From Microglena sp. YARC (taxonomy: Eukaryota > Chlorophyta > Chlorophyceae > Chlamydomonadales > Chlamydomonadaceae): a DNA stretch of 64,000 nt. Location: NCBI GenBank assembly GCA_022414725.1, contig JAJSRW010002113.1, positions 1 to 64,000 of the forward strand, written 5' to 3'. The notes beneath the pieces are model-generated. The model was not told where the DNA came from, did no database searches, and was given only the letters and a program-made list of their open reading frames with translations. Positions 1 to 64,000 of this stretch are shown here, piece after piece (position 1 is the stretch's first letter; each line of letters begins with the position of its first letter). Both the position numbers and the translations under genes were made by a program.

Positions 1-1037
1 CCCCCCCCTGTATGTAGCTGAGAGCTTTTCTCTTAATATATAAAAATATGGTCAAAACACTCAATCTATACGGAGGACGGATTTGTTGAGGGGAGTGAGC
101 AAAGCCCGTTTGCTGACTGCTATCCACCTAATCTGTTCCCCTTATATCAGGGTTATTTTTAAGAAAATGGCCACCCCCACTTCATCCAATTATTGTCTAG
201 ATCCAATTGCCAGAATCCAGAAAGAGCAAAAATCACAGTTCAAAATCCCTTGGAATGCGAATTCAAAAAATATTAAAATTCAAAATTCAAAAAAACGGTG
301 GTCTGCCGTCTCAACTTAATCTCTACACTCTATCTATATCCTTCTAGTATTCCAACAATGATCTATCTGCCTATCACCGATCCTTCAATAATGAGATCTA
401 TAATGCTCAATTACTTCATTGGTGTCAACATCTGTCAAAAAACTCCCCTTAAACTCCGTTAACCGAGGGCAAATTTAGAGTCAGCAGGCACCAGGAAAAT
501 GTCATCATCATCAATCATCATCATCACCCACCAAAAAGTAGGGTAAAAAAATATCATGTCTCTGTTTTCCCCCTCCAGCTTAAATCTGCGTGAGGGCCCC
601 GCCCCCCCCCTGCTAAGGCAACACGAGCGGCTTCTATGGGATTCACTGCAGGACATAATTGAACATGAGCTTGTACATGTCTCCGGCCAATTAGCATGTG
701 GCCAGGACCATAAAGCGCCCTTATTGAGCATAGTGAAATCCCCCCACTACCTCACTCACACACACATGTATTATGTTTTGGGTGAGCTTGTCTTGTCTTG
801 TATATGTCTCCGTCAAAAGTCGTTATGATTAGCTTGCTACGGAGCTCTATTGTAGGGAAACAGGTCCGCTAGAATTATGAATGTCAATTTAACCAGTCAA
901 ATACTAGGTCAATTATGACAAACTTACTGTTCAACTGGTCAAAACTAAAAATTGATTAAAAACTAAAAAAGCTACACAGGTCCAGTGGCCATCAAGAACT
1001 TATTTTACACCCGAGCTTATGAAGTTTTTGCCCTTAA

Positions 1038-1039
<2 letters not shown>

Positions 1040-1084
<45 letters not shown>
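1040..1084. repeat. poly-C tract (about 45 nt)
   Basis: This is an uninterrupted run of C. A second run lies at about 1229-1285, others at 36338-36374 and 42675-42697, and the window begins and ends in poly-C. Confidence 0.95.
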
Positions 1085-1228
1085 ATTGGCTTAAAAGGCC
1101 AATATCTTCCTCACAATAATATTATGTCATGAACAGTTAGGTGCATACTGACCCTCAATCGAGCTCTATAAGTTAGTCACTTTAAAAAAAATGTGGTTGG
1201 CACTTTGGCTTATGTATAAGCGCCCCTG

Positions 1229-1240
1229 CCCCCCCCCCCC

Positions 1241-1275
<35 letters not shown>

Positions 1276-1285
1276 ACCCCCCCCC
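1229..1285. repeat. poly-C tract with rare interruptions
   Basis: Nearly pure C for more than 50 nt, broken by single A residues, grading into a CCCA-rich stretch that ends near 1305. Confidence 0.9.
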
Positions 1286-2509
1286 TCCCACCCACCCACA
1301 CCCACGCGAAAGTATCTCCGATTATAAGAGGAAGGCTGCAAAGTGATTTTCATCTGCCAGTTAAAATTTGTATTGCGAAGTGTAGTTCATAAATAACATC
1401 AGTCAGAGGCATATCACAGGAAGTCTTATGAGATACAACAGTGTGGGACAAAGGCAATGAAACACCCTCCATCCACCCAACAACCGCATAAAGTAGCTAG
1501 CGGGACACCAGGCAGTGGTTGAAGAAACTTGGAGAGGGGGAGGGTCTGCGACTTAAGGCTGGGCCGTGTCGCTGGAGGGCACTGAACCACATGCACGGCA
1601 TTGCAGATGTTGCAAGTTGTCGTCAAGGGCTCGGGTGCGAAGCGCCTCGGCTTGAGTTGTGGGCGATTTGGCCTGTGCTGCTCTAGCCTCGGTCTCAGCC
1701 CTGGCCTTGACCTTTACATTTATTTTCATCTGTTGCTGTAAACAAGCGCGAATTCCAGCTGCTTGAGTTCCAACTGCTAAGTCGGGAAACTTGTCAGCTC
1801 TGGTTTGTAAAGTTTCTGGTTGGCGTCCAGACAGGATGTACCGTACCTTTCCAGCAAATCCACTTAATTACACCCTGTGTGTAATCGACCAACGATTGCA
1901 TATTCGTAACGCTTTTGTCGAGGCTTTTCGATGGTGAGCAGCACGTTCGATTCAGGCCACAGACGGAGAAGTTGAGAAGAAATTTTGAGATCGGCCTCGA
2001 CTCCCCCCCCCCACCCCCACCCCCCTTTGGGACCCCCCCAATATCTCAGCCCCCAGGCACTATTTTTTACTTTTTTTCAACGGTTTCGGGGTCTACGACC
2101 AAATCGGAGATGATTAACACCTTGTGCCTCCCCACATACGTTTTGATGGCCCCCCGACTAGGTCAAACTAAAAATTGATTAAAAACTAAAAATTTATACT
2201 ATCTCAGATAGGTCAAACTAAAAATAAATATACTATCTCGAGATAGGTCAAACTAAAAAATTACTAGGTCAAAATACTAGGTAAATTTATGACAAACTAG
2301 CCTGCTGGCTGTCTTTACCTGTAACAACAACATTTAAAGAGCCCGATGTAATTATAACCGTTACCGTTAGAATACATTATATAGCCATCGGCAGGCCAAT
2401 GTTGAACCAATAATTTTGAGCTTGAGTTGTTTAGGGTTGATAATTATAGCGCTATTGATTGTGGGATCAGGATTGTGGGATTGTTCATCATACATCTGTT
2501 GCTTTTTAA

Positions 2510-2660
2510 ATCTGGTTGTGTTTTACAGTCCAGCCGGTTTAGCCAAATAGGCTAAGTAGACTTGCTCAACCTCAATATTGAGAAGAACTTTATACATAAC
2601 AAGCAGTGGTGTACTAAACCCCAATAAATTGTAATGATGGGGGCCTGGTGTTCGAGCTAT
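2510..2660 (-). repeat. dispersed repeat R3, reverse copy
   Basis: R3 recurs across the window. In forward orientation it runs from a 'cactgtagcacgaactc' start, through 'gggttcagttcatcag' and 'gttgggcaagt', to 'ggctacccctggactg'. Other copies lie near 6300, 8595, 22815, 23675(-), 32110(-), 41115, 43130(-) and 43378. No coding capacity and no clear termini are visible. Confidence 0.6.
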
Positions 2661-3070
2661 GCTTTTTAAATGAAGGAATTAACACCGGCTTATGCGATGG
2701 TAACAACAACCCTTGTCGAAGAAACTAATTTGCCGAAACCCAGATGATTAGCTGGCATTTCATTCCGTAGCGTAGCTGACGTAAGCGCTGATCTGTTATT
2801 GGCCGGCCCACGTGTGTGCCGGCCAACGTGGGCCAACGTTGACCTGGTGCGCATCGATGTCCCCGCATTTACCTTATGCATCGATGCATCCGCTGTTCAA
2901 CATATCGTTTGCTTTAGAGTTGAGACTTAAGTCGATTTAATTCGCTTAACATGTAAGACTTGCCGTAACAGCCCTAACAACACGCGCGATTTCGTTCTCT
3001 TATCACATGCGAGCCAGATATCGTATCGAAGTTTTCTCCTGCCATCTTCGCCATCTGATCCCTGCACGAT

Positions 3071-4633
3071 ATGTTCCAGGACGATTTCAACCAACCTACC
3101 TTCGCAGATTTACGCCTGGTCCTACGGAGCTCACAAGGTGGCAGTCGCACTTCCAATGACCTCGCTAGTGAAAGTCCTATTGCCAAACGACGGTGCACAG
3201 GAGTATCCTTGGATGATGTGCGCGTGTTCTACACCCACAAACACGTCTTAGCGTCCAGCTCCCCCGTCATGAAGGCCATGTTGCTGCGGGCGAAAGAGCT
3301 CAGAGACCTACAGGCCATGCGAGATGGCTTGAATATTCGTCTTCTACCAGTGGAGTGCAGTGGATCGGTTTGTCTGCTTGCAACCCCTCCTGCCGGCCAG
3401 CTGCCAGATCCCCAGCCTGAAGTCTTGGAGCTGCCAGTGGAACACGAGGAGCTTTCAGCATGTGAGGTGCTGTTTCGCTCCATCTACTCGGGCAACCTGG
3501 CTGAGGAAGTGAATAGTGCCCTGTCCAGTGAGCAGGGGGCAGGTGTCAGCAGGGTCAAGTTGCTAGTGCAAGTGTACCGCTTGGCTGATCGTTTGGAGGT
3601 GTGTACTGATCCATATGCACGGGCCATATCAGCCCTTAGCTCAGCGGACTGTGAGTCTATAGATGATGTGAATTACGTCTTCTCCTTGAAGATGTCTGCC
3701 CCAGCACTGGCTGAGCTTGTGGCCATCAAGGCTCTTTTCGAGAAGTGCCTGTCCCAGCTAGTTGCACGCTTTGGAGACATTACAGAGCTGTTTTTGGACG
3801 AGAGCCTGTTTGAGGAATTCGAGGACCTGGACTTTCTCACAGCGCTTGCTTTCTTCGACTCTGACAATTTGGAAGTTGTGTCTGAGAATGAAATACTCAC
3901 ACTCATGTCTCGGTGGATTGGTGAGGACTGGGCTGACCAAATCAGCAAGGAGCAACTGGTGGCTTTCTCAAACGTCCTCCGCCTGGGTGACTTGACAACA
4001 TCAATGATCACTAATTTGACTGTTATTGCACCATGGCTGCCATTGGACCCTGTTGTGTTGGGTCACGCGGCTGCATGGAAGAGTTACCAGGTCGCAAATC
4101 CTGCGAAAGCTGCCTCAATGCAAAATATGCTGCAGGCCTCCCATGGCAGTAGTGTGGCATGGTTCAGAGACAAACGGGAACATTATGAGGGTACCATCAC
4201 CAAGACCTATGGTATCTGTGAACAAACGCTGGCCAACCTTCTGAAATCAGTTCATGACCCTGGGGCACGCGAGGACCTGCATGCAATTCGGTCTACTCGA
4301 ACTACAGTCAACGGATACGACATTTACTTGACTTTGTCTGTGCAGCATGTGACTGACGGCTCCAGGAAAACGTTTGTGTTGTCCGTTGGCTTTGAGGTTC
4401 GAACGTCAGAACTCATCTCCAAGTCAGGAAGTAAAATCTTGGTCCATGTCAACGCTGGCTATCTCCTTGGCGACGATGAATTTTGCCACGGGACGGTTTG
4501 CAATTTCGTAGATGAGACCCATACCTTGGAGTTGACCAGAGTGGACACTTTAGATGATTTCTCCTGCCTGGGCAGATACCTTGACATGGATGGTGGCCTA
4601 TTAGTGCAACTAAGGATTGGAGCAATCAACTGA
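3071..4633 (+). CDS. BTB-BACK protein with MATH-like C-terminus (paralogue 1)
   Basis: Intronless reading frame of 520 residues starting at ATG with MFQDDFNQP, the start shared by all paralogues here. BTB/POZ domain: about residues 8-185. It has the typical HKHVLASSSPVMKAML segment at 56-71, a FRSIYSGNL segment near 135-143, and the closing LLVQVYRLADRLEV helix pair at 164-177. A variable insert sits between the first strands and the YSG motif. BACK-like helices: about 195-335, including SENEILTLMSRWI. C-terminal part (about 404-520): has the look of a MATH/TRAF-type beta domain, ending in DDFSCLGRYLDMDGGLLVQL. BTB-BACK proteins of plants and animals are known CUL3 ubiquitin-ligase adaptors in which the C-terminal domain binds substrate; that role is inferred here. 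The 3' UTR carries a family-conserved ctgttgcatgatg element at 4826-4838. Confidence 0.88.
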   Translation: MFQDDFNQPTFADLRLVLRSSQGGSRTSNDLASESPIAKRRCTGVSLDDVRVFYTHKHVLASSSPVMKAMLLRAKELRDLQAMRDGLNIRLLPVECSGSVCLLATPPAGQLPDPQPEVLELPVEHEELSACEVLFRSIYSGNLAEEVNSALSSEQGAGVSRVKLLVQVYRLADRLEVCTDPYARAISALSSADCESIDDVNYVFSLKMSAPALAELVAIKALFEKCLSQLVARFGDITELFLDESLFEEFEDLDFLTALAFFDSDNLEVVSENEILTLMSRWIGEDWADQISKEQLVAFSNVLRLGDLTTSMITNLTVIAPWLPLDPVVLGHAAAWKSYQVANPAKAASMQNMLQASHGSSVAWFRDKREHYEGTITKTYGICEQTLANLLKSVHDPGAREDLHAIRSTRTTVNGYDIYLTLSVQHVTDGSRKTFVLSVGFEVRTSELISKSGSKILVHVNAGYLLGDDEFCHGTVCNFVDETHTLELTRVDTLDDFSCLGRYLDMDGGLLVQLRIGAIN

Positions 4634-4790
4634 TGCTGGTAGGAGCCTGGTAGGAGCCTGCTGGTGGTAGCCTGGTAGCCTGGTGGAAGGAGCCTGGCAG
4701 GATCCTACTGGTGGTAGCCTGGTAGCCTAGTGGTAGGAGCCTGGTGGCCTGGTGGTAGGAGCCTGCTAGTGGTAGGAGTTATATTGCTCA
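4634..4790 (+). repeat. 3'-UTR minisatellite after BTB gene 1
   Basis: Tandem, slightly varied copies of a ggtaggagcct / ggtggtagcct unit begin directly after the stop codon. Genes 2 and 3 lack this block, so it grew after the paralogues separated. Confidence 0.8.
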
Positions 4791-4922
4791 CACGTGCAAC
4801 CATTCCTGCTGTCTATGCAACTGGGCTGTTGCATGATGTGTTGCATGATAAGGCTAGCAGCCAAGTTGTAGATGAATGATGCCCCCCCTTCACTGCTTCC
4901 TGTTAGATTTGATTGCTGACCA

Positions 4923-5123
4923 CATAGTTTTTTTCCAGCTACAACTAGCAGCTACTAGGCAGCTCCCTGAGGCAGCCACTGGGCTAAGCCCCAAGATTTT
5001 GACAGTTCTGGACAGCGGATACTATCAGCTTCCAAAATCGCTATGCTGCATTATCTTTGGCTGGCTAACCCGACATGGGAGCTGCCTAGAAGCTGTTGCT
5101 TTTAGCTGAAAAGAAAAACACTG
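4923..5123. mobile_element. MITE family M2 (hAT-like), intact copy
   Basis: A 201-bp element with long, imperfect terminal inverted repeats. It starts 'catagttttt', with 'cagcta...gcagct' inside, and ends 'tagctgaaaagaaaaacactg'. It is flanked by a perfect 8-bp target duplication, gctgacca, at 4915-4922 and 5124-5131. It lies in the 3' flank of BTB gene 1 and interrupts sequence that is continuous after gene 2. An 8-bp TSD with CA...TG ends points to hAT transposase mobilisation; there is no coding capacity. Confidence 0.85.
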
Positions 5124-5195
5124 GCTGACCATGATATGTATTTGAGCTTGAATGACCAACACTCATACCCCCAAAACAACACTTTAATTCGAATT

Positions 5196-5320
5196 TGAAT
5201 TGTTGCATGTTTTTCAGCTAACTCTGGGCTGCTCACCGCCTTCCATTTCCAAGTGCCCTAATGCCCCTATGATTATCACAGAAACCAGGGAGCACACTAA
5301 GGGGATTAGACAGTGAGTGC
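5196..5320 (+). repeat. dispersed repeat R2
   Basis: R2 reads 'attgttgcatgtttttcagc' followed by 'ctctgggctgctcaccg', 'cttccatttcc' and a 'gcgataccca...aaaccaggga'-type stretch. Other copies lie at about 7203, 7345, 7632, 12491, 12690, 21140, 23400(-), 30775 and 35535. Ends are not sharply defined. Confidence 0.6.
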
Positions 5321-6300
5321 TGTATAAGCTGTGCACCGCACCCTGCTGGGGTAATACGTTCTTGTTTGCACCCCCTACCCAACCCGCAACCCTCATCTCC
5401 CCCTTGGCATACACGTAGTCAAGATATTTCCCCCAACGTATGCCCCCCCTTCCCCTCCTCACTATATTTCACACCCCAGCCCCATGGGTCTTGGCGGGTG
5501 GATCATGCACTCACTTGGTTGGCTGGTGTGAGACATAGCCCTCTACCTTGCATCAAGGTTGGGGGCCAAAACGTGAGTGCCGCATAGGCCGTGTGCTGCA
5601 CCCTTCTTACTTGGAGGACAGCTTATGTAGTGCCGCATAGGCCGTGTGCTGCACCCTGCTTACTTGGAGGGCAGCTTATGTACTCACTTGCTTGGTTGGC
5701 AGGTGGGGGGCATGGCCCTGTGCCTTGCATCAAAGTTGGGGACCAAAACATGATGTAGTGGATTGTTGAACTATATAGGCTGCGAGTGCTTATTGACATC
5801 TTGCAAGATGTCTAGAGAGCACTTGCAGACGTGTCGTTCAATAATAATGCATGTCCTGAGAGGGGAAACAATGATTACCCAGCAGTCCCAACCAGTGCCA
5901 TAGCGGGTCTTACCTATGGTGGCGACTTAGTACTTACCAAGATTCCACACTCGACCAGTGCCCAAGGGGATACAATACCCCCCCCACACTCTCGATACCC
6001 TCCCCCACCCCCCCACCCACCCCCCCACTCCGAGTTGTTCAACATGATCCACAACAGGTCATATGCGAGACATAGCTCTCTACCATGCATCAAGATTGGG
6101 TTCCAAAAATGGAGTGCGGCATAGGCCGTGTGCTGCGTCCTACTTACTTGGAGGAGAGTATATGTACTCACTTGCTTGGTTGGCAGGCAGGTGTGGGACA
6201 TGGCCCTATGCCTTGCATCAAAGTTGGGGACCAAAACATGATGTAGAGGATCCTCAACAGACCATAAATATCCAAACAAGGATTAATCATCGAATTCAAT
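5320..6300 (+). repeat. copies of the BTB 3'-flank repeat related to the 16-20 kb satellite
   Basis: Several copies of 'gccgtgtgctgcaccctgct', 'actcacttgcttggttggc' and 'gccttgcatcaaagttgggg' occur at about 5320-5790 and 6060-6260. The same sequence follows BTB genes 2 and 3, and its 'gccttgcatcaa' core is the unit of the large satellite. No gene was recognised between the copies. Confidence 0.7.
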
Positions 6301-6442
6301 TTTCACTGTAGCACGAACTCAGGGCCCCCGTTGGTAACACGATAGTTTGGGTTCAGTTCATCAGTTTTTTTTTGTTAAAGCCCCTCCTGTCAGGATTGGG
6401 CGAGTACCTTCAGCCTATTTGGTCTACCACTGGACTGCAACA
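6300..6442 (+). repeat. dispersed repeat R3
   Basis: Forward copy running from 'cactgtagcacgaactcag' to 'ctaccactggactgcaaca', where an S1 SINE has inserted. Confidence 0.65.
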
Positions 6443-6605
6443 GTAATAATAATGCCTGGTAGGGCATGGTATTAAGAGAACCCCGTCTTACGGCGGTAGG
6501 GAACGGGCTGCTCCTTTACCTGGACAAAGCTACCGTGGCGGTTGACAGCGACCGCGAACACTTAAGCGCACCCGTGGGGATTTGAACCCAGCACCTACGT
6601 TGTTC
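6443..6605 (-). mobile_element. tRNA-derived SINE family S1, minus strand, 5'-truncated
   Basis: Read on the minus strand it contains a Pol III B-box-like gggttcaaatcccc and then a body shared with the copies at 31905 and 63199 ('ccgttccctaccgccgtaag'), ending in '...accaggcattattatta'. The A box seen in the other copies is missing, so the copy is truncated at its 5' end. The flanks 'ggactgcaaca' and 'ggactgtaaca' look like an imperfect target duplication. Confidence 0.7.
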
Positions 6606-8024
6606 TAGGAGGGGACTGTAACAACTAACTAAGGATATTCACCTATGGCGTATTTAATCTACCTTCCTCGTAGACTAGACTAGATACCGAATAGAAGCTT
6701 AGTTAGCCTTTGGCCTAGTTGGGTACTCCTGGACAGTACTACGCAGTCTTTATATATGTGTGGCTAGATAGTGAGATTTCAAGTTTCAAAGTTTGTATAT
6801 GTGTGGATAGATTGTGAGATTTCAAATTGCACTTATTTCGCATTTTAGGACAACTAGGTTTAACTGCGGTTTATATCTATTAAATCCTCCTGGTAATCTA
6901 GAGTTGATCTTAATTGTTTGATGGTGAGCAAGTATAGCTAATAGCCTTATTTGCTACCCCTGGACTGAACATAAATACATACTATATTTCAACTAACCAG
7001 ACATGAGCGGACTTCTACGTAGCTTTGTTTGTTTTTATTATATGTTCTATCACTCTATCAACCTCCCGGCTGCTCACTGTTTGTGTGCGGAGTAAACATG
7101 GGTAGCATAAACACTACTACACCACGCTCCCGGGTGCAGGATGCAATCACAGAGCTGCAGACAGTTCCAAGACAAGTCCGGGTCTTTAAACTGTATGCGT
7201 TGAATTCAATTATTGCATGGGTTTTTCAGCCAACACTGCGATGTTGATCGTCTTCCAATTCCGAGTCCCTCTGTGCAATACCCACGGAATCTAAGGATCA
7301 CTCTAAGCAGGTTCGAACCCATGAATGGGATATGGAGTCCATGTCCAGGATTGGATTGGAATGATACATGGTTTTTCAGCCAACTCTGTGCTGCTCACCG
7401 TCTTCCAAGATCCAGTGCCAAGTCCCCCCATGTGTGTTGAGCCGACTAAGGCACTAAGCCCCCTCAAGCCCCCCATGTGTGCTGAGCCGACTAATCCCCC
7501 CCCAAGTCCCCCCATGTGTGTTGAGCCGGCTTAGCGGATTAGACTGTGTTCAGGTCTAGAATGTAGAAACTATATGTTTGTGTGCGTTGTATACAATTTT
7601 AGGGCCAATGGGCTTATTACGATTTAATTAAATTGTAACATTGTTTTCAGCTAACACTGGGCTGCTCACCTTCCGTGCGATACCCACATAAACAATGGAG
7701 CCAACTGAGCGGATTAGGTGAGCTAATCCTTCTTGTAAAAACAAACTACTGCGGTTGTCTGGCCGACATAGTCTTGCGCTGCTTTATTCAGAAAGCGTCT
7801 TCTCGACGGCCTAATGGATGACGAGGCCAGCTCTGGTTGTCCGAACAGGAGGATAAAGCTCAGGTGCCCTCACTGCCCTGCCCCATGCCCAAGCAAACAT
7901 GTGTGTTGACAGTAATGTCCACGGTTAGAAACATAGCTTTTTGTTTTACAGCATTGATTGGACGGCTATAGGGATTTCCCCTTTAAGGGAGTTGCCTAGC
8001 TGAGGGAGTCGGGCCTTTACCTAA
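6606..8024. other. gene-free stretch with R2 copies
   Basis: R2 copies lie near 7203, 7345 and 7632. A short tandem reiteration of 'cccccatgtgtgttgagccg' phrases occurs at 7428-7530. About 7750-7900 and 8215-8340 share a duplicated block ('cgctgctttattcagaa', 'gaggccagctctggtt'). No coding sequence was recognised. Confidence 0.5.
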
Positions 8025-8098
8025 CCTTAATTAACATCACGTCCTGTGAGTACCGGTTACTGTATTACACGGATGTAACAATTTCAATTTCAATTTCC
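8025..8098 (+). mobile_element. SINE family S2, degenerate copy
   Basis: It matches the 3' two thirds of S2: 'acatcacgtcctgtgagt', 'attacacggatgtaac' and the tail (aatttc)n. The 5' part is diverged or missing and no target duplication is obvious. Confidence 0.6.
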
Positions 8099-8381
8099 CA
8101 CGGCACCTGTTATAACTTAGGATGGTGACCCTTTAATCAGGAGCTCGCCCCTGGATATGGATTCTTGCCTTGTGTGAGTTTTACTTATATTTGGATGCAG
8201 CACAGTCGTCTGAGGTAGCCTGGCCGACAGTGGTCTTGCGCTGCTTTATTCAGAAGGCGTCTTTTCGACGGCCCAATGGATGACCAGGCCAGCTCTGGTT
8301 CTAACAGGAGGATAAAGCTCTGGTGCCCTGCCCCATGCCCAAGCTAACAAAAATGCTGCAATATTGCTTGCCTGCTGCAAT

Positions 8382-8456
8382 TGCAATTGAAATTGTTACA
8401 TCCGAGTAATGCAGTCACTCTCAGGACTTGAAATGAAGGACACCGCAGCGTAAGCT
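8382..8456 (-). mobile_element. SINE family S2, minus strand, 5'-truncated
   Basis: It carries the S2 3' half in reverse orientation. The tail reads 'gcaattgaaattg' on the plus strand, and the copy is cut inside the 'ggcttacgc' segment. It is flanked by a 9-bp target duplication, tgctgcaat, at 8373-8381 and 8457-8465. Truncation at the 5' end together with a TSD fits LINE-type target-primed reverse transcription. Confidence 0.75.
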
Positions 8457-8594
8457 TGCTGCAATATTTCTTACCCGGTATATATTTTTTAGGATTTGCT
8501 GGAAGACCCTTATAATGGTGTGTTGGTGACTCTTATGAGAAGCTCGCCGCTAGATCTGGATTCCTACCTTGTGCGTGTCTCACTTATTGGGACT

Positions 8595-8750
8595 AATCAT
8601 TGAATTATATTTCACTGTACCACGAACTCCCCGTGGTGAAACGATTAATTGGGGTTCAGTTCATCAGTGCTTTTTCGTTAAAGCCCCTCCTCTCATGCTA
8701 GGGCGAGTCTCTTTAGCCTATTTGGTCTACCCCTGGACTAAACTACGCAT
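8595..8750 (+). repeat. dispersed repeat R3
   Basis: Forward copy: 'ttcactgtaccacgaactcc', 'ggggttcagttcatcagtg', 'ctatttggtctacccctgg'. Confidence 0.65.
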
Positions 8751-8837
8751 GCATGGACCTGCTTAATTTCCCATGAATCGATGGGTTTTAGACTTTGAAC
8801 TTGAACTTGTGTACAAAATCTTGCATTGCAATTTTAG

Positions 8838-9026
8838 GAATCAGTACCAGCTCCGGCCAACATTTCATTCTTGCGCCTAGATCTAAGTACTCGTCTTAGC
8901 GCGGTTTCTCGCATTCTGATTCTTATGCCAAGCCGCTGAGCTAAATTTATATCCTTTATCACAAAGAGCGCCTGTGATCTCTAGTGTCAACTCCTGCTGT
9001 ATCCGCATTCTGCTCCCCACTGCGAC
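8838..9026 (+). promoter_or_regulatory. conserved upstream block of BTB gene 2
   Basis: About 190 bp before the ATG are recognisably homologous to the block before gene 3 (13805-13981): 'ccagctccggccaaca', 'aagccgctgagct' and 'tatcctttatcaca'. The last part, 'cattctgctccc', is also found just before the ATGs of genes 4 and 5 and in altered form before gene 1. It probably holds the 5' UTR and core promoter. No TATA box is visible. Confidence 0.55.
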
Positions 9027-10601
9027 ATGTTCAAGGGCGATTTCAACCAACCTACCTGTTCGGATCTACTTCTGGTCCTGCGGAGCACACAAGGTGGTAG
9101 TTGCACTTCCAGCGACCTCGCTAGTGACAGTCCTCCTGATAAACGGCGCTGCACAGGATTGTCTTTGGATGATGTGCGCTCATTTCATACCCACAAATAC
9201 GTCTTGGCGTCCACCTCCCCCGTCATAAAGGCTATGTTACTGAGGGCGAAGGAGCTCAGGGAGCTACAGGCCGTGGGTGACGGCATTAGTATTACACTGG
9301 TGCCAGTGGAGTGCACTGGGTCAGTTGCGCTACTTGTATCACCTCCTGCCCGTCAGCTGTCAGACCCCCAACTTGAAATCTTGGAGCTGCCCATGGAGCA
9401 GGAGGAGCTTCTGGCTTTTGAGGTGTTGTTACGATCGATCTACTCAGGTGACCTGGCTGAGGAAGTGAGAAGTGTCCTGTCCAGTGAGCAAGGAGCAGAT
9501 GTCAGCAGAGTCATGCTGTTGGTGCAGGTGTACCGCTTGGCTGATCGCTTGGAGGTGTGCACTGATCCTTGTGCAGAGGCCATCTCAGCCCTAAATTGTG
9601 AAGATTGTGAGTCAGTAGATGATGTGAACTGCGTCTTCTCCTTGAAGAGGACTGCCCCGGCTTTGGTTGAGCATGCAACCATCAAGGCTCTTTTGGAGAA
9701 GTGCTTGTCCCAGCTAGTTGCACGCTTCAGCAACATTGACCATGTGTTTTATGACACCACTTTAATGGAAGAATTCAAGCTACTGGATGTCCTGTCAGTG
9801 CTTGCTTTCTTTGACTCAGACAATTTGGAAGTGTTGTCAGAGAATGTAATCGTCGCTCTCATGAGCGCATGGATGGGTGATGACTGGTCTGACCGGTTCA
9901 GCAAGGACCAACTGGGGGCTTTCTGGAGAATCCTTTGCCTGGGAAACTTGACAACATCATTCATCTCTAATTTGACTGCTTTTGCACCCTGGCTACCTGT
10001 GGATCTTGCTGTGTTGCTTCATGTAGCAGCATGGAAGGGTTATCAGGGCACAAATTCTATGAAAGCTGCCTCCATGCAAAACAGGCTGCAATCCGTTCAC
10101 GGTAGTAGTGTGGCATGGTTTAGGGACAAACGAAAAGGCAATGCATACTATGAAGCTGGCGTGATTTTAAACGGGCATTTCCTTAAATGTCGTTTGGCCG
10201 AGTTTCTGACATCAGTGCAACACTCCGGGGCACATGAGGGCCTGCATACAATACGGTGTACAGTTGCGGCAGTATTCAACGGACATGGTTTCTACTCCAC
10301 TTTGTTCGTGCAGCTTGTGTCTGACGGCTCCAACAAGACGTTTGTCTTGTCCATTGGCCTTGAGGTTGATACTTCAGAACTCGGAACAAATGCGGGAAGC
10401 AGAATCTTGGTTGATGTCAAGGCTAGGTGTCTACTTGGCGAGCAGGAGTTTTGCTTGGGGGAGGTTGACGATATCGTAGATGGGACACATGCCTGGGAAG
10501 TGGCCAAAGTGGACGCTTTGGATGATTTCTCCTGCCTGGGAAGCTACCTAGACGAGGATGGCAGCCTGTTAGTGCAACTAGAAATTCTCAGAATCAACTG
10601 A
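9027..10601 (+). CDS. BTB-BACK protein with MATH-like C-terminus (paralogue 2)
   Basis: Intronless, 524 residues, start MFKGDFNQP. Same layout as paralogue 1: BTB with HKYVLASTSPVIKAML (about 56-71), RSIYSGDL, and LLVQVYRLADRLEV; BACK region including SENVIVALMSAWM; then the MATH-like tail ending DDFSCLGSYLDEDGSLLVQL. It is closest to paralogue 3, sharing upstream and downstream sequence as well as coding sequence, so the two arose by DNA-level tandem duplication. The N-terminal half of the BTB domain and the BACK region are more conserved than residues 370-410, where each paralogue differs in length and charge; that linker may be the fast-evolving part. The CUL3-adaptor role is inferred from the family. 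The 3' UTR has gagctgttgcatgatgcc at 10664-10681. Confidence 0.88.
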   Translation: MFKGDFNQPTCSDLLLVLRSTQGGSCTSSDLASDSPPDKRRCTGLSLDDVRSFHTHKYVLASTSPVIKAMLLRAKELRELQAVGDGISITLVPVECTGSVALLVSPPARQLSDPQLEILELPMEQEELLAFEVLLRSIYSGDLAEEVRSVLSSEQGADVSRVMLLVQVYRLADRLEVCTDPCAEAISALNCEDCESVDDVNCVFSLKRTAPALVEHATIKALLEKCLSQLVARFSNIDHVFYDTTLMEEFKLLDVLSVLAFFDSDNLEVLSENVIVALMSAWMGDDWSDRFSKDQLGAFWRILCLGNLTTSFISNLTAFAPWLPVDLAVLLHVAAWKGYQGTNSMKAASMQNRLQSVHGSSVAWFRDKRKGNAYYEAGVILNGHFLKCRLAEFLTSVQHSGAHEGLHTIRCTVAAVFNGHGFYSTLFVQLVSDGSNKTFVLSIGLEVDTSELGTNAGSRILVDVKARCLLGEQEFCLGEVDDIVDGTHAWEVAKVDALDDFSCLGSYLDEDGSLLVQLEILRIN

Positions 10602-10925
10602 TGCTGGCAAGAGCCTTATTAATGAGCTCACATGCAGCCATGCCTATTGGGGTGTATGCAACTGAGCTGTTGCATGATGCCACCCCTTTCACCGCTTCAT
10701 GTTGGATTTGAATGATGACCATGTTCTGTCTTTGAGAGTGAACAACCGACACCAATAACCCCAACACGACAGATGAGTGCCGTATACGCTGTGCACTGCA
10801 CCCTGCTGACATCATACCCCAGCCACATGGCCCTTGGAGGGTGGATCATGCACTCACTTGGTCGGCTGGTGTGAGACATAGCTCTCTATCTTGCATCAAG
10901 GTTGGGGACCTAAGCATGGTGTATT
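10602..10925 (+). repeat. 3' flank of BTB gene 2 with satellite-like repeat
   Basis: 3'-UTR sequence shared with gene 3 is followed by the 'gccgtatacgctgtgcactg' and 'atcttgcatcaaggttgggg' segments, the single-copy form of the sequence amplified at 16-20 kb. Confidence 0.65.
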
Positions 10926-11160
10926 GCCCCCTCATTTTTTTTTGCGGAGCCCCCCCTTCTGGGAGGCTGGAGCCCTCAGGGTTTTCCCATTGTCCGTTTG
11001 TCCAACCGTCCGTCTGACCAACCGAGCAACCGACCGAAAAATTGAAGCCTGACACGTAAGCCAACTGTCTCACATATAACTAGCTTTGGTCAGCTCCAGT
11101 TGCCAATACACTCTGCCAGCGTTGCTTGCGACGCTGCACGGGACTTGTTTTTAAGTTGTG
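10925..11160 (-). repeat. dispersed repeat R1, reverse copy
   Basis: R1 is about 220 bp. In forward orientation it begins 'acaagtcctatgcggcg', continues 'ttggcggagtgtgttggcaa' and 'cttcaagca...ggacaaacggacaaatgg', and ends in a G/C hairpin ('gggggctcc...ggggctccgcc') plus a short A run. Six copies are present; this one is reversed and diverged. Confidence 0.65.
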
Positions 11161-12378
11161 AAAGGACTCTTACCCTACGAGGTAGGTCTCTCGACACAAA
11201 CCAGTGACACTGCCGAGGATTCAGTTCGAATGGCGTTGCCACTCCTACAAAAGAGTAGGCGCAGTAGATGATAGAACTCCAATCATGAAGCGGATCATAT
11301 CATATCATGTCATCATATGATATGCCGGTCCCAAGTGATATGGAATAAGATAGAATGGGGGCGCCTACAGACACTGGTTGGTTAGAGCTCTGGCTAAATT
11401 ACGCAGTGAGTAGCGAGGCTGTACATTAATAGGGGGCGGCTATGTTATATAGTATTAGTGAACAAATAATAGTATATAATATTATATAGCATTAGTCGGA
11501 CGAGCTGTCTCACCAGAATTTCGAATTTATTTGATCACTAATATTATTGTGGCACTGTAATAAATGAGTTAATATTAGTTTTTCAAACACTAATATTAGT
11601 TGCCGTTCCCTATGCATTAATAGTGGCTCCTCCTAAGCACCGAGGCAGGCGAGGAAATCCACGTGCGTGAGTTAAACCTAGCACTAGCTAGTGCTAGGGT
11701 TTGGGTAGTGCAGGCAGCTGTAACCTAGACCGGGGCTGAGACGGATTCCAGTGTCAGTAACGGCATGCAAGCGCTAGCTAGTTCTTGGCATGGTTACGGG
11801 CAGGTAGGACGACGAGTGATCTCGACATAGACCTGACCGGTACCACTGTAGCAAGCTATTCTGCTACAAATCAGGGATATTAGCCCTTAATATTCAACCT
11901 GCCTTCCTCATTGACTTGACTATAATTATAACCCCTGTTTGGCCTTTAGCCTAGTTGGCTACCCCTGGACTGTTCTACGCTGTTTTTGTACATGTTTTGC
12001 TAGATTGTGAGATTGCTAGTTGTTTTGGAAGTTATGGACAAGCAGGTTTACTCTGTTTCGATCAGCCATCAATATAACCATAATAGAAAATCTAGTTACA
12101 TTAAGTTGATCATGATTGCTCGATGTTGGGAAAGTCCCTGAAGTCTTTTTGGCTACCCCTGGACTGTGACATAGATACATATTAGATTTCGTCTAAGCAG
12201 ACTTCAGTGGACTAGTTTGCAGCTGCGTTTGTTTTGATTACAAGGGTTATCACCCTTCAGGCTGCTCACTGTCTGTGGGCGGAGTAGACATGGGTACAAT
12301 GAACCCTGCTACACAACATCCCCGGGGACATTATGTTATCACAGGGCTGCAGACAGTCTAGAGACATGTCTAGGTTTA
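11161..12378. other. gene-free stretch, AT-rich palindromes
   Basis: No gene was recognised. About 11440-11605 is AT-rich with repeated inverted 'actaatattagt' motifs. Sequence around 11880-12010 and 12130-12300 is a diverged duplicate of about 6620-6740 and 6900-7130. Confidence 0.45.
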
Positions 12379-12474
12379 CGGTGACTTTAGCTAACTCTGG
12401 CTTACGCTATGGTGTCCTTAACTTCACGTCCTGTCAGTGAATGTATTACACAGATGTAACAATTTCAATTTCAT
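12379..12474 (+). mobile_element. SINE family S2, full-length copy
   Basis: A 96-bp element running from 'cggtgactttagctaactc' through 'ggcttacgctatggtgtcc' and 'tgtattacacagatgtaac' to the (aatttc) tail. It is flanked by a perfect 12-bp target duplication, tgtctaggttta, at 12367-12378 and 12475-12486. Confidence 0.88.
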
Positions 12475-12490
12475 TGTCTAGGTTTAGAAT

Positions 12491-12830
12491 TTGGTTCAAT
12501 TATTGCATGGTTTTTCAGCCAACTCTGGGCTGCTTACCGTCTTCCAAGATCCAATGCCAAGTTCCCCATTTGCGTTGAGCCAACTAAGCGGATTAGGCCG
12601 TGTCCAGACATAGAATGTAGGACCTATATGCTTGTACGCGTTGAATTCAGTTTTAGGGGTAGTGGGCTAATTACGATTTTATTTGATTGCTACCGGTATA
12701 TTGTTTTTTCAGCCAACACTGGGCTGCTCACCGTCTTCCTATTCTATGCAAATTCCCTCCGTGCGATACCCACGGAAATCAGGGAGCGAACAAAGCATAT
12801 TAGATGGGCTAATCCTTCTTGTAAAAGAAC
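12491..12830 (+). repeat. two tandem R2 copies
   Basis: Two R2 copies in direct orientation, each with 'tttttcagccaac', 'tgggctgct(c/t)accgtcttcc' and a conserved tail, separated by 'tatatgcttgtacgcgttg'. Confidence 0.65.
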
Positions 12831-13804
12831 AACGCCTGCATGGATCTCCTTAATTTCTCACGAATCCATGGGTCCTACAACTTGAACTTGAACTTGTGTA
12901 GTTGTGTGTATGGCTCCAGCTTTAAGCCTGATCGCCGTCTTCGGCAGTGACATAACCAATTCAAAGCAAGGGTCCAAGAAGCATGAGGGTTGCGGCCATG
13001 ACCTGGGGGCTGTAAGAGTGTTGGGGAATGGTTTGATCAGGGGGATCCCCAAATCTGCTTCTCGAGATGCAGCATGTTTTTAAATCTGCTTCTTGAGGCT
13101 CAACTGGGCTCGAAATACGTTTCTGCGATGCAACAGACCCCCCCCCCCCCCCCCACACACACAAAAAAAAACAAATTTGCATATGCCTCTGACCCTGCCC
13201 CCTGAGTTGCAACAGACCCTAAAAAATCCCTGTCTGCCACGCAATGGACCCTCCGACCAGGGTACTTCAGGAGGTCCTCAAGATCTGCTGCCTGAGACGC
13301 AATCAACTGTACAGCCTGCGTCCTGCGACGCAACGGACCCTTCCGTCTGGTCAACGGACTCTTCCCGCGTTGTGTCCTGCGGCACAACGTACCCTTCAAC
13401 GATGTGTCTGCGACGGAGGACGCAGCGTCCTGAACAACAATGCTGGGGGGCTAGACAATTAAGGCACATGTTTTCAGGCGGGCTCGCTCTACACCATGGT
13501 TGGAATGAACTATGCCATACTAAGCAATTTTTTTACCATTTTGTAATCATTGATTGTTTTTTCATTTTTGCTAACCGTGCTTGGGCAAGTCCCTTCACTT
13601 GAGCCTATTCGACTGCATAGTTATATACAACTGTCTACTTGAGCCATTTTATCATTTACCAATTCCTTGATCCTTAGTCCTAGGATTTGCTTTGGGGATT
13701 GCTTTCTATTGTTCATCAATCATTACTTCTAGCCAAGATACTTCTCGCTGAGATCATCACTCATCAGGTGCGGGACCCGGTCTGAACCGGCTTTCCCTCA
13801 CATT
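12831..13804. repeat. degenerate 'gacgcaac' repeat block
   Basis: Between about 13040 and 13430 many spaced copies of 'cctgagacgcaa' / 'tctgcttctcgagatgca' phrases occur, each followed by 'cagaccct' or 'cggacc'. The same kind of block occurs at 22520-22670, 31600-31860, 33230-33345 and 41640-41770. The reading frames here are by-products of the repeat and show no domain. Confidence 0.6.
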
Positions 13805-13981
13805 GGAATCAGTGCCAGCTCCGGCCAACAGTAGTCTGAGTTCTCGTCTTGGGACTCTCGCGGACGTGCTATCCCTCGCATCTCACCAAGCCGCTGAGCT
13901 TAAAGCTATCCTTTATCACAAGAGCGCCTGTGATCTTAGTGTCCACTCTTGCAGTCTCCGCATTCTGCTCCCCTCTACGAC
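13805..13981 (+). promoter_or_regulatory. conserved upstream block of BTB gene 3
   Basis: Homologous to 8838-9026 upstream of gene 2. The 'cattctgctccc' element ends about ten bases before the ATG. A TTG at 13949 is in frame with the gene, but paralogy places the start at the ATG of MFKGDF at 13982. Confidence 0.55.
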
Positions 13982-15553
13982 ATGTTCAAGGGCGATTTCA
14001 ACCAACCTACCTTTTCGGATCTACTTCTGGTCCTGCGGAGCTCACAAGGTGGTAGTTGCACTTCCAGCGACCTCGCTATTGAAAGTCCTTCTGATAAACG
14101 GCGCTGCACAGGATTATCCTTGAATGATGTGCGCTCATTTCATACCCACAAATACGTCTTGGCGTCCACTTCCCCCGTCATAAAAGCCATGTTGCTGAGG
14201 GCGAAGGAGCTCAGGGAGCTACAGGCCATGGGTGATGGCTTGCGTATTCGTCTTCTTCCAGTGGAGTGCAAAGGGGCAGTTTGTCTACTTGTATCACCTC
14301 CTGCCCATCAGCTGTCAGACCCCCAACTTGAAATCTTGGAGCTGCCCATGGAGCAGGAGGAGCTTTTGGCTTTTGAGGTGTTGTTACGATCGATCTACTC
14401 AGGTGGCCTGGCTGAGGAGGTGAGAAGTGCCCTGTCCAGTGAGCATGGGGTAGATGTCAGCAGAGTCATGCTGTTGGTGCAGGTGTACCGCTTGGCTGAT
14501 CGCTTGGAGGTGTGCACTGATCCTTGTGCAGAGGCAATCTCAGCCCTTACCTCATCAGACTGCCAGTCAGTAGATGATGCGAACTATGTCTTCTCCTTGA
14601 AGAGGACTGCCCCGGCTTTGGTTGAGCATGCAACCATCAAGGCTCTTTTGGAGAAGTGCCTGTCCCAGCTAGTTGCACGCTTCAGCAATATTGACCATGT
14701 GTGTTATGGCACCAGTTTAATGGAAGAATTCCAGCGACTAGACTTCCTGTCAGTGCTTGCTTTCCTTGACTCAGACAATTTGGAAGTATTTTCAGAGAAT
14801 GAAATCGTCGCACTCATGAGCGCTTGGATGGGTGATGACTGGGCTGACCGGTTCAGCAAAGAGCAACTGGGGGCTTTCTGGAGAGTCCTTCGCCTGGGAA
14901 ACTTGACTGCATCTTTCTTAACTAATTTGACTGCTTTTGCACCCTGGCTACCCGTGGACCCTGCTGTGTTGCTTCATGTCGCAACATGGAAGTTGTATCA
15001 GGCAACAAATCCTGTGAAAGCTGTCTCCATGCAAAAAAGGCTACAGTCTGCACATGGCAGTACTGTGGCATGGTTCAGGGACAAAAGGAAACACAATGCA
15101 CCTATTGAAGCTGGCCCGTTGTTTACCGGGGGTCTCTCTAAAGGTAATTTGGCTGAGCTTCTGACATTGGTGCAACACTCTGAGGCACAAGACGACCTGC
15201 ATACGATTAGGTCTGGATCGTCAGGCTTCAAAGGATATGATTTCTTTGCCACCCTGTCAGTGCAGCTTGTGTCTGACGGCTCCAAGAAGACGTTTGTGCT
15301 GTCCGTTGGTTTTGAGGTTGGAACTCCAGATCTCAGAACAAATACGGGAAGCAGAATCTTGGTTGATGTCAAGGCTAGGTGTCTACTTGGCGAACAGGAG
15401 TTTTGCTTGGGGGAGGTTGACGATGTCGTAGATGGGACCCACGCCTGGGAAGTGACCAGATTGGACGCTTTGGCTGATTTCTCATGCCTGGGAAGCTACC
15501 TGAACGATGATGGGGACCTGGTTATGAAACTCAAGATTTACAAAGTTGACTGA
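13982..15553 (+). CDS. BTB-BACK protein with MATH-like C-terminus (paralogue 3)
   Basis: Intronless, 523 residues counted from the ATG of MFKGDFNQPTF. BTB core: HKYVLASTSPVIKAML, RSIYSGGL and LLVQVYRLADRLEV. BACK part: SENEIVALMSAWMGDDW. Tail: LADFSCLGSYLNDDGDLVMKLKIYKVD, in which the usual VQL of the last strand has become MKL. It is the closest relative of paralogue 2. The satellite-like 3' flank follows, with the gagctgttgcatgatgc element at 15614-15630. A CUL3-adaptor function is the family expectation; the target cannot be read from sequence. Confidence 0.88.
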   Translation: MFKGDFNQPTFSDLLLVLRSSQGGSCTSSDLAIESPSDKRRCTGLSLNDVRSFHTHKYVLASTSPVIKAMLLRAKELRELQAMGDGLRIRLLPVECKGAVCLLVSPPAHQLSDPQLEILELPMEQEELLAFEVLLRSIYSGGLAEEVRSALSSEHGVDVSRVMLLVQVYRLADRLEVCTDPCAEAISALTSSDCQSVDDANYVFSLKRTAPALVEHATIKALLEKCLSQLVARFSNIDHVCYGTSLMEEFQRLDFLSVLAFLDSDNLEVFSENEIVALMSAWMGDDWADRFSKEQLGAFWRVLRLGNLTASFLTNLTAFAPWLPVDPAVLLHVATWKLYQATNPVKAVSMQKRLQSAHGSTVAWFRDKRKHNAPIEAGPLFTGGLSKGNLAELLTLVQHSEAQDDLHTIRSGSSGFKGYDFFATLSVQLVSDGSKKTFVLSVGFEVGTPDLRTNTGSRILVDVKARCLLGEQEFCLGEVDDVVDGTHAWEVTRLDALADFSCLGSYLNDDGDLVMKLKIYKVD

Positions 15554-15699
15554 TGCTGGCAAGAGCCTTATTAATGTGCTCACCTGCAGCCATGCCTGTT
15601 GGGGTAGGTAACTGAGCTGTTGCATGATGCACCCCATGCTGCATGCTGGATTTGAATGCCGACCATGATATATCTTTCAGCTTAAAGCCTCAGGCCGTC

Positions 15700-15989
15700 A
15701 ACACTGATACCCCCTTATAACACTTGAGTGCTGTATATGCCGTACACTGCACCCTGCTGACATCATACCCCAGCCATATGTCTCTTGGAGGGTGGTTCAT
15801 GTACTCACTTGGTTGGCTGGTGGGGGGGCATGGTCCTCTGCCTCGCATCAATATGGGGGGCCTAAATATGATGCAGTGGATCCACAACAGACCATATTAC
15901 TCGAAACAAGGATATTCAATCTGAGTTTCGCATTTATAGACTAGGCCCGACTATACTGGATATATCAACCTAGGGTTACCCCCTGGACT
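15700..15989 (+). repeat. single-copy progenitor of the satellite and first spacer
   Basis: It holds 'gccgtacactgcaccctgct', 'actcacttggttggctggtg' and 'gcctcgcatcaatatggggg', then a spacer ('gtggatccacaacagacc', 'tttatagactaggcccgac', 'ggatatatcaaccta') found again at each edge of the following arrays. Confidence 0.7.
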
Positions 15990-16550
15990 GTGGTATGCAT
16001 ACCCATGGAAGTGGAGGGCATGGTCCTCTGCCTCGCATCAATATGGGGAGCCTACACATGGAAGTGGGGGACATGGCCCGCTGCATTGCATCACATGGCC
16101 CTCTGCCTTGCATCAATATGGCTCTCTGCATTGCATCACATGGCCCTCTGCCTTGCATCACATGGCCCTCTGCATTGCATCAATATGGGGGGCCTACACA
16201 TGGAAGTGGGGGACATGGCTCTCTGCCTTGCATCACATGGCCCTCTGCCTTGCATCAATATGGGGGGCCTACACATGGAAGTGGGGGACATGGCCCTCTG
16301 CATTGCATCACATGGCCCTCTGCCTTTCATCAATATGGCTCTCTGCATTGCATCACATGGCCCTCTGCATTGCATCAATATGGGGGGGCCTACAAATGGA
16401 AGTGAGGGACATGGCCCGCTGCATTGCATCACATGGCCCTCTGCCTTGCATCAATATGGGGGGCCTTCACATGGAAGTGAGGGACATGACCCGCTGTATT
16501 GCATCACATGGCCCTCTGCATTGCAACAATGGTGGGGGCCTAAACAAGCA
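15990..16550 (+). repeat. satellite array 1
   Basis: Tandem array of two alternating modules. Module A is 22 bp (atggccc-tctgccttgcatcac). Module B is about 53 bp (the same start, then catcaatatgggggg, cctacacatggaagtggggg, ac). A+B is 75 bp, a multiple of three, so stops are rare in all frames on both strands. The resulting long reading frames show no domain and I do not regard them as genes. Confidence 0.92.
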
Positions 16551-16690
16551 TTTGTGGATCCACAACAGTTTATATTACTTCAAGCAGGGATGTTCAATCT
16601 GCTTTCCGCATTTATAGACTAGGCCCGACTGTACTGGATATATCAACCTAGCTGGTTACCCCCTGGGCTGTGGTATGCATACCCATGGAA
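16551..16690 (+). repeat. spacer between satellite arrays
   Basis: About 150 bp, including 'gtggatccacaacagttta' and 'gactaggcccgactgtact'. It is shared with about 15856-16013, 19924-20084 and, split by a MITE, about 20285-20600. It marks array edges and gives a higher-order structure. Confidence 0.8.
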
Positions 16691-19600
16691 GTGGGGGGCA
16701 TGGTCCCTTGCCTCGCATCAATATGGGGGACAACACATGGAAGTGGCGGACATGGCCCTCTGCCTTGCATCAATATGAGGGGCCTACAGATGGAAGTGGG
16801 GACATGGCCCTCTGCCTTGCATCAAAATGGGGGGCCTGCAGATGGAAGTGGGGACATGGCCCTCTGCCTTGCATCAATACGGGGGGCCTACAGATGGAAG
16901 TGGGGACATGGCCCTCTGCCTTGCATCAATATGGGGGGCCTACACATGGAAGTGGGGGACATGGCTCTCTGCCTTGCATCACATGGCCCTCTGCCTTGCA
17001 TCAATATGGGGGGCCTACACATGGAAGTGGGGACATGGCCCTCTGCCTTGCATCAATATGGGGGGCCTACACATGGAAGTGGGGGACATGGCTCTCTGCC
17101 TTGCATCACATGGCCCTCTGCCTTGCATCAATATGGGGGGCCTGCACATGGAAGTGGGGACATGGCCCTCTGCCTTGCATCAATATGGGGGGCCTACACA
17201 CGGAAGTGGGGGACATGGTCCGCTGCATTGCATCACATGGCCCTCTGCCTTGCATTGCATGGCCCTCTGCCTTGCATTGCATGGCCCTCTGCCTTGCATC
17301 AATATGGGGGGCCTACACGTGGAAGTGGGGTACATGACCCGCTGCATTGCATCACATGGCCCTCTGCCTTGCATCAATATGGAAGTGGGGGACATGACCC
17401 GCTGCATTGCATCACATGGCCCTCTGCCTTGCATCAATATGGGGGGCCTACACATGGAAGTGGGTGACATGACCCGCTGCATTGCATCACATGGCCCTCT
17501 GCCTTGCATCAATATGGGGGGCTTACACGTGGAAGTGGGGGACATGGCCCGCTGCATTGCATCACATGGCCCTCTGCTTTGCATCGCATGGCCCTCTGCC
17601 TTGCATCAATATGGGGGGCCTACTCATGGAAGTAGGGGACATGTTCTGCTGCATTACATCACATGGCCCACTGCCATGCATCGCATGGCCCCCTGCCTTG
17701 CATCAATATGGGGGGCCTACACATGGAAGTGGGGGACATGGTCCGCTGCATTGCATCACATGGCCCTCTGCCTTGCATCAATATGGGGGGCCTTCTCATG
17801 GAAGTGGGGGACATGGTCCGCTGCATTGCATCACATGGCCCTCTGCCTTGCATCGCATGGCCCTCTGCCTTGCATCAATATGGGGGGCCTACACGTGGAA
17901 GTGGGGGACATGGCCTGCTGCATTGCATCACATGGCCCTCTGCCTTGCATCGCATGGCCCTCTGCCTTGCATCAATATGGGGGGCCTACTCATGGAAGTA
18001 GGGGACATGGTCCGCTGCATTGCATCACATGGCCCACTGCCATGCATCGCATGGCCCCCTGCCTTGCATCAATATGGGGGGCCTACACATGGAAGTGGGG
18101 GACATGGTCCGCTGCATTGCATCACATGGGCCTCTGCCTTGCATCAATATGGGGGGCCTTCTCATGGAAGTGGGGGACATGGTCCGCTGCATTGCATCAC
18201 ATGGCCCTCTGCCTTGCATCGCATGGCCCTCTGCCTTGCATCAATATGGGGGGCCTACACGTGGAAGTGGGGGACATGGCCCGCTGCATTGCATCACATG
18301 GCCCTCTGCTTTGCATCACATGGCCCTCTGCCTTGCATCAATATGGGGGGCCTACTCATGGAAGTGGGGGACATGGCCCGCTGCATTGCATCACATGGCC
18401 CTCTGCCTTGCATCAATATGGGGGGCCTATACGTGGAAGTGGGGGACATGGCCTGCTGCATTGCATCACATGGCCCTCTGTCTTGCATCGCATGGCCCTC
18501 TGCCTTGCATCAATATGGGGGGCCTACTCATGGAAGTAGGGGACATGGTCCGCTGCATTGCATCACATGGCCCACTGCCATGCATCGCATGGCCCCCTGC
18601 CTTGCATCAATATGGGGGGCCTACACATGGAAGTGGGGGACATGGTCCGCTGCATTGCATCACATGGGCCTCTGCCTTGCATCAATATGGGGGGCCTTCT
18701 CATGGAAGTGGGGGACATGGTCCGCTGCATTGCATCACATGGCCCTCTGCCTTGCATCGCATGGCCCTCTGCCTTGCATCAATATGGGGGGCCTACACGT
18801 GGAAGTGGGGGACATGGCCCGCTGCATTGCATCACATGGCCCTCTGCCTTGCATCAATATGGGGGGCCTAAACATGTAAAGTAGGGGACATAGTCCGCTG
18901 CATTGCCTCACATGGCCCTCTGCCTTGCATCGCATGGCCCTCTGCCTTGCATCAATATGGGGGGCCTACACGTGGAAGTGGGGGACATGGCCCGCTGCAT
19001 TGCATCACATGGCCCTCTGCCTTGCATCAATATGGGGGGTCCACACATGGAAGTGGGGGACATGGCCCGCTGCATTGCATCACATGGCCCTCTGCCTTGC
19101 ATCAATATGGGGGGCCTACACGTGGAAGTGGGGGACATGGCCCGCTGCATTGCATCACATGGCCCTCTGCCTTGCATCAATATGGGGGGCCCACACATGG
19201 AAGTGGGGGACATGGCCCGCTGCATTGCATCACATGACCCTCTGACTTGCATAAATATTGGGGGGCCTACACATGGAAGTGGGGGACATGGCCCGCTGCA
19301 TTGCATCACATGGCCCTCTGCCTTGCATCGCATGGCCCTCTGCCTTGCATCAATATGGGGGGCCTACACGTGGAAGTGGGGGACATGGCCCGGTGCATTG
19401 CATCACATGGCCCTCTGACTTGCATAAATAGGGGGGGGCCTACACATGGAAATGAGGGACATGACCCGCTGCATTGCATCAAATTGCCCTCTTCCTTGCA
19501 TCAATATGGGGGGCCTACACATGGAAGTTGGGGACATGGTCCGCTGCATTGCATCACATGGCCCTCTGCCTTGCATTGCATGGCCCTCTGCCTTGCATCA

Positions 19601-19935
19601 ATATGGGGGGCCTACACGTGGAAGTGAGGGACATGGCCCGCTGCATTGCATCACATGGCCCTCTGCCTTGCATTGCATGGCCCTCTGCATTGCATCAATA
19701 TGGGGGACCTACATGTGGAAGTGGGGGACATGGCCCGCTGCATTGCGTCACATGGCCCTCTGCCTTGCATCAATATGGGGGGTCTACACATGGAAGTGGG
19801 GGACATGGTCCGCTGCATTTCATCACATGGCCCTCTGCCTTGCATCGCATGGCCCTCTGCCTTGCATCAATATGGGGGGCCTACACGTGGAAGTGGGGGA
19901 CATGGCCCGCTGCATTGCATCAATGGTGGGGGCCT
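16680..19935 (+). repeat. satellite array 2 (main array, about 3.3 kb)
   Basis: Same A and B modules as array 1, with variants catcgcatgg and cattgcatgg in module A and acgtgg/actcatgg in module B. Blocks of several hundred bases recur almost unchanged; for example, blocks near 17660-17850, 18020-18220 and 18560-18760 are near-identical. This shows recent higher-order amplification. Long frames of up to about 570 codons are artefacts of the 75-bp period. Confidence 0.93.
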
Positions 19936-20323
19936 AAACAAGCATTTGTGGATCCACAACAGTTTATATTACTTCAAGCAGGGATGTTCAATATGCTTTC
20001 CGCATTTATAGACTAGGCCCAACTGTTCTAGATATATCAACCTAGCTGGTTACCCCCTGGGTGCGGTATGCATACCCATGGAAGTGGGGGGCATGGTCCT
20101 CTCCCTCACATCAAGATTGGTGTCAGAGTTTGAGTGAATACGATAGAAGTCAATGAGAGAGACGTTGAGTACCTGGAATCATTACACGAGTAAGGGCGGA
20201 CCCTTTTGGATAGCCGCCTATGAAAGAACCCAGGTTACGGGTTTAGACAGACAGGTAGAACCATAGAACAGCTAACGCTGACAATTGGGGGCCTAAACAA
20301 GCATGTGTGGATCCACAACAGTT
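19936..20323 (+). repeat. satellite edge spacers
   Basis: A third spacer copy (about 19924-20084), about 190 bp of unrelated sequence, then the start of a fourth spacer copy, which is interrupted by an M1 MITE at 20324. Confidence 0.65.
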
Positions 20324-20466
20324 CAGGGTTCTACTCTTGCCAAATCGGTCAGCCTTTTTTAGTGCAAGAAGCGCAAAAACTGCGCGCTGCGTCCACAGGG
20401 GTTTGAAAAAACTGCTCGAAACGCTCGAAGGGGCTCAAAAAGGCAGCGCGGCTTAGTAGTACCCTG
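20324..20466. mobile_element. MITE family M1 (hAT-like), internally deleted
   Basis: A 143-bp copy starting 'cagggttctac' and ending 'gtagtaccctg'. It has a perfect 8-bp target duplication, caacagtt, at 20316-20323 and 20467-20474. It inserted into a satellite spacer. Confidence 0.85.
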
Positions 20467-20613
20467 CAACAGTTCATAGATCTTGAAGCAAGGATGTTCA
20501 CCCCAGAACATATTTAACCCGCCTTCCACATAGACTAGGCTAGACTAGATGTAGAGCCCCTGTTTGGCCCTTAGCCTAGTTGGCTACCCCTGGGGCCCTG
20601 CACTGTTGCGTAC

Positions 20614-20809
20614 CAGGGTACTACTTTTTGTCAAATTGGTCAGCGCTTAAAGCGCACAAACGTCGAAGTGGCCAGCGCATTGTAGTGCAAAAAGCGCAAA
20701 AACTGCGCGCTGCGCCCACAGGGGGTTGCAAAAAACTGCTCGAAACGCGCCGTGGGGCTCAAAAAGGCAGCGCGCCAGCGCGCAAAAGCGCGCGCTTGGA
20801 AGTACCCTG
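20614..20809. mobile_element. MITE family M1
   Basis: A 196-bp element with CAGGGTACTAC...GGAAGTACCCTG ends and the family interior ('cagcgcttaaagcgcac', 'agtgcaaaaagcgcaaaaac', 'ggctcaaaaaggcagcgcg'). The flanks share only 'gtac', so the target duplication is lost. Confidence 0.75.
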
Positions 20810-20875
20810 GTACTAACACATGAAAACCATATAGCCTATGGGGCACAGCTATAAGTGTGCTGGGTGGTGGCATAT

Positions 20876-21078
20876 CATAGCTTTTCTTTCCGGCTACAGG
20901 CAGCAGCTTCTAGGCAGCTCCCTGAGGCAGCCACTGGTCGAAGCCCAAAGATTTTAACAGTACTAAAAAGCTGATTCTGTCAGCTTTAAGATGCACGATG
21001 TTGCTTAAAGTTTGGTTGAGTATCTAGCCAGGGGGGCTGCTTAGAAGCTGCTGCTCGTACTAGAAAATAACTGCTATG
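20876..21078. mobile_element. MITE family M2
   Basis: A 203-bp copy with M2 inverted ends ('catagcttttctttccggct' ... 'gctatg') and the shared 'agcagcttctaggcagctcc' arm. No clear TSD. Confidence 0.75.
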
Positions 21079-21139
21079 GACGGAAGGGTAGAGGGTGGGG
21101 GGTCTATCGCCGTCCCAAGTGTTCAAAGAGAGATAGGAT

Positions 21140-21262
21140 TGGGTTGGATTGGATTGTTACACGTTTTCCAGCCAAATCTGGGCTGCTCACCGTCTTCCAA
21201 TTCCATTTCCCACCATGCGATACTCATAGAAGCCAGGGGGCATACTAAGCGAATTAGACAGT
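21140..21262 (+). repeat. dispersed repeat R2
   Basis: Forward copy with 'attggattgttacacgtttt', 'tctgggctgctcaccgtctt' and the 'catgcgatactcatag' tail. Confidence 0.65.
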
Positions 21263-21279
21263 TTAAAGACGTATCCAGG

Positions 21280-21410
21280 ACCTGGTCAGGGTCCGGGTGC
21301 TGGCCCAGGTCCTGGTCCGATTCCTGGCTCAAGTCCAGGTCTATTTCCTGGCCCAGGTCCAAGTCCAGGTCCAGGTGCTCGCCCAAGTCCTGGTCCAGGT
21401 CCAGGAAGAG
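21280..21410 (+). repeat. (GGTCCA)-type hexamer array
   Basis: Degenerate 6/12-bp repeats of 'aggtcc', 'tggtcc' and 'gcccaggtcc'. Confidence 0.8.
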
Positions 21411-21439
21411 CGATAGGACAAAGCAGTTGTCGAGTTTTT

Positions 21440-22250
21440 GGGCAAGCGGTTATGATTTGTTTCACCTAAGGGCCATAAGCAGACGTGGCTGGAGTATACT
21501 TAATAAGGATACTTATAAGGATTACTTGTGACACCATTATCACATTTTAGGAATGTCTGCCTCGTTTTTAGTTATTAGTTATTGAGCTCCCAGGTCCAGG
21601 TCCAGGTCCATGAGGAGTGATAGGATAATGGACAACGTAATTTGTGGACAAGAAGTTATGATTTGTTTAACCTAAGGAACCTAAGCAGACGTGGACTGAG
21701 TTAAGGATTTCTTGCGACACCATTACTAAGCAGACGTGGACTGAGTATAAAGATTTCTTGTGAAACCATTACTAAGCAGACGTGGACTGAGTATACGGAT
21801 TTATTGTGAAACCATTACTAAGCAGACGGGGATAAGCGGTTTTGGTTTTGTTTCACCTATGGGACCTAAGCAGACGTAGACTGAGTATAAGGATTTCTTG
21901 TTGAACCATTACTAAGCAGACGTGGACTGAGTATACGGATTTATTGTAGAACCATTACAAAGCAGACGGGGACAAGCGGGTAGGATTTGTTATTTTGTTT
22001 CACCTATGGAACCTAAGCAGACGTGGACTGAGTATACGGATTTCTTGTAGAACCATTACTAAGCAAACGGGGACAAGCGGTTTCGATTTGTTATTTTGTT
22101 TCACCTATGGGACCTAAGCAGACGTGGACTGAGTATACGGATTTATTGTAGAACCATTAGTAAGCAAACGGGGACAAGCGGTTTTGATTTGTTTCACCTA
22201 TGGGACCTATGCAGACGTGAACAGAGTAGAAGGATTAATTGTGTCACCAA
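21440..22250 (+). repeat. tandem repeat of about 90-125 bp
   Basis: Six or more copies of a unit holding 'cctaagcagacgtggactga', 'gtatacggatttattgt', 'accattactaagcagac' and 'ggggacaagcggtt'. Confidence 0.85.
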
Positions 22251-22275
22251 TAGAACATGTAATGCACATCAGCCT

Positions 22276-22487
22276 CATAGCTGTTCTTTTCAGCTACAAG
22301 CTGCAGCTTCTAGGAATCTTCCTGAGCCAGCCACTGGGCGAAGCCTCAAGATGGCTACAATATAGATAAAACTGGTTGTGTACTTGTGTCAGCTTCAAGT
22401 TGCACTTGGTTGCATTAGGTTTGGCTGACTAGCCAGTCAGGTGAGATGCCTAGACGCTGCTGCTCGTAGCTGAAAATAAAAGCTATG
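22276..22487. mobile_element. MITE family M2, with target duplication
   Basis: A 212-bp copy running from 'catagctgttcttttcagct' to 'gctgaaaataaaagctatg'. The 8-bp flanks are atcagcct and gtcagcct, identical in seven of eight positions. Confidence 0.8.
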
Positions 22488-24139
22488 GTCAGCCTCGTAT
22501 TCAGTTTTGAGCTCCCAGTCTCTAAATCTACGCCCAGGGTCCCAGACCCTCCGAGATACAACAGACTATAAAAAATATGTGACTGCGACGCAACCGAGTA
22601 ACCGACCCACTGATCTGTGCTGGGACGCAACGGACCTATATTTCTTCACCAAGACGCGAGACGCAGCGTTCTAAACAAGTAAACAACCCGGGTTATAACT
22701 TTTAACACATCTTACCGGTATTAAATGTGTCAAGAAACGCCAAGTTGAGTTGTATGCACAATTGCACAGCACTGACCAGGCCCCCGCCGCTTACAATTTG
22801 TTGCAGTCAGTTCACCAGTGTTTGTTTTCAAACTGCATTTTCTGTTTTAAAGATTGGGCAAGTCCCTTTACCTTATTTGGCTACCCCTGGACTGTAAACA
22901 TACACACGTGATGGAGCATATTATGCATGGGCGAGCAGCCTTTATGGCTGGAGCCATGTAACCCAGTTCAAATTCAAGTAAAGGCATTAAGAATCAATGA
23001 CTAAGTAGCTGTAAAATAGTTCTTCCATGTCCCCCCCCCCCCCCCCTCCTTCCCCCCTTTGGATAATCAAATTAGCATGGGTGTTGTGACATGTTACAAG
23101 AACCCCACAGTACCGGTATACAAGGCATCACATCCCCAACCCCCAAATTTCGTGTTACCTGCAAAACGTTAGGTGTACTTGGGGAGACAGACTAGTTAAC
23201 ATGGTGTGAATGGTGTGATACTCTGATATTCGTGTGTCGGACTGTCGGTTTGTGTCGTTTGTACACACACTGATCTAAATTTGTCTGGACCGATGGACCC
23301 CAGCCTGTAGCCCCCTAGATGAGCACTTGACCCATTGCATGGATTCCAAACCTCCTAGACCAGTTCAACTTTGAATAATTGTTTCAAGCTACGTGGTTTC
23401 TGTGGGTGTCGCACTGGGGTACTTCCAAGCAACAATTGGTAGAAGGTGAGCAGCCCATAGCACTGGGCTGAAAAGTTTGCTGAAAACGTGTAGCAACACA
23501 ATGCAATTCAATGTACCTTCAACATGCCTCAAATACTGCTAATTGATTGCTCAATTGTCCAAATGCTGAATCCTTAAGCTTGACAACATAAGACTGTTCG
23601 AAGTTGGGTCACTTAGACATTACATGGGGGGGGTAAAAAGGAAGCTAAAATCCCCTAACATTTCTGTTGGTGACAGCGAGTTGTTTGTTGCCCAGGGGTA
23701 GCCAAATAGGCTGCCGGGTCTTGCCCAACCATGATATCAGGTGGGGCTAAGACAAAAAAACTGATGAACTCAACCCCAAACAAGAGTTTTACAGACAAGG
23801 GCCTTGAGTAAATGCTAGAGTGACAAATCAATCTGCGATTACATCGCAGCTTACTGTAGATATGAAACCAGAACAAGGGCTGAACCTGCGTAGCGCACAC
23901 CACGACCACCACACAACCAGCAGCCCCACGACCACCACACCACACCACCACCACCACCACATCGCAGCTTACTGTGTTCTTAAACTCACTGCCCTGGTTT
24001 CCGTGGGTGCCGCACGGGAGGACTTGTTTTTGGAGAATGTCGAGCAGCCCAGAGTTGGATAAGTAATAATTCAATTATATCATGTTCTATTACCACATCA
24101 AACCTAAGCATACAAGGCATTTCTTTAAACTGTCCAGAT
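22488..24139. other. gene-free repeat-rich stretch
   Basis: It holds a 'gacgcaac' block (22520-22670), an R3 copy near 22815-22905, a poly-C tract near 23031-23046, a reverse R2 copy near 23400-23520, a reverse R3 copy near 23675-23800 and CCA-rich sequence near 23900-23960. No gene was recognised. Confidence 0.5.
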
Positions 24140-24324
24140 CAGGGTACTTCCATTGACCAAATTGGCCAGCGCTTTAGCGCACTTGATAACAGAACAACTG
24201 CGCTTTGTAGTGCAAAAAGCGCAAACATTGCTAGCTGCGCCCACAGGGGGTTGCAAAAAACTGCGCGAAACGCACAGTGGAGCTCAAAAAGGCAGCGCGC
24301 CAGCGCGTGCTTGGAAGTACCCTG
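24140..24324. mobile_element. MITE family M1, with perfect target duplication
   Basis: A 185-bp element, CAGGGTACTTC...GGAAGTACCCTG, flanked by gtccagat at 24132-24139 and 24325-24332. Confidence 0.9.
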
Positions 24325-24454
24325 GTCCAGATCCACCTGATGGCACACTGTCCTCAGTAATGTAACAAACTAGTGTTTATGTTATCTCAGGCCGCATCCG
24401 GTGAGCAGCATGAAGGCTGATATAAAAAAAATGACAAGGCCTAGGCGCGTTGCA

Positions 24455-24650
24455 AGTAACCTGAAAATTGGCAGGGAGTATTGGCTATCAGAGCGACAGG
24501 TGGCACCGGAATCGAGTGCAGCTGACCGAAGCCAGGCCTTGTGACAGGCCCAGGGCCAGTTAGGGCCAGGATGTCTTGTGGTCAGACGGACACCGGGTGA
24601 CAAGAGGGGCTCCCGCCCCTCTAGAAGGGGGGGCTCCGCCAAAAACAAGA
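24455..24650 (+). repeat. dispersed repeat R1, diverged copy
   Basis: It matches R1 from 'gaaaattggcagggagta' to the terminal hairpin 'ggggctcccgcccctctaga' and 'ggggggctccgcc'. Confidence 0.65.
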
Positions 24651-24920
24651 ACTCTCGTAGTATCAAAGTGTGTGGCTTCCAAAGCAGGAGTACATAGTAT
24701 GGGCTGTCAATCTCGTACTGGTTTGGGATTTCTCACAAGATATCATACTTGTACAAGAAAACGTAAATTGTTTCTTCAAAAATCGGTATGAGACCAAGGA
24801 GAAATTCCGTGTAATAGCCTTTACATGTCGAGCATAGTGCTACACTGGTGGGCTGCGTTAGGACATCATGTACATACTACAAGTCACATGGCTGGGTTGT
24901 GATGTCAGAAAGGTGCAGCA

Positions 24921-25123
24921 CACAGCCTTTCTTTTCTGCTACCAGCAGCAGCTTCTAGGCAGCTCCCCTGGCTTGCTACCCGGGCCAAGCCTATAGCTAG
25001 ATAGTGCATCTGGAAAATGACAAATTATCTGTCCAATACGGTCGGGATCTTGGGGCTTAGCCCAGTGGCAAGCTCAAGGAGCTGCCTGGGAGCTGCTGTT
25101 CATAGCGGAAAACAAAAGCTTTG
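24921..25123. mobile_element. MITE family M2, with perfect target duplication
   Basis: A 203-bp copy, 'cacagcctttcttttctgct' to 'gcggaaaacaaaagctttg', flanked by gtgcagca at 24913-24920 and 25124-25131. It lies just past the 3' UTR of BTB gene 4. Confidence 0.88.
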
Positions 25124-25332
25124 GTGCAGCATACGGCATATGCAGCACGCAAGTGTTGTATTGGGGAAATGGGTGCTGTTGATTCGAGTTTAGATATACA
25201 TCTAGATCAGCAGTCAAACTTTACTCTACACCCTGAAGCGGTGAACGGGTGGCATCGTGCAACAGCTTGGTTGCATGCCCCTTTTAGGCAGGCTGCATGT
25301 GTACTTGTACATAAGAATGGCTGGTACCAACA

Positions 25333-26928
25333 TCAGTCAATTTCGGCAATTCTTAGAAGCACTGGCAGGTTGCCATCCTTGTCCAGATAGCTTCCCAGGC
25401 AGGAGAAATCATCCAAAGCGTCCACTCTGGCCACTTCCCAGACATGGGCCCTGTGTACCGGTACGAAATCGTCAACCACCCCCAACAGAAACCCTTTATC
25501 GCCAAGTACGCAGCTAGCCTTGACATGGACCAATTGGACCATTGGACTGCGTTTTCTGTGTAGGAAACCTGACGTTCTTACAACAAAGCCAACGGATATC
25601 ACAAACGTCTTCTTGGAGCCGTCAGACACTAGCTGCACAAACAAAGTGATCCAGAAATCGTATCCATTGAATCGGATTTCATTACGAATTGTGTGCTTAG
25701 CTCGTTGTGACCTTCGTGCCCTTTGTCCTTTTTGAGACTGTTGCACTGATGTCAAAAGCTTAGTCAGATCTTCTTTTGGGACAAGCTTAAGGAATTTTCT
25801 TCGCTTGTTGTCCTCCTGATGGTCCCGCTTGTCCCTGAACCATGCCACACTACTACCGTAAACAGATTGCAGCCTTCTCTGCAGGGATGCGGCCTTCACA
25901 GGATTGCTGACCTGATAAATCTTCCATGCAGCAGCATCACTCAGCACGGCAGGGTCCACTGGGAGCCATGGTGCAACAACATTCAATTTAGTTATGAACG
26001 ATGTTGTTAAGTCTCCCAAACGGAGGACGTTCCAGAAAGCCCCCAGTTGTTCCTTGCTGATTAGGTTGGCCCAGTCCTCACCCATCCACGCGCCCATGAG
26101 TGCGAGGACTTCATTCTCTGACATGACTTCCAACTCGTCTGAGTCAAATAGAGCAAGCACTGTGAGAAAGTCCAGTCGTTGGAACTCCACCATTGATCTG
26201 CTCCTCAACAACCTCCGAACAATACGGAAGCGTTGAATTTGGTGAGACAAGCACCTCTCCATAAGAACCTGGATGGTCGCATGCTCAACCAGTGCTGGAG
26301 CAGCCCTCTTCAAGGAGAAGACATAGTTCACAGCTTTTACCGACTCACAGTCTTCTGAGCTCAGGGCTGAGATGGCCTCTGCACATTGATCAGTGCAAAC
26401 CTCCAAACGATCTGCCAAGCGGTACACCTGAACCAACAGCATGGCCCTGTTGACATCCAACCCTTGCTCACCGGACAGGGCACTTGCCACCTCCTCAGCC
26501 AGGTTGCCTGAGTACATGGAGCGACACAACACCTCACATGCTAACAGCTCGTCTTGCTCCACTGGAAGCTCCAAGATTTCAGGTTGGCGATCCATTAGCT
26601 GTAGGGCAGGAGATGTGACAAATAGACAAACCGCCCCTTTGCATTCCACTGGTAGAAGACGAATACTCAAGCCATCACCCATGGCCTGTAGCTCCCTAAA
26701 CTCTTTCGCCCTCATCAGCATGGCTTTTATGACGGGTGAGCTGGAAGCCAAGACGAGTTTGTGCGTGTAAAACGAGCGCACATCATCCAAGGACAATCCA
26801 GTGCACAGTCTTTTAGCTGGAGGACCGTCGCTAGCGAGGTCACTGTTTGAGAAACTGCCACTTTGCGAGCTCCGTAGGACCAGGCGTAGATCCGCATAGG
26901 TAGGTTGGTCGAACTCGGCCTTGAACAT
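25333..26928 (-). CDS. BTB-BACK protein with MATH-like C-terminus (paralogue 4)
   Basis: Intronless, 531 residues, start MFKAEFDQPTYADL, minus strand. BTB core: HKLVLASSSPVIKAMLMRAKE, CRSMYSGNL and LLVQVYRLADRLEV. BACK part: SENEVLALMGAWMGEDW. The linker before the MATH-like domain is longer and more basic than in the others (KGQRARRSQRAKH near 420), giving a possible nuclear-localisation-like patch. The tail ends DDFSCLGSYLDKDGNLPVLL. It is transcribed divergently from paralogue 5 with about 630 bp between the start codons. Its 3' UTR carries the family element (reverse complement of 'ggcatcgtgcaacagctt', 25251-25268). The CUL3-adaptor role is inferred from the family. Confidence 0.87.
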   Translation of the reverse strand: MFKAEFDQPTYADLRLVLRSSQSGSFSNSDLASDGPPAKRLCTGLSLDDVRSFYTHKLVLASSSPVIKAMLMRAKEFRELQAMGDGLSIRLLPVECKGAVCLFVTSPALQLMDRQPEILELPVEQDELLACEVLCRSMYSGNLAEEVASALSGEQGLDVNRAMLLVQVYRLADRLEVCTDQCAEAISALSSEDCESVKAVNYVFSLKRAAPALVEHATIQVLMERCLSHQIQRFRIVRRLLRSRSMVEFQRLDFLTVLALFDSDELEVMSENEVLALMGAWMGEDWANLISKEQLGAFWNVLRLGDLTTSFITKLNVVAPWLPVDPAVLSDAAAWKIYQVSNPVKAASLQRRLQSVYGSSVAWFRDKRDHQEDNKRRKFLKLVPKEDLTKLLTSVQQSQKGQRARRSQRAKHTIRNEIRFNGYDFWITLFVQLVSDGSKKTFVISVGFVVRTSGFLHRKRSPMVQLVHVKASCVLGDKGFLLGVVDDFVPVHRAHVWEVARVDALDDFSCLGSYLDKDGNLPVLLRIAEID

Positions 26929-27556
26929 ATCGTGTAGGGAGCAGAATGCCTGGACAGCAAGAACTCACGTCAAGATGATCAGTGAGGGGCATATGCAGTA
27001 GAAAAGAAAGTGAAATAGTCGCACAGCGTCATGTGATGGAAGAAGAGCGAATCGATGGTCCCAAAGTGTTGTATTTATCATAAGCAGTACGCCTAATCTG
27101 CGTTCAACAGGAATCCCTGGTAGAGAAAGGCCTGGCTTCGACCGTTTCGTACAGTTTCAGATCCATAGGACCCATCGCCTGCGTACTCCGCTCTTCTTGA
27201 GCCATACGCCCCTTTCAGAGAGTCCCTTTTATTTCATTTTTGGCGGATCCTACCCTTCTGGGAGGCGTGAGCCCAGGGCGTGAGCCCCAGGGTCACCCCC
27301 CGGGTCACCCTTGTGCGACCGACGCCGACTGCTTGCGTGCGCGTGCGACCGAGACGAAGCCTGACACGACAGCCAACGGCGGCCAACGGTCTCGAAACCA
27401 TCTGGCTTCGTTCCGCTCGATTCCGTTGCCACCTTTCATTCTCCAACAATTTTCGCGTCGCATGCGGCGCTGCTAGGACTTGTCTGATACACATGCGACC
27501 CACTGATCCTCTTGGCATTAATTCTTAGTGTCCAGGCAATCTGCTCCCACTACGAT
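26929..27556. promoter_or_regulatory. divergent intergenic region of BTB genes 4 and 5
   Basis: The two start codons face away from each other across about 628 bp, so promoters for both must lie here. Both sides carry the family element next to the ATG ('caggcattctgctccct' for gene 4, 'aggcaatctgctccc' for gene 5). The middle is occupied by a reversed R1 repeat (about 27235-27490), so a mobile repeat sits between, or within, the two promoters. Confidence 0.5.
27235..27490 (-). repeat. dispersed repeat R1, reverse, GC-rich copy
   Basis: Reverse R1 copy with 'ttttggcggatcctaccctt', 'gaagcctgacacgacagcca', 'ccgttgccacctttc' and 'gctaggacttgt'. It is diverged from the other copies and CpG-rich. 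Confidence 0.65.
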
Positions 27557-29062
27557 ATGTTCAAGGGCTGGTTCAATCAACCTATCTTCGCAGATTTATG
27601 TCTGGTCCTGCGGACCTCGCGTCATGGCAGTCACTCGAGCAGCGACCTCGCTACTAGCGATCCTTCATCGAAAAGACGGTGCCCAGGATTGTCCCCGGAT
27701 GATCTGCGCTCGTTCCAAACTCACCAACTAGTCTTGGCGTCCAGCTCCCCCGTCATCAGAGCAATGTTGCTGAGGGCGAAGGAGCTGAGAGGCCTACAGG
27801 CCGTGGGTGCAGGCTTGAGTGTCCGTCTTCTACCAGTGGAGTGCAGTGGGTCGGTTTGTCTACTTGCAACCCCTCCTGCCCTACAGCTAACATATCTGCA
27901 GCCTGAAATCTTGGAGCTACCCATGGAGCAGGAGGAGCTGTTGGCATGCGAGGTGCTATTTCGCTCCATGTACTCAGGCAACCTGACTGTGGAGGTGAGA
28001 AGTGCTCTGTCCAGTGAGCAGGGGGCAGGTGTCAGCAGGGTCATACTGTTAGTGCAGGTGTACCGCTTGGCAGATCGTTTGGAGGTGTGCACTGATCAAT
28101 GTGCAGAGGCCATCTCAGCCCTTAGCTCAGCAGACTGTGCGTCCGTAGATGCTGCGAACTCCGTCTTCTTATCGAAGTGGACCGCCCCAGCCCTTGTTGA
28201 GCACGTGACCATCAAGGCTCTTTTGAAAAAGTGCCTATCTCAGGTTGTTGCACGTTTCGGTGTTATCAGGAGGGTACTTCGTAACAACAGTTTGAGGAAA
28301 GAATTCAAGCAGTTAGATTTTCTCACAGTCCTTGCTTTCTTTCAGTCGGATGATTTGGAAGTCGTGTCGGAGAATGACATCCTCACACTCATGGGCATGT
28401 GGATGGGTGAAGACTGGGCCAACCTAATCAGCAAGGAGGAACTGGGGGATTTCTGGAGCGTCTTCGGCCTGGGAGGATTGACAACATCATTCATAACTAA
28501 ATTAACTGTAGTTGCACCATGGCTATCCGTGGACCCTGTTGTGTTGGGCGATGCAGCAGCGTGGATGTGGTATCGGGACACAGATCCTGTGAGAGCTGCC
28601 TCCATGCAAAAAAGGCTGCAATCTACCCATGGCAATAGTGGGGCTTGGTTCTGGAACCATCGGAAGTACTGCGAGGTACGCGGCTTCAAGAAGATGCATC
28701 GCTTCTCTGCTGGAGGATTGGCCAAGCTCCTAACATCAGTGCAACACACGGGGGCTGTAGGGGATGTGTACACTATGAGAGGTACACAAGGCACATTCAG
28801 CGGATACGATTTCTTCCCTACTCTGTTCGTCCAACTAGTGTCCACCCATGTCGAGAAAACGTTTGTTATGTCCGTTGGCTTTGAGGTTAGACGATCAGAT
28901 TTCATATCAAAAGGAGGCCCTCCGATATTGGTCCATGTCAAAGCTACTTGCAGCCTGGGCGAGGGCAAAGTCTCCTTGGGTAAGGTCGAGGATTTCGTGG
29001 ATGAGAACCATGCCTGGGAATTGGCAAGAATGAGCACTTCAGATAATTTCTCGTGCCTGTGA
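27557..29062 (+). CDS. BTB-BACK protein with MATH-like C-terminus (paralogue 5), truncated by a nonsense codon
   Basis: Intronless, 501 residues from the ATG of MFKGWFNQPIFADL. BTB core: HQLVLASSSPVIRAML, RSMYSGNL and LLVQVYRLADRLEV. BACK part: SENDILTLMGMWMGEDW. The frame stops at TGA 29060-29062, inside the motif that reads SCLGRYL or SCLGSYL in every paralogue. A GGA-to-TGA change (one base) explains it, and the frame stays open for 19 further family-like residues (RYLDKEGNLPVQL...) to the normal stop at 29120-29122. The truncated protein lacks the last strand of the MATH-like domain. It may still fold, may be read through, or the gene may be dying. A spliced 3' end is also possible because GT dinucleotides flank the site. 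Extra tail copies follow downstream. Confidence 0.82.
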   Translation: MFKGWFNQPIFADLCLVLRTSRHGSHSSSDLATSDPSSKRRCPGLSPDDLRSFQTHQLVLASSSPVIRAMLLRAKELRGLQAVGAGLSVRLLPVECSGSVCLLATPPALQLTYLQPEILELPMEQEELLACEVLFRSMYSGNLTVEVRSALSSEQGAGVSRVILLVQVYRLADRLEVCTDQCAEAISALSSADCASVDAANSVFLSKWTAPALVEHVTIKALLKKCLSQVVARFGVIRRVLRNNSLRKEFKQLDFLTVLAFFQSDDLEVVSENDILTLMGMWMGEDWANLISKEELGDFWSVFGLGGLTTSFITKLTVVAPWLSVDPVVLGDAAAWMWYRDTDPVRAASMQKRLQSTHGNSGAWFWNHRKYCEVRGFKKMHRFSAGGLAKLLTSVQHTGAVGDVYTMRGTQGTFSGYDFFPTLFVQLVSTHVEKTFVMSVGFEVRRSDFISKGGPPILVHVKATCSLGEGKVSLGKVEDFVDENHAWELARMSTSDNFSCL

Positions 29063-29122
29063 AGGTACTTGGACAAGGAAGGCAACCTGCCAGTGCAACT
29101 AATAATTGAAGCAATCGACTGA
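29063..29122 (+). pseudogene. original coding tail of BTB gene 5 beyond the nonsense codon
   Basis: In-frame continuation of gene 5 with family residues RYLDKEGNLPVQLIIEAID and a TGA at 29120-29122, where the paralogues end. Confidence 0.85.
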
Positions 29123-29124
29123 TG

Positions 29125-29187
29125 GTGGCGGTGATGGTGGTGGTGGCAGTGGTGATGGCAGTGGTGGTGGCAGTGGTGGTGGCAGTG
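29125..29187 (+). repeat. ggtggtggcagt microsatellite
   Basis: Degenerate GGT/GGCAGT repeats separate the original tail from the first extra tail copy. Confidence 0.8.
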
Positions 29188-29564
29188 CCTGGGAAGATAC
29201 CTGTCCAAGGAGGGTAACTTGCCAATGCATCTAAGAATTGAAGCAATCGACTGATGCTGGTACAAGCCAACCTAATTGGCACACTCGCATGCAGCCATGC
29301 CTGGGAGGTGGTCAGAGTTGCTTGTTTCAATGATTCCTCGTGCCTGGGAAGCTACCTGGACAAGGATGGCTACCTGCCAGTGCAACTAAGAATTGCCGAA
29401 ATCGACTGATGTTGGTACGAGGCATCGTAATTGGCACACATGCATGTAGCCATGCCTGGGAGGTGGTCAGAGTTGCCTGTTTGAATGATTCCTCGTGCCT
29501 GGGAATCTACCTAGACAAGGATAGCTACTCGCCAGTGCAATTAAGAATTGCCCAAATCGGCTGA
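29186..29564 (+). pseudogene. three extra tandem copies of the BTB coding tail
   Basis: Copy 2 (29186-29252) reads CLGRYLSKEGNLPMHLRIEAID then stop. Copy 3 (29296-29408) reads HAWEVVRVACFNDSSCLG and on to QLRIAEID then stop. Copy 4 (29448-29564) is nearly the same and ends QLRIAQIG then stop. The pieces between carry the family 3'-UTR phrase 'gatgctggtacaagcc'. Each copy therefore holds the last 20-35 codons plus the start of the 3' UTR. They may be dead duplicates or alternative 3' exons. Confidence 0.8.
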
Positions 29565-29626
29565 TGTTGGTGCGAGCCATTTTAAATTGCACACAAACAT
29601 GCAGCCGACCCTATGGGGGGATGTAT

Positions 29627-29829
29627 CATAGCTTTTCTTCTCAGCTACGGGCAGCAGCTTCTAGGTAGCTCCCTGAGCCATCCACTGGGCTAAGCACCAA
29701 GACTTCAACAGCATTGAAAAGATAACTCTGTCAGTATACGGATGCATATTGTTGCTACATGTTTGGCTGGGTAGCAAGCTTGGGGAGCTGTCTAGAAGCT
29801 ACTGTTGGTAGCTGAAAAGAAAAGCTATG
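29627..29829. mobile_element. MITE family M2 in the 3' UTR of BTB gene 5
   Basis: A 203-bp copy with ends 'catagcttttcttctcagct' and 'gctgaaaagaaaagctatg'. It separates the tail copies from the conserved 3'-UTR element gagctgttgcatgatg (29840-29855). No clear TSD. Confidence 0.8.
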
Positions 29830-30091
29830 ATATGTGCCTGAGCTGTTGCATGATGTCAACCATTCATCCCTTCAAGGCTCTGATTCGAAGGCATGGCCCT
29901 GACGAGGGCCAGTACATGGTGCCCCCCTGAGCTTGTATTTATATACACATATGTCTCAGGTGCAAGTGTCACTTCCGCTGTAAGCCTTATAGTGCTTGGC
30001 TGCCTTGGAATTTTAAAAATCTGTGTGGTCCAGCTGTTGATTGCATGGACGAATTCTGATATGGGTGTATATATAAACTCGAACTGACAAT

Positions 30092-30287
30092 CAGGGTACT
30101 ACATGACGCGCACTATTGCGCGCTGGCGTTAAAGGTTTTGGAGCCCGACTGCGCGATTGACACAATTTTGTAACCTCCCTCTGGGCGCAGCTCGCAGATT
30201 TCCGTTTTCAGTTGAGTCAAAAGCGCAGCCCAAAAGGAGGCAGTTGCGTCAAAAGCGCATCCCAAAATGACAAAATGTAATACCCTG
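30092..30287. mobile_element. MITE family M1, divergent subfamily
   Basis: A 196-bp element with ends CAGGGTACTAC and TAATACCCTG but a different interior ('ggagcccgactgcgcgattg', 'cctccctctgggcgcagc'). The fragment at 33343 shares this interior. No TSD is visible. Confidence 0.7.
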
Positions 30288-30331
30288 ATGCCAACACCCA
30301 TTCACCCAATACAACACTTGAGTGCCGCTAA

Positions 30332-30534
30332 CATTGTTTCTTTCTCGGACTACACGCAACAGCTTCTAGGCAGCTCCTTTTACCCACCCTTGGGCCAAAC
30401 CTAAAGCTAGCTAGTGTGTCTGCAAGCTGGGATGACAAGCATTCTAATGCAGCTGTAATCTTTGGCCTCGGCTCAGTGTATGGCTATTGTAGTTAGATGG
30501 AAGCTGCTACGCATAGCCTGAAAAAGAAATTGTG
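30332..30534. mobile_element. MITE family M2
   Basis: A 203-bp copy directly followed, after an 8-bp TSD unit, by a second M2 copy. Its own outer flank does not match, so it is the older of the pair. Confidence 0.75.
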
Positions 30535-30542
30535 CCCAGTGC

Positions 30543-30744
30543 CAAAGCTTTTCTTTTCAGCTACCAGTAGTAGCTTCTAGGCAGCTTCCCTGGCTTGCTG
30601 CCCATCCAAACCTAAATCAACCTCGTGCACGTTGAAGCTGGCATAATCAGCTTTCTGGGACTGTACAATCTTGGGGCTTAGCCCAATCGCTAGCTCAGGA
30701 AGCTACCTAGAAGCTGCTGCTCATAGCCAGAAAAAAGAGCAATG
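30543..30744. mobile_element. MITE family M2, with perfect target duplication
   Basis: A 202-bp copy, 'caaagcttttcttttcagct' to 'agaaaaaagagcaatg', flanked by cccagtgc at 30535-30542 and 30745-30752. Confidence 0.88.
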
Positions 30745-30774
30745 CCCAGTGCCTTCCCGTGTGTGCGAACAGAG

Positions 30775-30905
30775 ATAGGATTGGACTGGCTGGATTGTTA
30801 CATGTTTTTCCAGCCGACTTAAGGCTGCTCCCTGTCTTCCAATTCCAAGCCCCCCCTGTGCGATACCCACGGGAAGTAGGGAGCATGCTAAGCAGATTAA
30901 ACAGA
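30775..30905 (+). repeat. dispersed repeat R2
   Basis: Forward copy with 'ggctggattgttacatgttt', 'ggctgctccctgtcttccaa' and 'gtgcgatacccacggga'. Confidence 0.65.
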
Positions 30906-30944
30906 CTTATCCGCCCTAAGCCGACATGGGCGGACTAGGGTCTG

Positions 30945-31370
30945 GCGTTTTGCATAGCCAGCCAAAGGATGGCTTGCGACTTTGTGTGTGTGCTTTTTTG
31001 AAGTCAAGCCAGGCAAGCCAAGCCAAAGGATGGCTTGTGACTTTGTGTGTGTGCTTGTTTGAAGTCAAGCCAGGCAAGCCAAGCCAAAGGATGGCTTGTG
31101 ACTTTGTGTGTGTGCTTGTTTGAAGTCAAGCCAGGCAAGCCAAGCCAAAGGATGGCTTGTGACTTTGTGTGTGTGCTTGTTTGAAGTCAAGCCAGGCAAG
31201 CCAAGCCAAAGGATGGCTTGTGACTTTGTGTGTGTGCTTGTTTGAAGTCAAGCCAGGCAAGCCAAGCCAAAGGATGGCTTGTGACTTTGTGTGTGTGCTT
31301 GTTTGAAGTCAAGCCAGGCAAGCCAAGCCAAAGGATGGCTTGTGGCTTTGTATGGAATTGTTTGAAGTTA
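30945..31370 (+). repeat. 61-bp tandem repeat, seven copies
   Basis: The unit holds 'aaaggatggcttgtgacttt', 'gtgtgtgtgcttgtttgaag' and 'tcaagccaggcaagccaagc'. The 'ggatggctt' core recurs every 61 bp from 30967 to 31333. Single related copies lie near 41385-41430 and 41500. Confidence 0.92.
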
Positions 31371-31599
31371 AGGCTGGCTATTACGGAAAAATAACTTTAT
31401 TTTTTACGCGTCGCCATTCCGTCGCTGCATTGCGACGCATAGGTCCGGCTAAACTAGTCAGAAATGCCCCCCCCAAACCCCGAAACCTGGGGGGCAGCAC
31501 GTCGCGCTGGGGTCGTACAGAGTCGCTCAATTTGCGACAAGTCGCACGAACAAAAAACTGGTGGTGGTCAAGCTCTCTAGTCTCCACCAGGTTGATCAG

Positions 31600-31860
31600 G
31601 GGGACCCCCAAATCTGCTTCTCGATACGCAGCCTGTTTCAATATCTGCTTCTTGAGACGCAATCGGTTTCAAAGTCTGTGTCTACGCTTCGAAAGCTGCG
31701 ACGAAACCAGACCCTCTGAGATGCAACAGACCTTCCAAAATCTGTTTTTGCGACGCAACCGACCCACTGGATATGTGTCTGTGACGCAACAAACCCTCCC
31801 AACGATGAACCAACCCTTTGACGTTGCGTCTGCGAAGCAGTTAGGAGCGTCCTGAACAAC
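31600..31860 (+). repeat. 'gacgcaac' repeat block
   Basis: Same class as at 13040-13430: 'aaatctgcttctcgatacgc', 'tgcgacgcaaccgaccca' and similar phrases. Confidence 0.6.
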
Positions 31861-31904
31861 CCTTGTCTCTAACTCCCTTTCTATATTGTTGCTTGTTACA
31901 GCCC

Positions 31905-32109
31905 GTTTCAGTGATACGATTGGTCTAGTGGTACACCAAACCGCTTTAACGACGAAGGGCCGGGGGGTCGATTCCCCCTACGGTCACCCTGAGCGTTGCA
32001 GGTTGTTGTCAACCTGGATGGTAGCTTGTCCAGTCAAGGTGGTAGACCGTTCTCTGCCCGCGTACGACGGGTTTCCTTAACACCACGCCCCTCCAGGCGT
32101 TCTCATTAC
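31905..32109 (+). mobile_element. tRNA-derived SINE family S1, full-length
   Basis: The tRNA-like head has a Pol III A box, tggtctagtgg (31921-31931), and a B box, ggtcgattcc (31966-31975), about 45 nt apart. A body of about 130 bp follows, shared with the copies at 6443 and 63199 ('gtagaccgttctctgcccgc', 'ccacgcccctccaggcgttc'). It inserted into an R3 repeat. The flanks 'ttgcttgttacagccc' (from about 31889) and 'ttgtttgttacagtcc' (from about 32110) are an imperfect target duplication. Confidence 0.8.
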
Positions 32110-32245
32110 TTGTTTGTTACAGTCCTTTGTGGGCCAAATAGGCTAAAGGGACTCCCCCAACCGTGTCAGAAGGGCCTAAAACGAAAAACACTGATGAACT
32201 GAACCCTAAACAATAGTTGAACTGACGGGGGCCCTGAGTTTTTGC
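32110..32245 (-). repeat. dispersed repeat R3, reverse copy
   Basis: Contains 'gccaaataggctaaaggga', 'cactgatgaactgaaccc' and 'gacgggggccctgagttt'. It is the target of the S1 insertion. Confidence 0.65.
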
Positions 32246-32602
32246 AAAATGTGTGAAAAAATAATTATATGATCCTATGCAATTTATGGGGCCATTTGCT
32301 AATGGTGGTGAGCAATCGCATGCTGGGGTGAGATTCCATTCCTTAACAACTTTGGTGTCCTGGACTTGAGCAACTCTTAGACTGGTGGTGCCCGCGTGAT
32401 TGGTCGTGTGTCTGCACCAAATTCATTTACTAACTTATCATTCCAGTCAAGGGGAGGAGCAATTGCAAGCTGTGACGGCACCAAATGCATTTTTTTATTT
32501 TTGCAAAAAGGATTTCGCCTCAAAGGGTGGGTCCCCCTGCAGTAGTCCTAGACTGGGAGGATTACGTGTGATGTGGCGGAGCCTTGCCTACTCGGAACGA
32601 GG

Positions 32603-32712
32603 GAATTGCAGCATGATGAATTGCAGCATAATGAATTGCAGCATAATGAATTGCAGCATGATGCATTGCAGCATAATGAATTGCAGCATGATGAATTGCA
32701 GCATGATAATCC
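32603..32712 (+). repeat. 15-bp tandem repeat, seven copies
   Basis: The unit is aattgcagcat(g/a)atg. Because 15 is a multiple of three it gives periodic peptides in every frame, without coding meaning. Confidence 0.9.
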
Positions 32713-32747
32713 TGGTGTTGTCTTCAGAAACTTCGAGAACGCGGCAG

Positions 32748-32941
32748 CAGGGTACTACATTTTGTCAACTTGGCCAGCGCTTAAAGCGCACAAACGTTAA
32801 ATTGGTCAGCGCTCTGTGATGCAAAAAGCGCAAAAAATGCGCGCTGTGCTCACAGGGGGTTGAAAAATTGCGCGCAACGCGCAGTGGGGCTCAAAAAGCA
32901 GGCGCGACATCGCGCTGCCGCGCTCGCTTTGTAGTACCCTG
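32748..32941. mobile_element. MITE family M1 between two direct repeats
   Basis: A 194-bp element with CAGGGTACTAC...GTAGTACCCTG ends. A segment of about 53 bp ('attgcagcatgataatcctg' ... 'cttcgagaacg') stands on both sides, much longer than the family's 8-bp TSD. Confidence 0.8.
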
Positions 32942-33342
32942 ATTGCAGCATGATAATCCTGGTTTTGTCATCAGAAACTTCGAGAACGTGGCAACGTAGT
33001 TTCTTTGATTCTTCGACTACATGGTAATTTATGTATGTTGTTTTGTACACCAGTATTTGTTTTTTGTGTATTGCCTGTACCCTGTGATATTGAGAATAGT
33101 TGGAAGGCCCCCCCCGGATGTTGTGGAGTGGGCTTGTCTTGGGTCAACTATGCCCTGTCTATGGCAATGAAATGTAATAGCAGCCTTCATGCTTTTCACC
33201 GTCTGCGGGCTGAGTAAACACTACCCCACCAGGGTTGTTCAGGAGGACCCCCAGATATGCGTCCTGAGACACAGCCAAATTAACAGCCTGCATCCTAAGA
33301 CGCAATCAATTTCGTAGCCTGTGTCCTGAGACGCAACTTAAC

Positions 33343-33480
33343 CAGGGTACTTTATAACTTGTTATTGCGTGCTAGCACACAAGCTTTTGAAGCCCGACTG
33401 CTTGATTGAAGCTGATTTGTAAACCCCCTCTGTGTGCAGCACGCAGATTTTTCGGACTACTGTTGCGTTATGGGCCTGAA
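33343..33480. mobile_element. MITE family M1 fragment (divergent subfamily)
   Basis: Only the left end (cagggtacttt) is present. The interior 'gaagcccgactgcttgattg' and 'ccccctctgtgtgcagcacg' resembles the copy at 30092. The right end is not found. Confidence 0.55.
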
Positions 33481-34093
33481 ATAACCTGAAGTTCCTGAAA
33501 TAGCTATAGCATGTCTTGACAAGATTATTGCTATGCATTGCTTACAGTTGCTTACTTTAACATGCTTGTTGCTATGTATTGCTTACAAGTACTTACTTAA
33601 ACATGTGTTTGCTATGCCTTGCTTACAGTTGCCCACCTTAACATGCTGTTTCCTATACATTGCTTACAGTTGCTTACCTTAGCATGCTTTGCCCTGAAAA
33701 TACATTATACCTTGAGCGCGTTTCAAAACATTCCCTGCGGGGCGCCTCGCGGGACTTCAAGGCACTTGCTTACCGGTATTATATAATGGGAAGCACTTGC
33801 CACTTATAATACAATCAGTTGACAAAAGAGTTTCATTTTCATTTTCATCAATGCAACTTGAATTTCTGGACAGTTTTTCGGCGGGACTTTGAGGTGTAGA
33901 GTTTCATCAATGCAATGGTCAAGTGTTGTAAAAGAATGCTTTTGTTACTTGACAGTTGTGGAGTACGGTATATCAATAAAATGGATGGATGGACACACGT
34001 CGTTATTTTGGAACATACGTGTTTACACGTCTGTGGTCACTACAGTCCCCAGTCTCCCCACAACTTGGGGGGGGGGGGGGGTCCATGTGGTAC
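33481..34093. repeat. tandem 'gcttacagttgctta' repeat and unassigned DNA
   Basis: About 33505-33700 holds four copies of a unit of about 50-60 bp ('tgctatgcattgcttacag', 'ttgcttaccttaacatgc'). After that comes unassigned sequence up to a poly-G run at 34069-34081. The missing 5' part of the BTB fragment at 34094 is not found here. Confidence 0.65.
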
Positions 34094-34471
34094 AATGAAT
34101 ATGACATCTGCACCACATTGTCCCTGCAGATAAAGTCCGACGGCGCCAAGAAAATGATTTCGGTGTGCGTGGGTTTTGAGGCTTGTCCGTCAGTTCTCAT
34201 CTCCAAAGGAGATGGCCGTCTCAAATGTCCAGTCTTGTTCTATATCGAGGTTAACTGTCACCTTGGTGACTCATATCTCGGGGATTTATCGGGGACGGTT
34301 GGAGATTCCGTAGAGGATCCGACCATGGCCTGGAAATTGGCCCGAGTGGACGCTGTGCAAAAGCTCGGATTCCAGTTGGAAGATATCTCGTGCCTGGCAG
34401 AATACCTAGAAGATGATGGCACGCTATTGGTGCACGTGAGCATCTACAAAATTGACAAAATTGAATGTTAG
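34094..34471 (+). pseudogene. C-terminal fragment of a sixth BTB-family gene
   Basis: 126 codons align with the MATH-like end of the family. NEYDICTTLSLQIKSDGAKK matches the region GYDIYLTLSVQHVTDGSRK of gene 1, followed by VCVGFEACPSVLIS, AWKLARVDA and ISCLAEYLEDDGTLLVHVS before the stop. A short insertion (VQKLGFQLE) precedes the SCL motif. The BTB and BACK parts are absent and a poly-G tract sits at the upstream break, so this is a 5'-truncated pseudogene or a lone 3' exon. Confidence 0.8.
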
Positions 34472-34566
34472 AGAGAGCCATTCCAATGTTTCCTGACAGT
34501 CATAAGCCTGCCTTGACTCCGTCAGGCCGCTTGCACATTTGCAGTCCAGTTGGCCACCAGGAAAAA

Positions 34567-34568
34567 CG

Positions 34569-34631
<63 letters not shown>
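34567..34631 (+). repeat. (CAT)n microsatellite
   Basis: About 21 uninterrupted CAT units lie directly after the BTB fragment. Confidence 0.95.
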
Positions 34632-34654
34632 ATGTGCATACACACGTGTGGCCC

Positions 34655-35224
34655 TGCCTATTACGGGTTTCTGAGCTGTTGCATGATGCCAGTAATGTAT
34701 TTGATTGACAAAGCTCCCTGGGCAAGGATGGCAAGCTGCCTGTGCAACTAGATTCAAAAAAATTGACTGATGTTGATGTAAGCCATTCCAATGCGCTTAC
34801 ACGCATGTGGCCCACTGGCCCTGCCTATTTAAGGTTTCTGATCTGTTGCATGATGCCAGTTATGGATTGGATTGGCGGAGCTACCTGGACAAGAAAGGCA
34901 AGCTGTTTATGCAACTAGATTGGAAGACATGGAGTGTTGTTGAAACGAGCCATTCCAATGCGCATACACGCATGTGGCCCTGCCCATTTAAGGTTTCTGA
35001 GCTGTTGCATGATGCCAGTAATAGATTGGATTGGCGAAGCTACCTGGACAAGTATGGCAAGCTGTCTGTGCAACTAGATTGGAAGATACGGAGTGTTGTT
35101 GAAACGAGCCATTCCAATGCGCATACACGCATGTGGCCCTGCCTATTTAAGGTTTCTGAGCTGTTGCATGATGCCAGTAATAGATTGGATTGGCGAAGCT
35201 ACCTGGACAAGTATGGCAAGCTGT
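34655..35224 (+). repeat. 160-bp tandem repeat made of BTB coding tail plus 3' UTR
   Basis: Four units of about 158-164 bp. Each has the family 3'-UTR element gagctgttgcatgatgcc (starts near 34674, 34838, 34999 and 35159), then a tail-like coding piece (SYLDKYGKLSVQLDW) and the phrase 'cattccaatgcgcatacacg'. The stop codon is lost in some units, so they read into one another. Confidence 0.85.
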
Positions 35225-35328
35225 ACGGTGACTATGGCTAGCTCCGGCTTACGCTATGGTGTCCTTAACTTCACGTCCTGTGAGTAACGGTATTACACGG
35301 ATGTAACAATTTCAATTTCAATTTCAAT
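35225..35328 (+). mobile_element. SINE family S2, full-length, inserted in the tail repeat
   Basis: A 104-bp element, 'acggtgactatggctagctc' to the (aatttc)3 tail, flanked by a perfect 11-bp TSD, tggcaagctgt, at 35214-35224 and 35329-35339. The insertion splits a BTB-tail unit. Confidence 0.9.
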
Positions 35329-35545
35329 TGGCAAGCTGTCTGTGCAACTGGAGGTTGACGAAATGGACTGCTGTTGGTGCGAGCCATTCCAATGCGCAAA
35401 CGCACTGACACCAAATATAGCTAATTAGGTAGAAATAGACAGGATCTACACGTGTTAGACTCAGCCGGCTGCTGTTACACGCATTTGGCCCTCCCTATTT
35501 AGGGTATCTGAGCTGTTGCATGATGCCAGTAATGGATTGGATTGT
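35329..35545 (+). repeat. last BTB-tail unit after the S2 insertion
   Basis: Continues with 'ggcaagctgtctgtgcaact', 'gagccattccaatgcgcaaa' and gagctgttgcatgatgcc near 35510. An unrelated piece is embedded at about 35405-35475. Confidence 0.7.
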
Positions 35546-35715
35546 TACATGGTTTTTCAGCCAACTCAGAACTGCCCACTGTCTTCCAGTTCCAAGTCCC
35601 CCCGTGCGATACCCACGGAAACCAGGGAGCAAAGGCCGCGGGCGCATTTGGAGTCCAGTAGGGCTCCAGGGGAAATGTCATTATGATGATCATCATCTTA
35701 CTAAGCGGATTACGC
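35535..35715 (+). repeat. dispersed repeat R2
   Basis: Forward copy with 'ttggattgttacatggtttt', 'actgtcttccagttccaag' and 'acccacggaaaccagggagc'. Confidence 0.65.
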
Positions 35716-36336
35716 AGTTTGACGGCGTGTCCAAGTCAAGCACTTTTGGCAGAGAGGTGGTGGCGGCGGCGGTGGTCGTGGTGTATGCATGCATGAGTGT
35801 GGGTGGGTGGGGGTGTCAGTCTGGATACTAAGCTAATTAGACAGTTTGAAGACTTGTCATGGTCCCATACCTGTTTAGCAATAAATAAATAAATACATAG
35901 CACACCAGGGGGGGGGGCAGAAAGACAGATTTTGGACCGCACCTTCGATATGGTGTCCGATTCAGATGGGAGTTGGAATTGTAGAAGTTTCATACAAAAA
36001 GAGGGGGGAAATAAAGTTGGGAACAAGTTTTTGTACCCCCCCCCCCCCCACACACACACCTCCTAAAACATAATTACCTCACCCTACCCCCCCTAAAACG
36101 GGGGTCATTTGAAAGATCTTTTAAAGCCCATTCCAGTTATGCTCTTACATCTTCCATGGGGTTGCCCAAACGTGATTTATCGCGAAGTTAAGATTTGGGC
36201 CGCTTTGGTTGAAAACAACTTTGGGGCCCTCTAACTTTTGTACAACTTTATTTTTGGCTAAACAAAAATCTTTTTTTTTATAGTTTGAGGATAGGCTCTA
36301 TCCAAAGCGAAGGTGCGGTACGGCAGCTTTTTTCCT

Positions 36337-36376
<40 letters not shown>

Positions 36377-36626
36377 GTAGCACGCCTTATTACAAGACGT
36401 GAGGTCCCACGCCTATTTAGCAATAAACAAATGAAGAAATACATACCGGTAGTACGCCTTATTACAAGGCATGAGGTCCCACACCTGTTTAGCAATAAAT
36501 AAATGGTACGCATTATTACCAGGCGTGAGTCAGAGGAGCTGCATATAAGCTGCTGCGCGTTGCTGGAAATAAAAACACTGTTTGGAGTTGAGCTAGAGGA
36601 GGACGCAAAACAGATCTGTACTCGTG
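35716..36626. other. gene-free stretch with poly-C tracts
   Basis: No gene was recognised. A 'cccacacctgtttagcaataaa' phrase recurs at about 35865, 36407 and 36480. Poly-C occurs at about 36037-36050 and 36338-36374. Confidence 0.5.
36338..36374. repeat. poly-C tract (37 nt)
   Basis: Uninterrupted C run. Confidence 0.95.
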
Positions 36627-36924
36627 TATCAGCATGAATAGCGGTGCTCTCGCTTGTTTTATGTCTTGGTGACTCCTTGTGTACTCCCTTAGAACTATCG
36701 GTCCTGACAGTACTATGTCAGCTTCCTGTTGACTGCGTCATCGGTTCTTCTGACACGCGCTGTCTAGCCTGTACCCTGATCAGGTTCCAGGCTACCGCCC
36801 CCTTTCCTCCACTGGTGCCCCTTAATAAGTCTCCTGTGCTTGTAACTTATTCTCGTCTCCGCATTTATAGATTGGCGTGCTGCACACACAAAGTCCACTC
36901 TCCGGAGTGTTATCCAAGCTGATA
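36627..36924 (+). repeat. 5' LTR
   Basis: 298 bp, TATCAGCATG...CCAAGCTGATA. It should hold the element promoter. Confidence 0.85.
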
Positions 36925-38269
36925 GGTTATACGGCCCTTTATTTACTACCACTGCTTTGCGATGCAACTTCCGCGAGGACCTCCCGCCATTTTGAGAAAC
37001 TCCATGACATGGATGGTCTTTCCTGGACGCGCGGGATGCGCAGTATCATTCTCAGCGATGGCTGCGACCAATCCTTCCAACGGAGGAACGGCTCCTCTTG
37101 ATGATTGGCTAGACGTTTGTGCACCAGCTGCCTCTGCTAGCGGTCATGAGAGTCCTTCCGCCATCGTGGAAGTAACCCCCCGGTCATTCCTCTTCCTTCC
37201 ATCTTCTCTTCCTTTTTTCCTCCCCTGCCGTCTGTCGCCTCCTCCCGTCTGTCGTAGATGACTGTGACGTGCAGACTCAAGTCGGCGACTAGCCTGGACA
37301 TCGGTGGAGATACCCCGTCTTCGTCTGCTCGCGTCCTTGACGTCGCTAACCTTTCTCAGGTGTTTGAGGCTCTGCCTGCATACCGGAGGTTGCCAAGCCG
37401 ACCAAGCTCCCTGCTGATGTCTACGTCGTCTTTGCCCCCTTTGCTCTGCCCAGCCGACGGTCGGCTACTGGCATGAGCTTGCGCTCTAGTGGCTCTGTGC
37501 TACCTTCTGAAGAATTTTTTCGATCAAGCTGGCGGATCGCCGGCACTGCCGTAGGGTTCGCCAAAGGAGGACGACCTACGCGTCTGGACCTGGAGATTCT
37601 GGAGGTGGTAGGAAGCAGGAGGGTATGGTCAGCACCACTACGGGTGCTGCTCCCTCTACCCCCCAACCGGGTGAGTCGAGCGATAGAGGGGGGGACTTGG
37701 GATTGACTGATCATCGACGGCGGGATATTAGGACCTTTACATGCCTCGGCTCTGCTCTTCGCATCCTAGCGATAAATGTTCGAATTCTGCCCTTGCGATT
37801 TGCGATTTTCTGCCATTGGTGCGATTTTCTGCACCAGGTGTGACTTGCTGCACTGTCATTCTCGTCTCCTTTTTCCCATACCTCAAATCTCGACTTCGAC
37901 CTAACGCTTCCCCACCTTCTGTGATCCCAGGTCTCGCAGCGCCGGACTTCGCCCATGCTACAGGCCGCAGTGGACGCCGTCCTGGCCCTAGTCCAGCGGC
38001 CGTGGAGGATCTTTGGCATGATATCTTGGTGGATATTTTTCTCTCTTAGGCTCCTTGTGACCCCTGGGTGCGTTCCGTGGTTCGACAGAGGTTACTACTT
38101 TGTCTTCCCGTGCCCCTGGTTCCCCCCTTAGGTGTATGCCTTACCTACGTGAGTTTGAGTTCAAGTGTTTGAGTTCTGATAGGGCTTAGGAATTTTTAGT
38201 TAAGTGGTATAGAGGCATGGTTGATCTCGATTAGTTGGGGCATGCATGAGTTGTTGATGATGACACTGC

Positions 38270-38530
38270 TCAGCATGGTGCTAGTGTGTTATCTTCGCAA
38301 TCGCGTGTTCATCTAGGGAGACAAGACTCCTTCGGAGCTTTTCTTTGGGGTTGCACCTGATGTGTCGTTGTTGCGTTTGTTTGGTTGCCCTTGCTATGTA
38401 ATCTTAGTATTGGGCAGTCACGCAACAAGCTAGTTAGAAAGGCATTATTTGGTAGACTGGTTGGGTATTCCCTGGTGAGTAAGGGTTATTATATTTGGGT
38501 TTCCAATGTTGCGCCAGTTAGTAGTGAGTA
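38270..38530 (+). pseudogene. copia integrase C-terminal remnant
   Basis: The reading passes through one TAG and one frameshift. The conserved TPSELFFG...LRLFGC and KALFGRLVGYS...KGYYIW blocks correspond to the TP-E--G--P-V-HLR-FGC and K----FVGY----KGYR-W pattern of Ty1/copia polyproteins. Confidence 0.75.
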
Positions 38531-40602
38531 GTGATGTACTCTCTATCTCCAGTTCAGTTCTAAACTGTCTTCCTGGGTTCTCCCTTTAGTATGGGTCCCC
38601 GTGCCCGCTTGCATCCCTCCTGTCATCAAACGGTGATATGTTATGTGTTACCGGTAATTCCCTACGCCCTTTAACAACCCCAATTGTTGTTGGCTGGCCT
38701 GGCTGGATGTATCATTGTTGCATTCTAGACCAGGGCCTGATCTTGCTGTATTGTGTGTGAAGTTTTAGGGCGGGGGGGAGTTGGATATTCAACTATAATC
38801 TTAGCCGAATCTCAGGGGGTCGCCAGGCCCTCCTCTGTGCCACGTTTTAGCGGTGAAGCTTTAGGATTTAGGCAGCCTTCGATCATAGTGGTACCTGGAT
38901 CAGGTCCATTGACTAATAGTCGCCAACCTCCGACCACCTCGGATGGCTCGCGGGTGTCGATAATTCCGACGCCTCCTGTCGTCCCTGGTGGATTACTCGG
39001 GTCAAGCCCATGTGATGATGTAGCCGTTGCCGAATGGGTAAGTGATGATCTTGAACACTGGTCTAGCTTGATACTGCGTATGGCTGGGGTGTTACAGTCA
39101 ACCCAGGATTCATTGTTTTAGGTGCTGCTGGTTCTCATACGTAGGTTAACATGGCCCTATGTGTGAGTGCCTATTCCTCAGCACCTCCTAGACTGACTTA
39201 TAGGGTAGTCTAGATTGGTGGAGCGTTACGACGCTTTGTTTAGGCAGCTTCCTTTCAGCTGTCTTTCTTGGTTTTTGGTGGAAGGTGGTACTTAATTCAG
39301 ACCACCATTATAGCGTCTTGATGGTTTCTGACTCTTAGTTCCATAGGCAGATGGTTCGTTCGGTGGAGCTCATCATAGATTAGCTATTTCTTTTTACTCC
39401 ACACTGTTTTTAGATCACCAGCCCCTCATGTGATTGGAACTTTTTGTGGAGTGTAGTAGTTGTTTCCCTTCGGATTTTACTGTGAATTGGTGGGCTGGGT
39501 AATCTTGCAGTTGTACTTGCAGATGTACCGCCGCTCACCTCTTTCTTGTTTTCCGAGTGTATTTCAAGCGCCCTTTCAGTCCATCCTTTGCAGTAAATTC
39601 TTTGAAGTCCTTTTTATGCGTTTACTATTTTTCAGGTGGACAGTAGGTTTTATGTACTATGGTTGTACATCTACCCTTCTATTGTTCATTGAACTGTGTT
39701 TCCTTTGTTGGTTACAAGTTTCTTGAAAATTTTAACTTCGCATCCTTAGGATTTTTTCAGTTGCTGCAGGTTTGGTTTGCTTTAGTTAGGCGCTTGGTTT
39801 GTCTTGAGTGCACGAGTTCTTTGCGGTGCGATACCCACCTCTTAGACTGTTTTTCGTTAGTGCCGTAGCTGGGGATTTATGATAATTAACTTTCATACAT
39901 TTTCTTACTTCCATCTTTGAGTGAGAAACCAGTTCATCATGGTTTTTTCATCCCAACCTAGTCATGAATTCTATGCTAAGAATAGTTTTTACGGTAGTGG
40001 ATTTTTCCATCGACTTTTTTTTTCCATCGTAGTCTTTAGTGTCCTCTTGTCTGCGTCCCTTAGGCTTTGATTCTCTCGTGAGCTGCGCTCACACGATATT
40101 TCAATCCGTCTCTTTGGTTATCATTGATTGGCGTTAGGTTCCTATTCCCGGATCGGGTTTTCTATACCGTTGTTCCCCAACTTTGATATACGATTTTTTC
40201 AGTCTTCTCTTTAGGTTAAGTTCTCGGTTCTTTCAGTCACCGTTGTTCCCCTTCCTTTGGTATTAGGATTGATTTCTGTTTGGCCTCCCTGTGATTTTCT
40301 GGTTTGGTGCCTACTATTCTGGATGAATAGTATTTTTGCGCTTACCATGGATGGTTACATTTCCATTTTGGTCTCAGCTCAGCTCGGTATGTCCCAAGTT
40401 TTTTGCTGCTACATTTTCGGAGTACTACAGTGGTTTTTGGTTCATCCTTTCTCATCCTTTTATTTTAGACAAGGCTTTCTTCTGGTTTCCTGTTTTTCCG
40501 CCGTTCCTTAATAATTTTTGTTTGCTACCAGTTTATGGTTCTATGTCCCCAGTGCCATAGGTGGAGTACTAGTATTGTATGTCACCTGCGTCATAGGTGG
40601 AG

Positions 40603-40900
40603 TATCAGCATGAAAAGCGGTGCTCTCGCTTGTTTTATGTCTTGGTGACTCCTTGTGTACTCCCTTAGAACTATCGGTCCTGACAGTACTATATCAGCTT
40701 CCTGTTGACTGCGTCATCGGTTCTTCTGACACGCGCTGTCTAGCCTGTTCCCTGATCAGGTTCCAGGCTACCGCCCCCTTTCCTCCACTGGTGCCCCTTA
40801 ATGGGTCTCCTGTGCTTGTAACTTATTCTCGTCTCCGCATTTATAGATTGGCGTGCTGCACACACAAAGTCCACTCTCCGGAGTGTTATCCAAGCTGATA
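40603..40900 (+). repeat. 3' LTR
   Basis: 298 bp, about 98 percent identical to the 5' LTR by eye, preceded by a purine-rich 'aggtggag' that could serve as the polypurine tract. Confidence 0.85.
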
Positions 40901-41130
40901 TCGTGCAAGCTATTCCCGCCACTGTTCCCGTGCAAGTTGCATAGCCAGGCAGAGAATGGATGGTGGATTTGAGTATGAGAGGGTTTTGAGCTGAGCTAGA
41001 GGAGGACGCAAAACATATCTGTACTCGTGCAAGCTATTCCCGCCACTGTTCCCGTGCAAGTTGCATAGCCAGCCAGAGAATGGATGGCGGATATGAGTAC
41101 GAGAGGGTTTGGAGTTGAGTTTGTTCTTTT
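40901..41130 (+). repeat. tandem repeat of about 124 bp at the LTR-element target
   Basis: Two units with 'tcgtgcaagctattcccgcc', 'cgtgcaagttgcatagccag' and 'agctagaggaggacgcaaaa'. Sequence left of the element (36580-36626) belongs to the same unit, showing where the retrotransposon inserted. Confidence 0.8.
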
Positions 41131-42074
41131 TAAGCCCTTCCTATACGGTTGGGCAAGTCTCTTGAGCCTATCTGGCCTACCCCTCCCCTGAACTGTTACA
41201 TACATACACTACAGTTGGGTCAAGCTGCTCTCCTGCAAGCTATTCCCGCCGCTATTTTTTGTATGAAAGGAGTTTCACCCCGTGAGGTGGGTCTCACGAC
41301 ACAAACCAGTGGCGCCGAGGATTCATTTCGAATGGTGTTGCCACTCCTAAAAAATACACTGATCCCAGCTGATCCCGTGTATTTGTGTACCCAGCCAAAG
41401 AAATAAAGAATGGCTTGTGGTCTTGTGTAAGAGTGCTTATAATTAAGGCTGTCGAGAACACAGTACAGTGTGGTCAAGCAGACTGTTCAATTGCAAATTA
41501 TATAGCCAGCCAGAGGATGCCTTGTGGATTTTAATGTGTGTGTGTGGTGTTGACGGTGTGTGTGTGTGTGTGTGGGTGTGGGTGGGTGGGTGGGGGGGGG
41601 GGATTTAAGCTGGACGAGGAAGCAAAACAGTATGGTCCTTAAAAATCTACGTTTTGAGACGTAACTATTTTCAAAATCTGCGTGTCATGAGCCCAAATCT
41701 ACTTTTGCAACATGGCAAAGTAACAGCCTCTGTAAAATCTGCGTTTGCGCCGTGAAACAGAGATTTTGAACACACCTGGAGGGCACTGGATGGGCTGGAC
41801 TGCTGGAGCCCTGTGGCCAAGCTTGTAGTTCAGTGATGAGGGTAATCGATGGTTTACAAAAGGAAGGGCCATCTTATCAATAGGCGGCAGACCAGCCCTT
41901 ACTCACCTTACACTTTGGCTACATGCCACCTGGAGAGCACTGGATGGGCTGCAAGTACTAGTACTAGAGCTAGCTGGCCCACGCGGCCCATGACCTGGTT
42001 GGTAGTCACCGAGCCTGGTCACGTGGCCTACGCGTGCCCTGTGTGTCACCTTACACTTTGGCTGTATGCCATAG
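41115..42074. other. gene-free stretch
   Basis: An R3 copy lies at 41115-41205, a (GT)n/G-rich run at 41535-41600, and a 'gacgtaac'-type block at 41640-41770. No gene was recognised. Confidence 0.5.
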
Positions 42075-42269
42075 CAGGGTAATTCAAAGCGCGCGCTTTT
42101 GCGCTTTTGAGCGCTGACTTTTTGACCCCCTCTGCGCTTTCAGCGCAGTTTTTTGCAACCCCTTGTGGGCGCTGCAAGCAATTTTTGCGCTCTTTGCACT
42201 ACAAAGCGCAGTTTTTTTTGTTTCAAGTGCGCTAAAGCGCTGGCCAATTTGGCCATTTGAAGTACCCTG
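42075..42269. mobile_element. MITE family M1, reverse orientation
   Basis: A 195-bp element flanked by tgccatag (42067-42074) and tgccatat (42270-42277), seven of eight positions identical. Confidence 0.85.
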
Positions 42270-43540
42270 TGCCATATCATAACAAAGCTCAAGATAAAGA
42301 TACGTAATGGTCACATGGCCTACGCGTGCCCTGTGTGTCACCTTATACTTTGGTTGCATGCCATAGCATAGCAAAGCTCAAGATAAAGATACGTAACTAT
42401 AACGTAAATGATGCACTCGTCCCTGATCTCAGTCCTCCGTCGTATTCTTACGACTTAAAGGGAACCAGATGTTGAAGTGCTGGTCAATAGCCCCTCATCA
42501 GTAAATCCCCGACCTCATTATCTTTCATTGATTCGTTACATTGTTCTGGACAGATCTTTAAACCTTCTAATCCGATTAGGTGCCTACTTGCTCGTTCCGA
42601 GTAGGAGAAACTCCTCCAATCAAATATAATATTTTGAGTTCAGACTTAGCACAGGGAGACCCACCTTTTGAGTCCCCCCCCCCCCCCCCCCCCCCCCTGA
42701 AAAAACCTTGGACTGGAAAAATACATTCATTTGAGTAGGCTGAACAATACACGGTATGCAGTGCAACGCGAGCCTAACAGATATGAGTGATTCCTGAGTT
42801 GCCATAATACATACATACATTACATTGTCATAGGCAGGCCAGTGTTAAACAAGATAAGCCCACACCACAACTCCTGAGGGTCTTCCAAACACTCTCTCTG
42901 GTACGCACGTAGGTATGTTAAAGTCCAGGGTTGGACACTTAGGCTAAAGGGGCTTGACGAACCTCAAACAATCAAGATCAACTAGAGGTTTTTAGATGGG
43001 CTAATTGAAAGAAATACTGGGCGAACTGGTCTTCCAAAAATCGTAAGCATGCTGCCCACGACGGAGGACCTGAACCAGTGTTACTATCCTAGTATCCTCT
43101 ATTGCAGCAGTACGCATATTTGTATTTTTGCAGTCCAGGGGTAGCCAAATAGGCTAAGAGGACTTTCTCAACCTCTGCATCAGGAAAGGCAGTTGAAAAC
43201 AAGCACTGGTGAATTGAACCCCAACTAGTTGTTAACGACGGGGGAGTAGTACGTGTTATCCCAAACCGTGCATCATCACGCCCAGCTCATCTTCGAAGCC
43301 GTTAAATCCATTGTCATCTTCCTGCATGCATCCGATCCCAGATGAGATGAAGATTCAATTGTAATGTATAATTAAATGATCACTGTAGCACGAAATCAGC
43401 CCCCCCACCGGCAAAACGATTGTTTGGGTTTCAGTCCATCAAAGCCTTTTCTTTTTAAGACCTTCCTTCCACAGTTGGGCAATTCCCTTTAGCCTATTTG
43501 GCCTACCCCTTGACTGCAACATACGAACATGCAACACATT
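42270..43540. other. gene-free stretch with R3 copies
   Basis: A duplicated 'caaagctcaagataaagata' phrase lies at 42284 and 42373. A poly-C tract lies at 42675-42697, with R3 copies at about 43130-43245 (-) and 43378-43520 (+). No gene was recognised. Confidence 0.5.
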
Positions 43541-44159
43541 TTGCTGGGTTGTATTGCAACGGGTTGTGTTGTGTTGTGTTGCGTACTGGACCAGTATTGT
43601 GTTGAGTTGTGTTGTTCAGTTTGGTGGTGCTGTGCTGTTTTGTGTACTAGTGCGGTATTGTGTTGAGTTGGGTTGTGCCGTGTGGTGGTGCTGTGCTGTG
43701 TTATGTACTGGTGAGGTATTGTTTTGAGTTGTACTGTGTTGTGGTGCTGTGCTGTGTAATACTGTTTTGTTTTATGTTGTGTACTGGTGCAGTATCGTGT
43801 TGACTTGTGTTGTACTGTGTAGTGGTGCTGTGCTGTGTAATGCTGTTGCGTTTTGTTGTGTTGTGTGCAGGGTACTTCCATTGACCAAATTGGCGAGCGC
43901 TTTAGCGCACTTGAAAAAATAAAAGCTGCGCTTTGTAGTGCAAAAAGCGCAAAAATTGCTTGCTGCGCCCACAGGGGGTTGCAAAAATCTGCGCGAAACG
44001 CGCAGTGGGCCTCAAAAAGGCAGCGCGCCAGCGCGCAAAAGTGCGCGCTTGGAAGTGCCCTGGTTGTGTGCAACGCATCAGACAGCCACAGAGGTGCTAC
44101 TAACCTGTTGTCTTGCGTTTAAATGTGTTGTGTTGTGTACTATTGTGTGATGTTGACAC
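43541..44159 (+). repeat. (GTGTT)n-rich microsatellite
   Basis: Irregular ttgtgttg/gtgctgtgctgt repeats on both sides of an M1 MITE. Confidence 0.8.
43868..44062. mobile_element. MITE family M1, with perfect target duplication
   Basis: A 195-bp element, CAGGGTACTTC...GGAAGTGCCCTG, flanked by gttgtgtg at 43860-43867 and 44063-44070, inside the microsatellite. Confidence 0.9.
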
Positions 44160-44761
44160 GACCTACCGCATCGTCGAACACATGCAGCATCTTGGGCCTT
44201 TGTATGGGCAGGGCATAAGTACTGCCCTTCAAGGTTATCAGGGTGTTGCATCGTGTTGTGTTGCGTTGTGTTGTGTACTATTGTGTAGTGTTGACATTAC
44301 CTACCACATCATCAAACACGTACAGCTTCTTGAGTCTTTGTATGAGCAGGGCATCAGTACTGCCCTTCAAGGTTATCAGGGTGATGCATTGTGTTTTATT
44401 GTGTTGCATTGTGTTGTGTTGTGTTGCATTGTGTTGGGTACTACTGTGTGGTGTTGACATTACCTGCCACATTATCAAACACATACAGCTTCTTGAGCCT
44501 TTGTATGAGTAATGCCTCAGTACTGCCCTTCAAGGTTATCAGGGTGTTTCATTGTGTTTTATTGTGTTGCATTGTGTTGGGTACTATTGTGTGGTGTTGA
44601 CATTACCTACCACATTATCAAACACATACAGCTTCTTGAGCCTTTGTATGAGCAATGCCTCAGTACTGCCCTTCAAGGTTATCAGGGTGTTGCATTGTGT
44701 TTTATTGTGTTGTGTTGTGTTGTGTTGCATTGTGTTGCATTGTGTTGCATTGTGTTGTGTA
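44160..44761 (-). repeat. four copies of the 3' half of LRR exon h
   Basis: Each copy carries 'gggcagtactgaggc', 'atacaaaggctcaagaagct', 'gtttgata' and 'ggtaggtaatgtcaacacc' (minus-strand reading), separated by (CAACA)-type microsatellite. They lie at about 44155-44240, 44295-44375, 44475-44545 and 44605-44690. Confidence 0.85.
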
Positions 44762-44926
44762 CTATTGTGTGGTGTTGACGTTACCTACCGCATCATCAAA
44801 CACGTACAGCTTCTTGAGCCTTTGTATGAGAAAGGCCTCAGTGCTGCCCTTCAAAGTTCTCAGCGAGGAAGTGGAGATGTACAAGGTGCGCAGCTGTGTG
44901 AGGCGTGCTAGCTCACTGGGCAGGCT
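44762..44926 (-). CDS. LRR gene exon h (probable last exon)
   Basis: Acceptor 'catccacccag', then [18 protein letters not shown]... ending [18 protein letters not shown] and TAG (44762-44764). A donor-like gcg|gtaggt at 44788 offers an alternative end. The TAG recurs in downstream partial copies, which favours a terminal exon. Confidence 0.75.
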   Translation of the reverse strand, partial: SLPSELARLTQLRTLYISTSSLRTLKGSTEAFLIQRLKKLYVFDDAVGNVNTTQ

Positions 44927-47344
44927 CTGGGTGGATGAAGGGGTGGGTGGGTGGGTGCGTGGGTGCGTGGGTGGGTGAGTGAGTGAGTGAGTGAGCGAGC
45001 GAGTGAGTGAGTGAGTGGGTGAGTGGGTGGGTGAGTGAGTGAGTGAGTGAGTGAGTGAGTGAGTGAGTGAGTGAGTAGATGGGTGGCTGCAAGGGTGGGT
45101 GGGGGCCGAGATGTAACAAGGTGCGCAGTTGTGTGAGGCAGGCTAGCTCACTGGGCAGGCTCTGGGTGGATAAAGGGGTGGGTGGGTGGAGGGTGGGTGG
45201 ATGCAAGGATGGATTGTGGAGGAGATGTACAAGGTGTGCTGTTGTGTGAGGCATGCTAGCTCACTGGGCAGGCTCTAAGAGGATGAAGGGGTGGGTGGGT
45301 GGAGGGTGGGTGAATGAGTGGGAGGGTGGGCGGGTGGGTGCAGAAGGGTGGGTGGGCGGAGGCGAAGATGTACAAGGTGTGCTGTTTGTATGAGGCACGC
45401 TAGCCCCCTGGGCAGGCTCTGTTCAGGGTGGGCAGGTGGGGGGAGCGTTGGGTGGGTGTAGGGGTGGGTGGGTTTGTAGGGTGGGTGGGTCAGTGAAGGG
45501 GTGGGTGGGTGGATGATGGGGTGGGTGGGAGGGTGGGTGGGTGAGTAGGAGGGTGTGGGTGTGGGTGGTTGCCAATATGGGTGGGTGGTTGGGTGCAGAA
45601 GGGTGGTTGGGCCGAGGCGAAGATACACAAGGTGTGCTGTTGTGTCAGGCACGCTAGCCCCCTGGGCAGGCTCTGTTCAGGGCAGTTGCACCAGGCCTGG
45701 CAACTCCCTGCAGCTAAACAGTGAGCCCTCCCCCCCCTCCCCACCACCACCCACCACCCATCCACAAACACATGCGCACACACACCTAACACCTGTTTCC
45801 ATTTATGCGCAGTTGCACCAGGCCTCACAGCTCCCCGCAGCTAGGAGTTGATCAGTATTGATCAGCTCGCCTCTCAGATCAAAACAATCCAAGCAGGACT
45901 CCACACCACCCCACTCCTACCTCACCACCCTATACCCCCCCCACAAACACATACCCCCCCCCCCCACCCACCCACCCACCCACCCACCCACCCACACCTG
46001 AAACCTGTTTCCATTGATGCGGAGCTGCACCAGGCCTACCTCAACCCCCTAACCCCCCCCCCCCCCCCCCCCCCCCACCACCCACACCTGAAACCTGTTT
46101 CCATTGATGCGCAGCTGCACCACTCCTACCTCACCACCCTATACACCTGCCCCCCCCCCCCTCCCTGCCCCCCCCCCCCCCCACCCACACACCCACACAC
46201 CCCACCACCACACACTCACCTGAAGCCTGTTTCCATTTATGCGCAGCTGCACCAGCCCAGACAACTCTCCGCAGCTAGAGGGTAAGGTGCTCATCAGCTT
46301 GTCACTCAAATCCAAACACCCCAAGCTGGACTCCTCACCCACCTATACACCTACCCTCCCCCCACACCCACACCCACCCACCCACCCACACCTACCCACC
46401 CACACACCTGAAACATGTTTCCATTTATGCGCAGCTGCACCAGGCCAGACAACTCTCCGCAGCTAGAGGGTAAGGTGCTCAGCAAGTTGTCACTCAAATC
46501 CAAACACTCCAGGGACGCCAGGTTGCCCAAAGAGAGGGGCACAAGGGTGAGAGCGTTTCCATGCAAGTCAAGGTCCTTGCAAGCCATTAGGGCTCCGATG
46601 CCTGCATGTGTGTGTGTGTGTGCGTGTGCGTGTGTGGCAAAGTATAAATTCAAATTCAAGTTCAAATTCGAATCCAAGCACTCCAGGGACGTCAGGTTGC
46701 CCAAAGACAGGGGCACAAGGGTGAGAGCGTTGCCATGGAGGTCAAGGTCCTTGCAAGCCATCAGGGCACCGATGCCTGCATGTGTGTGAGCGTGCGCGTG
46801 TGTGTGTTGAAATTTACATTCAAATTCAAGTTCAAATTCGAATTCAAGCACTCAAGGACCGTCCGGTTGCCCAAAGAGAGGGGCACAAGGGTGAGAGTGT
46901 TGCCATGCAGGTCAAGGTCCTTGCAAGCCATCGGGGCACCAATGCCTGCATGTGTGTGCGTGTGTGTGTGTCCAAGTATAAATTAAAGTTCAAGTTCAAA
47001 TTTGAATTTGAATCCAAGCACTCGATGGACGACAGGTTGCCCAAAGTGAGGGGCGCTAGGGTGAGAGTGTTCCCATGCAAGTCAAGGCCCTTGCAAGCCA
47101 ACAGGGCTCCAATGGCTGCATGTGCATGTGCGTGTGTGTGTGTATATGTTTGTGTGTGTGTGTGTGTGTGTTCAATTATAAATTCAAATTCAAATTTTAA
47201 TTCGAATCCGAGCACTCCAGGGACGACAGGTTTCCCAAAGACAGGGGCACAAGGGTGAGAGAGTTCCTATGCAGGTCAAGGTCCTTGCAAGACATTAGGG
47301 CTCCGATGCCTGCATGTGTGTGTATGTGTGTGTGTGTGTATGTA

Positions 47345-47399
<55 letters not shown>

Positions 47400-50300
47400 A
47401 AGTATACATTCGAATTCAAAATTAATTCGAATCCAAGGAATCCAGGGACACCAGATTTTCCAAAGTGAGGGGCGCTAGGGTGAGAGTGTTCCCACGCCAG
47501 TCAAGGTCGTTGCAAGCTATCAGGGCTCCGATGCCTGCATGTGCATGTGCGTGTGTGTGCGTCATGTGTATGTGTTTGTGTGTGTGTGTGTGTGTGTGCG
47601 TGTGTGTGCGTGTGTGTGTCATGTGTATGTGTTTGTGTGTGTGTTTCGAAGTATAAATTCAAGTTCAAATTTAAAATCGAATCCGTGCACACCAGGGACG
47701 CCAGGTTGCCCAAAGACAGGGGAACAAGGCTGAGAGCGTTTCCATGCAGGTCAAGGTCCTTGCAAGCCATTAGGGCTCCGATGCCTGCATTTGCGTGTGT
47801 ATATGTCCAAATTAATATCAAATTTAAACCACCAGGCCCTTCAGGGGGATTTTCAATACCTGGAACTGTAAAAAATAGTGTAGAAAACTCATATGCTATG
47901 TTGCCCAAAGAGAGGGGCACAAGGGTGAAAGAGTTGCCATGTAGGTCAAGGTCCTTGCAAGCCAACATGGCTCCGATGCCTGCATATGTCTGTGTTTATG
48001 TGTCCAAATGTAATATTCATTTTAAACCACCAGGCGCTTCAGGGGGATTTGTTTATATCAGAAACTGTCTGAAACTGAAAAAACATTGTAGAGAACTCAT
48101 AAATAGTAACGCTTATTTCAAATTAACAAGTCCTATGCAGCGTCGCAAGCGACGCGGAAAATTGGCGGAGTGTGTTGGCAACGAAACAAAGGTGGCAACG
48201 ATGTACCTGACCGAAGCGAGTTAGTTTCGCGACCGTTGGATGACGTGTCAGGCTTCAAGCATTTGTTTTGTTGGATGGTCTAATGGGTAAACATGGGGGC
48301 TCCCGCCCCCTTGAAGAGGGGGCTCCGCTAAAAAATGCTCATTACCCCCCCCCCCCCCCTCCCCCCCCCCACACACCCTTCCCCCCCCCACAGCGGCGCC
48401 TTCTTGAGGTAGTGGATGCGGCTGGCGAGGAAGAGGACAGACAGCACAACCACACACAGCCACAACCAGACACACACACACACACACACAGAGGACAGAC
48501 AGCCACAGCCACAACCACACACACACACTCACACACACACACACAGAAGACAGACAGCCACAGCCACAACCACACACACACACTCTCTCTCTCTCTCTCA
48601 CACACACACCACCACCACCACACTCACTCACTCAAAACACAACCAAGGTGGGTGGCCCCAACGTCAACCTCACGCCTCGTAATTGAAATTGAAATTGTTA
48701 CATCCGTGTAATACATTCCCTCACAGGACGTGAAGTTAAGGACACCACAGCGTAAGCCGGAGCTAGCTATAGTCACCGACGCCTCGTAACATTATATTCA
48801 TTGATTTATTAATTCAATAAAACCGAGAAAAAGATACATGATAATATAATTATGCCCTTCAACTATTGAACATTAAACTAGAATACTATACTACTTTTGT
48901 ATACTGTATTATTATACACTTATACTTGTGCATTTTATATTATTATACCCTTATACTAATTTATACTGTATTATTATACACTTATACTTGTGCATTTTAT
49001 ATTATTATACCCTTATACTAATTTATACTGTATTATTATACACTTATACTATTTTATACTATACTGCTCTACCCTAATATTATTTTATCATCATGACTCA
49101 CCCAGGGGTAAGTAATCAAGGCTATTGGAGGCAAGGTTGATGACACCCACAGTGCCAGATACCCCCCCCACCCCCACCCCACCCCACCCCCCCAATCGTA
49201 TAACATTATTATACCCTTAATCTATGCCATTACCATTACTCTACCATTACATTTTACCTACACTACCATGCCATTACCATTACACTACCATTACATTTTA
49301 CCTACACTACCATGCCATTACCATTACACTACCATTACATTTTACCTACACTACCATGCCATTACCATTACACTACCATTACATTTTACCTACACTACCA
49401 TGCCACTACCATTGCACTACCATACCATTACCATTACACCCTTATACTATGCGCTTATAATCTTATACTATTGTATACTATACTGTTATGCCCTCATATT
49501 ATGTTATCATCATGACTCACCCAGGGGTAAGTACTCAAGGCCATTGGAGGCATGGTTGATGACACCCAGGGCGCCAGGTTAGCCCCCCCCCACCCCCCAC
49601 CCCCCCATACCCACCCACACCACACACATTATAACATTATGTTATCCTTATATTATGTTATCATCATGACTCACCCAGTGGTAAGTACTCAAGGCTATTG
49701 GAGGCAAGGTTCAACCACTTCACGTTTCTCAGCTGGCAGAAGGACTCTGGCTGCAAGGTTGAAGGTGTGAGGAGACAGAGTGAGCACAACAATGATGGTG
49801 TGAGAATGCAGTGTGTTCTCACAATGGTGAACATGGAAGGGCGCAGTTAAGCAAGCTGTGGGTCTAAAGAGGTTGATGCCACTTCATGCTTCTCAACTGA
49901 CAGAAGGACTCTGGCTGCAAGGATGAAGGTGTGAGGAGACAGAGTGAGCACACCAATGATGGCGTGAGAATGTAGTGTGCTCTCACAATGGTGAACATGG
50001 AAGGGCGCAGTATAAGCAAGCTGTGGGTCAAGGAGAGGTTCAGCCACTTCATGCTTCTCAGTTGACAGAAGGACTATGGCTGCAGGGATGGACGGGTGAG
50101 GAGACAGAGTGAGCACACCAATGATGGCGTGAGAATCTAGTGTGTTCTCACAATGGGCAACATGGAAGGGCGCAGTATAAGCAAGCTGTGGGTCAAGGAG
50201 AGGTTCAGCCACTTCATGTTCCTCAGCTACTGAAGGACTACGGCTGCAAGGATGGACGGGTGAGGGCATAGAGTCAGCAAAAGGATGATGGCGTGAGGGT

Positions 50301-52975
50301 ATAGAGTGCTCATATAACACAAATTGCTATCCTACCAGATTCCTTAAGCAGTTGTGGTACCACACACACACACACACACACACAAACTCACAAATACAAA
50401 TCGCCATCCTACCAGATTCTTTAAGCAGTTGTGGTGAGCATCCAAATACTCCAACATCATCAGCGACGATATCGAGGGCGGCAGGTACGCAATGCGGTTA
50501 TGCGACAGGTCAGCGTACTTCAGTAGACGCAGCTCCGAAACCATGCGCGGCAGTACGCTGATGCCGTTAGCACTGAGGTCGAGGTGGCGGAGCTCTGTGA
50601 GGGAGCTCAGACACATTGGGTAGGGGGAAGCTGGTCAGCACTTAGGGGTGGAGAGAGGGGGTGGAGAGGGGGGGGTGGGGTGGAGAGAGGGGGGGAATGG
50701 GGGGAATGTGTGTGTGGGGGGGAAAGGGGGGAGAGAGGGGGTGGGGAGGGGGTGGAGGGGGTGGAGAGAGGGGGCGGAGAGGGGGTGGAGGGGGTGGAGG
50801 GGGGGGGTGGGGTGGGGGTGGAGGGGGGGGAGAGGGGGGGAGGGGAGAGGGGTCAGCACTTAGCTGGTCAGAATTTGGATTTAGGTGGTTCAGGTTTAGG
50901 TGGTTTAGGTTGAGTCGGTTTATGTCATTAGGTGGTTTAGGTTAAGTCGTTTTATATGATTAGGTGGTTTAGGTTTAGTTGCTTTAGGTGATAAGGTGGA
51001 TTAGGAAAATAACTGTTGACCAGCTTCTCCCCACCTACAGTCTAGTGAGTAGCAATATGATTTTGTATGATATTATACGATGCCGGCAGGCTGACTAGGC
51101 TAGAGTTACCAATGGGGTAGGTCTCAATGGCGTTGTTGGGAACGCTGAGTTGGGTGAGCTGCCTCAGATGAGGTGTTAGTGTTGGTGTTGGTGTTGGTGG
51201 TGTTGGTGTTGGTGTTGGTGGTGTTGGTGTGGGTGTTGGTGGTGTTGGTGGTGGCGTGGTGTTGGTGGTGTAAGTGGCGCTGGTGTTGGTGTTGGTGTTG
51301 TTGGTGTTGGTGTTGGCGTGATGGTGGTAAAGGTGTTGGCGTGGTGATGTGGTGGTGGTGGTGGTGGTGGTGATGACGTGGTGCTGGAGGGAAAATTATG
51401 GTAAGACACATGGGGTAGGCTTCAAGGGCATTGCTAGAGACGCTGAGTTGGGTGAGCTGCCTCAGATGAGGTGGTGGTGGTGGTGGTGTGGTGGTATAGT
51501 GGTGGTGTTGGTGTTGGTGTTGGTGTTGGTGGTGGCGGTGTTGGTGGTGTTGGTGTGGGTGTTGGTGGTGTTGTTGGTGTTGTTGGTGGCGTGATGGTGG
51601 TGGTAGTGGTGGAGGTGTTGGCGTGGTGATGTGGTGGTGGTGATGGTGGTGGTGGTGGTAGAAGTGGAGGGGTTGGCGTGGTGATGTGGTGGTCTTGGTG
51701 GGTGGTGGTGGTGGTGGTGGTAATTGGCGGTGATGGTGGTGGTAGTGGTGGTGGTGGCTGTGGTGGTGGTGGCGTGGTGTTGGTGGTGGTGGTGGTGGCG
51801 TGGTGAGGGTGTTGGTGGTGGCATGGTGGTGGTGGTGGTGGCGTGGTGAGGTGGTTGGTGGTGCGTGGTGGTGGTGGTGGTGGCGTGGTGGGTGGTGGTG
51901 GTGGTGGGTGGTGGTGGCGGCGTGGTGAGGTGGTGGGTGGTGGTGGCGTGGTGGTGGTGGTGGTGCGTGGTGAGGTGGTGGTGGTGGCGTGGTGGTGGTG
52001 GTGTGGTGGTGGTGGCGTGGTGGTGGTGGTGGTGGTGGTGGCGTGGTGAGGTGGTGGTGGTGGCCGTGGTGGTGGTTGTGGTGGCGTGGTGAGGTGGTGG
52101 TGGTGGCGTGGTGGTGGTGGTGGTGGCGTGGTGGTGGTTGTGGTGGCGTGGTGAGGTGGTGGTGGCGTGGTGGTAGGTGGCGTGGTGAGGTGGTGGTGGT
52201 GGCGTGGTGGTGGTGGTGGTGGTGGTGGCGATGTGAGGTGGTGGTGGTGGCGTGGTGGTGGTGGTGGTGGCGTGGTAGTGGTGGTGGCGGCGTGGTGAGG
52301 GTGGTGGTGGTGGCGTGGTGGTGGTGGTGGCGGTGTGGTGAGGTGGTGGTGGTGGCGTGTGGTGGTGGTGGTGGCGTGGTGAGGTGGTGGTGGTGGCGTG
52401 TTGGTGGTCGGGTGGCGGTGTGGTGAGGTGGTGGTGTGGTGCGTGTTGGTGGTGGTGGCGGTGTGGTGAGGTGGTGGTGGTGGCCGTGTTGGTGGTGAGT
52501 GGCGGTGTGGTGAGGTGGTGGTGGTGGCTGTGGTGGTGGTGGTGGCGTGGTGAGGTGGTGGTGTGGTGATAAGGCGGTGCTGGAGGGAAAATTGGGGAGG
52601 GGTGTGCGTGGGTTTTAAAAGTGCCCCTACCTGAGGCAAATGGGTCAGGTCTCAAGGGCGTTGCTGGAGGCGCTGAGATGGGTGAGCTGCCTCAGATGAG
52701 GGGGTGGTGGTGGTGGTGGTGGTGGTGCGTGAGGGGGTGAGGGGGTCAGGTTGGTGAGTGTGGTGGTGGTGACGTGGTGCTGGAGGTGAAATTAGAGAGA
52801 TGTGTGTGTGGGTTTCAAAAGTGCCCCTACCTGAGGCACATGGGGCAGGTCTCAAGGGCGTTGCTGGAGACGCTGGGTTGGGTACTTGAGTGAGCTTCCT
52901 CAGATGAGGTGGCGAGGTGGTGGTGATGTGGTGGTGTGGTGAGGCGGTGCTGGAGGGGAAAGTTGGGTGGATGGA

Positions 52976-53012
<37 letters not shown>

Positions 53013-53898
53013 GGGGGGGGGAGGGGGTCAAAACTGCTCCCTACCTCAGACACATTGGGTAGGCCTCAAGGGCGTTGCTGGAGACGCTGAGTTGGGTTAG
53101 CTGCCTCAGTTCACCCAGGGGGAGGGGGAGGTCGCGCAGCAGGTTGTAGGCGAGGGAGAGGTCTTTCAGGCTATGAAGGTGAGAAATGCTGTCAGGAAGG
53201 GTGTGGATGGAGTTGCCTGCAGGAAGTGTGAGGATGTGGGTGTGTTGTTACAGTCCAGGGGTAGGCCAGATAAATAATACAACGACGAATACTACTACTA
53301 CTACTACTTCTAATACTTATAAGAATAGGGACTTGCCCGACCGTGGCGGGTTCAGTAAGGTGAGGAGAGGTCTTTCAGGCCATGCAGGCGAGAGATACTG
53401 TCAGGAAGGGTGTGGATGGAGTTACCTGCAGAACAGGGTGAGGGTGAGGGTGAGGGTGTGTTGTTACAGTCCAGGGGTAGGTCACATAAATAATACTCAT
53501 AAGAATACTACTGCTAATACTACTACTTCTAATACTTATAATACTTGCCCAACAGGGACAGGTTGTAGGTGAAGGAGGTCGTTCAGGCTATGCAGGCGAG
53601 AGATACTGTCAGGAAGGGTGTGGATGGAGTTGCCTGCAGAACAGGGTGAGGGTGAGGGTGTGTTGTTACAGTCCAGGGGTAGGTCACATAAATAATACTC
53701 ATACGAATACTACTGCTAATACTACTACTTCTAATACTTATAATACTTGCCCAACAGGGACAGGTTGTAGGTGAAGGAGGTCGTTCAGGCTATGCAGGCG
53801 AGAGATACTGTCAGGAAGGGTGTGGATGGAGTTGCCTGCAGAAAAGGGTGAGGGCGAGGGCGAGGGTGTGTTGCTACAGTCCAGGGGTAGGCCCAATA

Positions 53899-53954
<56 letters not shown>

Positions 53955-54221
53955 GAAGAAGAAGAATACATACATAATCAAGAATAATACTGTAATACAT
54001 GATGGTGAGGGAGAGGTCTTTCGGTCCATGCAGGTGGGGGATGCTGACAGGAAGGGTGTGAATGGAGTTGCCTGCATGTAGGTATGTGTGTTGTTACAGT
54101 CCAGGGGTGGGCCGAATAATAAATAATAATAAATACATAATAATAATACATAATACATAATACAACTGAGCGTGGGGTGTCAACAAAATACTTCTTGAAC
54201 ACCTGCTGATAATACACAAGA

Positions 54222-54264
<43 letters not shown>

Positions 54265-54324
54265 ATATAATATAAATATAATAATAATAATATTAGTAAT
54301 AATAATAATAATACCGGTAACCCG

Positions 54325-54360
<36 letters not shown>

Positions 54361-57300
54361 GTAATAATAATAATAATAACAACAATAATAATAACAATAA
54401 TAATAATAATAATAATAATATAATAATAATAATAATAAATAACAAGAAGGTAAGGGTGAGGGTGAGGGTGAACCCATTTTAAAAAAATATTCCATCATTG
54501 ATCTGTTCGGGGTTGGCCCCAATTGCAAAACAACGGGCTCGCCGTATAAGGGTAAGGGTGAGGGTAAGGTTAGGGTGAGGGTGGGGTGGAGGTGGGGGTA
54601 TGGATAAGGGTAAGGGTGAGGGTGGAGGTGGGGGTATGGATAAGGGTAAGGGTGAGGGTAAGGTTAGGGTGAGGGTGGGGGTGGAGGTGGGGTATGGATA
54701 ATGGTACGGAGAGGAGGGTAAGGTGAGGGTGAGGGTGGGGGTGGAGGTGGGGGTATGGATAAGGGTAAGGGTGAGGGTAAGGTTAGGGTGAGGGTGGGGG
54801 TGGAGGTGGGGTATGGATAAGGGTAAGGAGGAGGGTAAGGTGAGGGTGAGGGTGGGGGTGGAGGTGGGGGTATGGATAAGGGTAAGGGTGAGGGTAAGGT
54901 GAGGGTGAAATTGTCAGAGTGTGTTGGCAACGGAACGAAAGGTGGCAACGATGGAGCTGACCGAAGCGAGTTATTTACGTGACCGTTGGATGACGTGTCA
55001 GGCTTCAAGCAGTTTTTCGGTTGGACAAACGGACAAATGGGTCAACATGGGGGCTCCCACCCCCTTGAAGAGGGGGCTCCGCCAAAAAGTACCTGCCCTG
55101 GTGCCTGTGGGGGTAAGGATGCCCCTTTTTCTGAAAACTGCCTGCCCTGGTGCCAGTGGGGATAAGGGTGCACAGTGCAAACTGAAAACTGCGCCTTATG
55201 CTGAAAAGTGCCTGCCCTGGTGCCTGTGGGAATAAGGGTGCACTTCTGCTGAAAACTGCCCCTTACGCTGAAAACTGCGCCTTCTGCTGAAAAGTGCCTG
55301 CCCTGGTGCCTGTGGGAATAAGGGTGCACTTCTGCTGAAAACTGCCCCTTAAGCTGAAAACTGCGCCTTCTGCTGAAAAGTACCTGCCCTGGTGCCTGTG
55401 GGAATAAGGGTGCACTTCTGCTGAAAACTGCCCCTTACGCTGAAAACTGCGCCTCATGCTGAAAAGTGCCTGCCCTGGTGACAGAGGGGGTAAGGGTGCT
55501 CTTATTCTGAAAAGTGCCCCTTTTGCGTGCCTGGCCTCTCTTTACAATCTAGGTTCCAAGAGAAACCCACCTGACAGGTCCAGGTTGGCAAGGCAGCCAT
55601 AGCTGTCGAATGGCACCTCCGCTAGGTGGGTGATGGAGTTCTTGTCCATCTTGAGGCAGCTCAAGCCTGAGATACCTGGAACAAAGTGAGTAAGTGAGTG
55701 AGTGAGCGAGTGAGTGAGTGAGTGAGTGAGTGAGTGAGTGAGTGAGTGAGTGGTGGAGTTCCTGTCCATCTTGAGGCTGCTCAAAGCTGGGATACCTGGA
55801 ACAAAGTGTAAGAGAGGAAATATTTACATGTTTTGTATGTTATAATAGAGTTTTATTTTAATTATGGCGTTAAAATTGTCAAAGGGCGTTAGGTGGTGTG
55901 ATGTGATGTCAAACCTGGGATACCTGGAACTAAGTATAAGAGAGACAATATTTCCATGTTTTGTATATTATAAGTTGTAATTTAATTATGGTGTTAAGAT
56001 TGTCAAAGGGCGTAAGGTAGTGTGATGTGATATCAAACCTGGGAAACCTGGAACAAAGTGTAAGAGAGCAAATATTTCCATGTTTTGTATATTGGAATCG
56101 ATTGTAATGAAATTTTATTTTAATTATCAAAGTATTTAAATTATCAAAGGGCGTTAGGCGGCGTGATGTGATGTCAAACCTGGGATACCTGGAGCGAAGT
56201 GTAAGAGAGACAATATTTCCATATTTTGTATGTTATAATCAAGTTTAATTTTAATTATGGTATTAAATTGCCAGAGGGGTGTTTAGGGGGTGTTGATGTG
56301 ATGTCAAACCTGGGAGACCTGGAGCAAAGTGTAAGAAAGCCAATGTATCGCGGCAGGACCGCTGTTTTACAGTGTAAAACGTTTCATCTGAGTGAGTGAG
56401 TGAGTGAGTGATAGGAGTGATGGGAGTGAGTGCCAAGCGCAATCTTCAAGCATGCTTTTGACGGAACATTGCAGGCTGCAGCAGTTCAGTTAGGCGACCG
56501 GTATGCATGCACAGTTCTGACAATTGTATCAGGTTGAGTGCCAAGTCAAGCCAAGCCAAGCCAAGCCAAGAAAAAAATTGCGTCAGATTGCTCTCCTTGA
56601 GTTGAGTGCCAAGTCAAGCCAAGCCAACAATTGTGTCAGGTTGCTCTCCTCAAGTTGAGTGCCAAGCCAAGCCAAGTCAAGCCAAGCTAGCCAAGCCAAC
56701 AATTGTGCCAGGTTGCTCTCCTTGAGTTGAGTGCCAAGTCAAGCCAAGCCAACAATTGTGTCAGGTTGCTCTCAATGAGTTGAGTGCCAAGCCAAGCCAA
56801 GCCAAGCCAAGCCAAGCAAAAAATTGTGTCAGCTTGCTCTCCTCGAGTTGAGTGCCAAGTCAAGCTAAGCCGAAAATTGTGACAGGGTTGCTCTCCTCTG
56901 GTTGAGTGCCAAGTCAAGCCATGCCGAAAATCGCCTCAGATTGGTCTCCTCGAGTTGAGTGCCCCCAAGTCAATAGCGTGGCACTTCATTAATATAATCT
57001 AAACAGCCAGAAGCACAAAGAAGTCAATATGATGATGAAACAAGTCCTATGCGGCGTTGCAAGTGATGCCGAAAATTGGTGGATTGTGTTGGCAACATAA
57101 CGAAAGGTGGCAACGATGGAGCTGACTAGCCAGTTAATTACGAGACAGTATGCTGGCATGCCAGGCTTCATTTTTATGGTCGGTTGGACAAACGGACAAA
57201 TGGGTAACCCTGAGGCCTCCCGCCTCCTAGTAGGAGGGGCTCTGCCAAGAAGTAGACGCGAGTCGGCACGAGGGCTCACGAGGGATGCGACGGGGGGGAA

Positions 57301-60300
57301 TCGAACACCCGTCTGTTCCGTGGCAGGGAACTATGCTACCACTATACCACCGCCGCATCTTTGTGATGTCTAATTTGAGTTGTTTGCTTACATATACCCC
57401 AGTAAAGAATTGCGTTTCCGCGCGCAGCGCGAAAAAGTCATAGGCGCCCCCTCTCTCTCGCGCGCGCGCGCGCGAAAAAGTCATAGACGCGTCGCAAGGG
57501 ACGCGGAAATAGTAGGGTGCCCTGGCGGGTCCCCTGGAGGTCGGCCCTGGGCTCGTGCGTCGTACTCGGTGAGTCGGACTATTAGGTTGTAGTATCGGGG
57601 GCGTTGAGCTATTATATGCATGCTGTTCTGGCTATGAAGGGTCGGAATGTACGGGTAGCGATGATGGGAGCTCGGAGCTGAGTTGGGATGCCACTTATGA
57701 AGGAACGTTGTGCGTGAGGGAAAGAGATGCTGAACGGCGATGGGTCAAAGGTGTAGAGGCCGCCTCCGATCGACCGGGTCCCGGGTACGGGTTTGGAGCG
57801 AGGGTACCTGAAGGGAAGCAGGGTAGTTGGTTATTTGGTCGGTAACGTCGTTATACATTACTTTACCAGCGAACTTACAACCGGTGGTTTCGACAAATCC
57901 CGGTGGTTTCGCCAAACCTATTATTTCGACTTGCGATTTCGACGAACCCACGTGGTTTCGCCTGTTATTTCGCCTGTATTGTGGTTTCGCCATGGTCTCG
58001 CGCGTTTCGCCAATTTTACCAACCGTATTGTGGTGTCGATGCATAGGTCTGGTTGCCTTCGGGCCGACCAACCAGCGGAGAATGTTGGCTATCGGAGCGA
58101 CATGTAACCAAAGGTTGCGAAAGGCCTGCCGCTTATCAAGGCAGCCAAGGGAGCGGGACAGAGGTGGAGCTGCCGAGCTGGAGCGACGCAGACCCTGTGC
58201 GGGTCGTTGTGAGAGCTAGGAGAGCCTAGCAGCTGGAGTACGAAGGCCTATGCATAGCATTGAGTTAGATTTTCAAGCGACCGCTAGATACCGTTGCCCT
58301 TAGGCTAATGGTCCCTTACTGACGCTTCCAGGTGTTGAATTAAAACATGGCTGTAGGCACAGACTGGAACAGACGATACTGATCTGAGGACTTAAAGGCT
58401 TTTTGGGCTGTTTGGTTGTTTTGCATATTCGTTTCCCCATGCCTGGCCTTGCTTCTTCCTGGCCTACCCAAAGGACCTGGTCTTAGTAGTAGAGTGTGTT
58501 ACGGAAAATTGCCCTATAAATACATTGATCTTGCTTGCACACTTGTTTCTAGACATTGTAATTGATGCTGTAGAACTAACGGGTCTGGGTCAACGCCTCA
58601 GGTCAAAGCGTCGTGATGCCCTTCGGCCAGACACCCGACTACCCGAGCATAGTTTTGCGCCTTATTTACTGCGGACACTTTGACTGATATGTTAGCTACA
58701 TTCAGCTACATGGCATGTTTTCTATTGCCTGATCATATGTATCGCGGCAGGACCGCTATTTAACAGTGTAAACCATTTCATCTGAGTGCGTGCGTGATTG
58801 TGTGAGTGAGTGCGTGAGTGCGTGAGTGCGTGAGTGAGTGAGTGAGTGAGTGAGTGAGTGAGTGAGTGAGTGAGTGAGGATGGGAGGGATATGAGTGAGT
58901 GACGTCCCCCTGTCTCTCCCAATCCCACAACCCAGGCCAAGCCACCACCTACCCGTCCACTCAATGCACCTTCTCCTACCCCTCTCACCACCCACCCCAC
59001 CCACCATGTTGCCACATCTCCTTAACCCCCGCACCCCCCCAACTAGGACCAAGCCACCACCTACCCGTCCACTCAATGCTCCCTCTCCTACCCCTCTCAC
59101 CACCTATCCCACCCACCATGTTGCCACGTCCCTTTATACCCCCCAACCTCCCAACTCAGGTCAAGCCACCACCTACCCGTCCACCCAATGCACTTTCTCC
59201 TACGCCTCTCACCACCCACCATGTTGCCACGCCCCCTTATCCCCCCAATCCCCCAACTCAGGCCAAGCCACCACCTACCCCTCTCACTACCCACACCACG
59301 CACCATGTGGCAGAGATTCACAGTGGTTGCTGCTACAGTCCAAGGATCTGAGTCTAACCATTGCGCCCATGTTCCGAGGGAGTTCCTGTAGCCTATTCCC
59401 AGCCACACCCCCTTATCCCCCCAACCCCTAAACTCAGGCCAAGCCACCACCTACCCCTCCACCACCCACCCCACCCACCAAGCGGGAGAGATTCACAGTG
59501 GTTGCTGCTACAGTCCAAGGATCTGAGTCCAACCATTGCGCCCATGATCCCAGGGAGGGCCTGCAGCCTATTCCCAGCCACACCCCCTTATCCCACCAAC
59601 CCCCAAACTCAGGCCAAGCCACATCTACCCCTCTCACCACCCACCCCACCTACCAAGCGGCAGAGATTCACATTGGTTGCTGCTACAGTCCAAGGATCTG
59701 AGTCCAACCATTGCGCCCATGTTCCGAGGGAGTTCCTGTAGCCTATTCCCAGCCACATCAAGCGAGTGCAGCTTGTGGAGGGCAGTCAGGGTGGGGGGGA
59801 GCTCAGTCAGTCGGTTGGTTCCAGCGCGCAGGATGGCAAGGGCAGTCATGGAGTGGATGTCAGAGGGGAGGTCTTGCAAGAAGTTGCTGGAAGCTATCAT
59901 CACCTCCAAGTTTTTGAGTCCGCGTCCTAAGCCCCCTGGCAGGTGCTCTATCTTGTTGGAGGAGAAGTCGAGGAATGTGAGCTGCTGCAGGTATGTTGCA
60001 CCCTCAGGCAGAAGGGTTAGCTGATTGCGTGAGATCTGGAGGTGCTGGAGGTTACTGTAACAAAGGAGGGGGGGGGGGGGGGATAAAAGGGACGTATGTC
60101 TGATCTGTGTGTTCTGGTTTGTGCGCTTGTATGGGTCTGTAATTGAGGGGTGTTTGGGACAATGTGAGGTGCTGCAGGTATGTCACACCCTCAGGCAGAG
60201 AGGTCATCTGGTTGCGTGAGATCTGGAGATGCTGTAGGTCCCTGTAACGAAGGAAGGGGGGTGGGGCAAGGGAGTACGAGGGACGCACGTCTGATTCATG

Positions 60301-61850
60301 TGTTCTGGTGTGTGTGCTTGTTTGGTTTTGTAATTGAGGGGTGTTTGGGACAATGTGAGGAGCTGTGACAAAGGAAGGGGGGTGAGAGGTGGGGTGGGGT
60401 GGGCTGGGGCGAGGGGGAAGAAGGGACTTACATGCGTGTTTGTGTGTTCTAGTGTGGGTGTTTGTGTGTTCTAGTGTTGGTGTTTGTGTGTTCTTGTGTG
60501 GGTGTGTGTGATCTTGAGTGCGAATTTGAGTGGGTGTATGGAATGGGGAGGCAAGGGAATGTGAGGTGCTGCAGGTACGTCACACTCTCAGGTAGAGAGG
60601 TCAGCTGGTTGCGTGACAGGTCCAAGTTGCGTGACAGGTCAGCTAGTTGCGTGACAGGTCAGCTAGTTGCGTGACAGGTCCAAGTTGCGTGAAAGGTCAG
60701 CTGGTTGCGTGACAGGTCCAAGTTACGTGACAGGTCAGCTAGTTGCTTGACAGGTCCAGGTTGCGTGACAGGTCAGCTAGTTGCGTGACAGGTCCAAGTT
60801 GCGTGACAGGTCAGCTAGTTGCTTGACAGGTCCAAGTTGCGTGACAGGTCAGCTGGTTGTGTGACAGGTCCAAGTTGCGTGACAGGTCAGCTGGTTGCGT
60901 GACAGGTCCAAGTTGCGTGACAGGTCAGCTAGTTGCTTGACAGGTCCAGGTTGCGGGACAGGTCAGCTAGTTGCGTGACAGGTCAGCTAGTTGCGTGACA
61001 GGTCAGCTATGTCCAAGTGTTTCTGTGAGGTCCAGCATACACAGCCGAGCTCAGAGTGACAAGTTTGTAGTGTGTGTTATTTTGTGTGTGTGTGTGTGGT
61101 GCGGTGTGTGTTTGTGTTGGGGTGGTGTGAGGAGCACGCATACACCACTGAGCTCAGAGTAGTGTCTTTTTAGTATGAGTTATTTTGTGTGTGCGTGTGT
61201 GTTGGGGTGGTGTGAGGAGCATGCGTACACCGCTGGGCTCAGAGTAGTGTCTTTTTAGTGTGTGTTATTTTGTGTGTGCATGTGTTTTGGTGTGTGTTTG
61301 TGTTGGGGTGGTGTGAGGAGCTCAGAGTGATGAGTTGTTAATGTGTGTTATTTTGTGTATGCGTGTCTGAGGGGGTGGGGTGGGGAGGTGGGGAGGGCGG
61401 TTATTAATATGAACTGCCTACCTCAAGCCCTCAATACCCTCTGGAAGAGTATCCATCTTGTTCATCCTCAGGTCCAAGCTTTGCAGGGAGGAGCACGCAT
61501 ACACTGCTGAGCTCAGAGTAGTGAGTTGGTTGCACGCAACGCTTATCGACTCTAGCTGGCCCAGGGCCCCAAAGCCGCACTGACTCAGCGTCGCCAGGTG
61601 GTTGTTGGATGCTTTGAGGACGCGCAGGGAATATAGGGGGGCCAGGTTGGGAAGCTTGGTCAAGGCATTGGAGCTGACATCGAGGGCAGTGAGATTGGAT
61701 AGACATTCGAGTTCGGTTGGCAATCTGGTTAGTTGGTTGGAAGAAACATCCAGCATTTCCAACCGCTCCAGTTGTAGGATGGAGGACCAGAAGTTGGGAT
61801 CCCATCGCAGCTTCGTGTCTAGGAGAGATGCTTTGGTGTGGATGTTGAGG
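44762..61850 (-). CDS. large intron-rich leucine-rich-repeat protein gene (eight exons assembled, 5' end missing)
   Basis: Exons on the minus strand, in order: 61850-61422, 60054-59654, 55675-55571, 53216-53045, 50605-50413, 49750-49675, 46601-46408 and 44926-44762. Every junction has GT-AG and matching phase: AG|T, G|GT, G|GC, AG|C, 0, G|GC, 0. The product is an uninterrupted run of about 577 residues of LRRs with the LxxLxLxxNxLxxLP pattern (for example [19 protein letters not shown] and [15 protein letters not shown]). No kinase, membrane or signal segment is visible. The architecture and the ending (LRTL...[15 protein letters not shown]) recall LRRC40/SHOC2-type cytosolic LRR proteins; that name is inference. 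Known LRR domains of this class act as protein-binding scaffolds. The 5' exon(s) were not found. Introns of 0.66-4 kb are filled with copies of the exon edges and microsatellites. Confidence 0.85.
44927..46407 (-). repeat. LRR intron g-h, built from two arrays of exon edges
   Basis: On the minus strand the intron begins with copies of the 3' edge of exon g plus donor ('ggtgcagctgcgcataaatg', at about 46227-46330, 46089-46125, 46003-46045, 45797-45848 and 45683-45715). It ends with copies of the 5' edge of exon h ('agcctgcccag', 'gctagc', 'cctcacac', at about 45616-45682, 45362-45425, 45218-45283 and 45109-45165). The spacers are (GTGG)/(CCCA) and (GTGA) microsatellites. The two arrays meet near 45683. 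Confidence 0.85.
46408..46601 (-). CDS. LRR gene exon g
   Basis: Acceptor 'acacacatgcag' and donor cag|gtgtgt. It encodes [18 protein letters not shown], then [16 protein letters not shown], then [16 protein letters not shown] and NGNMFQ. 194 nt, phase 2 to 0. Confidence 0.88.
46602..47990 (-). repeat. seven tandem copies of the 5' half of LRR exon g with acceptor
   Basis: Each copy has the 'tgcag' acceptor and 'gcatcggagccctaatggct' to 'ctggagtgc' of exon g (about 100 nt). The copies are separated by (TG)n and 'aattcaaattcaagtt' spacers. They end near 46778, 46953, 47117, 47310, 47540, 47790 and 47983. None has a donor. Confidence 0.88.
48118..48335 (+). repeat. dispersed repeat R1, near full length
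   Basis: From 'acaagtcctatgcagcgtcg' to the hairpin 'gggggctcccgcccccttga' / 'agagggggctccgct' and an A run. Confidence 0.75.
48683..48778 (-). mobile_element. SINE family S2, full-length, minus strand
   Basis: A 96-bp element with a perfect 11-bp TSD, acgcctcgtaa, at 48672-48682 and 48779-48789. It lies inside an LRR-gene intron, on the same strand as the gene. Confidence 0.9.
49090..49565 (-). repeat. two copies of the 3' half of LRR exon f with donor
   Basis: Copies at about 49093-49145 and 49508-49560 carry 'aaccttgcctccaatagcct' and 'acccctgg|gtgagtcatga' (minus strand) but no acceptor half. Confidence 0.85.
49219..49440 (+). repeat. 44-bp tandem repeat, about five copies
   Basis: The unit is 'ccattaccattacactacca' plus 'ttacattttacctacactac' and 'catg'. 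Confidence 0.9.
49675..49750 (-). CDS. LRR gene exon f
   Basis: 76 nt, acceptor 'caaccttgcag', donor ctgg|gtgagt. Encodes [20 protein letters not shown] then EYLPLG. Phase 0 to 1. Confidence 0.86.
49855..50270 (-). repeat. three copies of the 5' half of LRR exon f with acceptor
   Basis: Units of about 166 bp holding 'ttgcagccagagtccttctg' and 'agcatgaagtgg' (minus strand), followed by a shared 'cactcattgttg'-type intron segment. They lie near 49875-49920, 50036-50085 and 50206-50246. Confidence 0.85.
50413..50605 (-). CDS. LRR gene exon e
   Basis: 193 nt. Encodes [39 protein letters not shown], then [19 protein letters not shown]. Donor ctg|gtagga. The acceptor AG is the end of a 19-nt copy of exon d's 3' edge (50606-50624). 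A short copy of its own 3' edge lies at about 50333-50350 beyond a (CA)n run. Confidence 0.85.
50636..51110 (+). repeat. G-rich (GGGTGGAG)-type and 'aggtggttt' repeats in intron d-e
   Basis: Strongly G-rich plus strand at 50636-50850, then ttaggtggtttaggt repeats to about 51000. Confidence 0.85.
51110..52910 (-). repeat. four copies of the 3' edge of LRR exon d in giant (ACC)n microsatellite
   Basis: Copies at about 51112-51175, 51408-51475, 52637-52700 and 52825-52905 carry 'cacctcatctgaggcagctc', 'acccaactcagcgtctcc', 'agcaacgcccttgag' and, in two cases, the donor 'ag|gtaggggcac'. Between them lie 0.2-1.2 kb of (CAC/CAA)n. The 400-codon T/P/H-rich frames here are microsatellite artefacts. 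Confidence 0.87.
53045..53216 (-). CDS. LRR gene exon d
   Basis: 172 nt, acceptor 'cttcctgcag', donor tgag|gtaggg. Encodes [39 protein letters not shown] and [17 protein letters not shown]. Phase 1 to 2. Confidence 0.88.
53330..54085 (-). repeat. four copies of the 5' half of LRR exon d with acceptor
   Basis: Units of about 200-235 bp; acceptors 'ctgcag' near 53425, 53632, 53834 and 54070. Each holds 'gcaactccatccacaccctt' and 'cctgacag' then diverges. The intron part between them carries (TTA)n or (TAG)n and a shared 'cccctggactgtaacaac' phrase. Confidence 0.86.
53895..54445 (+). repeat. (AAT)n and (ACT)n microsatellites
   Basis: Long (aat)n at 53895-53955 and 54280-54440, and (act)n at 54222-54262. 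Confidence 0.93.
54540..54910 (+). repeat. (GGGTAAGGGTGA)-type minisatellite
   Basis: Degenerate 6-bp-based repeats, gggtaa/gggtga/gggtgg, with a higher-order unit of about 60-110 bp containing 'ggggtatggataagggtaag'. It resembles telomeric repeat types but is interstitial and irregular. Confidence 0.85.
54910..55090 (+). repeat. dispersed repeat R1
   Basis: From 'agagtgtgttggcaacggaa' to 'gagggggctccgccaaaaa'. Confidence 0.75.
55088..55530 (+). repeat. 86-bp tandem repeat
   Basis: 'cctgccctggtgcc' recurs at about 55092, 55141, 55211, 55297, 55383 and 55469. The later spacing is a constant 86 bp. Confidence 0.88.
55571..55675 (-). CDS. LRR gene exon c
   Basis: 105 nt, acceptor 'ctttgttccag', donor tcag|gtgggt. 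Encodes [20 protein letters not shown], then [14 protein letters not shown]. Phase 1 to 1. Confidence 0.88.
55685..56345 (-). repeat. five copies of the 5' edge of LRR exon c with acceptor
   Basis: 'ctttgttccag|gtatcccag' (minus strand) recurs near 55795, 55925, 56045, 56180 and 56320. The first copy keeps about 40 nt of exon and then runs into (CACT)n. The others have units of about 125-140 bp with 'gacatcacatcac'. Confidence 0.84.
56343..56400 (+). repeat. direct repeat, left copy
   Basis: 'tgtatcgcggcaggaccgct', 'acagtgtaaa' and 'gtttcatctgagtg' recur at 58738-58790, 2.4 kb away. Confidence 0.85.
56525..56965 (+). repeat. (CCAAG)n-containing tandem repeat
   Basis: Seven or more units of about 60-90 bp with 'gttgagtgccaagtcaagcc', (aagcc)n and 'aattgtgtcaggttgctctc'. 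Confidence 0.88.
57040..57255 (+). repeat. dispersed repeat R1
   Basis: From 'acaagtcctatgcggcgttg' to 'taggaggggctctgccaaga'. The tRNA gene follows about 30 bp later. Confidence 0.75.
57286..57356 (-). tRNA. tRNA-Gly (anticodon GCC)
   Basis: 71 nt on the minus strand form a cloverleaf. Acceptor stem GCGGCGG/CCGTCGC has one G-U pair; discriminator A. The anticodon stem GTTCC/GGAAC is perfect around CTGCCAC (anticodon at 57322-57324). The T loop is TTCGATT. A box (tggtatagtgg) and B box (gttcgattcc) are present. The T stem GGGTG/CCCCC has one mismatch and the D stem is weak, so a recently decayed copy cannot be excluded. No CCA is encoded. It lies in LRR intron b-c. Confidence 0.8.
57357..58737. 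other. unassigned part of LRR intron b-c
   Basis: (CG)n-rich run at 57445-57480, then unique-looking GC-balanced sequence. About 57886-58014 is dense in 'ggtttcg' and 'atttcg' motifs. A weak R1-like trace lies near 58085-58140. No exon was seen. Confidence 0.45.
58738..58880 (+). repeat. direct repeat, right copy, and (GTGA)n
   Basis: Second copy of the block at 56343, followed by (gtga)n to about 58878. Confidence 0.85.
58915..59600 (-). repeat. copies of the 3' edge of LRR exon b and intron units
   Basis: About 59484-59590 and 59310-59410 repeat the last ~100 nt of exon b ('gggcgcaatggttggactca', 'ccttggactgtagcagcaac', donor 'ttg|gtgggt'). From 58925 to 59300 the intron part alone continues as units of about 120 bp ('gccaagccaccacctacccg'). 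Confidence 0.85.
59654..60054 (-). CDS. LRR gene exon b
   Basis: 401 nt, acceptor 'ctttgttacag', donor cttg|gtaggt. Encodes [93 protein letters not shown] and [16 protein letters not shown]. Phase 2 to 1. Confidence 0.9.
60165..60625 (-). repeat. two copies of the 5' edge of LRR exon b
   Basis: 60165-60246 reads [18 protein letters not shown] with the acceptor 'cgttacag'. About 60560-60625 reads [20 protein letters not shown]. Both stop matching after 'ctgcagcacctcaca' and have no donor. Both keep the frame that follows exon a, so use as alternative first parts cannot be excluded. Confidence 0.83.
60597..61016 (-). repeat. minisatellite grown from an LRR codon segment
   Basis: About twenty units of ttgcgtgacaggtc followed by caag or agctag. 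On the minus strand the unit is gacctgtcacgcaac, the codons for the D-L-S-R-N of the LRR motif in the adjoining exon-b copy. Confidence 0.9.
61017..61400 (+). repeat. tandem repeat with (TG)n in intron a-b
   Basis: Three or four units with 'cgagctcagagt' (the 3' part of exon a's 'tgagctcagagtagtgag'), 'ttattttgtgtgtg' and 'ggggtggtgtgaggagc'. These again echo a piece of exon a. Confidence 0.75.
61422..61850 (-). CDS. LRR gene exon a (most 5' exon found)
   Basis: 429 nt, donor cttgag|gtaggc. Encodes [82 protein letters not shown] and [18 protein letters not shown]. The acceptor is taken as 'ctggtcgcag' at 61851-61852. The frame is open further upstream through the 12-bp repeat, so the true exon start is uncertain. 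N-terminal residues before the first LRRs are missing. Confidence 0.82.
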
Positions 61851-61860
61851 CTGCGACCAG

Positions 61861-62330
61861 CTGGCAGTCCAGCTGGCTGTCCTCCTGTCAGTCCTCCTTG
61901 CAGTCCAGCTGGCAGTCCACCTGGCAGTCCAGCTGGCTGTCCTCCTGGCAGTCCAGCTGGCAGTCCTCCTGGCAGTCCTCCTGGCAGTCCACCTGGCTGT
62001 CCTCCTGGCAGTCCTCCTGGCAGTCCTCCTGGCAGTCCAGCTGGCAGTCCACCTGGCAGTCCTCCTGGCAGTCCTTCTGGCAGTCCAGCTGGCTGTCCTC
62101 CTGGCAGTCCTCCTGGCAGTCCACCTGGAAGTCCTCCTGGCAGTCCTCCTGGCAGTTCACCTGGCAGTCCTCCTGGCAGTCCACCTGGCTGTCCTCCTGG
62201 CAATCCTCCTGGCAGTCCAGCTGGCAGTCCTCCTGGCAGTCCTCCTGGAAGTCCACCTTGCAGACCACCTGGAAGTCCACCTGGCAGACAACCTGGCAAT
62301 CCACCTGGCAGTCCACTCCAGAGGGCTGGA
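61861..62330 (-). repeat. 12-bp minisatellite (about 38 units) upstream of exon a
   Basis: The plus-strand unit is ctggcagtcctc or ctggcagtccac. The period is a multiple of three, so every frame is open (GLPGGLPGG on minus, SPPGSPPG and WQSSWQSS on plus). The minus frame continues into exon a. The unit resembles the exon's own acceptor region (gactgccagctgg), so I read it as amplified intron end and not as a collagen-like domain. Confidence 0.82.
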
Positions 62331-62419
62331 AATGAGACCTCTAGACAGCTAGGGGCGCTAGGGCCACCATTTTGTGCCGAGACAGGGAACTTGAGTGGCT
62401 CAGGAAAACAGTATGCATC

Positions 62420-63105
62420 CTGATTGAAGGGAGGTGAGGGGGGTGAAGGGGTGGGTGGGGGTGAAGGGGTGGTGGGGGGTGTGTGAAGGGGTGGTGGGGT
62501 GTGTGTGTGAGGGGTGTGAAGGGGTGTGTGGGGTGTGAAGGGGTGTGGGGGGGGTGAAAAGGTGGGGGGGTGGGGGGGGGGGGGTGAAGAGGGGTGAAGG
62601 GGGTGAGGGGGGTGAAGGTGTGTGTGTGGGGGGGGGAGTAGGTCGAGGGGGGGGGGGGGGGGGAGGGGTGTGAAGGGGGATGAGGGGGATGCGGGGGGGT
62701 GAAGGGGTGTGGTGGGGGAAGGGGGGGTGAGGGGGTGGAGGGTGTTGTAGGGGGGGTGAAGGGGGTGAAGAGAGTTGAGGGGGGTGAGGGGGGTGAACGG
62801 GGTTGAGGGGGGTGAAGAGAGGTGAGGGGGGTGAAGGGGGGTGAAGGGGGGTGAGGGAGGGGTGAAGGTGTGTGGGGGGGTGAGGGGGGGGGGGGGGCAG
62901 GGGGGTGAGGCGGTTGGAGGGGGGTGAAGGGGGGTGGAGGGGGGTGGAGGGGGATGAAGGAAAGAAACAAAAGCCGGTTGGCGTGGCTTAAGGAAAACGG
63001 AGCGTGGTACCGCAGCAGCAGTACCAGGACCGCACCAGAGGAGAGAGGGAAAAGGGGGTGAAGGGGGGGTAATGGGGGTATGGGGGGTGAAGGAGGGTGA
63101 AGGAA
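62420..63105 (+). repeat. G-rich (GGGGTGAA)n region
   Basis: About 600 bp of almost pure G/A/T plus strand with many G-runs, interrupted by one copy of the duplicated block at 62956-63051. Confidence 0.9.
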
Positions 63106-63190
63106 ATAAATCACCACCGGTCGGCGCGGCTTAAGGAAATCGGAGCGCGGACCGCAGCAGCAGTACCAGGACCGCACCAGAGGAGAGAAA
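62956..63190 (-). repeat. duplicated block of about 95 bp, possible 5' exon of the LRR gene
   Basis: Two copies (about 62956-63051 and 63100-63190) share 'ggcttaaggaaa', 'cggagcg', 'cgcagcagcagtaccaggac' and 'cgcaccagaggagaga', separated by G-rich DNA. They stand 5' of exon a on the gene's strand and show the same edge-duplication layout, but no clear coding frame. Confidence 0.45.
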
Positions 63191-63195
63191 AAGTA

Positions 63196-63400
63196 ATCAT
63201 AATGCCTGGTGGGACTTGGTATAGAGGGAGCCCTGTCTTACGGCGGTAGAGAACGGGCTGCTACTTAACCTGGATAGCGCGTGCTACCATGGCGGTTGGC
63301 AGCGACTGCGAACACTAAAATGCACCCGTGGGGATTCAAACCCAGCACCTTCTCCAGTCCAGCAAAATGATATACCATTGAACCATTTGCCGAACCGTGA
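63196..63400 (-). mobile_element. tRNA-derived SINE family S1, full-length, minus strand
   Basis: On the minus strand: A-box-like tggttcaatgg and B-box-like ggtttgaatcc, then the S1 body ('ccgttctctaccgccgtaag') and the end 'caccaggcattatgattac'. A clear target duplication is not visible. Confidence 0.78.
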
Positions 63401-64000
63401 TGAGCGATTCTTGAACTTGAACTTGGTTACATAGCATCAGCCAGCAATTTGGCTGCTCGCCGTCTTCGGCAGTAAAAAACTTATTACCAGGAAAATGAGG
63501 ATGAGCGGTTCGAACAGCTTTGATTCAGAATACATTGTTAGGGATACTAGCATTCCTAGCTACATTAATGGGAGTCAGATACTTGATACTCACTACTGAT
63601 CTGACAGTTATAATGCTGTTTGATCGGTAAGGAGCACTTCAAGGGGGTCGGGAGCATGAGGGCCAATGAGGAGAGCAAGAAATAGGGATTTTGTGTGTGT
63701 GTGTGTGCAAGTGTTTGTGTGCATGCGTGTTTGTGTGTTTGCACTTCAAGGGGTCGGGATCACCAAAGGAGAGAAGGGGTGGGGAAAAAAGGTAACGCCT
63801 GGAGGGGTGTAGTGTTAAGGGGATCCTCCCGTACGCCGCATCTCGGGATAGTCACTATAGAAGGATTTGAATGAGTGTGCATGGTACCCAAAATAAATAT
63901 GATAACAATTCATTGTTATATAGTTTGAGGGATATAGGGGTAGGAAGAAAAACAGTCCTCGTAAACACCTGTGAAAGTCCCCCCCCCCCCCCCCCCCCCC
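63401..64000. other. gene-free right edge with S1 fragment
   Basis: A 3' fragment of S1 (minus) lies at about 63796-63870 ('taacgcctggaggggtgtag', 'ctcccgtacgccgc'). (TG)n lies near 63690-63740. The window ends in about 22 C residues from 63979. Confidence 0.55.

Follow-up and report, generated by a model that had tools for sequence, protein, structure and literature searches.

Ordered arrays of half-exon copies beside the exons of an LRR gene and of other genes in the green alga Microglena sp. YARC

Introduction

How do introns grow, and how does the spliceosome tell a true site from an equal-looking neighbour? These old questions are raised by an LRR gene of the green alga Microglena sp. 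YARC, most of whose exons are accompanied by partial copies of themselves. The gene lies in a stretch of 64,000 nucleotides (positions 1 to 64,000 of JAJSRW010002113.1; hereafter the window), which is part of a 100.9-kb contig (C694) of a 568-Mb genome in 2390 contigs. In this work we asked where the copies stand relative to the exons, whether the layout recurs in other genes, how the arrays may have grown and whether the half exons are likely to be used.

Results

Structure of the LRR gene

The gene occupies positions 61857–44762 of the minus strand and is composed of eight exons with AG/GT borders and in-phase joins, ending with a TAG stop at 44762. Exons b to h were placed through the AG...GT sites that yield a single open frame to this TAG, the borders being defined by AG/GT, phase and LRR register only. 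Exon a (61422–61857) has its 3' end set, with the donor GAG/GTAGGC, and a frame that is open upstream. Exon b (59654–60054) is bordered by TTACAG/TAAC and CTTG/GTAGGT. Exons c (55571–55675), d (53045–53216), e (50413–50605), f (49675–49750) and g (46408–46601) were set by AG/GT and phase, and exon h (44762–44926), which carries the TAG stop, by its AG acceptor and phase. The Pfam profile LRR_8 matches a 546-amino-acid part of the protein with E = 1.8e-58. In a protein search of the whole genome close matches were found on C694 only, other LRR genes showing 22–44% identity, and the best 120 of 1407 homologue matches are generic LRR proteins, with no close homologue among them.

Two other features of the locus were observed. 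Directly upstream of exon a and in frame with it, a 12-bp unit (CCACCTGGCAGT on the plus strand) is repeated 38 times (61857–62316, minus strand); this array codes for a Leu-Pro-Gly-Gly type repeat and the open frame continues to 63130. In the introns, at 48330, 55090 and 57240 (minus strand), an element recurs (GGCGGAGCCCCCTCTTCAAGGGGG and similar), one copy of which adjoins a tRNA-Gly gene; it looks like a dispersed short element.

Half-exon copies and their order

Copies were searched by BLASTN, each exon with 30 nt on either side being compared with a 20.7-kb region, and matches with E≤1e-6 were kept, those above 1e-6 being dropped. Upstream and downstream copies, respectively, number 0 and 1 for exon a, 2 and 3 for b (the third is short), 1 and 0 for c, 4 and 4 for d, 0 and 0 for e, 3 and 2 for f, 7 and 4 for g, and 4 and 4 for h. 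The copies of b to h (E from 5e-7 to 7e-45) are all partial, on the same strand as the exon and organized in head-to-tail arrays. The original prediction placed halves with an acceptor upstream of the exon and halves with a donor, or with the stop codon for h, downstream, and this is what we observe: copies of a 5' border are all upstream, copies of a 3' border are all downstream, and no wrong-side copy was detected in the gene by BLASTN at E≤1e-6. Four copies hold no border: two downstream copies of d, the upstream copy of b that lies farther off, and the single copy of a, which is internal to that exon.

The predicted numbers of copies were recovered for three exons, all on the minus strand. 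Exon d has four upstream 5'-half copies with acceptor (53358–54081) and four downstream 3'-part copies (51112–52883), of which two keep the donor (52883–52810 and 52742–52610) and two are devoid of it (51484–51404 and 51167–51112). Exon f has three upstream 5'-half copies with acceptor (49870–50273) and two downstream 3'-half copies with donor (49073–49557, that is 49557–49492 and 49138–49073). Exon h has four upstream 5'-part copies with acceptor (45108–45675) and four downstream 3'-part copies that extend beyond the stop codon (44110–44685). For g, seven upstream and five downstream copies had been announced; the seven 5'-half copies with acceptor are present (46657–48003), four 3'-part copies with donor were found downstream by BLASTN (45758–46323), and the fifth piece, read by eye just before the first h copy, has no donor. 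For b, expected to have two on each side, there are two upstream 5'-part copies (60161–60616), the far one without acceptor (60616–60556) and the near one with it (60266–60161), and, downstream, two 3'-part copies with donor (59275–59582) and a third, short copy (59006–58976). The five upstream copies claimed for c (55746–56336) are reached when four acceptor-side copies from lower-scoring alignments are added to the one found at E≤1e-6, and only one of the five is a true half exon (55816–55746). As predicted, these lower-scoring alignments also contain, downstream of e, a short copy of its end that includes the donor (50322–50362). We also note that acceptor copies of c at 56020–56336 (minus strand) read CCAG/GT, so that acceptor and donor dinucleotides abut as they do at a recursive-splice site.

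The copies differ from their own exon by 3–27%, and tandem arrays of period at least 50 cover 43% of the LRR gene region. Head-to-tail units of tens to hundreds of base pairs fit the form of minisatellites. Whole-exon copies with both splice sites, as in mutually exclusive exons of the Dscam type, are absent, copies in the window gene having at most one border. An origin as Introner elements, in which one family is spread over the introns of many genes, seems less likely from the window gene, where the copies match their own exon by BLASTN.

The same layout in other genes of the genome

The proposed search for half-exon arrays beside exons of other genes found such copies in LRR, kinase, CCT and kinesin genes, and describing the layout as a property of one gene was therefore too narrow. 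The genes examined are a convenience sample, found through LRR, kinase, CCT and kinesin queries, and their borders are approximate where tblastn or profile stretches served. Directly tandem units that cross a border, combining a piece of an intron with a piece of the exon next to it, occur in the LRR, kinase and CCT genes.

In the other LRR loci (41 segments at 20 loci), copies of a 5' border lie upstream in 32 cases and downstream in 4, and copies of a 3' border lie downstream in 43 cases and upstream in none. Thus 75 border-crossing copies are on the right side versus 4 on the wrong side, the remainder of the 129 copies being whole (3) or internal (47). Right-side copies were found for 15 of the 41 segments, and 40 of the 75 come from L009 (3546–4031) and L024. 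These segments were delimited by tblastn rather than by known exon borders, neighbouring pieces having been merged by hand; hits with less than 75% identity, shorter than 40 nt, covering less than 25 nt of the segment or overlapping were dropped, and the count omits one opposite-strand low-complexity segment of L009. Arrays of period at least 50 make up as much as 53% of other LRR loci, and less than 9% of L011, L012 and L021; two LRR loci on small contigs, L010 and L018, have none. The array property is uneven across the assembly, since these last two loci lack it and the other three are poor in it. L010 and L018 have almost no tandem repeats at all, unlike most other loci, and possibly belong to another organism or to a part of the genome that behaves differently.

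For the kinesin profile PF00225, 19 of 142 matches overlap a stronger neighbour nearby. Of these, 5' parts upstream account for 6 and 3' parts downstream for 10; none is on the wrong side, 2 are whole and 1 is inner. Among the 16 right-side copies, 9 have E≤0.002 and the other 7 have E from 0.06 to 7.4. For the CCT chaperonin profile PF00118, the 87 matches include 8 that overlap a stronger neighbour (four 3' parts downstream, three 5' parts upstream and one inner), with the limits that two of the seven right-side copies may be ordinary neighbouring exons and that several E-values are weak. In both families pairs more than 6 kb apart or with an overlap of fewer than 12 profile positions were dropped; every such pair was listed for CCT, and for kinesin the best partner of each copy was taken, ends within 12 positions counting as exon ends.

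Three loci give a closer view of these copies. A CCT exon (L051) is followed by two halves in which the donor CCAG/GTTAGTGTG is preserved and indels shift the frame of both; upstream of this exon is a copy of its 5' part that is cut by the end of the stretch, its own border lying outside. A cyclin-dependent-kinase exon (L049; two frames are open, of which frame 0 was taken) is preceded by a half whose acceptor reads CTGCAG and which contains a TAA in frame. In the paralog of this kinase (L050), one exon has two upstream and four downstream copies, and the next exon has two and one; the four downstream copies of the former have a GT donor in two cases, GC in one, and have lost it in one. The kinase exons of L049 and L050 resemble plant-type CDKB.

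Other arrays of the window

Outside the LRR gene, the layout recurs in a BTB/BACK-type gene on the plus strand (27560–29062), downstream of which its 3' end, stop included, is repeated three times (29185–29606). Read as 27560–29122, the gene contains a TGA in frame, at about 29060, some 60 nt before the stop of its paralogs, and then the three copies of its own 3' end. It stands in a cluster of BTB/BACK-like genes that each consist of one long reading frame (3059–15553, 25333–29062 and 33980–34471); one gene of the cluster was searched and has 12 homologues, 11 from EukProt 'biopygen' and one from a metagenome contig (jgi). A 159-bp array of 3.7 units at 34630–35224 (plus strand) encodes a tail like the C-terminus of a BTB gene and is perhaps another 3'-end array. 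A 4-kb array at 15940–20016 (plus strand) is made of 22/53/75/97-bp units (ACATGGCCCTCTGCCTTGCATC...), with several plus-strand frames open.

Growth and placement of the arrays

In the ten arrays of the LRR gene that were compared, identity to the complete exon drops with distance from it (S = 26, permutation P = 0.0033; copies of c and e and the short third copy of b were omitted). The f upstream, h upstream and h downstream arrays are strictly ordered by identity; the gradient is not seen in d downstream (87, 73, 82, 88) and b downstream (93, 94). This gradient fits repeated duplication at the edge of the exon, and supports the idea that older copies have been pushed outward.

Duplication across exon-intron borders had been proposed as the one mechanism acting on the whole gene. 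Head-to-tail arrays and the identity gradient support repeated tandem duplication, and some of its units do cross borders, but these are not preferred targets. By a single BLAST criterion, a spanning copy is present at 12 of 15 borders and, when 400 points are taken at random along the gene, at 321 of them (Fisher P = 1.0); intronic points outside microsatellites have one in 159 of 205 cases, exonic points in 16 of 34. TRF arrays of period at least 50, which miss several of the BLAST copies, cover 7 of the 15 borders, for 6.5 expected by rotation (P = 0.52). A border hotspot was accordingly rejected for the LRR gene, which is saturated with duplications, exon interiors being the least affected.

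Signs of use and of disuse

Changes private to one copy amount to 79 N and 33 S, as expected under neutrality (72.5% N, P = 0.67), versus 14 N and 16 S for changes private to the complete exon, which differ from the neutral expectation (P = 0.003) and from the copy-private changes (Fisher P = 0.018). The pattern of exon-private changes supports the view that the LRR gene is functional. Copies of f and downstream copies of g include some with in-frame stops and some with indels; stops are also present among the downstream copies of h, and indels among copies of d and the upstream copies of h. The exonic part of the seven upstream g copies is free of both. The claim that the cell ignores the halves as decoys is backed indirectly by the neutral pattern of changes and by the stops or frame-shifting indels of several copies, and, judging from the sequence, the halves are most likely not used by splicing.

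Decoy acceptors kept their AG in 24 of 24 cases, versus 16.1 expected from background (P = 0.008) and 20.2 from exonic background and array consensus (P = 0.036). Retention of decoy donors (11 of 13) is not unusual (P = 0.28 and 0.57). Some constraint could act on the 24 acceptors; we do not take their retention as proof of use. Selection on decoy splice sites is not claimed here, since the result for acceptors weakens to P = 0.036 under the stricter background and that for donors is null.

The d/e intron

The 19 nt that immediately precede exon e (50606–50624, minus strand), identified from the sequence and the exon boundary, repeat the end of exon d; this copy supplies the acceptor AG of e and is followed by CTCC, not GT. 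The d/e intron has ...CTGAG both before its donor and at its acceptor. This acceptor AG preserves the LRR frame and the next AG upstream would not, as read by eye for these two sites. We infer that the d/e intron owes its origin, or its present border, to the same duplication process; at its junction we may be seeing how a duplicated exon end gives rise to an intron or reshapes one.

Discussion

The arrays described here are very probably minisatellites that arose by very frequent, untargeted tandem duplication, in which border-crossing units leave a whole exon with a half outside it. Units of about 50–370 bp would be duplicated frequently and without regard to gene structure, and some would happen to hold one exon-intron border. 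When the unit consists of an intron end and an exon start, the product is a half exon, an intron end and the whole exon, which leaves an acceptor half without donor upstream; a unit made of an exon end and an intron start gives the mirror image, with a donor or stop half downstream. The orderly layout would follow from the geometry of one-border tandem duplication and no sorting mechanism is needed, as wrong-side copies would require dispersed, inverted or whole-exon duplication. By the same geometry, nothing but the real exon lies between the last copy with an acceptor and the first copy with a donor. Provided that splicing picks the innermost acceptor–donor pair, the protein would remain unchanged, and such duplications would pass selection while introns lengthen and later duplications push older copies outward. 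The halves would be ignored by exon definition, each being devoid of a partner site at exon distance, and the process may occasionally supply a working splice site, as suggested by the acceptor of exon e, a putative case of intron remodelling or gain.

Some features of the locus might point to other origins. C694 is rich in simple repeats, as might be expected if the arrays had been created by the assembly; their divergence from the exons shows that they are not simple assembly duplications, some copies carry indels of their own, and the same layout is present on the large contigs C1, C3, C4, C5 and C6 (LRR loci L013, L014, L022, L023 and L024, and the CCT locus L051), which makes an artefact extremely improbable. 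A mechanism aimed at splice junctions, for example through R-loops or spliceosome-linked breaks, would account for copies at 12 of 15 borders, but random points of the LRR gene are spanned equally often, in a comparison made on one gene with points that are not independent, and TRF arrays over borders are no commoner than by rotation. We regard such a mechanism as very unlikely.

Another possibility, which we hold to be unlikely, is that half exons are real alternative exons, acceptors or donors that diversify the protein. The complete retention of decoy acceptors and the intact exonic parts of the seven upstream g copies are in its favour, and the nearest of these copies (174 bp, open frame) would, if used, add 58 residues in frame; moreover, a duplication in potato has yielded a spliced new intron (PMC4974935). 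Changes private to the copies are nevertheless neutral in N/S, and stops (f, g and h) or indels (d, f, g and h) affect copies in the LRR gene just as stops or frame-shifting indels affect the kinase and CCT copies. The spacings of the g array (174, 170, 170, 194, 225, 250 and 195) are not multiples of three in four of seven cases, and a half has no partner site through which it could be joined to the other half. In lamprey VLR genes, cassettes act as gene-conversion templates, and partial LRR pieces flanking an LRR gene bring to mind a similar diversification of LRR exons. This analogy is hardly credible here, as the layout is shared by kinesin, CCT, kinase and BTB genes, the copies are tandem, ordered and less exon-like with distance, and exon-private changes show constraint, not diversification. 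A diversification confined to LRR loci is ruled out by the presence of the layout in these four other kinds of genes.

Decoy acceptors are copies of the real one that would be transcribed earlier and that, from the sequence evidence, are apparently skipped; decoy donors come after the real donor. A rule by which the first AG or the first transcribed site is chosen would select decoys, and the layout argues against it, given a functional gene. Should cDNA confirm the skipping, a first-come-first-served choice would be ruled out for such genes and exon definition would be favoured. The identity gradient, for its part, orders the steps of intron growth. More tentatively, and with the odds somewhat against so wide a claim, tandem duplication over exon borders might be a main way in which introns lengthen and are occasionally created throughout this genome, checked only by exon definition. 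Very many exons would then have decoy acceptors on their upstream side and decoy donors on their downstream side, all of them nearly identical to the true sites, and the genome would offer a natural test of 'first site transcribed' versus 'nearest acceptor–donor pair'.

Several known systems share part of these features. In the potato RdRp gene PGSC0003DMG402000361, a single tandem duplication over an intron–exon border produced a new spliced intron (Ma, Lan and Niu, 2016; PMC4974935). As here, the unit crosses one intron–exon border, the acceptor side is copied and the copies have diverged by substitutions. The potato case is nevertheless one event at one border, in which the half copy became a spliced exon by means of a cryptic donor, whereas in Microglena sp. 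arrays reach seven copies, 12 of 15 borders and several genes are concerned, and the halves look unused. In human genes that lie in segmental duplications, minisatellite changes occur at exon–intron boundaries (De Grassi and Ciccarelli, 2009; PMC2812944); there too, minisatellite expansion overlaps the borders and alters gene structure. The human units are 30 bp on average and belong to genes of recent segmental duplications, and the accessible part of the article describes no ordered layout of 5' halves upstream and 3' halves downstream along a whole gene. According to a review (PMC3443670), tandem genomic duplication is the only route of intron gain shown in vivo. The d/e intron, with ...CTGAG at either end, recalls this route in that a direct duplication supplies splice sites (PMC3443670 and PMC4974935); in the classic form outlined there, however, a duplication confined to exon sequence creates a new intron, whereas most copies described here lengthen existing introns. 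Another repeat-rich green alga, Cymbomonas tetramitiformis, has a mean intron of about 297 bp, and the available part of its genome description mentions no half-exon arrays (PMC5741210). A search of the open-licence literature by titles and the beginnings of abstracts found no half-exon layout on the scale of a gene or a genome, and an earlier report is possible. The original prediction that no gene with such a layout had been described consequently holds, as far as the accessible parts of these reports go, for the scale of the phenomenon only, single events being on record in potato (PMC4974935) and human (PMC2812944). What appears to be new here is that the duplications form arrays rather than occurring singly, and that these arrays flank several exons on either side and are found in several gene families, with halves that seem, from their sequence, to be unused.
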